Shown one piece after another: positions 1-64,000 of a DNA stretch of 64,000 nt (its first letter is position 1; every line of letters starts with the position of its first letter). The position numbers were made by a program, and so were the translations under genes. The notes beneath the pieces are model-generated. The model had not been told where the DNA came from and did not search any database. It saw only the letters and a program-made list of their open reading frames with translations. Source of the stretch: Mycobacterium cookii (GTDB lineage: Bacteria; Actinomycetota; Actinomycetes; Mycobacteriales; Mycobacteriaceae). The DNA lies in contig NZ_AP022569.1 in assembly GCF_010727945.1 (NCBI RefSeq), forward strand, positions 186,001 through 250,000, given 5' to 3'.

Positions 1-1089
1 GGCGACGCCGATCGCCTCCGAGACGATGCTGCCGCGATCGCTGCGGACGCAGATGTCGCGGTCATGTTCCTAGGCCTCCCCGACCGCGAAGAATCCGAGG
101 GATTCGACCGAGGCCACATCGATCTGCCTGAACAGCAACTGAACGTGTTGCGGGCAGTGGTGGCGGTTCAGCCCCGCACCGTCGTGGTGCTCTCTCACGG
201 GGGCGCAGTCAGACTTGCCGAAGTGGACCGACTGGCGCAATCCATCCTCGACGGCGGTCTGCTTGGACAAGCCGGCGGTGGAGCGATCGCCGACGTGTTG
301 TTCGGGGCCGTGAACCCTTCTGGCCGCCTTGCCGAGACGGTGCCGGTTCGCCTTGAAGACGTTCCCTCGTTTCTGAACTTTCCCGGGGAGAATTCGCAAG
401 TCCTTTACGGCGAGAGCATCTACGTCGGCTACCGCTGGTACGACGCACGCAAGATCGACGTGACCTATTGCTTCGGTCACGGCCTGTCTTACACCACGTT
501 TTCTTACGGCACGGTTCGCGCCGAATCCGACCGCGACGACCTCGTCGTCACGCTTCCTGTCACTAATACCGGTGATCGTGATGGTCGTGAAATCATCCAG
601 GTGTATGTGTCCAAGCCGGACTCGCGCGTGCGGCGAGCGCCCAAGGAGCTGAAGGCATTTCAAGCTATCGACCTTGCCGCCGGAGCAACCGCGGAGGTAA
701 CGCTTCGCATCACCCGCAACGACTTGGCCTACTGGGAGGAGCGTGTCGACGGCTGGATCGTCGAGGGCGGCGCGTACACGATCCACGTCGGCAGTTCCAG
801 CAAGGATATCCGCGGCGCCACAGTCGTCGACATCAACGGTGACACGCTGACCCTCCCGCTGACCGAGGATTCCACAATCGCGGAAGTTATGGCGCATTCG
901 ACCGCCGGACCGCTATTCGCCTCCCTCGCGGCGCAGAACATTGCCCCGGTGGCCGACGCGTTGGACAACGAATTCGGCGTGGACATCGCCCGGGTAGCGG
1001 CGTCGATCCCATTGGGCCACATTGCTGCATTCGGTGGCGGGTTCAGCCGCGAGACGCTGGACCGATTCCTGGAGCAAGTCTGCGAGTAA
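1..1089 (+). CDS. Beta-glucosidase-type glycoside hydrolase family 3, C-terminal part (partial, 5' end outside window)
   Basis: The frame is open from base 1 and ends at TAA 1089, so the start lies upstream of the window. The visible 362 residues hold the C-terminal alpha/beta sandwich domain of GH3 enzymes (AVMFLGLPDREESEGFDR near residues 21-38, with the typical E-EG-DR pattern, then PSGRLAETVP and YVGYRWYD) and a following fibronectin type III-like domain (from about residue 180). GH3 enzymes release terminal glucose or related sugars; the nucleophile Asp is in the unseen N-terminal barrel, so substrate cannot be judged. It ends about 350 bp before the next + strand operon and looks independent of it. 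Confidence 0.85.
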   Translation, partial: GDADRLRDDAAAIAADADVAVMFLGLPDREESEGFDRGHIDLPEQQLNVLRAVVAVQPRTVVVLSHGGAVRLAEVDRLAQSILDGGLLGQAGGGAIADVLFGAVNPSGRLAETVPVRLEDVPSFLNFPGENSQVLYGESIYVGYRWYDARKIDVTYCFGHGLSYTTFSYGTVRAESDRDDLVVTLPVTNTGDRDGREIIQVYVSKPDSRVRRAPKELKAFQAIDLAAGATAEVTLRITRNDLAYWEERVDGWIVEGGAYTIHVGSSSKDIRGATVVDINGDTLTLPLTEDSTIAEVMAHSTAGPLFASLAAQNIAPVADALDNEFGVDIARVAASIPLGHIAAFGGGFSRETLDRFLEQVCE

Positions 1090-1442
1090 TCACGGGCCGG
1101 ATGTCTTGCTTACGCGAGCACTGAAGAGACCGACGCCGAGGTAGGGAATGTCAGGGCCCAATCTCGCACAACCGTACGGTCCTGAGATTCGTCACCAAGG
1201 TGATAAAACGCCTCCGACATTGGCTGAGAATCTGAAAGCTGCAGCTAGAGGCATCACGATCCGCCATCTGGTTTTGAGAACCTGCAGCTGCCTCGATGGC
1301 GTTCACGGACTGTCGTTCGCCGGGCTCGATGGGCACCTACCGGCCCCTTCCGAGGCCCACTAGCGTGGGGGCTGTCCAACAGCCCGCTTTCGGATCGGTG
1401 ATCTGCGGGCGATCTTTGTTCCGCGGCGAGGAGGAATCGGTT
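1090..1442. other. Gap of 353 bp with no convincing gene
   Basis: Short open frames here lack ribosome sites and family resemblance. Two small symmetric sites are visible: TCACC-AA-GGTGA at 1192-1203 and CCCAC-TAGC-GTGGG at 1356-1369. The second lies 73 bp upstream of the start of the SDR/acyl-CoA dehydrogenase operon and could be an operator. Confidence 0.5.
1356..1369. promoter_or_regulatory. Inverted repeat upstream of the SDR-acyl-CoA dehydrogenase operon
   Basis: CCCAC and GTGGG form a 5-bp inverted repeat around TAGC. Position in the leader of a five-gene operon suggests a repressor site (TetR-like operators have this size), but the arms are short and chance is possible. Confidence 0.25.
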
Positions 1443-2264
1443 GTGAAGGTTGCCGACAAGGTCGCCATCGTCACCGGCGGCGGCAATGGCATCGGTGGCG
1501 CGATTGCGGCCAAGCTCGCGGCGCAGGATGCCAGAGTCGTGGTCGCCGATCTGGACTCCGATGCCGCACACGCAGTGGCCGACGGAATCAACGCCGAGCG
1601 GTCCGGCGCGGCGGTCGGTGTGGGTGCTGATGTCTCCGACACCGCGCAGATCAAGCAGTTGATTCAGCGTGCGGAAAGCGAATTCGGTCGAGTCGACTTG
1701 TATTTCGCCAATGCGGGCATCACGGGCGTGTCGGGCCTGGACGTCACCGAGGACGAGTGGGACCGCTCCATCGACGTCAACCTGCGGGCCCACATTCGCG
1801 CCGCGCAACTGCTGGTGCCCGGTTGGGTCGAGCGCGGGGAGGGCTACTTCGTCAGCACCGCTTCGGCGGCCGGACTGCTCACCCAACTCGGGTCGGCGAC
1901 CTACTCGGTCACGAAGCACGCCGCCGTCGGCTTCGCCGAGTGGCTGAACATCACCTACGGCGACCAAGGTGTGCGGGTCAGTTGTCTGTGTCCGATGGGC
2001 GTCAACACCAATCTGCTGAATTCGCCAGGGGATTCCGACGACATGCTGGCCCGCCTGGCGAACCGGGCGGTCACCACCGCGGGTGATGTGCTGGAGCCCG
2101 CGGACGTCGCCGATGTGGTGCTGGACGCCATCGCCGACGAGCGGTTCCTGATTCTTCCGCATCCCGCCGTGCTGGAGATGTATCGGCAGAAGGCCGGTGA
2201 CTATGACCGGTGGCTCAAGGGAATGCGGCGGTATCAGCACTCACTACAGGAGGGTCTGCAATGA
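1443..2264 (+). CDS. Short-chain dehydrogenase/reductase (SDR)
   Basis: Predicted NAD(P)-dependent alcohol/ketone oxidoreductase of the classical SDR type, 273 residues. The GTG at 1443 is chosen because GAGGAGGA lies seven bases before it and the Rossmann fold then begins at once (VAIVTGGGNGIG, residues 7-18). NAG-type motif (FANAGITG), catalytic Ser (VSTAS) and YSVTK are all present. Its last bases overlap the ATG of the next SDR (ATGA), so it is the first gene of a coupled set of two SDRs, two acyl-CoA dehydrogenases and an aldo/keto reductase. Substrate is unknown; the neighbours suggest a beta-hydroxyacyl or alicyclic intermediate. Confidence 0.85.
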   Translation: MKVADKVAIVTGGGNGIGGAIAAKLAAQDARVVVADLDSDAAHAVADGINAERSGAAVGVGADVSDTAQIKQLIQRAESEFGRVDLYFANAGITGVSGLDVTEDEWDRSIDVNLRAHIRAAQLLVPGWVERGEGYFVSTASAAGLLTQLGSATYSVTKHAAVGFAEWLNITYGDQGVRVSCLCPMGVNTNLLNSPGDSDDMLARLANRAVTTAGDVLEPADVADVVLDAIADERFLILPHPAVLEMYRQKAGDYDRWLKGMRRYQHSLQEGLQ

Positions 2265-3022
2265 CGTCATCGGATCTGAAAGGTCGCACCGCGATCATCA
2301 CCGGCGGGTCGCGGGGGATCGGTCTGGCCGTTGGTGAGCGCTTGGCCGCCGCCGGCGCCAACGTGGTCGTCACCTCACGCAAACAGGACAGTGCGGACGC
2401 CGCGGCCAAGCAGATCGGCAGCGGCGCAATCGGAGTGGCCGCGCACGCCGTCGACGAGGACGCGGCCAAACACTGCGTCGACCTGACACTCGAACGCTTC
2501 GGCGGCATCGACATCCTGGTGAACAATGCCGGCACCAACCCGGCGTACGGCCCGCTGATCGACCAGGATCACGCCCGCTTCGCCAAGACCTTCGACGTCA
2601 ATCTCTGGGCGCCGCTGCTGTGGACCTCGCTGGCGGCGAAGGCATGGATGCGTGAGCACGGCGGGGCGGTGGTGAACACGGCATCGATTGGCGGCATGCA
2701 CCAGGCGCCGAATATGGGCATGTACAACGCGACCAAGGCCGCGCTGATCCACGTCACCAAGCAATTGGCACTGGAACTTTCGCCACGGGTGCGAGTGAAC
2801 GCCGTCGCTCCGGGCGTGGTGCGGACCAAACTTGCCGAAGCGCTGTGGAAAGACCACGAAGATCTGGTGGCCGGGGGGACTGCACTGGGCCGCATCGGCG
2901 AGCCCGACGACGTGGCGGCCGCGGTCGCGTTCCTGGTATCGGACGAGTCGAGCTGGATCACCGGTGAGACGTTGGTGCTCGACGGCGGCCGGCTGCTCGG
3001 CGATCCGGCAGGTTTCCGGTGA
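2261..3022 (+). CDS. Short-chain dehydrogenase/reductase, FabG-like (Rv2766c-type)
   Basis: A 253-residue classical SDR. The ATG at 2261 follows AGGAGGG (2248-2254) and overlaps the stop of the preceding SDR. TGGSRGIG cofactor loop (residues about 11-18), NNAGTNP, a Ser in NTASIGG and YNATK mark an intact active site; the C-terminal LVLDGGRLLG is usual for FabG-like enzymes. By position next to the dienelactone hydrolase and thyA it matches H37Rv Rv2766c. Likely role: oxidation or reduction of a 3-hydroxy/3-oxo acyl intermediate together with the following acyl-CoA dehydrogenases. Its stop overlaps the GTG of the next gene. Confidence 0.88.
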   Translation: MTSSDLKGRTAIITGGSRGIGLAVGERLAAAGANVVVTSRKQDSADAAAKQIGSGAIGVAAHAVDEDAAKHCVDLTLERFGGIDILVNNAGTNPAYGPLIDQDHARFAKTFDVNLWAPLLWTSLAAKAWMREHGGAVVNTASIGGMHQAPNMGMYNATKAALIHVTKQLALELSPRVRVNAVAPGVVRTKLAEALWKDHEDLVAGGTALGRIGEPDDVAAAVAFLVSDESSWITGETLVLDGGRLLGDPAGFR

Positions 3023-4193
3023 GCGCCGACGACCTGCACGCACGGGTGCAGACGCTGCTCGAGGAGCACGACCCGGCTGGCGACCCACGGGAATTTCTGG
3101 GTGCGCGGTTCGACGCCGGACTGGCCTGGGTGTACTTCCCTATCGGCTCAGGCGGGCTTGAACTTTCGCGCAATTTCCAGGCGCAGGTCGAGGAGGAGCT
3201 GGCCGCCGCGGGTGCACCGCCGGGAGGCGGACCGCACAACGGCATCGGGATGGGCATGGCGGCACCGACGATTGCCGCCTTCGGCACCGAGGACCAGCGG
3301 CGAGAGTTTCTGCGACCGTTGTTCACCGGAGAGCACTTCTACTGTCAGTTGTTCAGCGAGCCGGGCGCGGGATCGGACTTGGCTGGCGTTTCCACCCGCG
3401 CGGTGCGCGACGGCGACGACTGGATCGTTAACGGGCAGAAGGTCTGGACGTCCAGTGCGCAGAAAGCCCAGCGGGCGATACTGGTGGCGAGAACCGACCC
3501 AACGGTTCCCAAACATCAAGGCTTGACCTACTTCGTGTTGGACATGACTGATCCCGGTGTCGACGTCCGGCCGCTGCGGCAGATCACCGGCGAAGCCGAG
3601 TTCAACGAGGTCTTTCTCACCGATGTCCGGGTGCCCGACGCCAACCGCCTCGGCGCGGAGGGCGGCGGCTGGAAGGTCGCGACGACCACCCTGAACAACG
3701 AACGGGTTGCTATCGGCTCGATGGCCGGCGGCACCCGTGAAGGCGGGATCATCGGCAAGGTCACCGACGTCTGGCGGGCGCAACCCGAGCTGCGCAACCC
3801 GGCGATGCACGACGAGCTGATGCGGCTGTGGGTGGACGCCGAGGCGATTCGGCTGACCGCCCTGCGGCTGCGCCAACGGATGGCCGTTGGCCAGCCCGGG
3901 CCCGAGGGCGCCGGAATGAAGGTGGCGTTTGCCCGACTGGCGCAAGCGGTTTCGGGGTTCGAGATCGAGTTGCACCCCGAAGACGGACTGCAATACGACG
4001 ATTGGACGATGCGTCAACCCGAAGGAGTTGACTTCGTCGGCCGCGAACCGGGATACCGATACCTGCGAGCCAAGGGCAACTCGATCGAGGGCGGCACGTC
4101 GGAGATCTTGCGCAACACGATCGCCGAGCGAATCCTCGGCCTGCCTCCGGAACACCGGGTGGACAAGGACATTGCCTTTAAGGATCTGGACCG

Positions 4194-4197
<4 letters not shown>
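3019..4197 (+). CDS. Acyl-CoA dehydrogenase (FadE-type), first of a pair
   Basis: A 392-residue flavoprotein that would introduce a 2,3-double bond into an acyl-CoA. The FAD/substrate region CQLFSEPGAGSDLAG (about residues 112-126) and VNGQKVWTSSAQ are typical. Near the C-terminus IEGGTSEILRN has a Glu where medium-chain enzymes carry their catalytic base. It starts at a GTG overlapping the previous stop and its own stop overlaps the ATG of a second acyl-CoA dehydrogenase. Such adjacent, unequal pairs in mycobacteria often form alpha2-beta2 heterotetramers acting on steroid or branched side chains; that is an inference here. Confidence 0.88.
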
Positions 4198-7288
<3,091 letters not shown>

Positions 7289-7289
<1 letters not shown>

Positions 7290-8029
7290 CAGGCGGTGAG
7301 GTTCGCTGCGAAGACCTCCCGCATCGCGGCCCAGTGCCGCTCTTCGGCGTCGGGGTCATACGACCCGTTGTCCGGTACGGCGTACCCGTGGCCGGCCGCA
7401 TACTTCTCGATCTTGTGCTTGACGTTGGCCGCGGTCAGGGCCTTTTCGAGCTGTTCGGCGTGGTCGTCGGTAAACGACGCATCGTTCTCCGCGCCGCCGA
7501 CATAGACCGTGGCCTGGATCTGGTCGGCCTTCAGATGCGGGCTGTCGCTGCTGTCAGTGACCAGCCCGCCGCCGTGGAAGGACGCCGCGGCCGCAACCCG
7601 GTCCGGCACTCGACCGGCAACGATCAACGACGCGCGCCCGCCCATGCAGTAACCGGTGATGCCGAACTTGGTGCCGCTGACCTCAGGCCGGGCCGCGAGG
7701 TAGTCGAAGTACGCGTTCGCATCGGACGCCCATTTTTCGGCGGTGATGCTGCCGATGAACGAGTACAGGCGCTTGCGCTCGCTGTCGTCGCTGAATGCGG
7801 TCTTCATGTCGAACGGCGCCCAGTCGCCCTGGCGGTAATAGACGTCGGGCAGCAGCACGGCGTAACCGAAGTCGGCCAGCTTGGCGGCCATATCGAAGAA
7901 GGTCTGCCGGACTCCGCCGGCGTCGGGAATCATGACCACGCCCGGCCACGGCCCCTGTCCCTCGGGAGTGAACAAGCGGACTGGGCAGGAGCCATCGGCA
8001 GTGGTGACGGTGTCGGTGATGTTCGGCAT
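7289..8029 (-). CDS. Dienelactone hydrolase family protein
   Basis: A 246-residue alpha/beta hydrolase. The nucleophile elbow is GYCMGGRA with Cys128, the Cys nucleophile that defines dienelactone hydrolases; the Asp (GGAENDASF) and His (AAGHGYAVPD) of the triad follow. These enzymes open lactones such as dienelactone in aromatic ring degradation, though many mycobacterial members have unknown substrates. Location beside thyA equals H37Rv Rv2765. It is transcribed away from thyA, with a repeat-filled spacer of 265 bp between them, and is coupled to the downstream LLM-class gene. Confidence 0.88.
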
Positions 8030-8068
8030 GTGATCCGTTCTACTCCCCGGGTATAGACGGAATTTTTT

Positions 8069-8285
8069 GGCGTCGACCCGCGGCGCCCTGCTTCGCAGCG
8101 CTTGCGATCGCCGCTAGATCCGATGGCGTCGACCCGCCGCGCCCTGCTTCGCAGCGCTTGCGATCGCCGCTAGATCCGATGGCGGCGACCCGCCGCGCCC
8201 TGCTTCGCAGCGCTTGCGATCGCCGCTAGATCCGATGGCGGCGACCCGCCGCGCCCTGCTTCGCAGCGCTTGCGATCGCCGCTAG
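8069..8285. repeat. Four tandem copies of a 56-bp repeat
   Basis: Units start at 8069, 8125, 8181 and 8237. The first three are 56 bp; the last stops after 49 bp, nine bases before the thyA start codon. Units differ only at a few positions near their 5' ends (GGCGTCGACC versus GGCGGCGACC, and CGCGG versus CGCCG). Each contains CTTGCGATCGCCGCTAG. This is a minisatellite (VNTR/MIRU-like) in the dienelactone hydrolase-thyA spacer. Copy number may vary between strains. The repeats fill the thyA leader, so they may carry or modulate its promoter. Confidence 0.95.
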
Positions 8286-8294
8286 TCTGAACGC

Positions 8295-9095
8295 GTGCCG
8301 ATCCCCACGCCCTACGAGGACTTACTGCGGCTGGTGCTGGAGCAGGGAACAGCCAAATCCGATCGCACCGGCACCGGAACCCGCAGCCTGTTCGGCCACC
8401 AGATGCGATTCGACCTGTCCGCGGGTTTCCCGCTGATCACCACCAAGAAAGTCCACCTCAAATCGGTGGTCTACGAGCTGCTGTGGTTTTTGCGCGGCGA
8501 CTCCAACGTCAGCTGGCTGCATGAGCACGGCGTCACGATCTGGGACGAATGGGCAAGCGAAACAGGCGATCTCGGCCCGGTTTACGGTGTGCAGTGGAGG
8601 TCGTGGCCCACACCGTCCGGCGAGCACGTCGACCAGATCAGCTCGGCGCTGAACCTGCTGCGGACCGACCCGGACTCGCGGCGCATCATCGTGTCGGCCT
8701 GGAACGTCGGCGAGATCCCGCAGATGGCGTTGGCGCCGTGCCACGCGCTGTTCCAGTTCTACGTCGCCGACGGCAAGCTGAGCTGTCAGCTCTACCAGCG
8801 CAGCGCTGACCTGTTTCTCGGTGTGCCGTTCAACATCGCCAGCTACGCCTTGCTCACCCACATGATGGCGGACCAGGCGGGCCTGGGCGTCGGCGATTTC
8901 GTCTGGACCGGCGGCGACTGCCACATCTACGACAACCACGTCGAGCAGGTCCGAACCCAGCTCGATCGTGACCCACGGCCGTACCCCGAACTAGTTCTGG
9001 CGCAACGTGATTCGATCTTCGAGTACACCTACGACGATGTCGTGGTGAAGAACTACGATCCGCACCCGGCGATCAAAGCCCCCGTCGCAGTATGA
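8295..9095 (+). CDS. thyA: Thymidylate synthase ThyA
   Basis: Folate-dependent dUMP methylation to dTMP, producing dihydrofolate. 266 residues, the usual length. Start GTG at 8295 gives the family N-terminus ([14 protein letters not shown]). The active-site Cys149 sits in [10 protein letters not shown], the phosphate-binding arginines in DPDSRR (125-130), and the dUMP-binding [20 protein letters not shown] segment is intact. It is followed four bases later by dfrA, the enzyme that recycles the dihydrofolate it makes. A flavin-dependent ThyX is also encoded 12 kb downstream, so both routes to dTMP are present, as in M. tuberculosis. Confidence 0.98.
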
Positions 9096-9099
9096 GCGT

Positions 9100-9585
9100 A
9101 TGACTGGACTGGGCCTGATCTGGGCGCAGTCGACGTCCGGTGTGATCGGCCGCGACGGCGGCATTCCATGGCAACTGCCCGAGGACCTGGCGCACTTCAA
9201 AGAGGTCACCACCGGTCACACCGTGGTGATGGGTCGTCGCACCTGGGATTCGCTGCCGGCGAAGTTCCGGCCGCTGCCGGGCCGCAGAAATGTCGTAGTG
9301 ACCCGCCAATCGGACTTCACCGCGCAGGGCGCGACCGTGGTGGGAAATCTTGACGACGCGCTGACCGAGCCGGAAACCTGGGTGATCGGCGGCGAACAGA
9401 TCTACACCCTGGCTCTGCCACGGGCCGAGCGGTGCGAGGTCACCGAGATCGACATCGACATACCTCGCGACGACGGTGACGCGATCGCCCCGGTGCTCGA
9501 CGAAGCCTGGGTCGGCACGCCCGGGGAGTGGCAGACCAGCGACGCTGGGCTGCGGTACCGGTTCCACCGCTACCACCGCAGTTGA
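9100..9585 (+). CDS. dfrA: Dihydrofolate reductase
   Basis: NADPH-dependent reduction of dihydrofolate to tetrahydrofolate; target of trimethoprim-type drugs. 161 residues, close to the 159 of M. tuberculosis. Visible motifs: [19 protein letters not shown] (substrate loop), [22 protein letters not shown] (NADPH), GRRNVVVTR, and WVIGGEQIY. The acidic residue that protonates folate is the Asp in EDLAHF as in other family members. ATG at 9100, four bases after thyA, so the two are co-transcribed. Confidence 0.98.
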
Positions 9586-9664
9586 CCTGCACCTTTGGTA
9601 CGGCCTGACACAATTGGTCTGATCACGACCGACCTGCCACGCTTGACCGAAGGAGGAATGACCA

Positions 9665-10324
9665 GTGGAACCCGAATCCGCAAAGACGTTCACTCGTACA
9701 TTCATGGGCTATCAGCCGGCGGCGGTCGATGCCCACGTCGAGATGCTGGCCACCAAACAGCAATTGTTGCTCGATGACGTCGAGAACCTGCGGGCGCGAC
9801 TCAAGGACGTCGGCGACGAAGCAGCTGCGCTCCGCAAAGAGGTGGGCCTCCTCACGGACACCTCACCGTCGCCCCACGCGGTGCAAAAGCGGATGGCGCA
9901 CATGCTGCGACGGACGGTCGACGAGGTGTCCGAGATGCAGGCCGAGGCGCGCGCCGAAGCCGACGCAATGGTCGCGGCGGCCGAAGCCGAGGCCGAGAGG
10001 GCGCGGCAAAAGCAGCAAGAGGTCTTGGCCGAGTTGGCTGGGCGGCGCGAAACGCTGGAAGCCGAGTACGAGAAGACCAAGGAAGACCTTCAGACCGAAC
10101 TGGCCGCCCTGCGCGCCGACGCGCAAGAAGCGCGCGAACAACTCCTCGCCGACGCGAAGCACGAGGCTGATCACTACCGTGAGCAGGCCCAACGAGCTGC
10201 GGACGAGGCGAGCAAGCAGCGGATCGTCGTTCTCGAACAGCTGGTGGGCGTCTACCGCGACCTGGAAGGGGTTCCGGCCACTCTCGAGTCGGCGTATCAA
10301 GAACTCAAGAATCCGTCGGAATAG
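9665..10324 (+). CDS. DivIVA-domain coiled-coil protein
   Basis: A 219-residue acidic, alanine- and glutamate-rich protein. GTG at 9665 follows AAGGAGGA. The first 40 residues (KTFTRTFMGYQPAAVDAHVE) look like the DivIVA N-terminal motif that binds curved or polar membrane; residues about 75-200 are an almost continuous coiled coil. Related mycobacterial proteins (Wag31, SepIVA) organise cell growth at the poles and septum. This one lies alone between dfrA and a DNA glycosylase gene in the accessory block; a scaffolding role is inferred, not shown. Confidence 0.75.
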   Translation: MEPESAKTFTRTFMGYQPAAVDAHVEMLATKQQLLLDDVENLRARLKDVGDEAAALRKEVGLLTDTSPSPHAVQKRMAHMLRRTVDEVSEMQAEARAEADAMVAAAEAEAERARQKQQEVLAELAGRRETLEAEYEKTKEDLQTELAALRADAQEAREQLLADAKHEADHYREQAQRAADEASKQRIVVLEQLVGVYRDLEGVPATLESAYQELKNPSE

Positions 10325-10341
10325 GGCCGTATTCTCAGCGC

Positions 10342-11562
10342 GTGTCCTCCAGGCTGACCGTAGCTCAGGCTCGACGCATAGCTGTTGCGGCACAAGGGTT
10401 TAGCGAGCCGCGGCCAGCTGGGCAGATCACCCGTGCACATCTGCGTCGGCTGATCTCGCGTATCCAGGTACTGCAACTGGATTCAGTGTCGGTCGCGGTA
10501 CGCGCGCACTATGCGCCGGTGTTCAGCCGGCTCGGGCCTTACGACCGCGACGTGCTCGACCGCGCTGCGTGGGCGCACAGCGCCCGCTCGCCGCGGCTGC
10601 TGGTGGAGTACTGGGCGCACGAGGCCGCGCTGATGGCTGTCGACGATTGGCCGCTGCTGCGCTGGCGGATGCGCGAATACCGGCACGGGCGGTGGGGCAA
10701 ACACATCGTCAAGGCCAACCCCCAACTGGCCGACGATATCGTGGCCGCCGTCGCCGAGTTGGGCCCGTCGACTGCCGGCCAGATCGAGAACCACCTTGCG
10801 GAGGTGCCTCGCCGCGCGAAAGGGGCCTGGTGGAATCGCAGTGACACCAAGTGGGTTGCCGAAGCGTTGTTCGCCGCAGGCACGCTGACGACGTCGACCC
10901 GGGTGGGGTTCGCCCGGCATTACGACCTGACGGAGAAGGTGCTGCCCGCCGAGGTGCTGGCCCGGGAGGTCGCTGCAGAAGACGCTGTCCGTGAGCTCAT
11001 GCTGCGCGCCGCAACCGCGTTGGGCGTGGCTACCGCGGCCGACATCCGCGACTACTTCCGGCTGGCAGCCGGACAGGCCAAACCGGCGATCGCCAAGCTG
11101 ATAGCCGACGGCGAGCTGGAGCAGGTGACTGTTGACGGGTGGCCAGCACCAGCGTATTTAGTTGCGGGACAATCGATTCCGCGACGTGATCGTGGCACGG
11201 CACTGCTGTGCCCGTTCGACCCGCTGATCTTCTTCCGCCCGCGGGTCGAGCGGCTGTTCAATTTCCACTATCGCGTCGAGATCTATACGCCGGCGAACAA
11301 GCGACAGTACGGGTACTACGTATGGCCGTTTCTGCTCGACGGCGAGTTGGTGGGACGGGTCGACCTCAAGGCCGATCGAACCGCGGACGCGCTGCATGTC
11401 GTGGCGGCATTTGTCGAGGCAGATCGTTCACCGTCGCACGTCGCCCAAGCGCTGGCCGGTGAGTTGCAGGCGATGGCGGGCTGGTTGGGGCTGGCCGGCG
11501 TGACGGCCGGCCAGCGTGGTGATTTGGCCGGCGAACTGCGAAAGGCTTTGGTGCGACGGTGA
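10342..11562 (+). CDS. Winged-helix DNA glycosylase of the YcaQ/AlkX family (HTH_42)
   Basis: A 406-residue protein with tandem winged-helix segments. The conserved IQVLQLDSVSVAVRAHY stretch (about residues 36-52) contains the Q-x-D motif that in E. coli YcaQ/AlkX is essential for unhooking interstrand crosslinks and removing bulky N7-alkyl bases. LLVEYWAHEAALM, CPFDPLIFFRPRVERLFNF and YGYYVWPFLLDGELVGRVDLK are also family-typical. GTG at 10342 is used. Its stop overlaps the GTG of the following membrane-protein gene. Likely role: DNA alkylation or natural-product crosslink repair; the exact substrate is inferred from the family. Confidence 0.85.
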   Translation: MSSRLTVAQARRIAVAAQGFSEPRPAGQITRAHLRRLISRIQVLQLDSVSVAVRAHYAPVFSRLGPYDRDVLDRAAWAHSARSPRLLVEYWAHEAALMAVDDWPLLRWRMREYRHGRWGKHIVKANPQLADDIVAAVAELGPSTAGQIENHLAEVPRRAKGAWWNRSDTKWVAEALFAAGTLTTSTRVGFARHYDLTEKVLPAEVLAREVAAEDAVRELMLRAATALGVATAADIRDYFRLAAGQAKPAIAKLIADGELEQVTVDGWPAPAYLVAGQSIPRRDRGTALLCPFDPLIFFRPRVERLFNFHYRVEIYTPANKRQYGYYVWPFLLDGELVGRVDLKADRTADALHVVAAFVEADRSPSHVAQALAGELQAMAGWLGLAGVTAGQRGDLAGELRKALVRR

Positions 11563-12050
11563 AGAACGTCAGACGTGGGGATCTACTGGCGAAGTCGGCG
11601 GGGGTGTTCGTCGCCTACACGGCTATCATGCTCTCGATCGAGCGACGACTTCGTCGCGGTGGTGGCCCAGGAATCATCGCTTTCGAACTGGCAGGCACCG
11701 CTTCTCGGGCCGAAGTCATGTTGGACGCATGGGGGCCGGAGGGTCGCCGATTTGCGCGGCTGTCAATGTGGCTCGATTTCGGTTACATGGCGAGTTACGG
11801 CGCGCTGCTTGCCGTCTGGCTCGATCGAGTGCGCCGCCGACGCGGGCACTCCGCTGTGCTTCCGGTATTGGTGGTAGTTGCGGTGGCGGGCGATGCGGTA
11901 GAAGGTGTTTCGCTTCTCAAGGTGCTCAACGGAAATCGCGTCGCGGCCAACGCCCGGCGCGCCAGGACAGCGGCTCTCGCCAAGTTCACAGTGCTTGCCG
12001 GCTGCCTCGGGTATATCGCCGCGCGCTCGTCGGTGCTTTTTAGGCGTTGA
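11559..12050 (+). CDS. Conserved membrane protein of unknown function
   Basis: 163 residues with about four hydrophobic helices (roughly residues 12-25, 70-88, 98-115 and 135-155) and basic loops, so an integral membrane protein. No family is recognised. The GTG at 11559 overlaps the glycosylase stop (GTGA), implying co-translation. Its last 11 bases overlap the 3' end of the convergent lipoxygenase-like gene. Confidence 0.6.
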   Translation: MKNVRRGDLLAKSAGVFVAYTAIMLSIERRLRRGGGPGIIAFELAGTASRAEVMLDAWGPEGRRFARLSMWLDFGYMASYGALLAVWLDRVRRRRGHSAVLPVLVVVAVAGDAVEGVSLLKVLNGNRVAANARRARTAALAKFTVLAGCLGYIAARSSVLFRR

Positions 12051-13575
12051 TGTTGACCTTCAGCTGGCTTGGGTAGAGCCGCCACACTGCATCCGGCTGG
12101 CTTCTCATCTGAGCCTCCAGCTTGGCGAGGTCGGCCTGGAACTGGATCATGACGAGCTGGGCGCGGTAATCAAGCGCGAGACTGTCGAAGTCATCCATCA
12201 GGGCGCGTCGATGCACATTCAGGTTGAAGTTTGAGTTCACCAGTCGCTGGTAGATATCCAACGGCTCGCGCCGAAAATCGCTATAAATCCGCGCCGGCTG
12301 ACGGTGCGTCCACAGCTGATAGTTCCACATGCAGCTGCCGAGGATCTCGTGCTGCACTGTCACTGAGTACAGTTGACCCGCCAGCATCCGCGCCAACTCA
12401 TCCCAGGTAAAGCTGGTGGGGTTTACGCCAACTCCGTTGGGAATAACCGTGTTGAGTTCACCCAGCCACGCTAGCGTCTCTGGATCTTGGTGAATACTGT
12501 TGCTGCCGCGGGCTTTTCGCGGATAGTAGATTCCCAGGTAGTTGCGCACATATCGGTGCAGGACGTCGAACAGCGCTTCGAGGTTATCCTGCGTCGGCGT
12601 ATCGAAAACGGCACCGCGCACTTTGCGTGATTTGCCGTACTCCTCAGGGTCGTTCACGTCGTGGGAATATTGCAGGTAGGTGTCGTCGAATAGTTTGCAC
12701 ATCCCCTCGAAGGTCAGGCTGAAGGTCGTCTCGAAGTCGCCGCCGCGTTCCATCTGCCCGCGGGTGACCATGTCGTTGCTTTGCTGGGTGCCGTAGACGT
12801 ACGGCCACAACAGCCTGAACAGAGGATGATTGGCTGACAGGGAATTGCGCGTAGCGATGGCTAACTGGGCTCCACCTGCCAGGTGTACCCAGTTGTAGTG
12901 GCGTACGAGTGAAAGATGCGTCGAGGCTGCGCACAACACTATTTTGGTGGCCTGGTCCCACTCTGGGTCGTTCGGTGTGATCGAATTGCCCAGCACGCAG
13001 TCGATCTCATATGCCTCTAACGAACGTCGGACCTTGTTAACGCGGAACAACACACGCGAACCGATCTTCAACAGCCCGCGGTGGTGCTGGTAGTTGTCGA
13101 GCATGCGAAGGTCCCATTCCCATGCCGCGCGACGCGCCGAGCGCTGTGTGTAGCACGCGTAGGGACCACGTACTGCCAGCGAACCAAGGTCTGGACTACC
13201 GAGGAACTCGGCCGGCATCCGGGGCGCATCGAATAGTCTGCGACGCGGACCTTTGTACGCTTTTTTCAGCGCTACCTGCGGATCGGCGTCTATCTCCGGT
13301 AGGCGTCGCTGCATGGGTGAAAAAGCTTTGTAGAGCCAAACCTGGATGTCATAGAAGGTGGTGTGCACCCACTTCTGTTCATCTTTGGGGACGTCTGCGC
13401 GTGCGCAGACCATCACGTTGTGCAGCTGCACTGCCGGAATCGCCTGGATCATCGGCTTCGGGGTGATGTGGCGCCATGCGGTCGACGGCCGTTTGATGAC
13501 GAGCGGCCTGCTCGCAAAAAACTTCAACCAGGCGAGGATGTCCCAAAACCAGCGGCGCACAGACCACATCAGCAT
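12040..13575 (-). CDS. Lipoxygenase-like protein
   Basis: About 511 residues. The centre (residues about 219-259) reads like the lipoxygenase metal site: HYNWVH gives the HxxxxH pair, followed by AIATRNSLSANHPLFRLLWP, matching the classical lipoxygenase 'H-x4-H ... LS-HP-LL-P' block. QHEILGS near residue 409 offers the third His. Two further ligands of typical lipoxygenases are not obvious: the residue four after that His is Gly instead of Asn/His, and the chain ends in Asn-Ala, not Ile. It is shorter than plant enzymes and has no PLAT domain. The ATG at 13575 follows GGGAG; a GTG at 13581 is an alternative. It lies 18 bp after a dioxygenase gene on the same strand, suggesting joint action on unsaturated fatty acids. 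Confidence 0.75.
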   Translation of the reverse strand: MLMWSVRRWFWDILAWLKFFASRPLVIKRPSTAWRHITPKPMIQAIPAVQLHNVMVCARADVPKDEQKWVHTTFYDIQVWLYKAFSPMQRRLPEIDADPQVALKKAYKGPRRRLFDAPRMPAEFLGSPDLGSLAVRGPYACYTQRSARRAAWEWDLRMLDNYQHHRGLLKIGSRVLFRVNKVRRSLEAYEIDCVLGNSITPNDPEWDQATKIVLCAASTHLSLVRHYNWVHLAGGAQLAIATRNSLSANHPLFRLLWPYVYGTQQSNDMVTRGQMERGGDFETTFSLTFEGMCKLFDDTYLQYSHDVNDPEEYGKSRKVRGAVFDTPTQDNLEALFDVLHRYVRNYLGIYYPRKARGSNSIHQDPETLAWLGELNTVIPNGVGVNPTSFTWDELARMLAGQLYSVTVQHEILGSCMWNYQLWTHRQPARIYSDFRREPLDIYQRLVNSNFNLNVHRRALMDDFDSLALDYRAQLVMIQFQADLAKLEAQMRSQPDAVWRLYPSQLKVNINA

Positions 13576-13593
13576 TTGCACTCCCGACGATGT

Positions 13594-15972
13594 TTAGGCA
13601 TTGCGGTATGCGTCGCCACGCCACGGATCGGGCTTCAAGTCACGGTCCCAGGCGCGCAGCGGGTGGGAATCGCGGCTGAGCACAGGTCCTTCATCCCAAG
13701 GCTCGAACGCGTTCTTGATGTTGGCAAGACCGGTGTCGGCGAGTTCCGGGTAGTGACGCAGGATCACGGTCTTGAAGTCGGTTTGGTCGATCCACCGGAG
13801 GCCCTCGGGCGTGTACACATCTTCGTTGTAACAATCGGTGTAGAAACGGTCCGCCTGTAGCCGCCGGCTCGCGCTGACGACGAAGATCTGAAACACCGTC
13901 TCGCCGAAGCCGAAATGGGTGGGCCGCTGGGCTTCGGCGAGCGTGCCGATCAGCAGGTCGAGGTCCTCGACGTTGTCCGGCGGGCCGCCATAGACGGACC
14001 TCAGATTATTGAGGGCTTTCGGGTCATCGGTGAGGTCGTCGAAGCTGCGAATCGGTTTCAGCCCCAGTTGGCGACGGAACTCGTTGTACCGGGGGACGCC
14101 GCGTTCGCGTGCGCGCAGGATGTCCACCGCTCCCAGGTCGAAGAACGAGTTCCCCGGGACGCTGAGGTCTTGCATGAAGCGCGGAAAGTTGTTGAGCACC
14201 AGGGCGCCCGGGTGCTGGTTGCCGAACGAGAAGAACAGGTCAGACATGGCGTACTGCTGCGTGAGCAGGGTTGAGCCGCGCTGGCGCGAGGCGGCGAACG
14301 CCTCAGGGTATATCCCGGGGATGCCGCGTCGCCGCAGTTGTAGTGTCTCAGGCAGCAGTGAATGCAGTCGATATACCTCAACGAATTCCTCCGACAGCCC
14401 AAAAACGCAGTCGTGCTTGTTGATCGGGTTACCGACAATGCCGCCAAGCTCGGGGTTGCCGATGTTGATCTCGGCTACCGTCTTGCGGTCCTTGCTCTTA
14501 TGCCGCAGGTAGGTCAGCAAGCCGTACCAGTTCGAGTTCATTCCCATCTCGAGCGTCTGGTTGGGCAAGATCGCAGGGGTCCACTCGACTGAGTGGATCT
14601 TCGCCATAACCGCAGCGTTGATTAGGCGCGCCACATTGAAGAGGAGGTTGTCGTCCCAGTTCGGGTAGGCCCGATGCAGCATGTCGCAGATCGCGTTGTG
14701 TTCTCTCACAAAAAGGGTGTGCAGCATCGACAGCCCCACCCACCAGTTGCGCATGAAAGCGGTCTCCTCGACACCGGTTTTGGGGTCTACCGGCAGCAGC
14801 CCGCCAGGGCCGAGCCGCATCTTGCCGGACTTATGGCTGCGGAGATGGTCCTGGGTGGCCTGGTCGCTGCCATAGATTTGCGAGCCATCCCACCAGTGGG
14901 TGACTTCGTTGATGAAACTGGTCGCGGCGGGGTCCGGTCTCATGCCCGCGTTGCGCGTCGGGTCAGGCTCGGTAGTGCTGATGACTAGTTCGTGTTGGTG
15001 ATAGCGCTGAATCGCCGGGTCGTCGTCCGGCAGGGGCACTGTGATAAGCGAATTGGGCGCGACGTCGCCGTGGCTGATCCAGTCATGGGTCATGAATTGG
15101 ATCCACGATGCGGCCAATAAGTTCAGAAACAAGACTGGCGCCATGTCCGGTTGGCCATCAGCGTCGTCAGGACGGGTAAGCAATTTCAGGCTGATCTCGC
15201 GCGGGTTTGGCGTCAGCAGGCGCGGGCTTTTCTCGGGGTGGGTGGCGGAGAACTCGACGTTTCGCAGGAATCGGGTGTTGGCCGCGCCTTCTTTCGGGTC
15301 GGACAGGTTATTCCAGCTTCCGTCGGCGGTGCGGAAACGAGCGACTCCGGGGGGCGGTGGTGGGCCGTTCTTGAGGAAGGCGACGAGTTCTCCGGGCGGG
15401 TAGGTGCTTTTGAGGTTCTCCGCGCTGAGTCGCTCGCGGATGTAGGCCAGCAGCAGTACTCCGACGACCATCCCGTGGCGATACCAGTTGGTCCATACCG
15501 TGCCGCGGTACCCGAATACCCGACCCACAATTTTGATGAGGAGATCCATCAACACCGTCAGTACCGCACCGGCTCCATTGCCTAACCAGAGCCGAAACCA
15601 CTTGATGCAGCAGCGACACGACCGAGCCGCAGGCGGGTCGGGAATGGCGCCGGGAGGCACGGAAGGCCACGAGAGAAGGTCCGTCTTGGTGGGGTAATGC
15701 GGCGCCGGCACGTGGACGTAGATCTCGGCGGCCGAGTTGGATTTCGCGAGGGCTTCCATTTTGGCCCAGTCGGCGGCGTCCGTGCCGCCGGCTTTCACCG
15801 CCTCGGCGTAAAGCTCCGCTGCGGCCTGATATTCCTCGCGCTTGAAGTGGGCCAGCGCCGCCAACACACACGCCTTGCCATCGCGCTGCTCGGGGGGAAG
15901 GCCCTCAAACCAGTTGATGACGTCCTCGTATTCGCCCCTTTTCAAGGCCTCCAACGCCTCTCTGTAAGACAC
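13594..15972 (-). CDS. Fatty acid alpha-dioxygenase/cyclooxygenase-like haem protein with N-terminal TPR region
   Basis: 792 residues from the GTG at 15972, which has AAGGAG six bases upstream; the frame is open further back to 16053. Residues 1-75 resemble TPR helices (EALKRGEYEDVINWFEGLP, FKREEYQAAAELYAEAV), about 125-180 is basic and hydrophobic (possible membrane anchor), and the rest is an animal-type haem peroxidase of the plant alpha-dioxygenase branch. Key residues: distal His in FMTHDWISH (about 296), EVTHWWDGSQIYGSD, and VYRLHSLLPE, where Tyr (about 534) would be the catalytic radical and His (about 537) the proximal haem ligand, as in COX Tyr385/His388. Expected chemistry: O2 addition to fatty acids. 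First gene of a pair with the lipoxygenase-like gene. Confidence 0.85.
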   Translation of the reverse strand: MSYREALEALKRGEYEDVINWFEGLPPEQRDGKACVLAALAHFKREEYQAAAELYAEAVKAGGTDAADWAKMEALAKSNSAAEIYVHVPAPHYPTKTDLLSWPSVPPGAIPDPPAARSCRCCIKWFRLWLGNGAGAVLTVLMDLLIKIVGRVFGYRGTVWTNWYRHGMVVGVLLLAYIRERLSAENLKSTYPPGELVAFLKNGPPPPPGVARFRTADGSWNNLSDPKEGAANTRFLRNVEFSATHPEKSPRLLTPNPREISLKLLTRPDDADGQPDMAPVLFLNLLAASWIQFMTHDWISHGDVAPNSLITVPLPDDDPAIQRYHQHELVISTTEPDPTRNAGMRPDPAATSFINEVTHWWDGSQIYGSDQATQDHLRSHKSGKMRLGPGGLLPVDPKTGVEETAFMRNWWVGLSMLHTLFVREHNAICDMLHRAYPNWDDNLLFNVARLINAAVMAKIHSVEWTPAILPNQTLEMGMNSNWYGLLTYLRHKSKDRKTVAEINIGNPELGGIVGNPINKHDCVFGLSEEFVEVYRLHSLLPETLQLRRRGIPGIYPEAFAASRQRGSTLLTQQYAMSDLFFSFGNQHPGALVLNNFPRFMQDLSVPGNSFFDLGAVDILRARERGVPRYNEFRRQLGLKPIRSFDDLTDDPKALNNLRSVYGGPPDNVEDLDLLIGTLAEAQRPTHFGFGETVFQIFVVSASRRLQADRFYTDCYNEDVYTPEGLRWIDQTDFKTVILRHYPELADTGLANIKNAFEPWDEGPVLSRDSHPLRAWDRDLKPDPWRGDAYRNA

Positions 15973-16280
15973 ATGAAGCTCCTTGCGTGGCAACCCCGGA
16001 GCTAAAACGTACTTGAAGCGGTCGCAGAAGGCGGAATAAAACCCGCAATTCACCAGCGGGAAGGCCGATTATCGTCAATTGTTTAATCATCCAGGTGAAA
16101 AACACCGGATAGGACAGTCACGCCGGACGTTGCCGACCAATAGTGTTAACCGCGCGTGTTACGTCTTCCAAAGGGCTTCCCCGGCAGCGCCGCCGGTTAA
16201 TAATCAAGCTATTGCTGCTCGAAGCTTTGGGGTGGGTGCACTCGGCAGCCCGGATAAGTGATTGGCGGCAGGAGAGGCAG
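15973..16280. promoter_or_regulatory. Divergent intergenic region between dioxygenase pair and cyclase regulator
   Basis: 308 bp with no convincing gene, AT-richer than the surroundings. It must hold the promoters for the minus-strand dioxygenase-lipoxygenase pair and the + strand regulator. Visible symmetry: GATTA and TAATC bracket the palindrome CAATTG at 16067-16088, and CCCGC/GCGGG arms at 16042-16060 flank a nine-base loop. Either could be an operator or an mRNA leader stem; no consensus promoter is clear. Confidence 0.4.
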
Positions 16281-19200
16281 ATGGGGCCAGCAGGCGCGAT
16301 GTGCCGAGCGTGCGGCACCGAACTGCGTGTTGGGGCCCGGTTCTGCGACTCATGCGGGGTACAGGCTCCCGAAGCAGACCAGCAGCCCGAGTTCAAGCAG
16401 GTGACGGTGCTGTTCGCTGATGTGGTGAATTCGTTGACGATCGCCTCGGCGGTTGGCGCGGAGCGGTTGCGCGAGATAATGGCCGAGGTTTTCGGCTGCG
16501 CGGCAACAATTACCCGTCGGTACGGCGGCACGGTCGACAAGTTCACCGGCGACGGCATCATGGCACTGTTTGGGGCACCGGTCGCGCTGGAGGATCACGC
16601 TTTCCGGGCTTGTCTGGCGGCTTTGGATATTCAAGAGCAGATCGCGCAGCTGGCTGATGAAGTGCTGCACCGCGACGGCGTCGTGCTGCAGCTGCGGGTC
16701 GGACTGAACTCTGGCCGGGTGATTGCCGGCGAAATCAGTTCTGACGCAAGGGCATACACCGCGGTTGGTGAGGAGGTCGGTTTAGCGCAGCGGATGGAAT
16801 CGGTCGCCCCGCCCGGTGGGGTGATGCTGAGTGAGTCGACAGCGCGGCTGGTCGAATATGCCACCGTGCTGGGCGCGCCCGAGTTGGTGCACATCAAGGG
16901 TGCCGACGAGCCGTTACCCGCGCGTCGGCTGCTGGGGGCCGCTGCTGAGCGCATGCGGATCGGCCGGCGTGAACCAACCCTGGTCGGACGCGCCTGGGAG
17001 ATGAACACCGTCGCCGGCATTCTCGACCAGGCGATCAGCGGTGCCGGATGTGTGGTCGGGGTGGTGGGACCACCCGGTATCGGCAAGAGCCGCATCATGA
17101 ATGAGGCCGTCACGCTTGCTACCAGTCGTGGGGTCGAGGTGTTCACCGTCGCGTGCGAATCCCATACCCGCGAGGTCCCGTTTCATCTGGTGGCGCGATT
17201 GCTGCGCAGGGTTTTCGGGGTGAGCAACCTCGATGAGCACGCGGGCCGGGCGCGGGTGCGGGCCCGCATGCCCGACGCCAACCCAGAAGACCTGTCGCTG
17301 CTGGAAGACTTGCTCGGAATCGGCGACCCCGATGCCGCGCTGCCTGACATCACCGCCGATGCCCGGCGGCGCCGGTTGGCGGCGTTGTTGAAGGCCATCG
17401 CCCTGACCCGGACCACACCGGCGCAGTACGTCATCGAAGACGTGCACTGGATCGACGAGGTCAGCGAGGCCATGCTCGCTGAATTGGTCACCGTTGTGCG
17501 GCAGGGCCATTCGCTGGTGCTGATCACCTACCGCCCCGAATACCGGGGTGCGTTGTCGCGAACACCGGGTACACAGACGATCTCGCTGACGCCGTTGAAC
17601 TCGGCGCAGACCTCAGCGTTGACCGCGGAGCTACTAGGTACTGACCCGTCGGTGCGAGCCCTGAGCGCACGGATTGCCGACCGGGCCGCCGGGAATCCGT
17701 TCTTCGCTGAGGAGATGGTGCGTGACCTGGCCCAGCGCGGCGTACTCGACGGCGATCGCGGCGCGTATAGCTGCGGAGAGGACGTCGCCGACGTCAGTGT
17801 GCCGGCCACGTTGCAAGCCACCATCGCCGCTCGCATCGACCGCCTCGGTCGGCCTGCGAAGCAGTTCCTTTACGCCGCTGCGGTCGTCGGCGCGCGATTC
17901 AGGGCCGAGCTGGTGGCCGCTTTGCTGGATGACATCGACGCAGCCGGCGCGATCGCCGAGTTACTGCAGGTGGAGTTGATCGATCAGGTGATGTTCACTC
18001 CGCGCGCCGTGTATGCGTTTCGGCACCCATTGATCCGGACGGTGGCCTACGAGTCGCAGCTGAAGTCCGGGCGGGCCGAATTGCACCGACGGTCGGCTAT
18101 CGCGATTGAGCAGCAGGATCCCGGCGCGGCCGATGAGAACGCCGCCCTGATTGCTGAAAACCTTGAGGCTGGCGGAGATTTGCGCGCGGCGTTCGACTGG
18201 CACATGCGCGCCGGCGCGTGGTCGGCCTTCCGTGACATTCGGGCGGCCCGCACCAACTGGCAGCGGGCTCGTCAGGTGGCCGACCGACTACCCGCCGACA
18301 CCCCGTATCGGGCATCGTTGCAGATCGCGCCTCGCAACCTGTTATGCGGCACCCTGTGGCGGACCGGTGGCAGTATCGCCGCCACGGGTTTCGACGAATT
18401 GCGAGATCTCTGCACTGCGGCAGACGACAAGGTCTCGTTGGCGATCGGCATGACCGGATACATCATGGCGTTGACCTTTCACAACCGGTTCCGCGATGCG
18501 GCCCAGGTCGCTTCAGAGCAGAGCGAACTGCTCGAATCGATCGGGGATCCGACGCTGACGGTGGCACTACTGTTCGCGGCGATATACGCCAAATGCCAAG
18601 CGGGGGAGATGATCGAGGCCCTGCGATTGGCGGATCGACTCATCGACTTGGCCGACGGGGATCCCACCAAGGGGAACTTGATTTTCGGCTCACCGCTGAG
18701 CACTGCCATCGCGATGCGCGGCCACGTCAAGATGTGCCTGGGAATCCGAGGATGGCTGGACGACGCCGCCACGTCAATCGCGATGGCGGCTCCGCTGGAC
18801 CCGACGAGTTATGTTTTCGCCCTGCTCTGGAAGTACGTCGCCTCCATCCCATTCGGGGCGCTACCGGCCGATGCGACCGCCATGCGCGAGACCACCGAGG
18901 CGCTGCGCATCGCCGAAAGTTCGAGCGACGACTTCGTTCTCGGAATGGGCCGACTCAGCCGAGGCCTAGTGCTGGTTACCGGCGAGGGCCCAGAACGCGA
19001 GGCGGGTCTGGACCTGTTCACCCAAGCTCGCGACATGGCTGTGGCGGAACGGTTCTCCCTGAGTTCGCTGACTATCGTCGACCCCGAGTTCGCGATGGAG
19101 AAGGCCCGGAACGGGGATCTCGATGGTGCCGTCGAACTAGCGCGCTCGGTGGTGGACGGCGCATACGAAAGCGGCGACATGATCTGGCGCGGAAGGGCCA

Positions 19201-19481
19201 CCGAAGTTCTGATGCAACTGCTGATCCGACGCGGTTCTGTTGCAGATCTGCAAGAAGCGGAGACGGCGATAGACCGACTGGCCGCCATACCAACCGATCC
19301 CGGCTTCGTGCTGCACGAACTGCCCCTGCTGCGTTCGCGGGCACTGCTTGCGCGGGCGCATGGTGACGAAAAGGGCCACCGGAACTTCGCCGAACAACAC
19401 CGCGCCAAGGCGGCAGCGGCGGGGTTCGACGCTATCACGGCCGATGCCAACGCGACGGTGATTGTGCCCCAACGTGACTGA
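16281..19481 (+). CDS. Zinc-ribbon / class III nucleotidyl cyclase / AAA ATPase / TPR-like regulator
   Basis: 1066 residues. ATG at 16281 follows GGAGAG. Domains in order: a zinc ribbon with two CxxC pairs (MCRACGTEL, FCDSCG; residues 7-31); a class III cyclase domain (about 40-220) with both metal-binding Asp (FADVVN, GDGIMALFG) and the Lys of DKFTGDG; an ATPase with Walker A GPPGIGKS (about 266-273) and Walker B-like YVIEDVHW; then long helical repeats to the end. The cyclase position that normally holds the transition-state Asn (V-N-L-A-x-R) reads VGLAQR, so activity may be weak or altered. Such fusions are common in mycobacteria and act as signalling ATPases/cyclases. It is divergent from the dioxygenase pair and may regulate it. 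Confidence 0.85.
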   Translation: MGPAGAMCRACGTELRVGARFCDSCGVQAPEADQQPEFKQVTVLFADVVNSLTIASAVGAERLREIMAEVFGCAATITRRYGGTVDKFTGDGIMALFGAPVALEDHAFRACLAALDIQEQIAQLADEVLHRDGVVLQLRVGLNSGRVIAGEISSDARAYTAVGEEVGLAQRMESVAPPGGVMLSESTARLVEYATVLGAPELVHIKGADEPLPARRLLGAAAERMRIGRREPTLVGRAWEMNTVAGILDQAISGAGCVVGVVGPPGIGKSRIMNEAVTLATSRGVEVFTVACESHTREVPFHLVARLLRRVFGVSNLDEHAGRARVRARMPDANPEDLSLLEDLLGIGDPDAALPDITADARRRRLAALLKAIALTRTTPAQYVIEDVHWIDEVSEAMLAELVTVVRQGHSLVLITYRPEYRGALSRTPGTQTISLTPLNSAQTSALTAELLGTDPSVRALSARIADRAAGNPFFAEEMVRDLAQRGVLDGDRGAYSCGEDVADVSVPATLQATIAARIDRLGRPAKQFLYAAAVVGARFRAELVAALLDDIDAAGAIAELLQVELIDQVMFTPRAVYAFRHPLIRTVAYESQLKSGRAELHRRSAIAIEQQDPGAADENAALIAENLEAGGDLRAAFDWHMRAGAWSAFRDIRAARTNWQRARQVADRLPADTPYRASLQIAPRNLLCGTLWRTGGSIAATGFDELRDLCTAADDKVSLAIGMTGYIMALTFHNRFRDAAQVASEQSELLESIGDPTLTVALLFAAIYAKCQAGEMIEALRLADRLIDLADGDPTKGNLIFGSPLSTAIAMRGHVKMCLGIRGWLDDAATSIAMAAPLDPTSYVFALLWKYVASIPFGALPADATAMRETTEALRIAESSSDDFVLGMGRLSRGLVLVTGEGPEREAGLDLFTQARDMAVAERFSLSSLTIVDPEFAMEKARNGDLDGAVELARSVVDGAYESGDMIWRGRATEVLMQLLIRRGSVADLQEAETAIDRLAAIPTDPGFVLHELPLLRSRALLARAHGDEKGHRNFAEQHRAKAAAAGFDAITADANATVIVPQRD

Positions 19482-19573
19482 GCGAATGTCTGACAACTAC
19501 GGCGGTGCACGAAAAGAGTCTTGGTCAGCCAATTTCGTTGACGAACGTTCGACTTCGACGCAGGAGTTCCGCC

Positions 19574-20971
19574 ATGGCACGACTGGGTGAGCGTGCGGTC
19601 GTTCTCGGGGCGAGCATGGGCGGGCTGCTCGCGGCGCGGGTCCTCGCCGACTTCTTTGACACTGTCACGGTAGTCGAGCGTGATGAGTTACCGGATCATC
19701 CCGCTGTCCGACGCGGGGTGCCGCAGGGCCGGCATGTTCATGTTCTGCTGGCCCGCGGGGCGCAGATCTTCGATGAGCTCTTCCCTGGGCTTCTCGATGA
19801 ACTGGTCGCCGACGGCGCTCCCGTGTGGGACGACGGCGAACTGTCCAAGCTGCGCCTGTCTTTCGGTGGCCACGACATACTGCGCTCGGGCAAGGTCGCG
19901 AAAGAGGCCAAGGCGTTAGCGATCCACTTGCCGAGCAGGCCGTTTCTGGAATGCCATGTGCGGCGGCGCCTCCGGGCGATGAGCAACGTGACGATTCTCA
20001 GCGGACACGAGATGGTCGAGTTGGCGGCGACACCGGATCGCCGCCGTGTCACCGGGGTACGGGTTGTCGGCCGCGACGACGGCGCTGAACGGGCGCTGAC
20101 TGCCGACGTCGTCATGGATGCGATGGGTCGCGGTGCGCACACGCCGGCTTTCCTGGACAGCCTCGGCTACGGTCGACCGGTCGAGGACCACATCATCATG
20201 CATACGAACTACGTGAGCCAACTGCTGCAAATCCCCGCGGGCACGCTGAACGAGATGTTGGTCGATATCGGCCCCGCGCCGGACAGGCCAGCCGGAATGT
20301 TCCTGAGCGGCTACGAGAACGACACGTGGATGTTCACGGTTTTCGGGATGGCGGGAAACCAGCCGCCCCGCGATCTGGCCGGCATGCTGTCATTCGCCGA
20401 GGAGTACTGCCCCGCGCACCTCTATGCGGCGATCCGGGCTGCCGAACCGATTGGCGACACGGCACATCACCACATGCCGTCCAGCCAGTGGCGACGCTAC
20501 GACAAAATGTCCCGACTACCGGACGGTCTGCTGGTGTGCGGCGACGCAATCTGCAGCTTCAATCCCATCTACGGACAGGGAATGACGGTGGCCGCGTTGG
20601 AGGCCGTCGCGCTGCGGGCGTGTTTGCATCGCGGCGACACCGATCTGCCCGGGCGATATTTCCGTGCTGCAGCGAAACCGATTGGCGTGGCCTGGCAGAT
20701 GGTAGCGAGCTTGGACCTGGCCTTCCCGGCGGTGGCGGGGCGACGGTCACGATGGTTGCGCGTTGCTACCCGGCTGGTGGATTGGGCGCTGACGGCCTCT
20801 GAGTCCGATCCGGTTGTCGCCGTGCGCTTCTTCAGAGTCAACAGCCTTGTCGATTCGCCAATTCGCCTGCTGCATCCCTCATTTGTCTGCCGCGCAGCGG
20901 TGGTGACACTGCGCCGTCGCCGCGGCGATAGACAACCTGGGCAAGCCGTAGTGGCCGAGCAGGCCCGCTAG
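19574..20971 (+). CDS. FAD-dependent monooxygenase (phenol hydroxylase/squalene epoxidase-like)
   Basis: 465 residues. The ATG at 19574 lies after CAGGAG; the dinucleotide loop then starts near residue 10 (VVLGASMGGLLAARVL). The second FAD motif GDAICSFNPIYGQGM (about 325-340) and QGRHVHVLLARGA are typical of mycobacterial group A flavin monooxygenases such as Rv0575c-like proteins. Expected reaction: NAD(P)H- and O2-dependent hydroxylation or epoxidation of a hydrophobic substrate. It follows the cyclase-type regulator by 92 bp on the same strand and closes the accessory block before thyX. A role in modifying products of the neighbouring dioxygenase pair is only a guess. Confidence 0.82.
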   Translation: MARLGERAVVLGASMGGLLAARVLADFFDTVTVVERDELPDHPAVRRGVPQGRHVHVLLARGAQIFDELFPGLLDELVADGAPVWDDGELSKLRLSFGGHDILRSGKVAKEAKALAIHLPSRPFLECHVRRRLRAMSNVTILSGHEMVELAATPDRRRVTGVRVVGRDDGAERALTADVVMDAMGRGAHTPAFLDSLGYGRPVEDHIIMHTNYVSQLLQIPAGTLNEMLVDIGPAPDRPAGMFLSGYENDTWMFTVFGMAGNQPPRDLAGMLSFAEEYCPAHLYAAIRAAEPIGDTAHHHMPSSQWRRYDKMSRLPDGLLVCGDAICSFNPIYGQGMTVAALEAVALRACLHRGDTDLPGRYFRAAAKPIGVAWQMVASLDLAFPAVAGRRSRWLRVATRLVDWALTASESDPVVAVRFFRVNSLVDSPIRLLHPSFVCRAAVVTLRRRRGDRQPGQAVVAEQAR

Positions 20972-20995
20972 TTCCCGACCGCTAGGGTATTCGCC

Positions 20996-22706
<1,711 letters not shown>

Positions 22707-22710
22707 ACCG

Positions 22711-24387
22711 GTGGATGTAGACCTCCAGCCGCCGGGTCCGCTCGCCACAGGTGGTCTGCGGATCACCGCGCTGGGCGGAATCAGCGAAATCGGCCGCAAC
22801 ATGACGGTTTTCGAGCACCTCGGCCGGTTGCTGATCATCGACTGCGGGGTGATGTTCCCGACCCACGACGAGCCGGGCGTCGACCTGATCCTGCCCGACC
22901 TGCGACACATCGAAGGCCGGCTTGACGACGTCGAGGCTCTGGTGCTGACTCACGCCCACGAAGACCACATCGGTGCGATTCCGTTCCTGCTCAAGCTGCG
23001 TCCCGACATTCCAGTGGTCGGCTCGAAGTTCACCCTGGCCTTGGTCGCCGCGAAATGTCGTGAGCACCGGGTGAAGCCGGTGTTCATCGAGGTGGCCGAA
23101 GGGCAGCGCTCCACGCACGGCGTGTTCGAATGCGAGTTCTTCGCGGTCAACCACTCGATTCCCGACGCGCTGGCGATCGCGGTGCGCTCCGGAGCCGGAA
23201 CCGTCCTGCACACCGGTGACATCAAACTCGACCAACTGCCGCTCGACGGTCGGCCCACCGACCTGCCGGGCATGTCGCGGCTCGGCGACGCCGGGGTGGA
23301 TCTGTTCCTGTGCGACTCCACCAACGCCGAGATCCCGGGTGTGGGACCGTCGGAAAGCGAAGTCGGGCCGACGCTGCACCGGTTGATCCGGGGCGCACAG
23401 GGCCGCGTGATCGTTGCCTGTTTCGCCTCCAACGTGGATCGGGTACAGCAGATCATCGATGCCGCAACGGCATTGGGCCGGCGCGTGTCGTTCGTCGGCC
23501 GCTCGATGGTGCGCAACATGGGGATCGCGCGCGAGCTGGGATTTCTGCAGGTCGACGATTCCGACCTGGTAGAGATCGGTGCCGCGGAGATGATGGCGCC
23601 CGACCAGGTTGTGCTGATCACGACCGGAACTCAGGGTGAGCCGATGGCGGCGTTGTCGCGGATGTCGCGCGGCGAGCATCGCAGCATCACGCTGACTGCC
23701 GGTGACCTGATCATCCTGTCGTCGTCGCTGATACCGGGCAACGAAGAGGCCGTGTTTGGGGTGATCGACGAGCTGGCCAAAATTGGCGCTCGGGTGGTGA
23801 CCAATCAGCAAGTCCGCGTACATGTTTCGGGCCACGCATACTCGGGCGAGTTGCTGTTCCTCTACAACGGCATCCGTCCCCGCAACGTGATGCCGGTGCA
23901 CGGCACCTGGCGGATGCTGCGGGCCAACGCCAAGCTCGCCGCCAGCGCGGGGGTGCCCGAAGAGTCGATCGTGCTGGCCGAGAACGGAGTCAGCGTCGAC
24001 CTGGTCGGCGGACGGGCAAGCATCGCCGGTGCGGTACCGGTCGGCAAGATGTTCGTCGACGGATTGATCACCGGAGACGTCGGCGACGCGACGTTGGGTG
24101 AAAGGCTGATCCTGTCCTCGGGTTTCGTCGCGGTGACGGTCGTCGTCCGGCGTGGGACCGGAAAGCCGGCCGCCCCGCCGCACGTGCATTCGCGCGGATT
24201 CTCCGAAGACCCCAAGGCACTCGAGCCGGCCGTCCGGCGAATCGAAGCCGAGCTGGAGTCGCTGGCGGCCGAGAACGTCACCGAGCCGGCCCGAATCGCG
24301 CAGGCCGTCCGGCGCACCGTCGGCAAGTGGGTGGGGGAGACCTACCGCCGGCAGCCGATGATCGTGCCCACCGTCATCGAAATCTGA
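22711..24387 (+). CDS. rnj: Ribonuclease J
   Basis: Metallo-beta-lactamase-fold RNase with 5' exonuclease and endonuclease activity in RNA maturation and decay. 558 residues from the GTG at 22711, as for Rv2752c. The metal-binding HAHEDHIGA motif (about residues 80-88), the downstream His (NHSIPDA), HTGDIK and CDSTNAE are present, and the beta-CASP motifs follow (HVSGHAYSGE, MPVHGTWRML). It is the last gene of the thyX-dapA-rnj run and faces a convergent GMC oxidoreductase 14 bp away. Confidence 0.96.
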   Translation: MDVDLQPPGPLATGGLRITALGGISEIGRNMTVFEHLGRLLIIDCGVMFPTHDEPGVDLILPDLRHIEGRLDDVEALVLTHAHEDHIGAIPFLLKLRPDIPVVGSKFTLALVAAKCREHRVKPVFIEVAEGQRSTHGVFECEFFAVNHSIPDALAIAVRSGAGTVLHTGDIKLDQLPLDGRPTDLPGMSRLGDAGVDLFLCDSTNAEIPGVGPSESEVGPTLHRLIRGAQGRVIVACFASNVDRVQQIIDAATALGRRVSFVGRSMVRNMGIARELGFLQVDDSDLVEIGAAEMMAPDQVVLITTGTQGEPMAALSRMSRGEHRSITLTAGDLIILSSSLIPGNEEAVFGVIDELAKIGARVVTNQQVRVHVSGHAYSGELLFLYNGIRPRNVMPVHGTWRMLRANAKLAASAGVPEESIVLAENGVSVDLVGGRASIAGAVPVGKMFVDGLITGDVGDATLGERLILSSGFVAVTVVVRRGTGKPAAPPHVHSRGFSEDPKALEPAVRRIEAELESLAAENVTEPARIAQAVRRTVGKWVGETYRRQPMIVPTVIEI

Positions 24388-24401
24388 GTTGCCAAGCGGG
24401 T

Positions 24402-26129
24402 TCACCCAATTGGACTCGGCACCGGATTTCGCCTGCCGGTGAGCCCACGTGCGGTGCGCAACGCGACCGCCATGATCGTGTTCGTGGGGTTGGAGCCGCC
24501 TGAGGTCGCGAAAACGCTGCTGTCGGAGCAGAACACGTTGTCCATCTGGTGCATTCGTCCGTCCCCGTCGACAACGCTGGTCATCGGGTTTGCGCCCATC
24601 TGCATCCCGCCCATGGTGTGCAGTCCGGTCGGTGGTGCGGTGCCGCCGATGGAATTTGCGGTGCTCTGCGGTACGGCGGCATACAACTGTGCGCCCGATG
24701 CCCCGCACATCGCCGACAGCAGCGGAATGAAGAACTCTTGCGAGACCCTTTCGAATTTCCCGATCTTGTAGGTGATCCGGGCCGCCGGCTGCCCGTTGAG
24801 GTCTTTGACCGTCGGGTCGAGACTCACGCTGTTCGTCAGGTAGGGCATGTCGGTGGCGAAACAGTCGACGCCGGCGAGCCGGTCACGCAGCAGCGAGGCG
24901 CGCATCAGCTCCTTGAACGGTCGGCCGAAAAACTGCACGCCCGGCAGAAACCCGAGGATTTCCTGGTAGAACTTGCCTTCCGCGATCGGGTTCTGGCTGC
25001 CACCGAGCTCGCACAGGCCGGCCCGGATGTATGGCAGCCCCCTGAGCCGAGCGAAGACTCGAGCTCCGCGGAAATCGGGATCGTTGAAGTCGAACACGAC
25101 TTGCGTGCACGAGCGACCGCGGTAAGGATGCACGCGCTGGTTGAGGAAGATCGCGAAGCCGTCGTAGAAGTTTTGAAACATGATGCGCTTGCCGATGCGG
25201 TTATAGGGGTCAGGCAGATTGGATAGCAGCGCCAAGCGCGGTGACAGCACTGCGGAGCAGGCCAGCACAACCACGTCGGCGCTCTCTCCGCCGGCGTTGC
25301 CCGCTGCGTCGACAAAAGAGACGCCGGTCGCGCGACGGCCGGTGTAGTTGACCTGGGTGACGGTCGTCTGCGGCCGCAACTGCACCCGCCCGGTGTGCAG
25401 CGCACGCCGCAGCATGATCAGGTTGCCCGGCTTGGCGGAGATCGGGCACCCGTAGCCCGAGCAGAATCCGCAGTTGTTGCATGCCGGGGAGCCGTTGTAT
25501 TCCACCGAATTGGCCGCCATCGGGAAGTAAAATGGCTGCAGCCCAAGGCGTTTCGCTCCCGCCGCAAGCAGTGTCGACGAGCGCATCTGCGCCCCCGGCG
25601 GCATCGGGAAGGGCTTCAGTTGCGGCTGGTGCCGCTGGACGAATGCGGGTATCGACGCGACATCGCCTTGCACTCCGATCAACGTCTCGATCTCGTCGTA
25701 GTACGGTGCGAGCTCGCTGTATTCGAACGGCCAATCCGCCATGTCCGCTCCGGGCACCGGGCCGAGCAGCGAGAGTCCCTTGAAGTCGATGTCCCACATC
25801 CGGGTGACCTTGACGTCCGAATGCGGGAATGCGCCGCCGACCTGGTTGGGAAGATCGTTGACGTCACCGACGTAGGTCGTCGCCGCATTCTGGCTGGTGG
25901 TTTGGCGGAAGGTGCGCGGGTAGGCCAGTGGATCCGGCTGCTCGAAGTAGCGGTACTGCGACTTGAGCTCGTCGTTGGAGAACACCGTCGGGAACGGCCC
26001 TTGTCCTTCGAGGTTGGAGTAATAGTTCGGTCCCATCTCGAAAATCACGACGTCCCAACCGGATTCCGCGAGTTCCATTGCCATGACCGACCCGCCCGCG
26101 CCTGAGCCGACGATGATCGCTTTACCCAC
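24402..26129 (-). CDS. GMC-family oxidoreductase (glucose-methanol-choline type)
   Basis: 575-residue FAD-dependent alcohol/sugar dehydrogenase. The FAD loop IIVGSGAGGSVMAMELAESGWDV split by short gaps occupies residues 5-27; ACNNCGFCSGYGCPISAK (about 218-235) gives several Cys as in GMC partners of membrane-bound gluconate-type dehydrogenases; LHTMGGMQMGANP and NVFCSDSSVF are the C-terminal GMC signatures. Its ATG lies within the end of a gluconate 2-dehydrogenase subunit 3-like gene (8-bp overlap), strongly suggesting a two-subunit enzyme. Electron acceptor is probably respiratory; the substrate is unknown. Confidence 0.86.
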   Translation of the reverse strand: MGKAIIVGSGAGGSVMAMELAESGWDVVIFEMGPNYYSNLEGQGPFPTVFSNDELKSQYRYFEQPDPLAYPRTFRQTTSQNAATTYVGDVNDLPNQVGGAFPHSDVKVTRMWDIDFKGLSLLGPVPGADMADWPFEYSELAPYYDEIETLIGVQGDVASIPAFVQRHQPQLKPFPMPPGAQMRSSTLLAAGAKRLGLQPFYFPMAANSVEYNGSPACNNCGFCSGYGCPISAKPGNLIMLRRALHTGRVQLRPQTTVTQVNYTGRRATGVSFVDAAGNAGGESADVVVLACSAVLSPRLALLSNLPDPYNRIGKRIMFQNFYDGFAIFLNQRVHPYRGRSCTQVVFDFNDPDFRGARVFARLRGLPYIRAGLCELGGSQNPIAEGKFYQEILGFLPGVQFFGRPFKELMRASLLRDRLAGVDCFATDMPYLTNSVSLDPTVKDLNGQPAARITYKIGKFERVSQEFFIPLLSAMCGASGAQLYAAVPQSTANSIGGTAPPTGLHTMGGMQMGANPMTSVVDGDGRMHQMDNVFCSDSSVFATSGGSNPTNTIMAVALRTARGLTGRRNPVPSPIG

Positions 26130-26919
26130 CGGCGTTCACGCCGGCCTTACCCCCCATTTTGGCGATGGCCTGCGCCCATCCGCCCTGCACCAGCATCCCG
26201 ATGATTCCGCTTTGGGCCAGCGTGTCCTTTTGGGGTGCTTCGACTTCGGCGTCGGTATAGCCGCGCGGCTGGATGTCTCCCGGCCACTGGATGTCCTGCC
26301 AGCCAACAAGGTTGGCGTTACCGCCGTACTCCGGCGCGGAATACATCCCCTCGATGGCGTGCCCGAACAGCAGCTGGGTGAACGACAGCGCCTGACCAGT
26401 CGCCAGGATGTTGTTCTGTTGCCTGGTCGACGCTGAGGTGAAGTCGCCGCCGGCCAGCTGGTCGAGCAGCGCGATGCCGTTGGTGTACTTGGTGCGCAGA
26501 TCGTTGACCCGCTGCTGCCAGGCGTAGTTCTGGGCGCGGTCGAGCGGGACGAAGTCAGCCATGAAATCCTGCGTACCGCCGGCGCGGTTACTCCACGGCC
26601 CACCCGCGTGCACCTTCGGTGGCGAGAAAGAGAACGCCGCAAGCATGACGTCGATGTAGCGGACCACGTTTGCTTCGTGTGCCCCTGGACTGGTCTCGCC
26701 CGGGTCGTCTCCCGGTCCGGGGATCAGCCGGCGGGTGGCGGCGTCGAGCACCGCGGCTTGGTGGTCTGAAAGGTATTGGTAGGCCGCGTCGGCGGACGCC
26801 ACCGGCAGGACGTTGTTGAGCGCGGCGGCCAGCGGCAGCAGGGTCAGCCCGCCGAGGACCGTGCGCCGGGATACCGGCGCCGACGAGCCGTGGCTTTCGG
26901 CGGCCTCGTCGCTGGCCAC
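26122..26919 (-). CDS. Gluconate 2-dehydrogenase subunit 3-like protein with Tat signal
   Basis: 265 residues from GTG 26919; the frame is open far upstream but only from here does the protein make sense. A twin-arginine signal (SRRTVLGGLTLLPLAAAL, residues about 16-33) predicts folded export. The mature part (LSDHQAAVLDAATRRLIPGP, YTNGIALLDQLAGGDFT) resembles subunit 3 of membrane-bound gluconate 2-dehydrogenases, which carries the flavoprotein partner across the membrane by the Tat route. That partner is the overlapping GMC oxidoreductase. A shorter relative lies directly upstream. No ribosome site is clear, so the exact start is uncertain. Confidence 0.75.
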   Translation of the reverse strand: MASDEAAESHGSSAPVSRRTVLGGLTLLPLAAALNNVLPVASADAAYQYLSDHQAAVLDAATRRLIPGPGDDPGETSPGAHEANVVRYIDVMLAAFSFSPPKVHAGGPWSNRAGGTQDFMADFVPLDRAQNYAWQQRVNDLRTKYTNGIALLDQLAGGDFTSASTRQQNNILATGQALSFTQLLFGHAIEGMYSAPEYGGNANLVGWQDIQWPGDIQPRGYTDAEVEAPQKDTLAQSGIIGMLVQGGWAQAIAKMGGKAGVNAGG

Positions 26920-26926
26920 GAGGCGA

Positions 26927-27433
26927 TTATGACGCTGACGACGGACTGCCCACTGGATGCCCGTGTCCGGCGTGTCGAAGGTGCTTTCCGGTTTTGTGGG
27001 AGCAATCCGCCGCGCCACGACGAGCACTGAGTGGCGGGGCACACGTCGCCTCCACGCAGTGGTCGAACAGCAGGCTCGCGAAGGGTGCCACCTGGCTACG
27101 CGACAGAATGAGGTTCTGGTGCAGAAGCGGCGCCGCGGCGAAGTCGCCGCCGGCCAGCTCGTCGAGCATCGCGATGCCGCGGGTGTACCGGTCACGGAGG
27201 TGGGCGAGCCGCTGCCGCAACGATCCGACTTTGTGCAGCTCGGTGGGTGCCACGTCGAACACCGACAGCAGGTGGTCTACGTAGATGACGACGTGCCCGG
27301 AAGGGTTCAACTCCGGGCTGGTGGCGATGCAGCGGATCGCCGCGGCGAGCACCGCAGCCTGGTGCCGAGACAAAAATCGGCACGCCGGTTCGGCTGGTGC
27401 ACTTGAGAAACGGACAGCCCCGTCGCTGGCCAT
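26927..27433 (-). CDS. Truncated paralogue of the gluconate dehydrogenase subunit 3-like protein
   Basis: 168 residues. The stretch FLSRHQAAVLAAAIRCI and later YTRGIAMLDELAGGDFAAAP align with its downstream neighbour (LSDHQAAVLDAATRRLI; YTNGIALLDQLAGGDFTSAS), so the two arose by tandem duplication. This copy lacks the twin-arginine signal and about 80 residues, including the segment between the two conserved blocks, and its last 35 residues match nothing in the neighbour. It ends eight bases before the start of that gene. It may be a small cytoplasmic or piggy-back subunit, or a decaying copy. Confidence 0.6.
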   Translation of the reverse strand: MASDGAVRFSSAPAEPACRFLSRHQAAVLAAAIRCIATSPELNPSGHVVIYVDHLLSVFDVAPTELHKVGSLRQRLAHLRDRYTRGIAMLDELAGGDFAAAPLLHQNLILSRSQVAPFASLLFDHCVEATCAPPLSARRGAADCSHKTGKHLRHAGHGHPVGSPSSAS

Positions 27434-27512
27434 GTCGTGAGTATGACGCCGTTAGTACGCTGACCTGGGGACGCGCGTATTGCGGCGTGTCGTCAGCAGT
27501 TTGCAGACTCGG

Positions 27513-27800
27513 CTAGACCTTCTCCGCATACGCCGACCACTCGATCGGTGATGCCAACAGATCGCGACCGGTCGGTGCGACGTAGCGCTGCACAATCAGG
27601 TCCGGTCCGGCCTGCTCGATCAATCGCCACCCGTGTTGACTCAAGAACACGGCAACCTCGTCGGGCGCAATCCCGAAGTCCCACAAGTGTTGTCGTAGCC
27701 GGAATCGGCGATACAACGACTCGGCCCCGTACCGGTTGACGCCGTCGATGAAATCCTTGCGGACGTAGGCGCCGCGGGGTTTCGCGCCACGCGTTACTTG
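27513..27800 (-). pseudogene. Remnant of a class I SAM-dependent methyltransferase (3' end only)
   Basis: About 90 codons remain, ending at TAG 27513: RKDFIDGVNRYGAESLYRRF, VFLSQHGWRLIEQAGPDL, IVQRYVAPTGRDL and a terminal WSAYAEKV. The ending in YAEK after an aromatic pair is typical of LCMT/TIGR00027-like mycobacterial methyltransferases. In H37Rv a methyltransferase gene (Rv2751) occupies this position beside the SDR Rv2750. Here the SAM-binding N-terminal two thirds are absent; the frame upstream runs into the neighbouring SDR gene. So a deletion has most likely removed the 5' part. The family call is moderately sure. Confidence 0.55.
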
Positions 27801-28615
27801 TTCAAGAAACCCGCGTCCACCGGAAGTGTGACACCGGTGATGTAGCGGGCCTGGTCGGACACCAGCCACGCCACCGCGTTGGCGATGTCCTCCGGTTGCA
27901 GAACCTCGACCGGCATGGCATTGCCCATGGTGCCCGGCGAATCGGTCTGAGCCGCCATCGTGGCCAGCCAGCCCCGGGTGAAGTCATTGTCGATCATCGG
28001 GGTTTCCACGCCCGTCGGATGAATCGAGTTGACCCGGATGCTCTGCCTGGCAAGAAGATTCGCATACACCCGCATCAGCCCGACCACACCGTGCTTGGCG
28101 GCCGCGTAGCCTACCGAGCCCGCATCGGGGCTGCCGACTCCGGCCAGTCCTGCCGCGGAACTGATCAGCACGATCGATCCGCCCTCGTCCTGCTTGACCA
28201 TGGTCGGTATCGCGGCCTTGATGGTGTTGTAGACGCCGGTCAGATTGACGTCGATGACGTCGCGCCAGCCGTCGTCACCCGATTGCATGGGCGCGATACC
28301 GGCGTTAGCGATCACGATGTCGAGTCGGCCGAGTTCGTCGATGCCGGCCTGAACCGCGGTCGACAACGACGCCCGGTCGCGGACGTCGGCCTGCTTGGCC
28401 ACGATGCGCGCGCCGGTGTCTTCAACGAGCTTGACGGTCGCTGCCAGATCGTCAGCGGTGGCCAGCGCATACGGCACGCTGGCGATCGGGGCGCAGATGT
28501 CGATGCCGATGATGTCGGCGCCGTCAGATGCCAAGCGCACCGCGTGTGCACGGCCTTGCCCGCGAGCAGCGCCGGTGATGAGTGCGACTTTGCCGGCCAG
28601 CGGGCCCTCGGTCAC
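27794..28615 (-). CDS. Mycofactocin-type SDR family oxidoreductase (Rv2750-like)
   Basis: 273 residues from GTG 28615. [16 protein letters not shown] (cofactor loop with the RGQGR variation and an insert after the second strand, IDICAP) is characteristic of the SDR subgroup that uses non-exchangeable NAD with mycofactocin. [14 protein letters not shown] and YAAAKHG supply the active site. Its start overlaps the stop of the upstream antibiotic-biosynthesis-monooxygenase-like gene (GTGA), so the two are co-translated. Position and partner match H37Rv Rv2749-Rv2750. Likely oxidises an alcohol; substrate unknown. Confidence 0.86.
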
Positions 28616-28926
28616 GGGCGAATCTGCCCTTTGTCCGGGTCGCCGGCGGGAACTGGTTGCAGCATCTTGATGTCGGGCGCGCCCACCAGGTGCTCGCCGG
28701 CCGCGGTGAACATCTTCGCGACCGCGGGGGCGGTGCTGTGAGTCTTCAGCGCCTCCTCGTCGGCCCACTGCTCGACGAAGACGAAGGTCTCACCCGACTG
28801 GTTGACCGAATACAGCTGGCAACCAGGCTCCTGGTGCACCTCCTCGGCCGCGGTCGTGAGGATGTCACGGACGGTGTCGACCGATTCAGGTTTGACGGTC
28901 AGCGTGGCGACGACGACAACGGGCAT
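28612..28926 (-). CDS. Antibiotic biosynthesis monooxygenase (ABM)-domain protein
   Basis: A 104-residue single ABM-type ferredoxin-like domain: [14 protein letters not shown] at the start, [10 protein letters not shown] and [16 protein letters not shown] in the middle. Such small dimeric proteins include quinol monooxygenases and haem-degrading enzymes, but many have no known activity. The ATG at 28926 has AGGAGG before it (read on the minus strand). The stop overlaps the start of the SDR downstream. Corresponds to Rv2749. Confidence 0.8.
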
Positions 28927-29064
28927 GCAGGCCTCCTGGACGAGAAGTGACGGCTGTCACCCTACTCAGCTGTTTTCGCCGCTGAACCGCCGGTCGGACG
29001 GTAACGGCCAGGTAACCAGTGTGGCGTATGGTGCAGATGGTGTTCTAGCGATTAGGCTTGCCGC

Positions 29065-31554
<2,490 letters not shown>

Positions 31555-31561
31555 CTCGGGT

Positions 31562-31601
31562 CGAGCGCCCCGCCAGCCGGGCAGTCGGCTCCGGGCGCTC
31601 G
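31562..31601. terminator. Hairpin between convergent ftsK and argA
   Basis: CGAGCGCCC (31562-31570) pairs fully with GGGCGCTCG (31593-31601), and the loop contains a second stem AGCCG/CGGCT (31575-31579 with 31586-31590). No U-tract follows, which is usual for mycobacterial terminators. Placed between two converging genes, it can serve both. Confidence 0.65.
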
Positions 31602-31622
31602 GCGGGCCGGGCGCTCGGCGGA

Positions 31623-32144
31623 CTAGAGCACCATCAGCATGCGCGAGTTGCCCAGCGTGTTCGGCTTGACGTAGCTGAGGTCCAGGAACTCGGCGACACC
31701 GATGTCGTAGGAGCGGCACATCTCCTCGAACACCTCGGCGGTGACCGGGGTGCCTTCGATCTCGGTGAACCCGTGCCTGCCGAAGAACTCGGTCTCGAAC
31801 GTCAACACGAACAGGCGCTCCAGCTGCAGGTCGCGGGCGACCTTAAGTAGCCGGTTGACGATGGCGTGGCCGATGCCGCGCCCCGTCATCGACGGATCCA
31901 CCGCCACCGTGCGGACCTCGCCGAGATCGGCCCACAACACGTGCAGCGCGCCGCACCCGACCACGTCGCCGTCGACCTCGGCGACCCAGAATTCCTGGAC
32001 GGCTTCGTAGAGCGTCACGAGATTCTTTTCCAGCAGGATCCGGCCGGCGTAGGTGTCGACGAGTTGTTTGATCATCGGCACGTCGGAGGTTCGCGCGCGC
32101 CTGATCACCGGCCCGGAGGCCGACGGATCGGTCGCTGCGTCCAT
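31623..32144 (-). CDS. argA: Amino-acid N-acetyltransferase (N-acetylglutamate synthase, ArgA-type)
   Basis: 173-residue single GNAT domain that makes N-acetylglutamate for arginine synthesis; corresponds to Rv2747 (174 residues). The acetyl-CoA loop is VRTVAVDPSMTGRGIGHAIV (V-x6-GRGIG), preceded by VGCGALHVLWADLGE. The ETEFFGRHGF segment is conserved in this short ArgA type. Start ATG at 32144. Convergent with ftsK. Confidence 0.93.
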   Translation of the reverse strand: MDAATDPSASGPVIRRARTSDVPMIKQLVDTYAGRILLEKNLVTLYEAVQEFWVAEVDGDVVGCGALHVLWADLGEVRTVAVDPSMTGRGIGHAIVNRLLKVARDLQLERLFVLTFETEFFGRHGFTEIEGTPVTAEVFEEMCRSYDIGVAEFLDLSYVKPNTLGNSRMLMVL

Positions 32145-32241
32145 TGCTGCAGATTATCGGGTGAGGCCACAGCGACGATGATTCAGCGCGAGTGGCGCGG
32201 GCGATGGCGCCCAACGGCGCGGTTACCGATATTCTGTTGCC

Positions 32242-32838
32242 GTGTCGGGGCAACCGCAAACAGGTCCGGTGGTCCCGCGCGTGCGGGTCACCAACCTGGC
32301 GAATGTGCTGACGCTGTTGCGTTTGGTGCTCGTTCCCGTCTTCCTGCTGGCATTGTTCGCCGGTAATGGCCACGAAACCCCAAGCCGCATCATCGCTTTC
32401 GTCGTGTTCGCGGTCGCCGTTATCACTGATCGCTTCGACGGTGCGCTGGCCCGCAGCTACGGGATGGTGACCGAGTTCGGCACGATGGCCGACCCGATCG
32501 CCGACAAGACTTTGGTGGGCGCGGCGCTGATCGGGCTGTCGATGCTCGGTGACCTGCATTGGTGGGTGACGGTGGTCATCCTGGCTCGCGAGGTCGGGAT
32601 CACCGTGCTGCGGTTTGTGATGCTGCGTCACGGCGTCATCCCGGCCAGTCGCGGCGGCAAACTCAAGACCCTCGTCCAGGCCGTCGCGATCGGGTTGTTC
32701 GTCCTTCCGGTGTCCGGGACGTGGTTGGTGGTCGCGTGGGTGGTGATGGCGGCTGCGATCGTGCTGACGGTGGTCACCGGTTTGGACTACGTCGCCTCGG
32801 CCGCGAGGGATGCTCGTGGACGACCCTCTGCTGGTTGA
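32242..32838 (+). CDS. pgsA3: CDP-diacylglycerol-glycerol-3-phosphate phosphatidyltransferase (PgsA-type)
   Basis: Membrane enzyme of phosphatidylglycerol synthesis. 198 residues with several transmembrane helices. The CDP-alcohol phosphotransferase signature is complete: DGALAR, eight residues, G, three, D, three, D (GTMADPIAD; about residues 68-90). GTG at 32242. The product feeds cardiolipin synthesis. Its 3' end overlaps the following CinA-like gene by 29 bp, the usual actinobacterial ftsK-pgsA-cinA-clgR order. Confidence 0.93.
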   Translation: MSGQPQTGPVVPRVRVTNLANVLTLLRLVLVPVFLLALFAGNGHETPSRIIAFVVFAVAVITDRFDGALARSYGMVTEFGTMADPIADKTLVGAALIGLSMLGDLHWWVTVVILAREVGITVLRFVMLRHGVIPASRGGKLKTLVQAVAIGLFVLPVSGTWLVVAWVVMAAAIVLTVVTGLDYVASAARDARGRPSAG

Positions 32839-33304
32839 CGACGCCCGCCGACTGATCGCCGACCTGACCGTCCGTAAGCAGAGCGTTGCCACTGCCGAGT
32901 CACTGACCGCGGGATTGCTGGCCGCAACGCTGGCCGGCGTGCCCGGTGCCAGCGAAGTCCTGCGTGGTGGCCTGATCACGTATACCGAGCGCACCAAGGT
33001 GCTGCTGGCCGGCGTGGCGCCGCAGATCCTCGACGAGGTCGGGCCGGTCGCGGCGCCCACGGCGCGGGCGCTCGCCGTCGGCGCACGTCAACGCTGCGAG
33101 GCCACCTGGGGTGTCGGGTTGACCGGCGTCGCCGGGCCCGAGCCGCATGGCGGGCACGCGGTGGGCACGGTGTTCCTGGGCCTGGCCGGGCCGGTCGACA
33201 CCGAGGTGGTCCGATTGCAGCTCAACGGCAGCCGCTGGGACATCCGCGTGTCAGCGGTGCGGGAGTCGATCAGCAGGCTCCGTGCGCTCGTCACAGCGCA
33301 GTGA
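32810..33304 (+). CDS. CinA C-terminal domain protein (nicotinamide-nucleotide amidohydrolase-like)
   Basis: 164-residue stand-alone CinA/PncC domain, which in characterised members deamidates NMN in pyridine nucleotide salvage. Motifs: VATAESLTAGLLAA (about residues 26-39), GGLITYTERTK, GVGLTGVAGPEPHGGH. ATG at 32810 lies inside the end of pgsA3; overlap of 29 bp suggests translational coupling. Upstream of clgR, separated from it by a hairpin. Confidence 0.88.
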   Translation: MLVDDPLLVDDARRLIADLTVRKQSVATAESLTAGLLAATLAGVPGASEVLRGGLITYTERTKVLLAGVAPQILDEVGPVAAPTARALAVGARQRCEATWGVGLTGVAGPEPHGGHAVGTVFLGLAGPVDTEVVRLQLNGSRWDIRVSAVRESISRLRALVTAQ

Positions 33305-33342
33305 GCTCGCCGACGATGCGGGCTGCGTAGCGGCCCGAGGAG

Positions 33343-33366
33343 GAGGCGGGCAATCGAACCCGCCTC
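33343..33366. terminator. Perfect 8-bp GC hairpin between CinA-like gene and clgR
   Basis: GAGGCGGG (33343-33350) and CCCGCCTC (33359-33366) form a stem with loop CAATCGAA. It lies 39 bp after the CinA-like stop, so a U-less terminator is the simplest reading. The minus strand resembles a tRNA T-arm (GGGTTCGATT) but no tRNA body is present. Confidence 0.45.
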
Positions 33367-33429
33367 GGGAACCAAGACCGTGTGGCCGTCGTTGGCCTAG
33401 GAGAACCCACTGGACTTAAGGAGAGCGTG

Positions 33430-33756
33430 ATGCCCGCACTGCTGCGCGAGGTCCTCGGCGATGTGCTGCGTCGGGCCCGAATCACACAAGGCCGGACGCT
33501 GCGTCAGGTCTCCGACACCGCGCGGGTCAGCCTCGGCTACCTCTCGGAGGTCGAGCGCGGTCGCAAAGAAGCCTCCAGCGAGCTGCTCAGCGCCATCTGC
33601 CACGCCCTGGATGTGCCGCTGTCGCAGCTGCTTGTCGACGCCAGCGAACAGCTGGAACGTCAGGAGTCGACACCGAACACCACGGCGAGCGCGGCCAATA
33701 TCGACGCCAGCACCAAGGTCGTCATCCCGCCCGTCGTCGCAATGGCTGTCGCTTAA
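33430..33756 (+). CDS. clgR: Transcriptional regulator ClgR
   Basis: 108-residue XRE/Cro-type activator. In mycobacteria ClgR switches on clp protease genes and the pspA envelope-stress operon. The helix-turn-helix ([20 protein letters not shown]) spans about residues 23-42, followed by [11 protein letters not shown]. The ATG at 33430 has AAGGAG upstream. The protein ends in MAVA; an alanine-ended tail in M. tuberculosis ClgR is the degron read by Clp protease, so stress-controlled turnover is expected. The acidic-to-neutral tail [12 protein letters not shown] is conserved. It heads clgR-pspA-pspM. Confidence 0.93.
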
Positions 33757-33833
33757 ACCGGCAAGGGTGTGGCAATCGGCGTGAAACCGATAAATTGAGC
33801 GCAGACACCTACACGCAAAGGCGGAGCTAACCG

Positions 33834-34649
33834 ATGGCCAATCCGTTCGTCAAAGCCTGGAAGTACGTCATGGCGCTGTTCAACGCCAAGATCGACGAAC
33901 ATGCCGACCCCAAAGTGCAGATCCAGCAGGCTATCGAGGAGGCGCAGCGCCAGCACCAGGCGCTGACCCAGCAGGCCGCATCGGTGATCGGCAACCAGCG
34001 TCAGCTGGAGATGCGGCTCAACCGGCAACTGGCGGACATCGAAAAGCTCCAGGTCAACGTCCGGCAGGCGGTGACACTTGCCGATCAGGCCACCGCCGCC
34101 GGTGACGCCGCCAAAGCCACCGAATACAACAACGCCGCCGAGGCGTTCGCGGCCCAGCTGGTGACGGCCGAGCAGAGCGTCGAAGACCTCAAGGGGCTAC
34201 ACGACCAGGCGCTCAACGCCGCCGCGCAGGCGAAGAAGGCCGTCGAGCAGAACGCGATGGTGCTGCAGCAGAAGATCGCCGAGCGCACCAAGCTGCTCAG
34301 CCAGCTCGAGCAGGCCAAGATGCAGGAGCAGGTCAGCGCGTCGCTGCGGTCGATGAGTGAGATCGCCGCACCCGGTACGACGCCGAGCCTCGACGAGGTC
34401 CGCGACAAGATCGAACGCCGCTACGCCAACGCGCTGGGTCAGGCCGAGCTTGCGCAGAACTCGGTGCAGGGCCGCATGCTCGAGGTCGAACAGGCCGGCG
34501 TGCAGATGGCCGGCCACTCGCGGTTGGAGCAGATCCGCGCGTCCATGCGTGGCGAGGCATTGCCGGCAGGCGGGTCGACGAGCGCTCCGGCGGCCACCCC
34601 GGCCGCGGCCCCGCAGACGGCGCCCACCGAAAAGCCCATCGGCCAGTAG
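33834..34649 (+). CDS. pspA: PspA/IM30 family membrane-stress protein (35-kDa antigen)
   Basis: 271-residue peripheral membrane scaffold that protects damaged inner membrane; corresponds to Rv2744c. Starts with the amphipathic helix [20 protein letters not shown], then long coiled-coil helices (residues about 25-200), and ends in an Ala/Pro/Thr-rich tail. It lies 77 bp after clgR and seven bases before pspM. In M. tuberculosis these gene products form one envelope-preserving system in which PspA also binds ClgR. Confidence 0.95.
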
Positions 34650-34655
34650 GGCGAT

Positions 34656-35477
34656 ATGGCGGTCCATTCCGGTCACGGCGCGTCCTGGCGGGCGTTGCTG
34701 TTGCGCGGCTTCGACTTCGCCGACGGGCTCGCCGACACGGTGGCGCGAAAGATCAGCGCAGCCAACGATCCTCGGGAGAAGTTGTTGCGCCGGCGCCGGC
34801 GTGCGCTGCGGTGGGGCCTGATTTTCGTTGCGGGAACGGTGTTCTGGGCTGCGACGACGCTCGTGCTGGCGGCCTGGGGCTGGTTCGCGCTGCTGCTGGA
34901 GATCACCGGCGGCGTCGCGGTGGCGCAAGCGATGATCGCGACGCTGCTACTCATTCGCTACGGCTGGCTGAAATCGGAGCCGCTGCCGGCCCAGCGGCCG
35001 ACCAACTCCCGGCGCCTGCCGCCGCTGAGTTCGGCGGCCCGCTCGGCGATGTCGGCGCTGGGCGCATCGGAGCGCGGCTTCTTTTCGCTGATCGGCGTCA
35101 TGGAACGTGGAAACATGCTGCCCGCCAGCGAGATTCACGAATTGACCATCGCGGCCAACCAGAGCTCGGCCGCGATGGCGGCGACCGCGGCCGAGGTGGT
35201 CTCGATGGAGCGGGCGGCGACGGGCACTCCGCAGTCGCGGTCATATCTGACACCCACGATCAACGCGTTCACCGCGCAGTTGAGTGCGGGCGTGCGACAG
35301 TACAACGAAATGGTTACCGCTGCAGCGCAATTGGTGTCATCGGCGAGTGGCGACCATGGCTCCGCGCTGATGGCGTCGCGGCAGCGTTACCGCGCCGAGT
35401 TGGCCGGTGCGACGGATCGGTTGGTCGGCTGGTCGCAGGCGTTCGACGAACTCGGCGGACTGCCGCGCCGGGCCTAG
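34656..35477 (+). CDS. pspM: PspM, membrane partner of PspA (Rv2743c-like)
   Basis: 273 residues with two adjacent membrane helices (about residues 52-95: WGLIFVAGTVFWAATTLVLA and LLLEITGGVAVAQAMIATLL), a basic N-terminal stretch RRRRRALR before them and a soluble C-terminal half. Seven bases after pspA. The position and topology fit Rv2743c (PspM), which tethers PspA at the membrane. The fourth H37Rv operon member (Rv2742c, PspN) is not found; a convergent DUF5313 gene follows after three bases. Confidence 0.85.
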   Translation: MAVHSGHGASWRALLLRGFDFADGLADTVARKISAANDPREKLLRRRRRALRWGLIFVAGTVFWAATTLVLAAWGWFALLLEITGGVAVAQAMIATLLLIRYGWLKSEPLPAQRPTNSRRLPPLSSAARSAMSALGASERGFFSLIGVMERGNMLPASEIHELTIAANQSSAAMAATAAEVVSMERAATGTPQSRSYLTPTINAFTAQLSAGVRQYNEMVTAAAQLVSSASGDHGSALMASRQRYRAELAGATDRLVGWSQAFDELGGLPRRA

Positions 35478-35480
35478 CCG

Positions 35481-35870
35481 TCAATCAGACCGCGGGCCAT
35501 AGCGGTCGATGTACGACTGACGCATCTGCTCCTCGCGCTTGCTGCGGCGTGCGTCGACGAGCTTCGGATCCAGGTTGTGCACCTGCAACATGTGACGGCG
35601 CCACACCTTGTTCAGCGCGTGCGAGAAGTACACGAACGGAATGAGGATCGGCAGCGTCATGCTCAGGTGCACGTCCAGCGTCGTCGGGATCAGCCAGAAC
35701 GGGGCGAGTACCAACACCGCCGGAACCGCGACGCGGCGCATCATCCGGCCCGTCGCGCCCTTGCCCGCCAGATCGTTGCGCACCCAGTCCCGCATCGAGT
35801 CGGGCAGCCGGGCTCCGCAGCAGTAGCGGACGAACTGGACCGCGTTGGGGCGGGCGGCGCTGTCGCTCAT
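35481..35870 (-). CDS. DUF5313 family membrane protein
   Basis: 129 residues. VQFVRYCCGARLPDSMRDWV at the start is the DUF5313 signature of actinobacterial membrane proteins; two hydrophobic helices follow (about residues 46-62 and 70-85, with LSMTLPILIPFVYFSHAL), then a basic tail. Function unknown. It lies five bases after ephG on the same strand and occupies the place where H37Rv has Rv2742c and PE_PGRS47. Confidence 0.75.
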   Translation of the reverse strand: MSDSAARPNAVQFVRYCCGARLPDSMRDWVRNDLAGKGATGRMMRRVAVPAVLVLAPFWLIPTTLDVHLSMTLPILIPFVYFSHALNKVWRRHMLQVHNLDPKLVDARRSKREEQMRQSYIDRYGPRSD

Positions 35871-35875
35871 CGCGG

Positions 35876-36298
35876 TTACAGCGATGCCCGAAGCGACGGC
35901 ACCACGAGCCCGGCGATGCCGCGCAGCGTTGCCTTGAACATGTCGAAGAAGTCGAAGTAGTCCCGCCAGAGCGTGATCTGGCCGTCGTGCACCTCGAACA
36001 CGCCGCAGACCCAGAACTGCAGCCGCAGGCGGCCCAAGATCAGCGCATCGGTGCGCTCGGTGAGCACCGCGGCGCCGTCGGCGGCGATGCGGTGGATCTT
36101 CACCTCGAACGCGCTGGCACCGCCCAACGGGCTGAAGAGCTTCATCGCTCGCCTGCGGCCGTGGATCGTCGGCAAACCGACGTTCTGGTAGACGAGATCG
36201 TCGGCAAGCGCGGCGCCTGCGGTGTCGAGGTCCGCATCCTGCAGCGCATGCAGGAAGACCTCGACGGTGCGGGTGTTCTCGAGAGTCAGCTCGGTCAT
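35876..36298 (-). CDS. ephG: Limonene-1,2-epoxide hydrolase-like protein EphG
   Basis: 140-residue alpha+beta barrel epoxide hydrolase, corresponding to Rv2740, a mycobacterial enzyme that accepts steroid and lipid epoxides. The catalytic Asp-Arg-Asp set is seen in LTERTD (Arg and Asp about 82-84) and WRDYFDFF (Asp about 117). LVYQNVGLPTIHGRR carries the Tyr/Asn that position water. ATG at 36298 is chosen; the frame is open far upstream without homology. Divergent from the glycosyltransferase gene 36 bp away. Confidence 0.9.
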   Translation of the reverse strand: MTELTLENTRTVEVFLHALQDADLDTAGAALADDLVYQNVGLPTIHGRRRAMKLFSPLGGASAFEVKIHRIAADGAAVLTERTDALILGRLRLQFWVCGVFEVHDGQITLWRDYFDFFDMFKATLRGIAGLVVPSLRASL

Positions 36299-36334
36299 GA
36301 CCAACAGCCTAAGCCGCTGTGGCAGGGTAAGGCG

Positions 36335-37492
36335 ATGCGCGTCGCGGTGGTGGCCGGACCGGACCCGGGCCACTCGTTTCCGGCGATCGCGCTCTGTCAA
36401 CGGTTTCTGGCCGCCGGCGACGCACCGACTCTGCTGACCGGCGTGGAATGGATCGACACCGCGCGCGCCGTCGGTGTCGACGCCGTCGAGCTGCTCGGGC
36501 TCGACGCAACCGAAGACGACGACGACCTCGACGACGGCGCCAAGCTCCACCGGCGCGCAGCCCGGATGGCGGTGCTGAATGCCCCGCAGCTGCAGGCGAT
36601 GACGCTGGACTTGGTGGTGTCCGACGTCATCACCGCGTGCGGCGGCATGGCGGCCGAGCTGCTGGGTATCCCGTGGGTCGAGCTGAACCCGCATCCGCTG
36701 TATCGACCGTCGAAAGGGTTGCCGCCGTTGGGAAGTGGGCTGGCACCCGGGACCGGCATCCGGGGCCGGCTGAGGGACGCCACGATGCGTGCGCTGACCG
36801 CGAGGTCCTGGCGCGCCGGGCTTCGGCAGCGATCCGAGGCTCGGGTTGGAATCGGTTTGCCGGCAAGCGATCCCGGCCCACTGCGACGACTGATCGCGAC
36901 GCTGCCCGCCCTTGAGGTACCGCGGCCGGACTGGCCCGCCGAAGCCATCGTGGTGGGCCCGCTGCACTTCGAGCCGACCGAGCAGGTGTTGCCGATCCCG
37001 CCCGGCTCGGGGCCGGTGGTGATGGTGGCGCCGTCGACGGCGACGACCGGGACGCGGGGGATGGCCGAGACCGCGCTGGACGCCCTGGGTTCCCTCGGTG
37101 CGCGGGTGGTGGTGTCGCGGCTGAACGGGTCGGACCTGACCGTGCCGCCGTGGGCGGTGGTCGGGTTGGGCCGCCAGGACGCTCTGCTCGCCGAAGCCGA
37201 CCTGGCCATCTGCGGCGGCGGGCACGGCATGGTCGCCAAGTCGCTGCTGGCCGGTGTCCCGCTGGTGGTGGTCCCCGGCGGCGGAGATCAATGGGAGATC
37301 GCCAACCGGGTGGCGCGGCAGGGGAGTGGGCGGCTGGTGCGGCCGTTGACCGGCGAGGCGTTGGCCGAGGCTGCCGGCGAGGTGCTGGCGACGCCGAGTT
37401 ACCGCGACGCCGCACGGCGCGCCGCGGCCGGTGCCGCCGGGGTCGCCGACCCGGTGCGGGTGTGCCATGAGGCGCTGGTCTCGGCTCGGTAG
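36335..37492 (+). CDS. Glycosyltransferase, GT-B fold (UGT/MGT-like, Rv2739c-type)
   Basis: 385 residues. N-terminal VAVVAGPDPGHSFPAIALCQ is the acceptor-side fold of macrolide/UGT-like glycosyltransferases. The C-terminal donor site contains DLAICGGGHGMVAKSLLAGV followed by PLVVVPGGGDQWEIANRVA, equal to the HGG-T-E...P-x-DQ motif of this class but with a Gly-rich variation. Substrate unknown; probably glycosylates a lipid or secondary metabolite. ATG at 36335. Next gene starts 10 bp after its stop. Confidence 0.85.
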   Translation: MRVAVVAGPDPGHSFPAIALCQRFLAAGDAPTLLTGVEWIDTARAVGVDAVELLGLDATEDDDDLDDGAKLHRRAARMAVLNAPQLQAMTLDLVVSDVITACGGMAAELLGIPWVELNPHPLYRPSKGLPPLGSGLAPGTGIRGRLRDATMRALTARSWRAGLRQRSEARVGIGLPASDPGPLRRLIATLPALEVPRPDWPAEAIVVGPLHFEPTEQVLPIPPGSGPVVMVAPSTATTGTRGMAETALDALGSLGARVVVSRLNGSDLTVPPWAVVGLGRQDALLAEADLAICGGGHGMVAKSLLAGVPLVVVPGGGDQWEIANRVARQGSGRLVRPLTGEALAEAAGEVLATPSYRDAARRAAAGAAGVADPVRVCHEALVSAR

Positions 37493-37502
37493 CTTGGTCC
37501 CC

Positions 37503-37697
37503 GTGCGGCTGACGGAATTCCACGATCGGGTGACCCTGCGATTCGGCACGACCTACGGCGCTTCGGTGCTGGCTGATCATGTGCTGACCGGGTTCGACGG
37601 GCGTACCGCGGCGCAGGCGATCGAGGACGGCGTGGAACCTCGCGATGTCTGGCGGGCGCTCTGTGTGGACTTCGACGTGCCCCGCGAACAGTGGTGA
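37503..37697 (+). CDS. DUF3046 family small protein (Rv2738c-type)
   Basis: 64 residues from GTG 37503 (VRLTEFHDRVTLRFGTTYGA). The fold-size, the RLTEFH start and the end DVWRALCVDFDVPREQW are the DUF3046 family, found just upstream of recA in most mycobacteria. Function unknown; conservation of position next to recA suggests a DNA-damage link but there is no direct evidence. Confidence 0.9.
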   Translation: MRLTEFHDRVTLRFGTTYGASVLADHVLTGFDGRTAAQAIEDGVEPRDVWRALCVDFDVPREQW

Positions 37698-37735
37698 TCT
37701 GACCCCGGACACGCCGACGGCGCGCCTGCTTGCAT

Positions 37736-37751
37736 TCGAACACCTGTTCGC
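37736..37751. promoter_or_regulatory. LexA-binding SOS box upstream of recA
   Basis: TCGAAC-ACCT-GTTCGC matches the mycobacterial SOS box TCGAAC-N4-GTTCGA with one mismatch. It lies 112 bp before the recA start, as in M. tuberculosis, and gives LexA-controlled induction. Confidence 0.9.
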
Positions 37752-37780
37752 TACTGTGGTGATCGTTCGACGAGCCCGAC

Positions 37781-37803
37781 TTGTCGGTGGGCTGCTTTAA
37801 CGT
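37781..37803 (+). promoter_or_regulatory. LexA-independent (PafBC/RecA-NDp type) promoter of recA
   Basis: TTGTCGGTG, eight bases, TAACGT. This fits the published mycobacterial RecA-NDp consensus tTGTCRgtg-N8-TAnnnT exactly. It sits between the SOS box and recA, so recA has two damage inputs. An identical upstream element occurs before chiZ. Confidence 0.88.
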
Positions 37804-37863
37804 CACGGCCAACTGACCGAGACCGGTCAAACCGAACAACGACTACACCGAGAGGTAAGCACC

Positions 37864-38925
<1,062 letters not shown>

Positions 38926-39455
38926 GCCGTCTCGCGACGAGCAGGCGCGGGCGCTGTGCTTGCGCCTGCTCACCGCGAGGGCTCGGACCCGCGCCGAGCT
39001 GGCCGGTCAGCTGGCCAAGCGAGGGTATCCCGACGACGTCAGCACCCGGGTGCTGGATCGGCTGGCCGATGTCGGGCTGGTGGACGACGTGGACTTCGCC
39101 GAACAGTGGGTGCACTCGCGGCGGGCGAACGCCGGAAAGGGCAAGCGTGCATTGGCCGCTGAGCTGCACACCAAGGGCATCGACAACGAGGTGATCACCT
39201 CGGTGCTCGGGGACATCAACCCCGCGGCCGAGCGCGGACGCGCCGAAGAGCTGGTTCGCAAGAAGCTGCGACGGGAAGACCTGAGCGACGACGACCTTCG
39301 GTTACGCCGCCGGTTGGTGGCGATGCTGGCACGCCGCGGGTACAGCCAGACGATGGCCTACGACGTGGTCAGCGCCGAGTTGGCGGCCGAGCGGGAGCGC
39401 CGGCGCGTCTAGGTCGGCCGAACGCCGCGGTGCCGCGTCGCCGTACCATGGCCCA

Positions 39456-41009
39456 GTGACTTCGATGGTGACCTCGGACGCAGCGCCCGCTGCGCCGGCT
39501 GTGCCTTCGCCGACGCCAGGGGCGCCGGTGCGCACTTACGAGGTCCGCACCTACGGATGTCAGATGAACGTCCACGACTCCGAGCGGCTGGCAGGTCTGC
39601 TGGAGGCCGCGGGCTACCGGCGGGCGACTGACGGCGCGGACGCCGACGTGGTGGTGTTCAACACCTGCGCGGTGCGGGAGAACGCCGACAACAAGCTGTA
39701 CGGCAACATCAGCCACCTGGCCCCGCGTAAGCGCAGCAATCCCGACATGCAGATCGCGGTCGGCGGATGCCTGGCGCAGAAGGACAAAGACTCGGTGCTG
39801 GCCAAGGCGCCATGGGTCGACGTGGTGTTCGGCACGCACAACATCGGGTCGCTGCCCACGCTGCTCGAGCGGGCTCGGCACAACCGGGTCGCCCAGGTGG
39901 AGATCGCCGACGCATTGCAGCAATTCCCGTCGTCGTTGCCTGCTGCCCGTGAATCCGCTTACGCCGCTTGGGTTTCCATCTCGGTGGGATGCAACAACAG
40001 CTGCACGTTCTGCATCGTGCCGTCGTTGCGCGGCAAGGAGGTCGACCGCAGCCCGGACGACATCCTGGCCGAGGTGCGATCGCTGGTCGACGACGGCGTA
40101 CTGGAAATCACGCTGCTCGGCCAGAACGTCAACGCCTATGGCGTGTCGTTCGCCGACCCGCAACTGCCGCGCAACCGTGGTGCCTTCGCTGAGCTGTTGA
40201 CCGCATGCGGGCGTATCGACGGCCTTGAGCGGGTGCGGTTCACCTCGCCTCATCCGGCCGAATTCACCGACGACGTGATCGCGGCCATGGCCACAACGCC
40301 CAACGTCTGCCCGACCCTGCACATGCCTCTGCAGTCCGGATCGGACCGGGTGCTGCGCGCCATGCGCCGCTCCTACCGGGCCGATCGTTATCTCGGCATC
40401 ATCGACCGGGTGCGGGCGGCCATGCCGCACGCCGCGATCACCACCGATCTGATCGTCGGCTTCCCCGGCGAGACCGAAGACGACTTCGCCGCCACACTCG
40501 ACGTCGTCCGGCAGGCCCGGTTCGCCAGCGCATTCACGTTCCAGTACTCCAAGCGGCCGGGCACTCCCGCCGCCGACCTCGACGGACAACTGCCGAAAGC
40601 CGTTGTGCAGGAACGCTACGAGCGACTGATCGAGCTGCAGGACCAGATCGCCTGGGAGGAGAACCTCAACCAGGTCGGGCGGACCGTCGAGTTGCTCGTC
40701 GCCACCGGTGAAGGCCGCAAGGACGAGCGCACCGCCAGGATGAGCGGCCGCGCTCGCGACGGGCGCCTGGTGCATTTCGCGCCCGGTGGCCAACAAGTGC
40801 GCCCGGGTGACGTCGTCACGACGACGATCACCGGCGCGGCGCCACATCACCTGATCGCCGACGGCGACGTCATCAGTTACCGACGCACCCGCGCCGGCGA
40901 CGCGCACGCCGCAGGTCAGCGTCCGCGCGGCACCGGCTCATTAATTCTCGGCATGCCCGCGATCGGACAGCCTGCCGCGTCAACGGAAACACTGGGGTGC
41001 CCACGATGA
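39456..41009 (+). CDS. miaB: tRNA-2-methylthio-N6-dimethylallyladenosine synthase
   Basis: Radical-SAM methylthiotransferase that modifies A37 of tRNAs reading UNN codons. 517 residues. The N-terminal UPF0004 domain has three Cys (YGCQMN, NTCAVR, GGCLAQ) for the auxiliary cluster; the radical-SAM cluster is CNNSCTFC (about residues 179-186); a TRAM domain ends the protein ([17 protein letters not shown] onward). It acts on the isopentenylated base made by MiaA, also in this window. GTG at 39456. Its stop overlaps the ATG of the next gene. Confidence 0.96.
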
Positions 41010-41620
41010 GCCGCAACGAGGGTGAATTCGACGCTTTCCGCGACGACATCGAAGCTGCGGAACGCCGAATCGCTCGCGAAATCGAGCCGGGCGCACGAGC
41101 GTTGGTTGTCGCCGTGCTGGTGTTCGTGCTGATCGGATCGTTCGCCCTGCCGCACACCGGCGACGTGCGTGGCTGGGATGTCTTGTTCGCGACCCACGGC
41201 GCCGGCAAGGCGGCGATCGCGCTGCCGTCACGCGTATTCAGTTGGCTCGCTTTAGTTTTCGGTGTCGGTTTCTCGATGCTGGCGCTGTTGACCCGACGCT
41301 GGGCGTTGGCGTGGATCGCGTTGGCGGGCTCGGCGGTGGCCTGCGCGGCCGGTCTGCTGGCCGTGTGGTCCCGGCAGACCGTCGCCCACGGGCATCCGGG
41401 TCCCGGCGTCGGGCTGGTGGTCGCCTGGATCACGATCATTCTGCTGACGTTTCACTGGGCGCGCGTCGTCTGGTCGCGCACGATCGTGCAGCTCGCCGCT
41501 GAGGAGCAGCGCCGCAAGGCGGCCGCCCACGAGCAGGCCCGGACACTGCTGGAGACTCTGGACGACCCGAATAGCGCCCAGCCGCCCAAACCCAACGGCA
41601 CGGCCCCGGGGTCGGTTTGA
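41006..41620 (+). CDS. Conserved membrane protein (Rv2732c-type)
   Basis: 204 residues with four hydrophobic helices (about 33-53, 75-95, 100-120 and 132-152) between a charged N-terminus ([20 protein letters not shown]) and a Gln/Ala-rich C-terminal helix. Function unknown. The ATG at 41006 overlaps the miaB stop (ATGA). Convergent with the DUF349 gene. Confidence 0.8.
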
Positions 41621-41622
41621 TT

Positions 41623-41667
41623 GCCCGGCTCCTCAACGGGCCGACGCGGCCCGCATCGTCGCCGGGC
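41623..41667. terminator. Hairpin region between convergent Rv2732c-like and DUF349 genes
   Basis: GCCCGGC (41623-41629) can pair with GCCGGGC (41661-41667), and within it CGGGCC (41637-41642) pairs with GGCCCG (41648-41653). GC-rich, no U-tract. Probably a shared terminator. Confidence 0.45.
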
Positions 41668-42989
41668 TAGCGCTTCTTGGTCAGTGCGTCAGCGGCCGCT
41701 TCAGCCCACTGCCGCCACTGCTCGGCGTTAGCCCTGGCCTGCTCGGCTTCCTTGGTCCGTCCTGCCGCCTCGGCCTTCTGGGCTTGGCGCTCGAACTGCT
41801 CGACACGTTCCCGGAACTGCTCGGCGCGAGCCTGAGCCTGCGGATCCGACCAGTCTGACTCGCCGGCGTCGCGCACCTTCTTTTCCACCGCGCGCAACCG
41901 CCGCTCGAGATCAGCGGAGCGTTCCCGGGGCACCTTGCCGATCGCGTCCCATTTCTCACCGATGGCCCGCAGCGCCGACCTGGCTGCTTCGTGATTACTG
42001 GTGTCGAGCTTTTCCGCCTCGGCCAGTAATGCTTCCTTGGCGACGGCGTTCGCGTGGAATTCGGCGTCACGTTCGGCGGTCGCGCTGTTGCGGGCTTTGA
42101 AGAAGGTGTCCTGAGCGGCTTTGAATCGGTGCCACAGTGCGTCGTCGACATCGCGGGCGGCACGTCCGGCCGCCTTCCAATCGGCGAGCAGCTTGCGGAA
42201 CTCGGCGCTGGTCGCTCCCCAGTCGGTGGAGTCAACGAGTTCCTCGGCTTGCACGCAGAGCCGCTCCTTGACCTCGCGGGCCCCGGCCCGGTCGCGGTCC
42301 AATTCGGCGAAATGCGAACCGCGGCGGCGATTGAACGTCTCGCGAGCAGCCGAATAGCGCTTCCACAGCGCGTCATCGGTCTTGCGGTCCAAGCCGTTGA
42401 TCGTCTTCCACTCATCGAGGATCGTGCGTAGCCGGTCGCCGGCGACCTTCCACTGCGTGGAGGTGTTGGCCAACTCCTCGGCCTCGGCGGCCAACGCTTC
42501 CTTGCGGGCGGTCTGCGCCGCGCGGTGCTCGTCGCGACGCGAGCGGTCCGCGGCCGCGCTGGCTTCGGCGTGTTCGGCGATGACGGCGAGGCGCGCGGCC
42601 AGCGCATCGATATCGCCGAGCACATTGGCGGTCGGTAACGTTTCGGCCAGCCCGGCGGCGGTCGCTTTGATCTTGCGGGCATCTCCGGTGCCCGCGGCCA
42701 GCCGCTCTTCGAGCAAGGTGATCTCGGTGCTCAGGTCGTCGAACCGCCGGCCGAAGTGGGTGAACGCCGCTTCGGTGTCGCCGGCCTGCCACGATCCGAT
42801 GATCCGCTCGCCGCCGGCGCTGACCAGCCAGACCGTTCCGTCGTCGTCGACGCGACCGAACTGGTGGGGATCGCTGGCCGGGGGTAACGCGACCGGGTGG
42901 GGATGAGGACGGGGTGTCGGTTTGGGCCCGGGCCGCGGTCCTGGCCGCGGGATGGGCCGCGGTTCGTTGTGTGGCTCGTCAGACGTCAT
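41667..42989 (-). CDS. DUF349 domain protein (Rv2731-type)
   Basis: 440 residues. A Pro/Arg/His-rich N-terminus (about 1-40) is followed by a small beta domain ([20 protein letters not shown]) and then helical DUF349 repeats with the recurring W-K-G-R-D-DALW-RF pattern ([20 protein letters not shown], and another near residue 200 with [15 protein letters not shown]). The C-terminus is coiled coil. Function unknown in bacteria. ATG at 42989; a TTG three bases earlier is possible. Confidence 0.85.
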
Positions 42990-43309
42990 CAACTGCCGTC
43001 ACCTACCCTTCGCGCGGTTATTGGCCGCGCACCTGCCGCGCATAGCGGCGCCGTCGATATGAGATACCTGTTCAGTATTGAAGCAGCTTGCCGCACGCAG
43101 CGTCCCGAGTTGGCGGCGCAGGCCATGTCGCCGCGGGTTTTGCCTGCGTCGATAAGGGATGTGGTGTACGCCGCAATCATCTGTTGCGCCGCACGCAATG
43201 TGCCACACGAGCCGCCGAATAGGGGTGCCGAAGACCGCGCGGCAGTGCGGCGCGACCGGTAGTCGACCTAAGCTGGCCGGAGTAATCGACGGTGAACAGG
43301 CGGTGAACG
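42990..43309. other. Gap of 320 bp without a convincing gene
   Basis: Between the divergent DUF349 and EamA-type transporter genes. A minus-strand frame (42999-43460) exists but overlaps the transporter start and has no family features. The region should hold the two divergent promoters; none fits a clear consensus by eye. Confidence 0.5.
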
Positions 43310-44221
43310 ATGCCGAAAGCGGACTTCGCAGCGCTGATCGCGCTCTGCGCCGCGCTGGCGTCTGCGGTGGGGGATGTGATCCGGCAGCGGTCGGCTCAGG
43401 AGGTAACCGACAAACAGGTCGGACATCTCGAGCTCTTCCGGCTGTCAGTACGAGACCCACGCTGGTGGCTGGGTGGCGCGGGAGCGGTCGCCAACTACAG
43501 CTTGCAGGCCGCCGCGTTGGCTCTGGGCTCGGTCATGCTGGTGACCGCGTTGCAGGTGACGTCGCTCTTGTTCGCTCTGCCGATCTATGCGCGGTTGGCC
43601 CATCACCGGGTGACGCGCTGGGAGTGGACGTGGGCGGTGACGCTGGCCGGTGCGCTGGCGGTGCTCGTCGCGATGGGCCACCCGGACGCCGGGAGCACGC
43701 GCGGTTCGCTGGGAACGTGGCTGTTGGTAATCGCGGTAATGGGTCCGGTCATGGTGTTGTGTGTGCTGGGCGCACGCGTCTGGTCGCGCGGTCCGGTGGC
43801 GCCGGTGCTGTTGGCGGTGGTGGCGGGTTCGGCGCTGGCGTTGTTCGCGGTGCTGACCAAAAGCGCCGTCGGGGCGGCGTCCGGCGGCGTCGGCGCATTT
43901 CTGCGCGCGCCCGAGTCGTACTGCCTGATACCGGCCGCGCTGGTCGGAATGATCTTCCAACAGTCGGCATTTCGCGCGGGTGCGCTGACCGCCTCATTGC
44001 CCACGGTGACCGTCGCCAAACCGGTGGTGGCCACGTTGCTCGGCGTCGTGGTGTTGAGGGAGGCGCTCAATGCCAGCGGCCCGCGACTGCTCGCGCTGGT
44101 CGCTGCCTCGATTCTGGTGGTGATCTCGACGATCGCACTGGCCCGTGGCGAAGCGGCGACCATCGCCGCAGGCGCCGGACACGACGTCGTCGTTCCTGAT
44201 GTGGCGGCGTCTCACGGTTAG
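43310..44221 (+). CDS. EamA/DMT-type transporter, copy 1
   Basis: 303 residues with about nine or ten transmembrane helices. The N-terminal ALASAVGDVIRQRSAQEVTD and later NYSLQAAALALGSVMLVTAL are the duplicated-half pattern of drug/metabolite transporters. GMIFQQSAFRAGALTASLPT and TVAKPVVATLLG mark the second half. A tandem paralogue of the same length follows after 97 bp. Related to Rv2729c. Substrate unknown. Confidence 0.82.
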   Translation: MPKADFAALIALCAALASAVGDVIRQRSAQEVTDKQVGHLELFRLSVRDPRWWLGGAGAVANYSLQAAALALGSVMLVTALQVTSLLFALPIYARLAHHRVTRWEWTWAVTLAGALAVLVAMGHPDAGSTRGSLGTWLLVIAVMGPVMVLCVLGARVWSRGPVAPVLLAVVAGSALALFAVLTKSAVGAASGGVGAFLRAPESYCLIPAALVGMIFQQSAFRAGALTASLPTVTVAKPVVATLLGVVVLREALNASGPRLLALVAASILVVISTIALARGEAATIAAGAGHDVVVPDVAASHG

Positions 44222-44318
44222 CTGCGGCGCGTGACACCCGGCCTTTCATCACCGCCGTCAGTACCGTGGCATGGAAGACTGCAGGTTCGGGCCGTTCGAC
44301 GACTGGGGGGAGGTAGCC

Positions 44319-45230
44319 ATGTCTAAAGCGGACGTTGCTGTGCTGCTGGCCTTGGCCGCCGCCTTGGCATCGGCGATCGGCAATGTGGAGCGTCAGCGGT
44401 CGGCGCACGAGGTCACCGACAAACCAGTGGGCTACCTGGCGCTGTTCATCATGTCGTGGCGCAATCGAAGCTGGCGCATCGGCGCGGTGGCGGCTGTCGC
44501 CAATTACGCGTTTCAGGCTGGGGCGCTGAGCCTGGGATCGGTAATGCTGGTCACCGGATTGCAGGTCACGGCGCTGCTGTTCGCACTCCCGATTTACGCC
44601 CGCATGAACGGGCATCCGGTGACGTTGTGGGAATGGATTTGGGCGGCGGTCTTGGCCGCCGCGCTGGCCGTCGTGCTCACCGTCGGCAATCCGGTCGCCG
44701 GCTATTCGCGAGCGCCGTGGTCGACGTGGATGATCGTCGCCGCGGTCATGGGACCGCTGCTCGCGCTGTGCGTGCTGGGTGCCCGGATATGGCCGCATCG
44801 GGCTATCGCCGCGGTATTGCTGGCGGCGGTCTCCGGCGCGTCGCTGGGGCTGTTCGCGGTGCTGGTCAAAGGGGCGACTGAAGCCGCCGAGGGCGGCATA
44901 GGGGCACTGCTTGCCGCGCCGGAGCTGTACGCGTCGGTCGGAGCGGCGTTCGCCGGGATGGTGTTCCAGCAGTCGGCGTATCGCGGTGGACCGTTGAACG
45001 TGTCCATGCCGACGATGACGGTGGCCAAACCGGTCGTGGGCTCGCTGCTGGGCGTCGCTGTGCTCGGCGAGACAGTCCAGCCGGACGAGGAGCGGGTCGT
45101 GGTCCTGATCGTGGCGGTTTTGCTGACCGTGATCGCGACCGCGGCTCTGGCTCGCGGTGAAGCCGAAACCGTGCAGGCCCATGCCGACGACGTGGCCACC
45201 GGACGATTGTTGGCGATCTCGGAGGGTTAG
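44319..45230 (+). CDS. EamA/DMT-type transporter, copy 2
   Basis: 303 residues, colinear with its upstream neighbour: ALASAIGNVERQRSAHEVTD, NYAFQAGALSLGSVMLVTGL, GMVFQQSAYRGGPLNVSMPT, TVAKPVVGSLLG. ATG at 44319 follows GGGGGGAGG. The pair arose by tandem duplication; H37Rv has a single gene (Rv2729c) at this place. Followed nine bases later by the Rv2728c-like gene. Confidence 0.82.
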   Translation: MSKADVAVLLALAAALASAIGNVERQRSAHEVTDKPVGYLALFIMSWRNRSWRIGAVAAVANYAFQAGALSLGSVMLVTGLQVTALLFALPIYARMNGHPVTLWEWIWAAVLAAALAVVLTVGNPVAGYSRAPWSTWMIVAAVMGPLLALCVLGARIWPHRAIAAVLLAAVSGASLGLFAVLVKGATEAAEGGIGALLAAPELYASVGAAFAGMVFQQSAYRGGPLNVSMPTMTVAKPVVGSLLGVAVLGETVQPDEERVVVLIVAVLLTVIATAALARGEAETVQAHADDVATGRLLAISEG

Positions 45231-45239
45231 TTTTATCGC

Positions 45240-45923
45240 GTGCTGAGCGCCATCGCCATCATTCCGTCAGCGCCGGTTCTGGTTCCGGAGCTCGCCGGGA
45301 CCGCGGCCGACGAGGTGGCTGAGCTGCGCGCGGCGATGATCGCCGCGGCCTCCGCGCTTCCGCCGCGCTGGATCGCTGTTGGGGTGGGCGACGCCGACGG
45401 AGTCATCGGTCCGCAGGCGGTCGGCACCTTCGCGGGCTTCGGCGTCGACGTGCCTGTGCGACTGTCCCCGAAAAGCGTTGAGCCGGTTGATATGCCGCTG
45501 TGCGGACTGATGGCCGGCTGGATTCGTGCGCAGGCCCAGCCGCACGCGCAGGCGCAGGTTCGGGTGTACGCCGCACACCACGACGCCCAGACGGCGATCG
45601 CGCTTGGTCGGCAGCTGCGTGGCGACCTCGACCAGTCGGACGAGCCGATCGGCGTGCTGATCGTCGCCGACGGCGCCAACACGCTGACCCCTGCCGCGCC
45701 CGGCGGCTATCAACCCGACGACATCGAGGTTCAGCGCGCCGTGGACGACGCGCTGGCCTGCGGCGACGTTGCCGCGCTCAGTGCGCTGCCCGAGCAGGTC
45801 GGGGGACGGGTGGCATTCGGTGTACTGGCGGGGCTGGCCGATCCGGTGCCGCGGTCGGCCAAGGAGCTCCATCGCGCGGCGCCTTACGGCGTCGGGTACT
45901 TCACCGGTATCTGGCAGCCGTGA
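45240..45923 (+). CDS. Conserved protein of unknown function (Rv2728c-type)
   Basis: 227-residue soluble protein. [36 protein letters not shown] and [19 protein letters not shown] recall the fold of class III extradiol dioxygenase-like proteins, but no metal site is evident. GTG at 45240. Its stop overlaps the GTG of miaA, so it is translationally coupled to tRNA modification. Confidence 0.78.
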
Positions 45924-46849
45924 GGCCGTTGGCGATCGTCGGGCCCACGGGCACCGGCAAGTCGCAGCTGGCCCTCGACGTCGCGGAACTGCTCGGCGGA
46001 CCGGGAGGCGTCGAGATCGTCAACGCCGACGCGATGCAGTTCTACCGCGGCATGGACATCGGCACCGCGAAACTGTCCGTCGCGCAGCGTCACGGCATCG
46101 CGCATCACCAACTGGACGTTCTCGAGGTCACCGAGACCGCGACCGTCGCGCGCTTTCAGCGCGACGCCGCCGCCGACATCGAGGCGATCGCGGCTCGCGG
46201 AAAAGTCCCCGTCTTGGTGGGCGGTTCGATGCTGTACATCCAATCGCTGCTCGACGACTGGTCGTTCCCGGCGACCGATCAGGCGGTACGGGCGAAGTGG
46301 GAGCAGCGTCTGGCTGAGGTCGGGGCGGGCGGGTTGCATACCGAGCTGACCCACCGCGATCCGGCGGCCGCGGCGTCGATCCTGCCGACCGACGGGCGAC
46401 GGATCGTCCGTGCGCTGGAAGTCGTGGAGTTGACTGGTCAGCCGTTCGCCGCCTCGGCGCCCGTCATCGGCACTCCGCGCTGGGACGCGGCGATCATCGG
46501 ATTGGATTGCGACACTGAGCTTCTCGACCAACGCCTGGCGCAACGAACCGAGACGATGTTCGGTCAGGGCTTGGTCGACGAGGTGATCGGGTTGCTCGAC
46601 CGTGGGTTACGCGACGGCGTCACCGCGGCACGGGCGCTGGGTTACGCACAGGTGCTCGCCGACCTCGACGCGGGCGGTGACGGCGGCGGCGCACAGGAGC
46701 CGACGTTCATCGGAACCCGTCGCTACGTGCGACGGCAGCGATCGTGGTTTCGCCGCGACCACCGAATCCACTGGCTGGACGCGACCGCTGCCGGCAACGC
46801 CGATGCGGCGGTGCGGGCCTGGCGGCAAACTTCGTTGGATATGCCCTAG
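45920..46849 (+). CDS. miaA: tRNA dimethylallyltransferase
   Basis: Adds dimethylallyl to A37 of tRNA, the step before MiaB. 309 residues. P-loop GPTGTGKS at residues 8-15; [19 protein letters not shown] (substrate-binding D-A-M-Q-FY-G-DIGTAK); [26 protein letters not shown] at 45920 overlaps the preceding stop. The gene ends overlapping by four bases the terminal codon region of a convergent PGRS gene; in H37Rv it is followed directly by dapF. Confidence 0.97.
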
Positions 46850-48261
46850 CCGTGTTGGCCGGCGCTACCAGTCGCGCCCTGAGCGCCGTTGGCGCCGGCG
46901 GTCCCGTTCGTGCCGTGCTGCACGATGGTGCCGAGACCATTGGTGCCCGTACCACCCGTGCCGCCAGTGCCACCGGTACCGCCCGCGCCACCGGTGCCCC
47001 CGGCGCCCGCGGTGCCGCCGGTACCGGTGCTACCGACGGTGCCGTGCGGGGCGATGCCACCAGCGCCGCCCGCACCGCCGTTGCCGCCGGTGCCGCCGAC
47101 ACCACCGACCGCGCCGGCCCCGCCCGCACCGCCGTTGCCGCCGGTCACGGTTCCGACGTTCAGCGGAATGGTCGCGTTGCCGCCGTTGCCGCCGGCGCCT
47201 CCGCTTGGTCCGACAGCACCGGTGCCGCCCGTACCGCCGGTCCCACCGGTACCGCCCGCACCGCCGTTGCCCGAGATCGACCCGCCAGCCCCGCCGGCGC
47301 CGCCGACCCCGCCGTTGCCACCGGTGCCACCGGTCACGCTGACGCCAGTAGCGGCACCGCCGGTGCCGCCGCTGCCGGCGGTGGCGGTGCCGAGGCCCGC
47401 CACGGCCGTCGCGTTGCCGCCAGCCCCGCCGGCTCCGCCGACGGCGACGTCGCCCGTTCCGCCGTTGCCTCCGTTGGCGCCTTGGGCGCCTATTAGTCCT
47501 AATACGCCGCTGCCGGAACCGCCGGTCCCGCCATTCCCACCGGCCTGCCCGACAATGGTCCCGTTACCGCCGTTACCGCCCACGGTGGGGGCGGTGAGGC
47601 CGGATTGGTTGGTGCCGTTACCGCCATTGGCTGCTTGGCCATTCGACGGGTTGACCCCAGTAGTGCCCGTTGCGCCGTTGCCGCCGTTGCCGCCGCCGCC
47701 GCCGTTGCCCAGGGAGCCGCCGTTACCGCCGGCCCCGCCGTTGCCGCCGGCTGCACCGGCGGTGGTTGCGGTGGCGCCGTTGCCGCCGGTGCCGCCGTTG
47801 CCGACCGGGCCGGTCGGCGTCGTGCCGGCCACACCGTTGGCGCCCGGGGTGGAGCCGGTGCCGCCGGTGCCGGCCGATCCGACGGTGCCGACGTTGCCGC
47901 CGGCGCCGCCGTTGCCGCCGGCACCCAGGTTGCCGCCCGAGCCGGCCACCCCGTTGACACCGGCCGCGCCGTTACCACCGTTACCGGGGGTGCCCGCGCC
48001 GCCGCCGTTACCGCCGGCCCCGCCGGTGCCGGTGGTGCCCGTGGTGCCGTGCGCGGCGGTGCCGCCGGCGCCGCCGTTGCCGCCGGCGCCGCCGCCGGCG
48101 CCGTTGCCGCCGTTACCACCCGTCCCGCCGAGGCCGTTGCTGACACCTGATACTCCGGCCGCGCCGCCGGCGCCGGTGCCGCCGGCCCCGCCGTTGGCGC
48201 CGGTGCCGCCGTTGCCGCCGGTGCCGCCGTTGCCCGAGATCGAGCCGCCGGTGCCGCCGGC
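46846..48261 (-). pseudogene. 3' part of the PGRS gene, displaced by a single-base frameshift
   Basis: The Gly-Gly-X reading continues here in a different frame from the 5' part: repeats such as GGNGGAGGTGG run without a stop from about 48260 to the TAG-type stop at 46846. The break is at 48261-48263, where GGCCCGCC on the + strand has three C where sister repeats have four. Restoring one base would give one protein of about 1138 residues. Ends with [16 protein letters not shown]. Either a real null/phase-variable allele or a sequencing error in very GC-rich repeats. Confidence 0.75.
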
Positions 48262-50261
48262 CCGCCGTTGCCGCCGGCCCCGCCGGCCACCCCGTTGCCG
48301 CCGGTCTGACCGGCGGTGCTCGCGTTGGTGCCCGGGGTGCCGGCAGCGCCGTTGCCGCCGGTGCCACCGCCGCCGCCGTTGCCCAGGGTGCCGCCATTGC
48401 CGCCGGCCCCGCCGTTGCCGCCGGCTGCACCGGCGGTGGTTGCGGTGGCGCCGTTGCCGCCGGTGCCGCCGTTGCCGACCGGGCCGGTCGGCGTCGTGCC
48501 GGCCACACCGTTGGCCCCGGGGGTGGAGCCGGTGCCGCCGGTGCCGGCCGATCCGACGGTGCCGACGTTGCCGCCGGCGCCGCCGTCGCCGCCGGCACCC
48601 AGATTGCCGCCCGAGCCGGCCACCCCGTTGACACCCGCCGCACCGTTACCGCCGTTACCGGGGGTGCCCGCCCCGCCGCCGTTACCGCCGGCCCCGCCGA
48701 CACCGGTGGTGCCCGTGGTGGTTCCGGCGCCGGTGCCGCCCAGACCGCCGTTGCCGCCGGCGCCGCCGCCACCGCCGTCGCCGCCGTTACCACCTGTGCT
48801 GCCAACGCCGTTGCTGACACCCGACACACCGTTTGCCGCGGCGGTCCCGTTTCCACCGTTGGCGCCGTTGCCGCCGTTGCCGCCTGCCCCGCCGTTGCCC
48901 GCGACGCCCCCGTTGCCGCCGGCACCGCCGTTGCCGCCGGCCCCACCGGCGGAGCCGCTACCGCCGCTCGCGCCTACGGTCGTGGCGTTGGCGCCGGCGT
49001 ATCCGTTGGCGCCCTGGCCGCCGTGACCGCCGGTGCCGCCGTTGCCCTGGGCGCCGTTGTCGGCTTGTCCGACGCCACTGGTTCCGCCGGATCCGCCCAG
49101 ACCGCCGTTGCCGCCGGCACCGCCGTTGCCGCCGGCCCCGCCGGCTTGGTTAGCCGCGATGCCGTCCGCGCCCGCACCGCCGTTGCCGCCGGCACCGCCG
49201 GCACCGCCGGCCCCACCGCTACCACCGACGCCGATCAGTGTTGAGCCATCGCCGCCGGCCCCGCCGTTGCCGCCGGCCTGACCGGCGGTACCCGCGTAGC
49301 CGGTCGCGCCCGAGGAAGTGGCATCGGCACCGTTGGTGCCGATATAGCCGGTGCCACCCTTGCCGCCGTTGCCGCCATCGCCGAGCGCGGAGACATTGGT
49401 GGGGTTTTGGCCGATACTGCCGCCCGCGCCGCCGTTGCCGGCGGCCACGCCGGGCCCCCCGGCGCCGCCGTCACCGCCGTCACCGCCGTTGCCCATAACC
49501 CAACTGCCGGCGCCGCCGTTACCGCCGTCGGCGCCGAGCCCGCCGTCACCTCCAGCACCGCCGTTGCCGATTCCGAAGGCATCCCCGCCGTTACCACCGG
49601 CCATGCCAGGGTCGGCGGCGGCGTCATAGCCGGCCCCGCCGTCACCAGCCAACAGCCCGCCGTCCTGGCCGTTGGGGTCTAGCGCTGTTCCATCGGCGCC
49701 GTTGCATATGACGCCACAGATGTTGCTTGGCGTTTCGAAGAAGCTGTTGATCTCGTTGTCGACAACCTGGCCATCTGGACTGGTGATCCAGGCTTGGATG
49801 AATTCGTGCACCGGCAGGTAGAAGGTCTGCTGGAAGGTTTCCGAGAGAGCAGTGCTGTCGGTGGTCCCGTTGCCAATCAAGCCGATCAGGGCTAGCAGAC
49901 CCCTCAAATCGAAGCTGCCGGCGGGGTCGGCGGCAGCAGACAGCGCGCTGGGGTCTGCGGCAGCCGCAAGCGCGCCGGGGTCGGCGGCAGCCGACAGCGC
50001 ACTGGGGTCAGCGGCAGCGGCAAGCGCGCCGGGGTCGACGGCAGCGGCAAGCGCGCCGGGGTCCGCGGCAGCCGCGGTGGACCCGCCGATGAGGTCGATG
50101 ATCAAATCTTCGAAGTCGGCTCTTGCCGGCGGCGCGATACCGAGTGGATTCGCTGTGGCGGCCAGAAATGCCCCGACGGTGGTGGACAGACCGATCGCCG
50201 CGCGACGGCGGGCCTTGCGGTCAGGCGTGCGGGCTGTTCGCCTCGCGTGCCGACCTGCCAT
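47499..50261 (-). CDS. PGRS-type glycine-rich exported protein without PE domain (frameshifted at its 3' part)
   Basis: As read, 920 residues; only the first 660 or so are in the original frame. N-terminus: basic ([17 protein letters not shown]) then hydrophobic ([15 protein letters not shown]) ending in ARADFEDL, a signal peptide rather than a PE domain. Residues 67-111 are five 9-residue repeats DP(G/S)AL(A/S)AA(A/V). A 75-residue linker ([20 protein letters not shown]) precedes the PGRS region of GGNGGAGG units from about residue 205. After the frameshift near 48261 it reads Ala/Pro-rich nonsense. PGRS proteins are surface-associated and may bind calcium; function unknown. Inserted between miaA and dapF. 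Confidence 0.75.
47675..48040. repeat. Internal direct repeat of the PGRS gene, copy A
   Basis: Nearly identical to 48349-48714 at a constant offset of 674 bp (for example GTTGCCCAGG at 47704 and 48378, CACCCCGTTG at 47947 and 48621). 674 is one less than 225 codons, which independently shows the base loss between the copies. Confidence 0.8.
48349..48714. repeat. Internal direct repeat of the PGRS gene, copy B
   Basis: Partner of 47675-48040. Differences are scattered single bases. Such long identical blocks inside one gene favour slippage, unequal crossing over and assembly error. Confidence 0.8.
49929..50063. repeat. Five 27-bp tandem repeats encoding DP(G/S)AL(A/S)AA(A/V)
   Basis: Lies in the coding region just after the signal peptide of the PGRS-type protein (residues 67-111, minus strand). 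Units alternate DPGALAAAA and DPSALSAAA, so a 54-bp double unit has also been copied. Confidence 0.85.
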
Positions 50262-50543
50262 CGCCCTGCCTCATTGCTCACATCGTGCGGACGCCGTCCG
50301 CTTTCAGCTTCGCCCAAGCTACTAGACGTCTGTCGAACAGAACCTGAGTACGGGGATTTTCGCGTCCGATTTTTGGAATTTTTCTCCGGCGCGTGTTTGT
50401 GCAGGTCAAAGTCCCGCTGCTCATCGAGCCGGGGCGGGCACGCGAGGGCGGTCGGAAGACGCTGTCGGCACGTATCCTGAACGGGTGATTCGCGCCGGTG
50501 ACCTGGACTCCGCCGTGTCGGCGTGCGGGGGAGAGCGGCGCTG

Positions 50544-51416
50544 ATGATCTTCGCCAAAGGCCATGGCACCCAGAACGACTTTGTCGTGCTGGGTGATTCG
50601 GATGCCGCGCTGACACTGACGCCCACAGCGGTGGCAGCTTTGTGCGACCGGCGCCGCGGGCTGGGCGCCGACGGAATCTTGCGGGTCACCACGGCGGGGG
50701 CAGCGCTGGCCGCAGGCGTGTTCGACCGGGTACCGGACGGTGTGAGCGTCGAAGACTGGTACATGGACTACCGCAACGCCGACGGGTCGATCGCGCAGAT
50801 GTGCGGCAACGGCGTGCGGGTGTTCGCGCACTACCTGCGGGCCAGCGGGCTGGAAACCCGCGACGAGTTCGTCGTGGGCTCATTGGCCGGTCCCCGGCCC
50901 GTCGTGGTGCACGGCGCCGACGCGACCCACGCCGACGTCAGCGTCGACATGGGCAAAATCAACTTGCTGGGACCCGGGCGGGCTGTCGTCGGCGGCCGCG
51001 CGTTCGACGGGTTGGCGGTCGACGTCGGTAACCCGCATCTGGCCTGTGTCGACCCGGCGCTGACGGTCGAGGCATTGGCGGCGCTGGACGTCGCGGCGCC
51101 GGTGAGCTTCGACCACACACAGTTTCCGGACGGCGTGAACGTCGAAGTGCTCACCGCCCCGGCCGACGGCGCCGTGAGTATGCGAGTGCACGAGCGGGGA
51201 GTGGGCGAAACCCGTTCCTGCGGAACGGGAACCGTCGCCGCAGCCGCCGCTGCGCTGTCGTATGTCGGCGCGACCGGCGGCACTTTGACGGTGCGGGTAC
51301 CCGGTGGCGACGTTGTCGTCACCATCACCGAAGCGACCAGCTATCTGCGCGGACCGTCGGTAATGGTGGCCCGCGGCGAACTCAACGACCAATGGTGGCA
51401 GGAGGCGTCACGTTAA
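50544..51416 (+). CDS. dapF: Diaminopimelate epimerase
   Basis: Cofactor-free epimerase converting LL- to meso-diaminopimelate for peptidoglycan and lysine. 290 residues from ATG 50544 ([16 protein letters not shown]). The two catalytic cysteines are Cys87 in MCGNGVR and Cys226 in SCGTGTV, each in its expected motif. An earlier GTG at 50523 is in frame but would add residues absent in relatives. Its usual upstream neighbour miaA is separated from it by the PGRS gene. Confidence 0.97.
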
Positions 51417-51462
51417 ATCGGATGCATATCGGCGTCCCGGCGTGCACCATTTGTAGTTGCCT

Positions 51463-52878
51463 ATGACATATCCGGACACTCCTGAACAGAACATCCCCAG
51501 CACGGGCGACCTCGCCCTCGACGATCGCGCTGCGCTGCGTCGCGTCGCGGGGTTGTCCACCGAACTCGCCGACGTCTCCGAGGTGGAGTACCGCCAGCTG
51601 CGCCTCGAGCGGGTGGTACTGGTCGGCGTGTGGACCGACGGCAGCGCCGCCGATGCCGACGCCAGCCTCGCCGAATTGGCCGCGCTCGCCGAGACCGCGG
51701 GATCCGAGGTGCTCGAAGGCATGGTCCAGCGGCGCAGCAAGCCCGACCCCTCGACCTACATCGGGTCGGGCAAGGCGGCTGAACTGCGTGACGTGGTGAC
51801 AGCCACCGGCGCCGACACGGTGATCTGCGACGGCGAGTTGTCGCCGGCGCAGCTCAACGCGTTGGAGAAAGCGGTCAAGGTGAAAGTCATTGACCGCACC
51901 GCGCTGATCCTGGACATCTTCGCCCAGCACGCCACCAGCCGGGAGGGCAAGGCGCAGGTGTCGCTGGCGCAGATGGAATACATGCTGCCCAGGTTGCGCG
52001 GCTGGGGTGAGTCGATGTCCCGGCAGGCCGGTGGCCGTGCCGGTGGCAGCGGCGGCGGTGTGGGTCTGCGCGGTCCCGGTGAAACCAAGATCGAGACCGA
52101 CCGGCGGCGCATCCGTGAGCGAATGTCCAAGCTGCGCCGCGACATCAAGGAGATGAAACAGGTTCGCGACACCCAACGCAGTCGCCGGGTACGCAGCGAC
52201 GTGCCGTCGATTGCGATCGTCGGTTACACCAACGCCGGCAAGTCCAGCCTGTTGAATGCGTTGACCGGAGCCGGGGTGCTGGTACAGGACGCGCTGTTCG
52301 CGACGCTGGAACCCACTACTCGCCGTGGACAATTCGACGACGGGCGACCATTTGTGGTCAGCGACACCGTCGGTTTCGTGCGGCACCTGCCGACTCAGCT
52401 GGTCGAGGCGTTTCGTTCGACGCTGGAGGAGGTTGTCGACGCCGACCTGCTGGTGCACGTTGTCGACGGCTCCAACGTCAACCCGCTGGCTCAGATCAGC
52501 GCGGTACGCCAGGTGATCTCCGAAGTCTTCGCCGACTACGACAGTGGGCCGGCGCCGGAGCTGATCGTGGTCAACAAGACCGACGCGGCAAGCGGTTTGG
52601 GTCTGGCCAAGCTGCGCCGTGCGCTGCCCGGTGCAGTGTTCGTCTCGGCCCGTACCGGCGACGGCGTCGACGCGCTGCGTCGCAGAATGGCCGAGTTGGC
52701 AGCACCGACTGACACCGCCGTCGACATCGTGATCCCTTACGACCGTGGCGATCTGGTGTCGCGTGTGCATGCCGACGGGCGGGTCCAGGAGACCGAGCAC
52801 AGCAGCGCCGGGACCCGCATCAAGGCGCGGGTGCCGGTGGCGCTGGCCGCCAGCTTGCGCCAATTCTCGGTGACCTGA
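51463..52878 (+). CDS. hflX: GTPase HflX
   Basis: Ribosome-associated GTPase that splits stalled or hibernating 70S ribosomes under stress; in mycobacteria linked to hypoxia and macrolide response. 471 residues from ATG 51463. N-terminal nucleotide-binding HflX domain (VLVGVWTDGSAADADASLAE, DPSTYIGSGKAAELRD), the Gly-rich GGRAGGSGGGVGLRGPGETK linker with following helical region, then the G domain: G1 GYTNAGKSSL, G3 DTVGFVRHLP, G4 NKTD. Ends at a strong bidirectional hairpin. Confidence 0.96.
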   Translation: MTYPDTPEQNIPSTGDLALDDRAALRRVAGLSTELADVSEVEYRQLRLERVVLVGVWTDGSAADADASLAELAALAETAGSEVLEGMVQRRSKPDPSTYIGSGKAAELRDVVTATGADTVICDGELSPAQLNALEKAVKVKVIDRTALILDIFAQHATSREGKAQVSLAQMEYMLPRLRGWGESMSRQAGGRAGGSGGGVGLRGPGETKIETDRRRIRERMSKLRRDIKEMKQVRDTQRSRRVRSDVPSIAIVGYTNAGKSSLLNALTGAGVLVQDALFATLEPTTRRGQFDDGRPFVVSDTVGFVRHLPTQLVEAFRSTLEEVVDADLLVHVVDGSNVNPLAQISAVRQVISEVFADYDSGPAPELIVVNKTDAASGLGLAKLRRALPGAVFVSARTGDGVDALRRRMAELAAPTDTAVDIVIPYDRGDLVSRVHADGRVQETEHSSAGTRIKARVPVALAASLRQFSVT

Positions 52879-52894
52879 ACGGCTGCAGACGGCA

Positions 52895-52926
52895 GAAGGC
52901 GCCGGAGCCCCCACTCCGGCGCCTTC
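52895..52926. terminator. Perfect 13-bp bidirectional terminator hairpin
   Basis: GAAGGCGCCGGAG (52895-52907) pairs with CTCCGGCGCCTTC (52914-52926) around CCCCCA. It lies 17 bp after hflX and 12 bp after the end of the convergent secreted-protein gene, so it can stop both transcripts. A mutated copy is found at 54033-54066. Confidence 0.85.
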
Positions 52927-52937
52927 TACGCTTCCTG

Positions 52938-53714
52938 TTAGAGCAGACCGCCCAAGCCGCCTAGCAGACCGCCCAGACCGCCGAGGCTGCCGATGTCGCT
53001 CAGCAGGGTCGAGATATCAGTGCTGAGGTTACTCAGATCGCTGAAGCTGCTGCTCAAGTCGGTCAGAAGGGTGGTCAAGCCTCCGAGCGCGCCGGTGTCG
53101 CCGGCCAACGAAGCCAGGTATCCCTCCAAATCGGTGGCCGCGAGGCTGAAGTCCGCGTTACCGATCAATCCCAGGTCGGTGTCAAAGCTCGGTGTACCCA
53201 AGGCAGCCGTGAGATCGCCGAGTGTGACGCCGGCGCCGGCGGGAATTCCTGGCCCTGCGTTACCGACGAAGTCCGCCAAAATTGCCGTCTGGGACGCGGT
53301 CTCGGTGACCCCGAGGAGTTGGTTCACTTTGTCTTCGGTGATAAGTGCGTCGATGAACAACGCCTCGAAAGCTCGGCTTTCGGCCCCGTTGAAGTCACCG
53401 CTGTAGATAGGGTTCGCGGTCCCGACGTCCAGCAGGGCGCCCGCCTGGGTCGCGCCCAGCGCCGTGGCCAAGTCGTTGTACAACGTGGCTTCCGCGCCGG
53501 TCGGCCCCAGGACGTCGTTGAACAAAGCGGTGTTGAGGGTGCTCTCGTCGAGAAGCAGCGTCGCGTCCGTCACATCCACCAGTGCGACGTCGTGGTGCTC
53601 GACGGGCACGCCCTGTTGGGCCTGCGGCATTCCGACGTGCGAGAGCGTGCCAAAGAGGCCTGCTGCCGCGACCGCCCCTGCGGCCAGGGCTGTTCGTTTT
53701 GTTGCAGCGTTCAT
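52938..53714 (-). CDS. Secreted protein of unknown function with Leu/Gly-rich C-terminus
   Basis: 258 residues from ATG 53714, which has AAAGGA eight bases upstream. N-terminal signal: MNAATKRTALAAGAVAAAGL followed by a likely cleavage in MPQAQQG. The mature chain is acidic and rich in Ala, Leu and Asp (LVDVTDATLLLDESTLNTAL; LLTDLSSSFSDLSNLSTDIS) and ends in repeated SLGGLGGLLGGLGGLL. No catalytic motif or family is recognised; the style resembles small mycobacterial exported proteins with amphipathic repeats. A decayed paralogue lies upstream. Confidence 0.7.
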   Translation of the reverse strand: MNAATKRTALAAGAVAAAGLFGTLSHVGMPQAQQGVPVEHHDVALVDVTDATLLLDESTLNTALFNDVLGPTGAEATLYNDLATALGATQAGALLDVGTANPIYSGDFNGAESRAFEALFIDALITEDKVNQLLGVTETASQTAILADFVGNAGPGIPAGAGVTLGDLTAALGTPSFDTDLGLIGNADFSLAATDLEGYLASLAGDTGALGGLTTLLTDLSSSFSDLSNLSTDISTLLSDIGSLGGLGGLLGGLGGLL

Positions 53715-54032
53715 GATTTCCTTTTTCCGAAACCGATGTGGACTGTCGGCGAAATGACCTTCGAAGCCATTCTGAAAGACACAATGCGGCCGCAGGCGTT
53801 GTTGAACTTTCGGCAGCGAGGTTTGATTCGTCATGGCTCCGTCTTCTCCGGGCGACACTTCTCAGGTGGCATTAAGGTAGCTTTCGAGCTCCTCTCAGGG
53901 AACGGATTGGCTGGAAAACCTCAATTTTTTTAAAGTGAATATTTGCTGCAAAATTACCCGATTCCGCAGCGTGGCGAACCGGCAGTCGGTCGCAGGAGTC
54001 GATAAGAATCTGCGTTTGATATCAGAAATACG

Positions 54033-54206
54033 GGAGGCGCCGGAGCCTCCCGCTCTGGCGCCTTCCGCATTCTCGCCGTAGCAGACTGCCTTCTCCCGCA
54101 GACCGCCGGTCAGGTTACCCAGGATGGCGCGCAGGTCACGGCCAAGCCCGCTCAGGCTGCCGAGGCCCAAGGCCGCCGAGGTCCCGTCCTTCCCCACATA
54201 GGACAC
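54033..54206 (-). pseudogene. Decayed copy of the 3' end and terminator of the neighbouring secreted-protein gene
   Basis: The hairpin GGAGGCGCCGGAG...CTCTGGCGCCTTCC (54033-54066) is a mutated copy of the perfect terminator at 52895-52926. Next to it, on the minus strand, codons still read LGLGSLSGLGRDLRAILGNL and GGLREKAV, resembling the Leu/Gly-rich end of the intact gene. AGCAGAC-GCC near the former stop is shared. No start or signal peptide remains. Interpreted as a duplicated gene that lost its body by deletion. Confidence 0.55.
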
Positions 54207-54244
54207 CTGAAACTTTCTCAGGTGGACTTAAGCTGTCGCTTAAG
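54204..54244. repeat. Two adjacent perfect inverted repeats
   Basis: CACCTGA-N7-TCAGGTG at 54204-54224 is followed directly by CTTAAGC-TGTC-GCTTAAG at 54227-54244. Both have 7-bp perfect arms. They may be operators of the former gene copy or a structured RNA leader. Confidence 0.6.
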
Positions 54245-54345
54245 GTTTGTGCGAGTCCAGGGAATTACTCACAAAGTCTTGAATTTCCTCGCCACTAAAT
54301 TGCGTCGGATTTGCGTTCGAATATCGCTTAGTTCGATCCGTCGGA

Positions 54346-54852
54346 CTATGCGAAGAGTTCACAGACGTCTTCGGCGGGTGCTGCCAACAGTCGTTGCGCC
54401 AGGTGCGCTTTGATCTGATCGAAGTCGCTCTCCTCGGCTTGAGAGCGCTCTGCTCTGCCGGCCAGATCGATGAACTCGGCGGTGACGAATCCTGGGCGCA
54501 GCAGCAGTGTCGCCGTCCGGCCGCTGACCACTACCTGAAAGACGAAGCTTTGCAAGAGCCGTCCGCGGTCGGGGCGGGCGAGGGCGGGATCGACGGTGTA
54601 ACGACCGTCGGTCACCGCCCGGGTGACGGATTCGAACCCGTCGCGAGCTCCCGATTCGACCAGGGCGGTGCGAATGACGACCGATCGCCGCTGTGGCGGA
54701 TGGTTGGGCGTGAGCGCCGCGAACGCCCGTTGCATCACCTTCAACGCGAGGGCCACGCCGGCCGGCGAATAGGGCCCGGCGTAGCACAGCATGTCGGTAT
54801 AGGAGAACTCGAGCAGCTGTCCGAGTTCCTGCACCAGAATCGTCGCGTCCAT
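54346..54852 (-). CDS. Conserved hypothetical protein
   Basis: 168 residues, soluble, start ATG 54852. The chain has a helical N-terminal half (QELGQLLEFSYTDMLCYAGP), a beta-rich centre (FVFQVVVSGRTATLLLRPGF) and an acidic helical end (ERSQAEESDFDQIKAHLAQR). No family recognised. Divergent from fadE20, sharing its 97-bp promoter region and palindrome, so the two may be co-regulated. Confidence 0.65.
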   Translation of the reverse strand: MDATILVQELGQLLEFSYTDMLCYAGPYSPAGVALALKVMQRAFAALTPNHPPQRRSVVIRTALVESGARDGFESVTRAVTDGRYTVDPALARPDRGRLLQSFVFQVVVSGRTATLLLRPGFVTAEFIDLAGRAERSQAEESDFDQIKAHLAQRLLAAPAEDVCELFA

Positions 54853-54889
54853 CCGGTGACTCTAGGCGCGGATGCGATACCCGAGCCGC

Positions 54890-54905
54890 CCAACCATCCG
54901 GTTGG
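54890..54905. promoter_or_regulatory. Palindromic operator upstream of fadE20
   Basis: CCAACC-ATCC-GGTTGG is a perfect 6-bp-arm palindrome 45 bp before the fadE20 start and beside a TATATC that may be a -10 element. Size and symmetry fit TetR-type regulators of lipid genes. It lies between fadE20 and the divergent hypothetical gene. Confidence 0.6.
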
Positions 54906-54949
54906 TATATCTTGGGCCTCACAGTTCCCAACCCGCCGGAGGTCAATCC

Positions 54950-56110
54950 ATGGGTAGCGCCGTCAAGTACCAGCGCACGCTGTTCGAGCCTGAGCACGAG
55001 TTGTTCCGCGAGTCGTACCGGTCGTTCCTGGAACGCCATGTCGCGCCGTACCACGACGAGTGGGAGAAGGCGAAGATCGTCGACCGCGGCGTCTGGCTGG
55101 AGGCGGGGAAGCAGGGGTTCCTGGGGATGTCGATCCCCGAGGAGTACGGCGGCGGCGGCAATTCGGACTTCCGTTACAACACGATCATCACCGAGGAGAC
55201 GACCTACGGCCGTTACAGCGGCATCGGGTTCGGCCTGCACAACGACATCGTCGCGCCCTATCTGCTCAGCCTTGCCAACGAGGAGCAGAAGCAACGCTGG
55301 CTACCCAAGTTCTGCACCGGTGAGTTGATCACCGCGATCGCGATGACCGAACCGGGCACCGGCAGCGACTTGCAAGGCATCAAGACTCACGCCGTCAAAC
55401 AGGGCGACCACTACGTGCTCAATGGATCCAAGACGTTCATCACCAACGGGATCAACTCCGATCTGGTGATCGTGGTAGCTCAGACGGATCCCGACAAAGG
55501 CGCACAAGGCTTTTCGCTGTTGGCCGTCGAACGCGGGATGGAAGGCTTCGAGCGCGGACGCCACCTGGACAAGATCGGCCTCGATGCGCAGGACACCGCT
55601 GAACTGTCATTCACTGACGTCGAGGTGCCCGCCGAGAACCTGCTCGGCGAAGAGGGCAAGGGTTTCATCTACCTGATGCAGAACTTGCCGCAGGAACGCA
55701 TCTCCATCGCGATCATGGCCGCCGCTGCCATGGAGGAGGTGCTGGAGCAGACGCTGCAATACACCAAGGAGCGCAAGGCTTTTGGGAAGCCGATCGGCAG
55801 TTTCCAGAACAGCCGATTCGTGCTTGCCGAGCTGGCCACCGAGGCCACGGTGGTGCGGATCATGGTGGATGAGTTCATCGCCCTGCACCTCGAGGAAAAG
55901 CTCACCGTGGAACAGGCCGCAATGGCCAAGTGGTACGCCACCGAAAAGCAGGTGCACTTGATCGACCGCTGCCTGCAGCTGCACGGCGGCTATGGCTATA
56001 TGCGCGAATACCCCGTTGCCCGTGCGTATCTCGATGCTCGCGTGCAGACGATCTACGGCGGCACCACCGAGATCATGAAGGAGATCATCGGTCGCAGCCT
56101 CGGCGTATAG
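54950..56110 (+). CDS. fadE20: Acyl-CoA dehydrogenase FadE20
   Basis: 386-residue FAD acyl-CoA dehydrogenase of fatty acid beta-oxidation. ATG at 54950 has CCGGAGG upstream. Motifs: IAMTEPGTGSDLQGIKT (about residues 136-152), VLNGSKTFITNG, and at the end QLHGGYGYMREYPVARAYLD followed by IYGGTTEIMKEIIG. The Glu of medium-chain enzymes is Gly here, so the catalytic base should be in helix G as in isovaleryl/long-chain types. Position between hflX and the LGFP protein matches Rv2724c. Confidence 0.95.
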   Translation: MGSAVKYQRTLFEPEHELFRESYRSFLERHVAPYHDEWEKAKIVDRGVWLEAGKQGFLGMSIPEEYGGGGNSDFRYNTIITEETTYGRYSGIGFGLHNDIVAPYLLSLANEEQKQRWLPKFCTGELITAIAMTEPGTGSDLQGIKTHAVKQGDHYVLNGSKTFITNGINSDLVIVVAQTDPDKGAQGFSLLAVERGMEGFERGRHLDKIGLDAQDTAELSFTDVEVPAENLLGEEGKGFIYLMQNLPQERISIAIMAAAAMEEVLEQTLQYTKERKAFGKPIGSFQNSRFVLAELATEATVVRIMVDEFIALHLEEKLTVEQAAMAKWYATEKQVHLIDRCLQLHGGYGYMREYPVARAYLDARVQTIYGGTTEIMKEIIGRSLGV

Positions 56111-56325
56111 CCGCGGGCCCGCACGGTGGACAGACCGCAGGCGCTGTCGATGACGGGAATGCCGTTGGCGCGCAACTCGCGTGGCAGAGCTTGACGAGAA
56201 CACGTCGTCGAAACACGGCGCCGAAGCATGCCGTCGCTGATGCGGCACACGCTGACCGGGTAGCCGAGCGCCCACAGCCCGCGATCACAGCAAGAGCGGG
56301 ACCAGATCGGTCCTGGGGCGCCCAT
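56053..56325 (-). CDS. Possible small protein, antisense to the end of fadE20
   Basis: 90 codons. The only support is a good ribosome site (AAAGGAG, six bases before ATG 56325) and an uninterrupted frame across the spacer. The chain is Arg/Ser/Cys-rich (GPIWSRSCCDRGLWALGYPV) with no family resemblance, and the last 58 bp run antisense to fadE20. Could equally be spurious. Confidence 0.25.
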   Translation of the reverse strand: MGAPGPIWSRSCCDRGLWALGYPVSVCRISDGMLRRRVSTTCSRQALPRELRANGIPVIDSACGLSTVRARGYTPRLRPMISFMISVVPP

Positions 56326-56580
56326 GGTCGCTCCTTTACGCCGGGCCTCGTTGACGCACGCCGTCGTCGCCGATTTCCGGGCGTCGTGGAGCAAAATCGC
56401 ACGTGCATAATGCGACACCAGCGCGACGGTGGAGATCATTTCGACGTTAATGGGTATCTGCTTCCGTAGTGTCTCCGTATGACTTGCTAGGTGTGGTCGG
56501 CCGCAACGGAGTTGTGGCGGCCCGCCGGACCGTCGAAACTTGGCCCCAGGCTTTGGACTGGACGGCCGCCAGGAGGGTGG
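56111..56580. other. 470-bp spacer between fadE20 and the LGFP protein gene
   Basis: In H37Rv two genes (Rv2723, Rv2722) lie between these neighbours; no counterpart is visible here. Apart from the doubtful small minus-strand frame nothing coding is seen. The segment may be the scar of a deletion, and holds the promoter of the LGFP-repeat gene. Confidence 0.5.
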
Positions 56581-58557
56581 ATGACAGGGCAGCACTTGCG
56601 GTCGGGCCGCGTCATGCGTGGTCTGGTGGCATTGGCGGCGGGCCTGGCCTGCATAACGCTGATGGCGCCCGTCGCCACGGCATCCCCGCTCGGCGAGGCC
56701 GACGATGCGATCACCGCGGCGTGGAAGGAAGCCGGCGGCGACACATCGGATCTCGGCCCCAAGCAGGGCGAGACGTACGTCGCCGGTGGAGGCTTCGCCC
56801 ATGACTTCGTGCACGGCAAGATGTTCTTCACGCCGGCCACCGGGCCCAGGTCGATGATGGGCGCCATCCTGGACAAATACGAGTCACTGGGCGGCCCCGC
56901 AGCCAGCGATCTGGGATTTCCCACGATGAACGAAGCACGTGGGCTGGCGGGGCCCGACAGTCGGGTCAGCACCTTTTCGGCCAGCGACAAACCCCTCATC
57001 TACTGGACAGCCGACCACGGCGCGTTCGTCGTGCGCGGAGCGATCAACGCGGCATGGGACAAACTGGGTAGCTCGGGCGGCGCACTTGGTGTGCCGATCG
57101 GCGACGAAACCTACGACGGTCAACTCGCAACCCAGGCATTCAGCGCCGGCAAAATCTCCTGGAATCGGCTGACGAAGGCATTCACCACCGTGCCGCCGAA
57201 CTTGGCGGGCCAGCTCACAGGCTTACAGGTGCCCGTCGATCCGACTGCTGAGATCAACATGGCCTGGCGTGCGGCGGGTGGTGCAGCCGGGCCGCTGGGC
57301 GCCAAACAAGGCGACCAATCACCGGTCGGCACAGGTGGGTTGGCCCAGAACTTCAACGGCGGCAAGGTCTTCTTCAGCCCTGCCACCGGCGCGAACGCCG
57401 TCGAAACCGACATCCTGACCAAGTACGAAGCGGCCGGCGGCCCAGCCGGCAACCTCGGCTTCCCGATCGCGAACGAGGCCGACGGCGGTCTCAAACCGTC
57501 CAGCCGGGTCAGCGAGTTCTCCGCCAACGACAAACCAGTGATCTTCTGGACCCCCGAGCACGGCGCGTTCGTCGTCCGCGGGGCGATCAACGCCGCATGG
57601 GACAAGCTTCTCGGTGCGTCCGGCAAATTGGGTGCGCCGATTGGGGACCAGAGCGTCGACAAAGACGACATCACGCAGAGATTCACCGGTGGCCAGATCA
57701 CCTGGAACTCGAAGACAAACACCTTCACCACCCAACCGGCGAACCTGGCGTCGGCGTTGTCCGGCCTGCAGATACCGGGCCAGAAGACGGCGGCCGGCCC
57801 GGCGTCCAAGGGCGGGGTCCACGCGTCGGCGTGGCATTGGTGGTGGCTGCTCGCGGGCATCGCGGCGCTGCTGCTGATCGCTCTGGTCGTGCCGTCGGCG
57901 CGGTCGTGGCGTCGGCGGCGTGCTGCCAAGAGGGTTGGCAAGCGGGGCGGCGCCGATTCTCGCGACGAGCCCGCCACCGAATCCGTCGCGCAGTGGTCGC
58001 CGGAAGCCGACCGGGATTTGGCTACCTCGAGCCTGAACGACGACCATCGGCCGCCGCGGCCGCGGACCGTGCGGCTACCCAGCCAGCCGGTCAGCGCGTG
58101 GATGCCGCCGGACCGTACCGACCTGATCGACGAGCCGCCCGACGAAGAAGTCGAGAGTCCCGAGGAGTTTTCTGACTTCGCCGAGGTCGACGAGGACGTT
58201 GACGACCACTTCGACGAGAGCTTCGACGAGGATCCCGATGACGTCGACACCGACCCGACCGGGTTTCCGGCGCAGAGCGAGGTCCGCGGCGGCCGGCATG
58301 CGGCTTCCGACGGCAGCGACGACGATTCCGCGGTCACCACGGCCGTGCCGACAGCGCGAATCCCGACCGGACAGTTGGCAATTCATCTTCCGATGGACGA
58401 CCCGTACCAGGTGCCGGAGGGATATCCGGTCAAGGCGAACGCCAGCTCAGGCCTGTACTACATGCCAGACAGCGTCCTGTATGAGGAGACGATGGCCGAA
58501 ATCTGGTTCGCCAGCGAGGACATCGCGCAGGCCAACGGGTTTCACAAGGCCGGGTAG
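56581..58557 (+). CDS. LGFP-repeat envelope protein with C-terminal sunset domain (Rv2721c-type)
   Basis: 658 residues from ATG 56581 (AGGAGG four bases before). Signal peptide: MRGLVALAAGLACITLMAPV ... ATASP (residues 12-38). Then repeated LGFP modules, tandemly duplicated: YESLGGPAASDLGFP and YEAAGGPAGNLGFP, each followed by HGAFVVRGAINAAWDKL. A membrane helix (WWLLAGIAALLLIALVVPSA, about 420-440) and a basic-then-acidic cytoplasmic tail (EVDEDVDDHFDESFDEDPDD) follow. The last 50 residues (GYPVKANASSGLYYMPDSVL) are a sunset-type domain. LGFP repeats are thought to bind the cell wall. Adjacent to lexA but convergent with it. Confidence 0.85.
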   Translation: MTGQHLRSGRVMRGLVALAAGLACITLMAPVATASPLGEADDAITAAWKEAGGDTSDLGPKQGETYVAGGGFAHDFVHGKMFFTPATGPRSMMGAILDKYESLGGPAASDLGFPTMNEARGLAGPDSRVSTFSASDKPLIYWTADHGAFVVRGAINAAWDKLGSSGGALGVPIGDETYDGQLATQAFSAGKISWNRLTKAFTTVPPNLAGQLTGLQVPVDPTAEINMAWRAAGGAAGPLGAKQGDQSPVGTGGLAQNFNGGKVFFSPATGANAVETDILTKYEAAGGPAGNLGFPIANEADGGLKPSSRVSEFSANDKPVIFWTPEHGAFVVRGAINAAWDKLLGASGKLGAPIGDQSVDKDDITQRFTGGQITWNSKTNTFTTQPANLASALSGLQIPGQKTAAGPASKGGVHASAWHWWWLLAGIAALLLIALVVPSARSWRRRRAAKRVGKRGGADSRDEPATESVAQWSPEADRDLATSSLNDDHRPPRPRTVRLPSQPVSAWMPPDRTDLIDEPPDEEVESPEEFSDFAEVDEDVDDHFDESFDEDPDDVDTDPTGFPAQSEVRGGRHAASDGSDDDSAVTTAVPTARIPTGQLAIHLPMDDPYQVPEGYPVKANASSGLYYMPDSVLYEETMAEIWFASEDIAQANGFHKAG

Positions 58558-58571
58558 GTGTTCGGCGCGGG

Positions 58572-59270
58572 TCAGACCTTGCGGATGACCGTGACGACTT
58601 TGCCTAGTACGGCGGCGTCGTTACCGGGAATGGGGTCGAAAGCCGGGTTGTGGGGCATCAACCACACCTGGCCGCCGGTCCGTTTGAACGTCTTCACGGT
58701 CGCCTCGCCGTCGATCATCGCCGCCACGATGTCGCCGTTGTCGGCCACGTTCTGCTGACGTACCACCACCCAGTCACCGTCGCAGATCGCGGCGTCGACC
58801 ATGGATTCACCGACCACCTTGAGCAGGAACAACGCGCCTTCGCCGACGAGTTCGCGGGGTAGCGGGAAGACATCTTCGACGGCTTCCTCGGCAAGGATCG
58901 GTCCACCGGCGGCAATACGTCCCAGCACCGGGACGAAGGCGGGCTCCGGCAACGCGTCTGATCCGGCGACGTCGGTGAGCACCGGAGGCCTCGAGCCGTC
59001 GTCGGACGCGCGGACATCCACTGCGCGCGGGCGGTTCGGGTCACGGCGGAGGTAGCCCTTGCGCTCCAATGTGCGCAGTTGGTGCGCCACCGAGGAGGTC
59101 GACGTCAGGCCGACGGCATCGCCGATCTCCCGAATGCTGGGCGGGTATCCGCGGCTGGTCACCGAGGCGCGGATGACATCCAGGATGGTCCGCTGCCGTG
59201 GCGTCAGCACAGAATCCACAGCTGCAAGGGGGCGGTCAGAGGCGGCGTCCGAGGTATCGCTGTCGCTCAT
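58572..59270 (-). CDS. lexA: SOS repressor LexA
   Basis: 232 residues from ATG 59270. N-terminal winged helix ([40 protein letters not shown]) binds SOS boxes; the C-terminal S24 peptidase domain self-cleaves when RecA filaments form. Cleavage bond Ala121-Gly122 (RIAAGG), nucleophile Ser156 (VGESMVD) and Lys193 (TVKTFKR) are all in place. A LexA-box-like site lies 32 bp upstream, allowing autoregulation. Divergent from chiZ. Confidence 0.97.
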
Positions 59271-59301
59271 ACGGACGAATATAGCTCTTTTTTGTGGTGA
59301 A

Positions 59302-59317
59302 GCAAACACTTGTTCGA
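59302..59317. promoter_or_regulatory. LexA box of the lexA promoter
   Basis: GCAAAC-ACTT-GTTCGA: right half-site perfect, left half with two mismatches to TCGAAC. 32 bp before the lexA start codon. Confidence 0.7.
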
Positions 59318-59378
59318 CGTGTTTCCTGGCCGCGTTTCGGTCAGATCGGCTGTAAAGCGGGAGAGGGCAAAACGAAAG

Positions 59379-59401
59379 TTGTCGGTGCTCCCTCGTATCG
59401 T
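59379..59401 (+). promoter_or_regulatory. LexA-independent (PafBC/RecA-NDp type) promoter of chiZ
   Basis: TTGTCGGTG, eight bases, TATCGT: exact fit to tTGTCRgtg-N8-TAnnnT and the same upstream element as before recA. It explains LexA-independent damage induction, known for the H37Rv counterpart Rv2719c. About 100 bp before the chiZ start. Confidence 0.85.
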
Positions 59402-59420
59402 CTCCGGCATGTGCAACAGT

Positions 59421-59436
59421 TCGATCACATGTTCGG
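59421..59436. promoter_or_regulatory. LexA box 1 upstream of chiZ
   Basis: TCGATC-ACAT-GTTCGG: two mismatches to TCGAAC-N4-GTTCGA. First of three boxes at about 20-bp spacing, placed downstream of the RecA-NDp promoter, where bound LexA could block transcription. Confidence 0.7.
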
Positions 59437-59439
59437 TAT

Positions 59440-59455
59440 TCGAACACATTATCGA
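59440..59455. promoter_or_regulatory. LexA box 2 upstream of chiZ
   Basis: TCGAAC-ACAT-TATCGA: left half perfect, right half two mismatches. Centre 19 bp from box 1, about two helical turns. Confidence 0.6.
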
Positions 59456-59462
59456 TTACTCT

Positions 59463-59478
59463 TCGAACAAGTGATCGA
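59463..59478. promoter_or_regulatory. LexA box 3 upstream of chiZ
   Basis: TCGAAC-AAGT-GATCGA: left half perfect, right half two mismatches. Centre 23 bp from box 2; ends 25 bp before the chiZ start codon. Confidence 0.6.
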
Positions 59479-59503
59479 CCACGAGCCGACTGGAGGAATG
59501 CAC

Positions 59504-59986
59504 ATGATGCCCATCGAGACGATCTCGCCCACATCGCCGGCCCGCGTTCGGCCCGCCTGGGTGGGTCCATCCGGTCGCCAGGGGCGGCCCGGTTCCCGTG
59601 GACCGCAGCCGTCGCGGCCGGTCGCCCCGCGGCCCCGCTATCGTGGCACCGGGGTGCTGATGTCGACGGCCTCGCACCGGCCGCGCCCGATCACCCCGGC
59701 GACCACAGTCGCATTATCCCTGGTGGCGGCCGCGATCACGGTGTGGCTCGGTCTGGTCGCGCACTTCGGCGGCATGCTGCACGCCGGACCTGAGCAGGCG
59801 GCGCGCCAGATGCCCGATCGGCTCGCTGTGGTGCGGGTCGAGCCAGGGGAGACGTTGCAGCACTTGGCCGCCCGTGTCGCGCCGGACGCCCCGACCAGTC
59901 AGGTTGCCGCCCGCATCCGTGAGCTGAACGATCTCGACTCGGTGGCGGTTGCCGCGGGTCAGACGCTCATCGCACCGGTCGGCTGA
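59504..59986 (+). CDS. chiZ: Cell division inhibitor/cell wall hydrolase ChiZ (Rv2719c-type), LysM domain
   Basis: 160 residues. Start ATG 59504 has TGGAGG seven bases before; an upstream ATG at 59498 is too close to that site. The first 70 residues are basic and Pro/Arg-rich (cytoplasmic), followed by one membrane helix ([20 protein letters not shown]) and a LysM domain ([20 protein letters not shown] ... [13 protein letters not shown]) that binds peptidoglycan. In M. tuberculosis ChiZ is DNA-damage induced and delays septation by acting on FtsZ ring assembly, a SulA-like role. Controlled here by both LexA boxes and a LexA-independent promoter. Confidence 0.92.
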
Positions 59987-60086
59987 CGGCGTCACCGTGC
60001 GAGCGGTGCTAGGCCGGCGACCTGGTGCGCGGGTAGGCTCTTGGGGATCTGGGACACCCCGAAGTCTGCGCGGCGAAGGAGCGGCC

Positions 60087-60551
60087 ATGCACTGCCCGTT
60101 CTGCCGTAATCCGGATTCGCGAGTCGTCGACTCCCGTGAGACCGATGAGGGTCAGGCCATTCGACGTCGCAGGTCGTGCCCGGAGTGCGGGCGGCGTTTC
60201 ACCACCGTGGAAACCGCGGTGCTGGCCGTGGTCAAGCGCAGCGGGGTGACCGAACCGTTCAGTCGCGAGAAGGTGATTAGCGGCGTGCGGCGAGCATGCC
60301 AGGGCCGCCAGGTCGACGACGATGCGCTGAACCTGTTGGCCCAGCAGGTGGAGGACACCGTGCGCGCCGGCGGGTCACCGGAGATCCCCAGCAACGAAGT
60401 CGGGCTCGCGATACTCGGCCCGCTGCGCGAACTCGACGAAGTGGCTTATCTGCGATTCGCGTCGGTGTACCGATCCTTCGAATCCGCAGACGATTTCGAG
60501 CGCGAGATCACCGCGCTGCGTGCCCACCGCAAGGTGCCCGCGTCCGGCTGA
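60087..60551 (+). CDS. nrdR: Transcriptional repressor NrdR
   Basis: 154-residue repressor of ribonucleotide reductase genes that senses dATP/ATP. Zinc ribbon Cys3, Cys6, Cys31, Cys34 ([29 protein letters not shown]), then an ATP-cone (about residues 48-138: [20 protein letters not shown]). ATG at 60087 follows GAAGGAG. Lies 100 bp after chiZ, near thymidylate and DNA-repair genes, fitting a nucleotide-supply role. Confidence 0.97.
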
Positions 60552-60598
60552 CGTCCGGCGCGCACAGCGCGTAGCACGCGTCGGTTTAGGCTGTCGAA

Positions 60599-61084
60599 AT
60601 GCCGCTCGAGCTCCATCCACATCTTCGCGCGCTGGCGCCGCTGCTCGGCGCCTGGCAGGGCCGCGGGACCGGTGAATATCCGACGATCGAGCCCTTCGAG
60701 TACCTCGAAGAAGTCGTGTTTTCCCACGTGGGCAAGCCGTTTCTGGTCTATGGCCAAAAAACCAAGGACGCAGCTGACGGCGCATCGCTGCATGCCGAGA
60801 CCGGCTATCTACGTGTCCCACGACCCGGTCAGGTCGAACTCGTACTCGCCCATCCGAGCGGCATCACCGAGATCGAGGTGGGCAGCTACACGGCAGAGGG
60901 CGCGACGGTCGAACTGGAGATGACTGCCACGCAGATCGGCACGACGCCGACCGCCAAAGACGTGACCGCGCTGGGCCGGCGCTTCCGGCTCGACGGCGAC
61001 ACGTTGTCCTACTCGCTGGAGATGGGCGCGGTCGGCCAGCCGACCCAACACCATATTTCGGCGGTCTTGCATCGCAGAGACTGA
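60599..61084 (+). CDS. Nitrobindin-like haem-binding beta-barrel protein (Rv2717c-type)
   Basis: 161 residues. The motif G17-x-W-x-G-x-G (GAWQGRGTGEYP) opens the ten-stranded barrel and His152 or nearby in TQHHISAVLHR is the proximal haem ligand. Mycobacterial nitrobindin binds ferric haem and can scavenge NO and isomerise peroxynitrite. ATG at 60599, 47 bp after nrdR on the same strand. Confidence 0.93.
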   Translation: MPLELHPHLRALAPLLGAWQGRGTGEYPTIEPFEYLEEVVFSHVGKPFLVYGQKTKDAADGASLHAETGYLRVPRPGQVELVLAHPSGITEIEVGSYTAEGATVELEMTATQIGTTPTAKDVTALGRRFRLDGDTLSYSLEMGAVGQPTQHHISAVLHRRD

Positions 61085-61130
61085 CTCGCTCACCGCCTGA
61101 CGATCTGAGGTGATGGAGCTCGGCGTACAC

Positions 61131-61152
61131 CGCTGACCCGGGTGGCTCAGCG
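61131..61152. terminator. Hairpin between convergent nitrobindin and PhzF-like genes
   Basis: CGCTGA (61131-61136) pairs with TCAGCG (61147-61152), with inner CC/GG pairs and loop GGGT. Short and without a U-tract, but positioned 46 bp after one gene and 14 bp after the other. Confidence 0.45.
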
Positions 61153-61166
61153 CGACGCGATTTGAG

Positions 61167-61853
61167 CTAGCCGACCTGTCGCACGCCGTCGTTGACGACC
61201 CGACCGGCCACTTGAACCCACCCCTGCGGGCTCCACGTGGTTTCGATGACCGAGCCCTTTCCTTGGGTGATGGACAGGTCGCGACTGAGATAATCGGTGA
61301 TCCGTACCGCGGCAGATCCGGTCGCTTCGTCCTCAGGCACACCCAGATTCGCGGCGAACATCCTCGATCTCAGCGCACCCGCGGACTCGTCGATCCACGC
61401 CCACAGATAGTGCGCCACGTCGTCGGGGAAGTCGGACGGGTCGGCGGCCGCGAGATCCTCGAGCGACTCGACGTCGTGGATCGCGTACTCCGGCGACCAC
61501 TCTGAGCGTGCGCTGATGGACGTGAGGTCGTTGTCGTAGCTCACCTGCACCACGCCGGCCGGGACCTGCAGGGTGCGGATCGGTGTGCCGAGTTCCCGCA
61601 GCCACCACGACGCTCCGACCGTCGGGTGCCCGGCGAATGGCAGCTCGGTCAGCGGGGTGTAGATCCGGGCGTGCGCGCTGGCCGAACCCGGCGCCGGCAT
61701 ATCGATGAAAACTGTTTCGCTGTAGCCCAATTGGGTAGCCAGGCGCTGTCGCTGATCCGCCTCGACCGTGGCGCCGTCAACCGCACCGAGCGGGTTGCCG
61801 AAGTTGCCCGCCGAATCTGTGAAAACGCGTAACACCGTGACGTCGATGCTCAT
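61167..61853 (-). CDS. PhzF family protein (Rv2716-type)
   Basis: 228 residues. Two-lobed diaminopimelate-epimerase fold: Glu46 in [11 protein letters not shown] matches the catalytic Glu45 of Phz[18 protein letters not shown] and [17 protein letters not shown] are the family motifs. PhzF isomerises a phenazine precursor, but no phenazine genes are near; the real substrate is unknown. Slightly shorter than the usual 260-300. ATG at 61853. Confidence 0.88.
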
Positions 61854-61888
61854 GAAATCGACTGTACGACGTCACCACGACGTGTCGG

Positions 61889-62911
61889 TCAGGTGGCGCT
61901 GCGTTCGTCTGCGCCCATCGCGCTCAGCACGGCGACGCGAGTGTCCACCGGACCCGAGATGGTCTGCGAGCCACCGCCGTTACGCAGCAGCTCCCGTAGC
62001 GCAAGCTGATCGTATTCGGAGGGCTCAGTGGTGTCGATGAAGCGCTCGACAACCTCGATGAACCTGTCGGGGTCGTCGTGAAAGGGGAAGTGCCCGGAGT
62101 TCTCGAAGATCTCCAAGCGGGAGCCCGGCATCGCCGCGTGTGCCATGCGGGCGTGGCTGACAGGGACGACGACATCCTCTGCGCCCCAGATGATCTGCAC
62201 GGGAACGGACTGCGTCAGATAACATCGGTCCAGCATCGTCACGCTCTGGCCACGCCAGTCCACCACAGCGCGCAGCGTCCGGGTGAACGCGGAGGAGGCC
62301 ATCGGTTCGGGCAGATCGGCCAAGATCCGCAACACATCCGGCAAGTCGCGGCCCACCGCGGTAGAGCCCAGCACCAGCCCGGCGGCGCGCCCGAAGATCT
62401 GCAACGCGGGCAGCACCAACGGCAGTCGAAGCAATGCCAGCGCCTCGCTGCCCATCGGCAACGACGCCAGTCGCAATGCGACGTTCACGTCCTTGGTCAC
62501 CCCGCCGGCTCCGACGAGAACCAAACGCTCGACCAATTGCGGGAATTGGTAGGCGAATTGCATTGCGACGCCGCCGCCCAGCGAGTGGCCGATCACGGTG
62601 GCGCGTTCGATGTCGAGCACCGAAAGTAGATCGCGCATTCCGTTGGCGTAGGCCGCGATTGAATAGTCAGCGCGTGGTTTGTCCGATTGTCCATGGCCCA
62701 GCAGATCGACGGCGATGACGGTGAACCGTTGCGCCAGTTTGGATTGCACAGCCGTCCAGGTCGTCGAATTGTCGCCGATCCCGTGGATCAGCAAGATCAC
62801 CGGACCGGACCCGGCGATGCGAAAGGCGCGCCGGTACCCGTGGATGGTGCGGAATTGCAGGGACGGCGAAACTTCCCGCACTGAGCGAAGATTGGGCTTC
62901 CGCTCGCTCAT
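61889..62911 (-). CDS. Alpha/beta hydrolase (Rv2715-type)
   Basis: 340 residues from ATG 62911; a TTG at 62920 is a weaker choice. Oxyanion-hole motif LLIHGIGDN, nucleophile elbow GHSLGGG (Ser about 108), acid in IWGAEDVVVP and His in FENSGHFPFHDDP complete a catalytic triad. The N-terminus lacks a signal, so cytosolic. Related mycobacterial proteins act as esterases or epoxide/haloalkane-type hydrolases; substrate not predictable. Lies 38 bp downstream of the PAC2 gene on the same strand. Confidence 0.88.
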   Translation of the reverse strand: MSERKPNLRSVREVSPSLQFRTIHGYRRAFRIAGSGPVILLIHGIGDNSTTWTAVQSKLAQRFTVIAVDLLGHGQSDKPRADYSIAAYANGMRDLLSVLDIERATVIGHSLGGGVAMQFAYQFPQLVERLVLVGAGGVTKDVNVALRLASLPMGSEALALLRLPLVLPALQIFGRAAGLVLGSTAVGRDLPDVLRILADLPEPMASSAFTRTLRAVVDWRGQSVTMLDRCYLTQSVPVQIIWGAEDVVVPVSHARMAHAAMPGSRLEIFENSGHFPFHDDPDRFIEVVERFIDTTEPSEYDQLALRELLRNGGGSQTISGPVDTRVAVLSAMGADERSAT

Positions 62912-62949
62912 ATCCGCCAACTTCGCTGTCAGGCGCCGGGTCGGGACGC

Positions 62950-63912
62950 TCAGGTCGGATCGTCGTCGTCGAACTTCTTCTCCGCTTGCTGCGCAAGAAA
63001 ACGCTCGAACTCAGCGCCGAGTTCGTCGCCGCTGGGTAGATCTTCATCCCGCGTCAGCAGTGACCGATTCTCCTGAGCGGCAATGAAGGCATCGTACTGG
63101 CGCTCCAGCGCGGCCACCACTTGAGCGACTTCGGCGCTCGCCTCGACCTGCTCGTCGATCTTGACCTTGATCTCGGCCGCCGCCTCGGTAAGGGCGTTCA
63201 GCGGCAGCTGCAGCGAGCCGGTCTTGCCCAACTGCTCGATGAGTGCTTGCGCCGCGGCCGGGTAGTCGGTCTGCGCCAGATAGTGCGGGACGTGCACGGT
63301 GAAGCCGACGACCTCGTGCCCGTGCTGGGCCATCCGGTACTCCAGCAGGTTCGACGCGCTACCGGGGACCTGGACCTCAGAGATCCACGGCGTGAAGTCG
63401 GCGATCAGCTCGCGGTTGTTGGAGTGGGCGGTCATCGTCACCGGCCGAGTGTGCGGGACCGCCATCGGGATGGTGCCCAGGCCGATGGTCTGCCGGACAC
63501 CGAGCCGCTCGGCGAGCAACCGCACCGCGGTGATGAACCGCTCCCACTTGAGGTCCGGCTCCATTCCGGCCAGCAGCAGGAACGGCGTACCGACGCTGTC
63601 ATGCAAGGCGTACAGGCTCAGCTCCGGGTCGTCGTAGTGGGTGAAGTGGTCGGTCTTGAACGTCATCAGCGGCCGCCGCGACCGGTAGTCGAGTAATTCG
63701 TCGATGGCAAAGGAGGCCACCAACTCGGTGTCCAGGCTGTCTTTCAGGTGGTGGGAGGCCAGCCGGATCGCGTGGCCGGCGTCGGAAAAGCCTTCCAGGG
63801 CGTGGACCAGGACGGGGCCGCGGCCATCGGAGGACGACAACTGCGGCGCCGGGAACTCGAGCTCGTACATGGCGTTCTGGTCGGGAATGTCAGGCGTCTG
63901 GTCGTGGCTCAT
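62950..63912 (-). CDS. PAC2 family protein (Rv2714-type, proteasome-assembly-chaperone-like fold)
   Basis: 320 residues. ATG 63912 has GAGGAGG nine bases upstream and is preferred over GTG 63933. PAC2 core: VLVHALEGFSDAGHAIRLAS, MTFKTDHFTHYDDPELSLYA, LLLAGMEPDLKWERFITAV, and AVPHTRPVTMTAHSN. The C-terminal 70 residues are helical and acidic, ending KKFDDDDPT. Rv2714 is a structural homologue of proteasome assembly chaperones, but a link to the mycobacterial proteasome is unproven. Upstream bases to 64000 contain no gene. Confidence 0.9.
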   Translation of the reverse strand: MSHDQTPDIPDQNAMYELEFPAPQLSSSDGRGPVLVHALEGFSDAGHAIRLASHHLKDSLDTELVASFAIDELLDYRSRRPLMTFKTDHFTHYDDPELSLYALHDSVGTPFLLLAGMEPDLKWERFITAVRLLAERLGVRQTIGLGTIPMAVPHTRPVTMTAHSNNRELIADFTPWISEVQVPGSASNLLEYRMAQHGHEVVGFTVHVPHYLAQTDYPAAAQALIEQLGKTGSLQLPLNALTEAAAEIKVKIDEQVEASAEVAQVVAALERQYDAFIAAQENRSLLTRDEDLPSGDELGAEFERFLAQQAEKKFDDDDPT

Positions 63913-64000
63913 TGATGTTGCCTCCTCAGCCACGGCGCGGTCTGCCGCACCGTGTCAGATAGTGTCCCTCAGATCGGTGAGCAGCGGATACCGGACCCCG

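What the first reader, a model, noticed from the sequence alone, without database searches (positions are those of the whole stretch)
12040..15972. Alpha-dioxygenase and lipoxygenase-like genes side by side: a possible bacterial oxylipin unit
Seen: a haem dioxygenase with the COX-like Tyr-x-x-His (YRLH) and distal His motif, followed 18 bp later on the same strand by a protein with a lipoxygenase HxxxxH block. Known: in plants and animals these two families start the two main oxylipin routes and act on the same fatty acids. Inference: the pair makes an oxygenated lipid mediator or degrades host or own unsaturated fatty acids. I know of no described bacterial two-enzyme unit of this kind.
Basis: partly seen in the sequence, partly recalled or inferred. 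Interest (0 to 1): 0.8.

Follow-up and report, generated by a model that had tools for sequence, protein, structure and literature searches.

The report
Bacterial paired fatty-acid oxygenase genes
A Mycobacterium carries a plant-like fatty-acid dioxygenase gene next to a lipoxygenase-like gene, and the same two genes stay together, or are fused into one protein, in distantly related bacteria, which points to a bacterial counterpart of the pathways by which plants and animals make signalling lipids.

Summary
13594-15972 (-) encodes a haem alpha-dioxygenase (aDOX; best PDB hit a fatty acid alpha-oxidase, E 4.5e-108) with the plant active-site residues. 12040-13575 (-), 18 bp downstream, encodes a lipoxygenase-fold protein (PF00305 E 2e-8; AlphaFold model pTM 0.90; all PDB fold matches shown are lipoxygenases). 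LOX is rare in the genus (10 of 396 genomes, one decayed), but DOX adjoins it in 9 of 9 testable mycobacterial loci, 3 of 3 Burkholderiales, 2 of 2 Pseudonocardiales and 9 of 11 Nitrospirota loci. The Nitrospira moscoviensis protein and 26 further database proteins fuse both enzymes. Signalling genes ride along: a cyclase-AAA protein in Actinobacteria, a GAF histidine kinase in Nitrospirota. This LOX branch keeps three iron His but has Gly for the Asn ligand and a C-terminal Ala for Ile. Most likely it is a two-enzyme oxylipin unit: aDOX makes a 2-hydroperoxide and the LOX-like enzyme acts on the same acyl chain. Substrate, product and order are unproven. Ten searches of open papers showed no description of such a pair. 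Rating: new variant of a known kind.

The parts
13594..15972 (-). aDOX gene, 792 aa: TPR-like N-terminus, hydrophobic region (by eye), haem alpha-dioxygenase domain
   Evidence: PF03098 5.2e-108; alpha-dioxygenases in PDB 4.5e-108; ORF opens at 16053, likely start GTG 15972
15727..15972 (-). TPR-like N-terminal region of the aDOX (about residues 1-82)
   Evidence: weak TPR_2 match E 0.076, below cut-off; several homologues carry precomputed PF13432 TPR; five predicted helices with pLDDT about 79-92 in an otherwise poor model; not reached by any listed match to the other mycobacterial aDOX
15085..15087 (-). distal haem His (H296)
14362..14373 (-). catalytic Tyr and proximal haem His, Y534-R-L-H537
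12040..13575 (-). LOX-like gene, 511 aa, no PLAT domain found, N-terminal helix 2-21
   Evidence: PF00305 2e-8; model pLDDT 86, pTM 0.90; all PDB fold matches shown are lipoxygenases
12883..12900 (-). iron-ligand His pair H226-x4-H231
   Evidence: invariant in 24 of 24 rows
12337..12351 (-). third iron His H409, with Gly413 where canonical LOX has Asn
12043..12054 (-). C-terminus NINA: terminal Ala where canonical LOX has the iron-ligating Ile
16143..19481 (+). divergent cyclase / AAA signalling protein with a zinc-ribbon-like N-terminus, linked to the pair in Actinobacteria
   Evidence: PF00211 9.4e-23, PF13191 9.2e-22, zinc ribbon below cut-off; neighbour survey
19505..20971 (+). FAD-dependent monooxygenase-like protein, linked in 6 of 7 testable mycobacterial loci
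   Evidence: FAD_binding_3 and SE matches below cut-off; neighbour survey

Best explanation
A two-enzyme fatty-acid oxygenation (oxylipin) unit, probably at the membrane. SHOWN: the haem enzyme is an alpha-dioxygenase-family protein with the plant catalytic and carboxylate-binding residues; the second protein has the lipoxygenase catalytic-domain fold with three iron His; the genes lie 18 bp apart on one strand, stay together across lineages, and are fused in Nitrospira and others; signalling genes are linked. INFERRED: the aDOX abstracts the alpha-hydrogen of a free fatty acid and adds O2 to give a 2-hydroperoxy acid (which decays to the Cn-1 aldehyde if left alone). The LOX-like partner then works on the same acyl chain, somewhat more likely converting the hydroperoxide (isomerase/epoxy-alcohol or lyase type) than acting as an ordinary PUFA dioxygenase. 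The product, or its substrate, is read or controlled by the linked kinase or cyclase.
Against: No activity data. The aDOX distal His is Gly or Arg in 4 of 20 aligned relatives, though not in the window. Two of 11 Nitrospirota genomes have LOX plus kinase with no adjacent aDOX, so LOX may act without it. The DOX and LOX trees agree only in part. The Val at the presumed O2-gate position and the altered ligands are weak grounds for an isomerase, and one of two cyanobacterial controls shares the Gly and lacks the terminal Ile. Membrane association rests on reading hydrophobic stretches by eye. Bacteria of these groups are not known for PUFA (recall), so substrates are open.
Confidence: 0.66

Rival explanations
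1. Double dioxygenation: the LOX-like enzyme is an ordinary lipoxygenase that peroxidises exogenous or host PUFA in parallel with the aDOX, giving 2,x-dihydroperoxides or supplying hydroperoxide that activates the aDOX haem.
For: Three iron His and a chain end at the metal-site place; full LOX catalytic fold. LOX and aDOX both start oxylipin routes in plants (PMC4490225, PMC8358658; abstracts in search listing).
Against: Asn ligand replaced by Gly, terminal Ile by Ala, and Val or Ile at the aligned O2-gate site in 20 of 24 rows. A published screen calls the His+Asn cluster essential for true ALOX (PMC6612559, passages).
Confidence: 0.3
2. Fatty-acid breakdown: the unit shortens exogenous fatty acids by alpha-oxidation for nutrition, with the LOX-like protein removing toxic hydroperoxides.
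For: aDOX is involved in alpha-oxidation (PMC8720084, passages). FadL-family transporter genes lie near the LOX in L060, L063 and L065. An acyl-CoA oxidase lies near a different mycobacterial aDOX (L107).
Against: The neighbour families that recur most and that I annotated are signalling genes, not beta-oxidation or aldehyde dehydrogenase genes; not every neighbour was annotated.
Confidence: 0.15
3. Chance neighbours with unrelated functions.
For: 2 of 11 Nitrospirota loci lack the adjacent aDOX.
Against: 23 of 25 testable loci in four groups keep them adjacent or fused, with order and orientation rearranged in Pseudonocardiales; fusions.
Confidence: 0.02

Closest known systems
Plant and cyanobacterial alpha-dioxygenases (PDB 4kvj, 4hhr; CalDOX, LepDOX in PMC8720084)
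   Same: same haem domain, catalytic Tyr, both haem His, Ca site (WWDGS), carboxylate-binding His/Thr/Arg (roles recalled)
   Different: N-terminal TPR-like part; lies beside, or is fused to, a LOX-like enzyme; some relatives have lost the distal His, as PMC8720084 also notes for its set
Bacterial lipoxygenases (Cyanothece CspLOX2 5med, Enhygromyxa 8x8f, P. aeruginosa 4g32)
   Same: LOX catalytic domain, three iron His, chain ends at the metal-site place
   Different: about 17-20% identity in structure alignments; Asn ligand replaced by Gly, C-terminal Ile by Ala; comes with an aDOX
Fungal DOX-CYP and coral/cyanobacterial catalase-LOX and catalase-DOX fusions (PMC13049297, PMC11719350 passages; PMC5617202 abstract)
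   Same: two-step oxylipin logic: an oxygenase fused to or next to a second lipid-peroxide enzyme
   Different: here the partners are aDOX and LOX themselves, a pairing not mentioned in the passages I read
P. aeruginosa diol synthase oxylipin signalling (PMC6377657, PMC5155153; abstracts in search listing)
   Same: a bacterial oxylipin system with a signalling role
   Different: recalled to use di-haem cytochrome c-like enzymes, not aDOX or LOX

Membership tests
alpha-dioxygenase (aDOX) | closest to aDOX rather than COX or other haem peroxidases | tested here: met
   aDOX 4.5e-108; next best lactoperoxidase 1.5e-30, COX-2 about 7e-15
alpha-dioxygenase (aDOX) | catalytic Tyr, proximal His, distal His, Ca-site residues, carboxylate-binding His/Thr/Arg | tested here: met
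   Y534, H537, H296, D362/S364, H460, T465, R704 in the window protein; role assignments recalled
alpha-dioxygenase (aDOX) | forms 2-hydroperoxy fatty acid | not testable with these tools
   needs an assay
lipoxygenase (PF00305) | profile match above curated cut-off | tested here: met
   33.7 against 23.6 bits; two cyanobacterial LOX score 198.5 and 204.5
lipoxygenase (PF00305) | LOX catalytic-domain fold | tested here: met
lipoxygenase (PF00305) | three iron-binding His | tested here: met
   H226, H231, H409 invariant in 24 of 24 rows
lipoxygenase (PF00305) | fourth ligand Asn (or His/Ser) | tested here: not met
   Gly413 in 24 of 24 rows. One of two cyanobacterial controls also has Gly
lipoxygenase (PF00305) | C-terminal Ile (carboxylate ligand) | tested here: not met
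   Ala in 145, Gly in 1, Ser in 1 of 147 listed relatives. A terminal residue is still at the aligned place. One of two controls ends in Gly
lipoxygenase (PF00305) | PUFA dioxygenase activity | not testable with these tools
   needs an assay
two-enzyme unit | genes stay together across lineages or fuse | tested here: met
   23 of 25 testable loci; 26 of 27 long proteins fused

The most novel reading that the evidence does not exclude
A previously undescribed class of bacterial lipid-signal module: an aDOX and a LOX-like hydroperoxide isomerase (often one fused protein) make a new kind of oxylipin from ordinary fatty acids, and a genetically linked receptor (GAF histidine kinase with an unrecognised N-terminal region in Nitrospirota/Nitrospinota, cyclase-AAA protein in Actinobacteria) senses or controls it.
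Probability: 0.3. Interest if true: 0.87.

Novelty: new variant of a known kind. Interest (0 to 1): 0.72.

Why it matters
Oxylipins are central mediators in plants and animals, but few bacterial pathways are known. A conserved, sometimes fused, signalling-linked DOX-LOX unit in nitrifying bacteria (Nitrospira), Burkholderiales and Actinobacteria would add a bacterial route, would bear on how fatty-acid oxygenases came to be joined to second enzymes, and names proteins that can be expressed and assayed. It also widens the lipoxygenase family to members with an altered metal site, which screens demanding the His+Asn cluster would miss.

Tried and rejected
The DOX structure prediction was poor (pLDDT 48) and was not used for fold; the DOX case rests on sequence. 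Only its first 80 or so residues are confident (helical).

Kinase sensor region (about 300 residues): no Pfam match above cut-off in four N-terminal pieces and no PDB match for the L025 piece. I first took it for a V4R-like domain by eye, which no tool supported.

A plasmid home for the LOX: only 3 distant plasmid LOX records, at 23.5-28.4% identity, so no plasmid link was seen.

Uniqueness of the altered LOX metal site: rejected as a strict family mark, because one of two cyanobacterial controls (Nostoc, L109) also has Gly at the Asn place and a C-terminal Gly; the other (Acaryochloris, L110) is canonical. The 120 relatives listed (of 890) are all at least 66% identical, so the C-terminus count leans to close relatives; the 27 and the rows are more distant.

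Congruent inheritance of the two genes: only partly upheld. Mycobacteria plus Rubrivivax, and the four unfused Nitrospirota rows, group in both trees; but the two fused rows are sisters only in the DOX tree, the two Pseudonocardiales rows only in the LOX tree, and Rubrivivax sits inside the mycobacteria only in the DOX tree; two long DOX branches are flagged.

Rows dropped: the trees hold 18 loci; L018, L020, L024, L025, L026, L059, L063, L065, L066 were left out (cut, broken or without DOX).

Not in print: ten searches of open PMC papers gave no DOX-LOX pair in the listings, nor in the passages read of PMC8720084, PMC13049297, PMC6612559, PMC11011848, PMC11719350 and PMC10889196. Subscription papers and preprints (including Kurakin's bacterial LOX surveys, seen only as references) were not available.

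Full report
OBSERVATION. The window lies at 186001-250000 of a 5.32 Mb single-contig genome. On the minus strand, 13594-15972 encodes a 792-aa haem dioxygenase (the frame opens at 16053, 819 aa) and 12040-13575 a 511-aa lipoxygenase-like protein; 18 bp separate them and both likely starts follow a purine-rich stretch. The pair is poorer in G+C (0.615 and 0.58) than the window (0.663).

HAEM ENZYME. Pfam PF03098 E 5.2e-108. The best PDB matches are alpha-dioxygenases (4.5e-108, 1.2e-100; plant origin recalled), far above lactoperoxidase (1.5e-30) and COX-2 (about 7e-15). Against them the catalytic Tyr, proximal and distal His, Ca-site residues and carboxylate-binding His, Thr and Arg are kept; role assignments are recalled. 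In 20 aligned relatives these are invariant except the distal His (16 His; Gly in L015, L017, L019; Arg in L021). Kim et al. 2021 (PMC8720084, passages) also report a partly conserved distal His, and aDOX in five bacterial phyla; 'lipoxygenase', 'mycobacteri' and 'nitrospir' do not occur in their main text. The N-terminal 80 or so residues are TPR-like (below cut-off here; precomputed TPR domains in several homologues).

LINKAGE. Genus sample: LOX in 10 of 396 genomes, 7 of 361 among those at least 90% complete and at most 5% contaminated. DOX adjoins it in 9 of 9 loci with room; the tenth, G070, is a decayed-looking fragment near a contig end. aDOX homologues occur in 119 of the same 396 genomes, with a sharp break: nine are the TPR type (64-100% identity over nearly the full length) and they are exactly the nine genomes with an adjacent pair; the other listed matches are at most 46% identical and start at residue 111 or later. 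Outside the genus, one genome-contig scan gave 15 loci, mycobacterial ones included; Rubrivivax L017 and L019, Burkholderiales L018, Pseudonocardiales L021 (LOX first) and L022 (divergent), Nitrospira L023 and Nitrospiraceae L025 have DOX beside LOX. L020, L024 and L026 are cut in the LOX gene and could not be tested there. In a Nitrospirota sample LOX is in 11 of 245 genomes: two carry it fused (G787, G979), seven have DOX adjacent (G789 with a broken DOX frame; G808 and G911 truncated by contig ends, G911 also with a LOX split over two frames; G799, G1000, G902, G990), and two (G875, G943) have only a more distant aDOX on another contig. Total 23 of 25 testable loci. A phylum-wide sample of 396 gave only the window's own genome.

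FUSIONS. Searching with the LOX part of the N. moscoviensis 1592-aa protein, whose middle is hydrophobic by eye, limited candidates to long proteins: 27 matched and 26 of them carry PF03098, including Nitrospira sp. KM1 and Nam80. One has the source name 'heme peroxidase/lipoxygenase'. The exception, P0146 (954 aa), lists PF00305 only.

NEIGHBOURS. In Actinobacteria a cyclase/AAA protein adjoins the DOX in 9 of 10 loci with flank (window, L012-L016, L067, L068, L022; not L021, which has a BTAD/NB-ARC/TPR regulator two genes from the LOX). An FAD monooxygenase-like gene follows in 6 of 7 mycobacterial loci with flank (not L015; L012 is cut). In Nitrospirota/Nitrospinota one GAF histidine kinase family is present in 11 of 12 loci (all but L023), directly beside the LOX in the ten unfused ones; in L025, L059 and L062 its longest frame overlaps the LOX frame by 8 bases. 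Pfam was run on five: a receiver domain is seen in L025, L061 and L064, not in L026 and L058. A FadL-family transporter gene lies beyond the kinase in L060, L063 and L065. A RoxA-like cytochrome c gene follows the LOX or fusion directly in L019, L024 and L058 (L024 by its clustering with the L019 gene).

PARTNER LOGIC. Eight other mycobacterial aDOX loci, chosen by me and not at random (three for their long frames), were fetched; seven show a DOX ORF in the picked set, L104 does not. Three are fused to a catalase-related domain (L101, L102, L106), two lie beside a separate one (L103, L108), one beside a P450 (L107), one beside a wax-ester synthase (L105). Catalase scores are low (19-28 bits against a cut-off of 25, passed only by L101), but the five proteins are 53-89% identical to one another. 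Catalase-related and P450 enzymes are the partners that process hydroperoxides in coral and fungal fusions (PMC5617202, abstract in search listing; PMC13049297, passages), and catalase-LOX and catalase-DOX fusions exist in cyanobacteria (PMC11719350, passages). This makes a second-step role for the LOX-like partner attractive. It is inference.

VERDICT. The chemistry is unproven. I rate it a new variant of a known kind (an oxygenase joined to a second oxylipin enzyme).

Noticed in passing
L101:5519-8437, L102:7143-10223, L106:6030-9131; also L103 and L108: Other mycobacterial aDOX proteins (no TPR part) are fused to, or lie beside, a catalase-related protein: possible aDOX-catalase oxylipin units, in a genus where 119 of 396 genomes have some aDOX homologue.
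   Followed up: partly
L107:6587-9712: A mycobacterial aDOX followed directly by a cytochrome P450 gene and then an acyl-CoA oxidase, reminiscent of fungal DOX-CYP enzymes.
   Followed up: partly
L025:11574-14432 and relatives in L026, L058-L066: A histidine kinase family with an unrecognised N-terminal region of about 300 residues is tied to the LOX, with 8-base frame overlaps in three loci.
   Followed up: partly
L019:5207-6799, L024:1067-2686, L058:5022-6557: A RoxA-like cytochrome c gene directly downstream of the LOX (or of the fusion in L058) in two Burkholderiales and one Nitrospira locus: perhaps a third oxygenase of the unit.
   Followed up: partly
L060:964-2433, L063:846-2351, L065:10518-11954: FadL-family outer-membrane (fatty-acid) transporter genes beyond the kinase, in loci that include the two without an adjacent aDOX.
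   Followed up: partly
window 10342-20971: The AlkZ-like, LOX, aDOX, cyclase and FAD genes sit between genes that look by eye like thyA/dfrA and thyX/dapA; L016 shares that site by ORF clusters.
   Followed up: partly
L015, L017, L019, L021: aDOX relatives with the distal haem His replaced by Gly or Arg although the other checked residues are kept.
   Followed up: no
L109:1673-3514: A Nostoc plasmid lipoxygenase with a strong Pfam score but Gly at the Asn-ligand place and a C-terminal Gly.
   Followed up: no
window 40000-52000: G+C rises to 0.72 with strong AT skew, which I guess, untested, to be repetitive PE/PPE-like genes.
   Followed up: no
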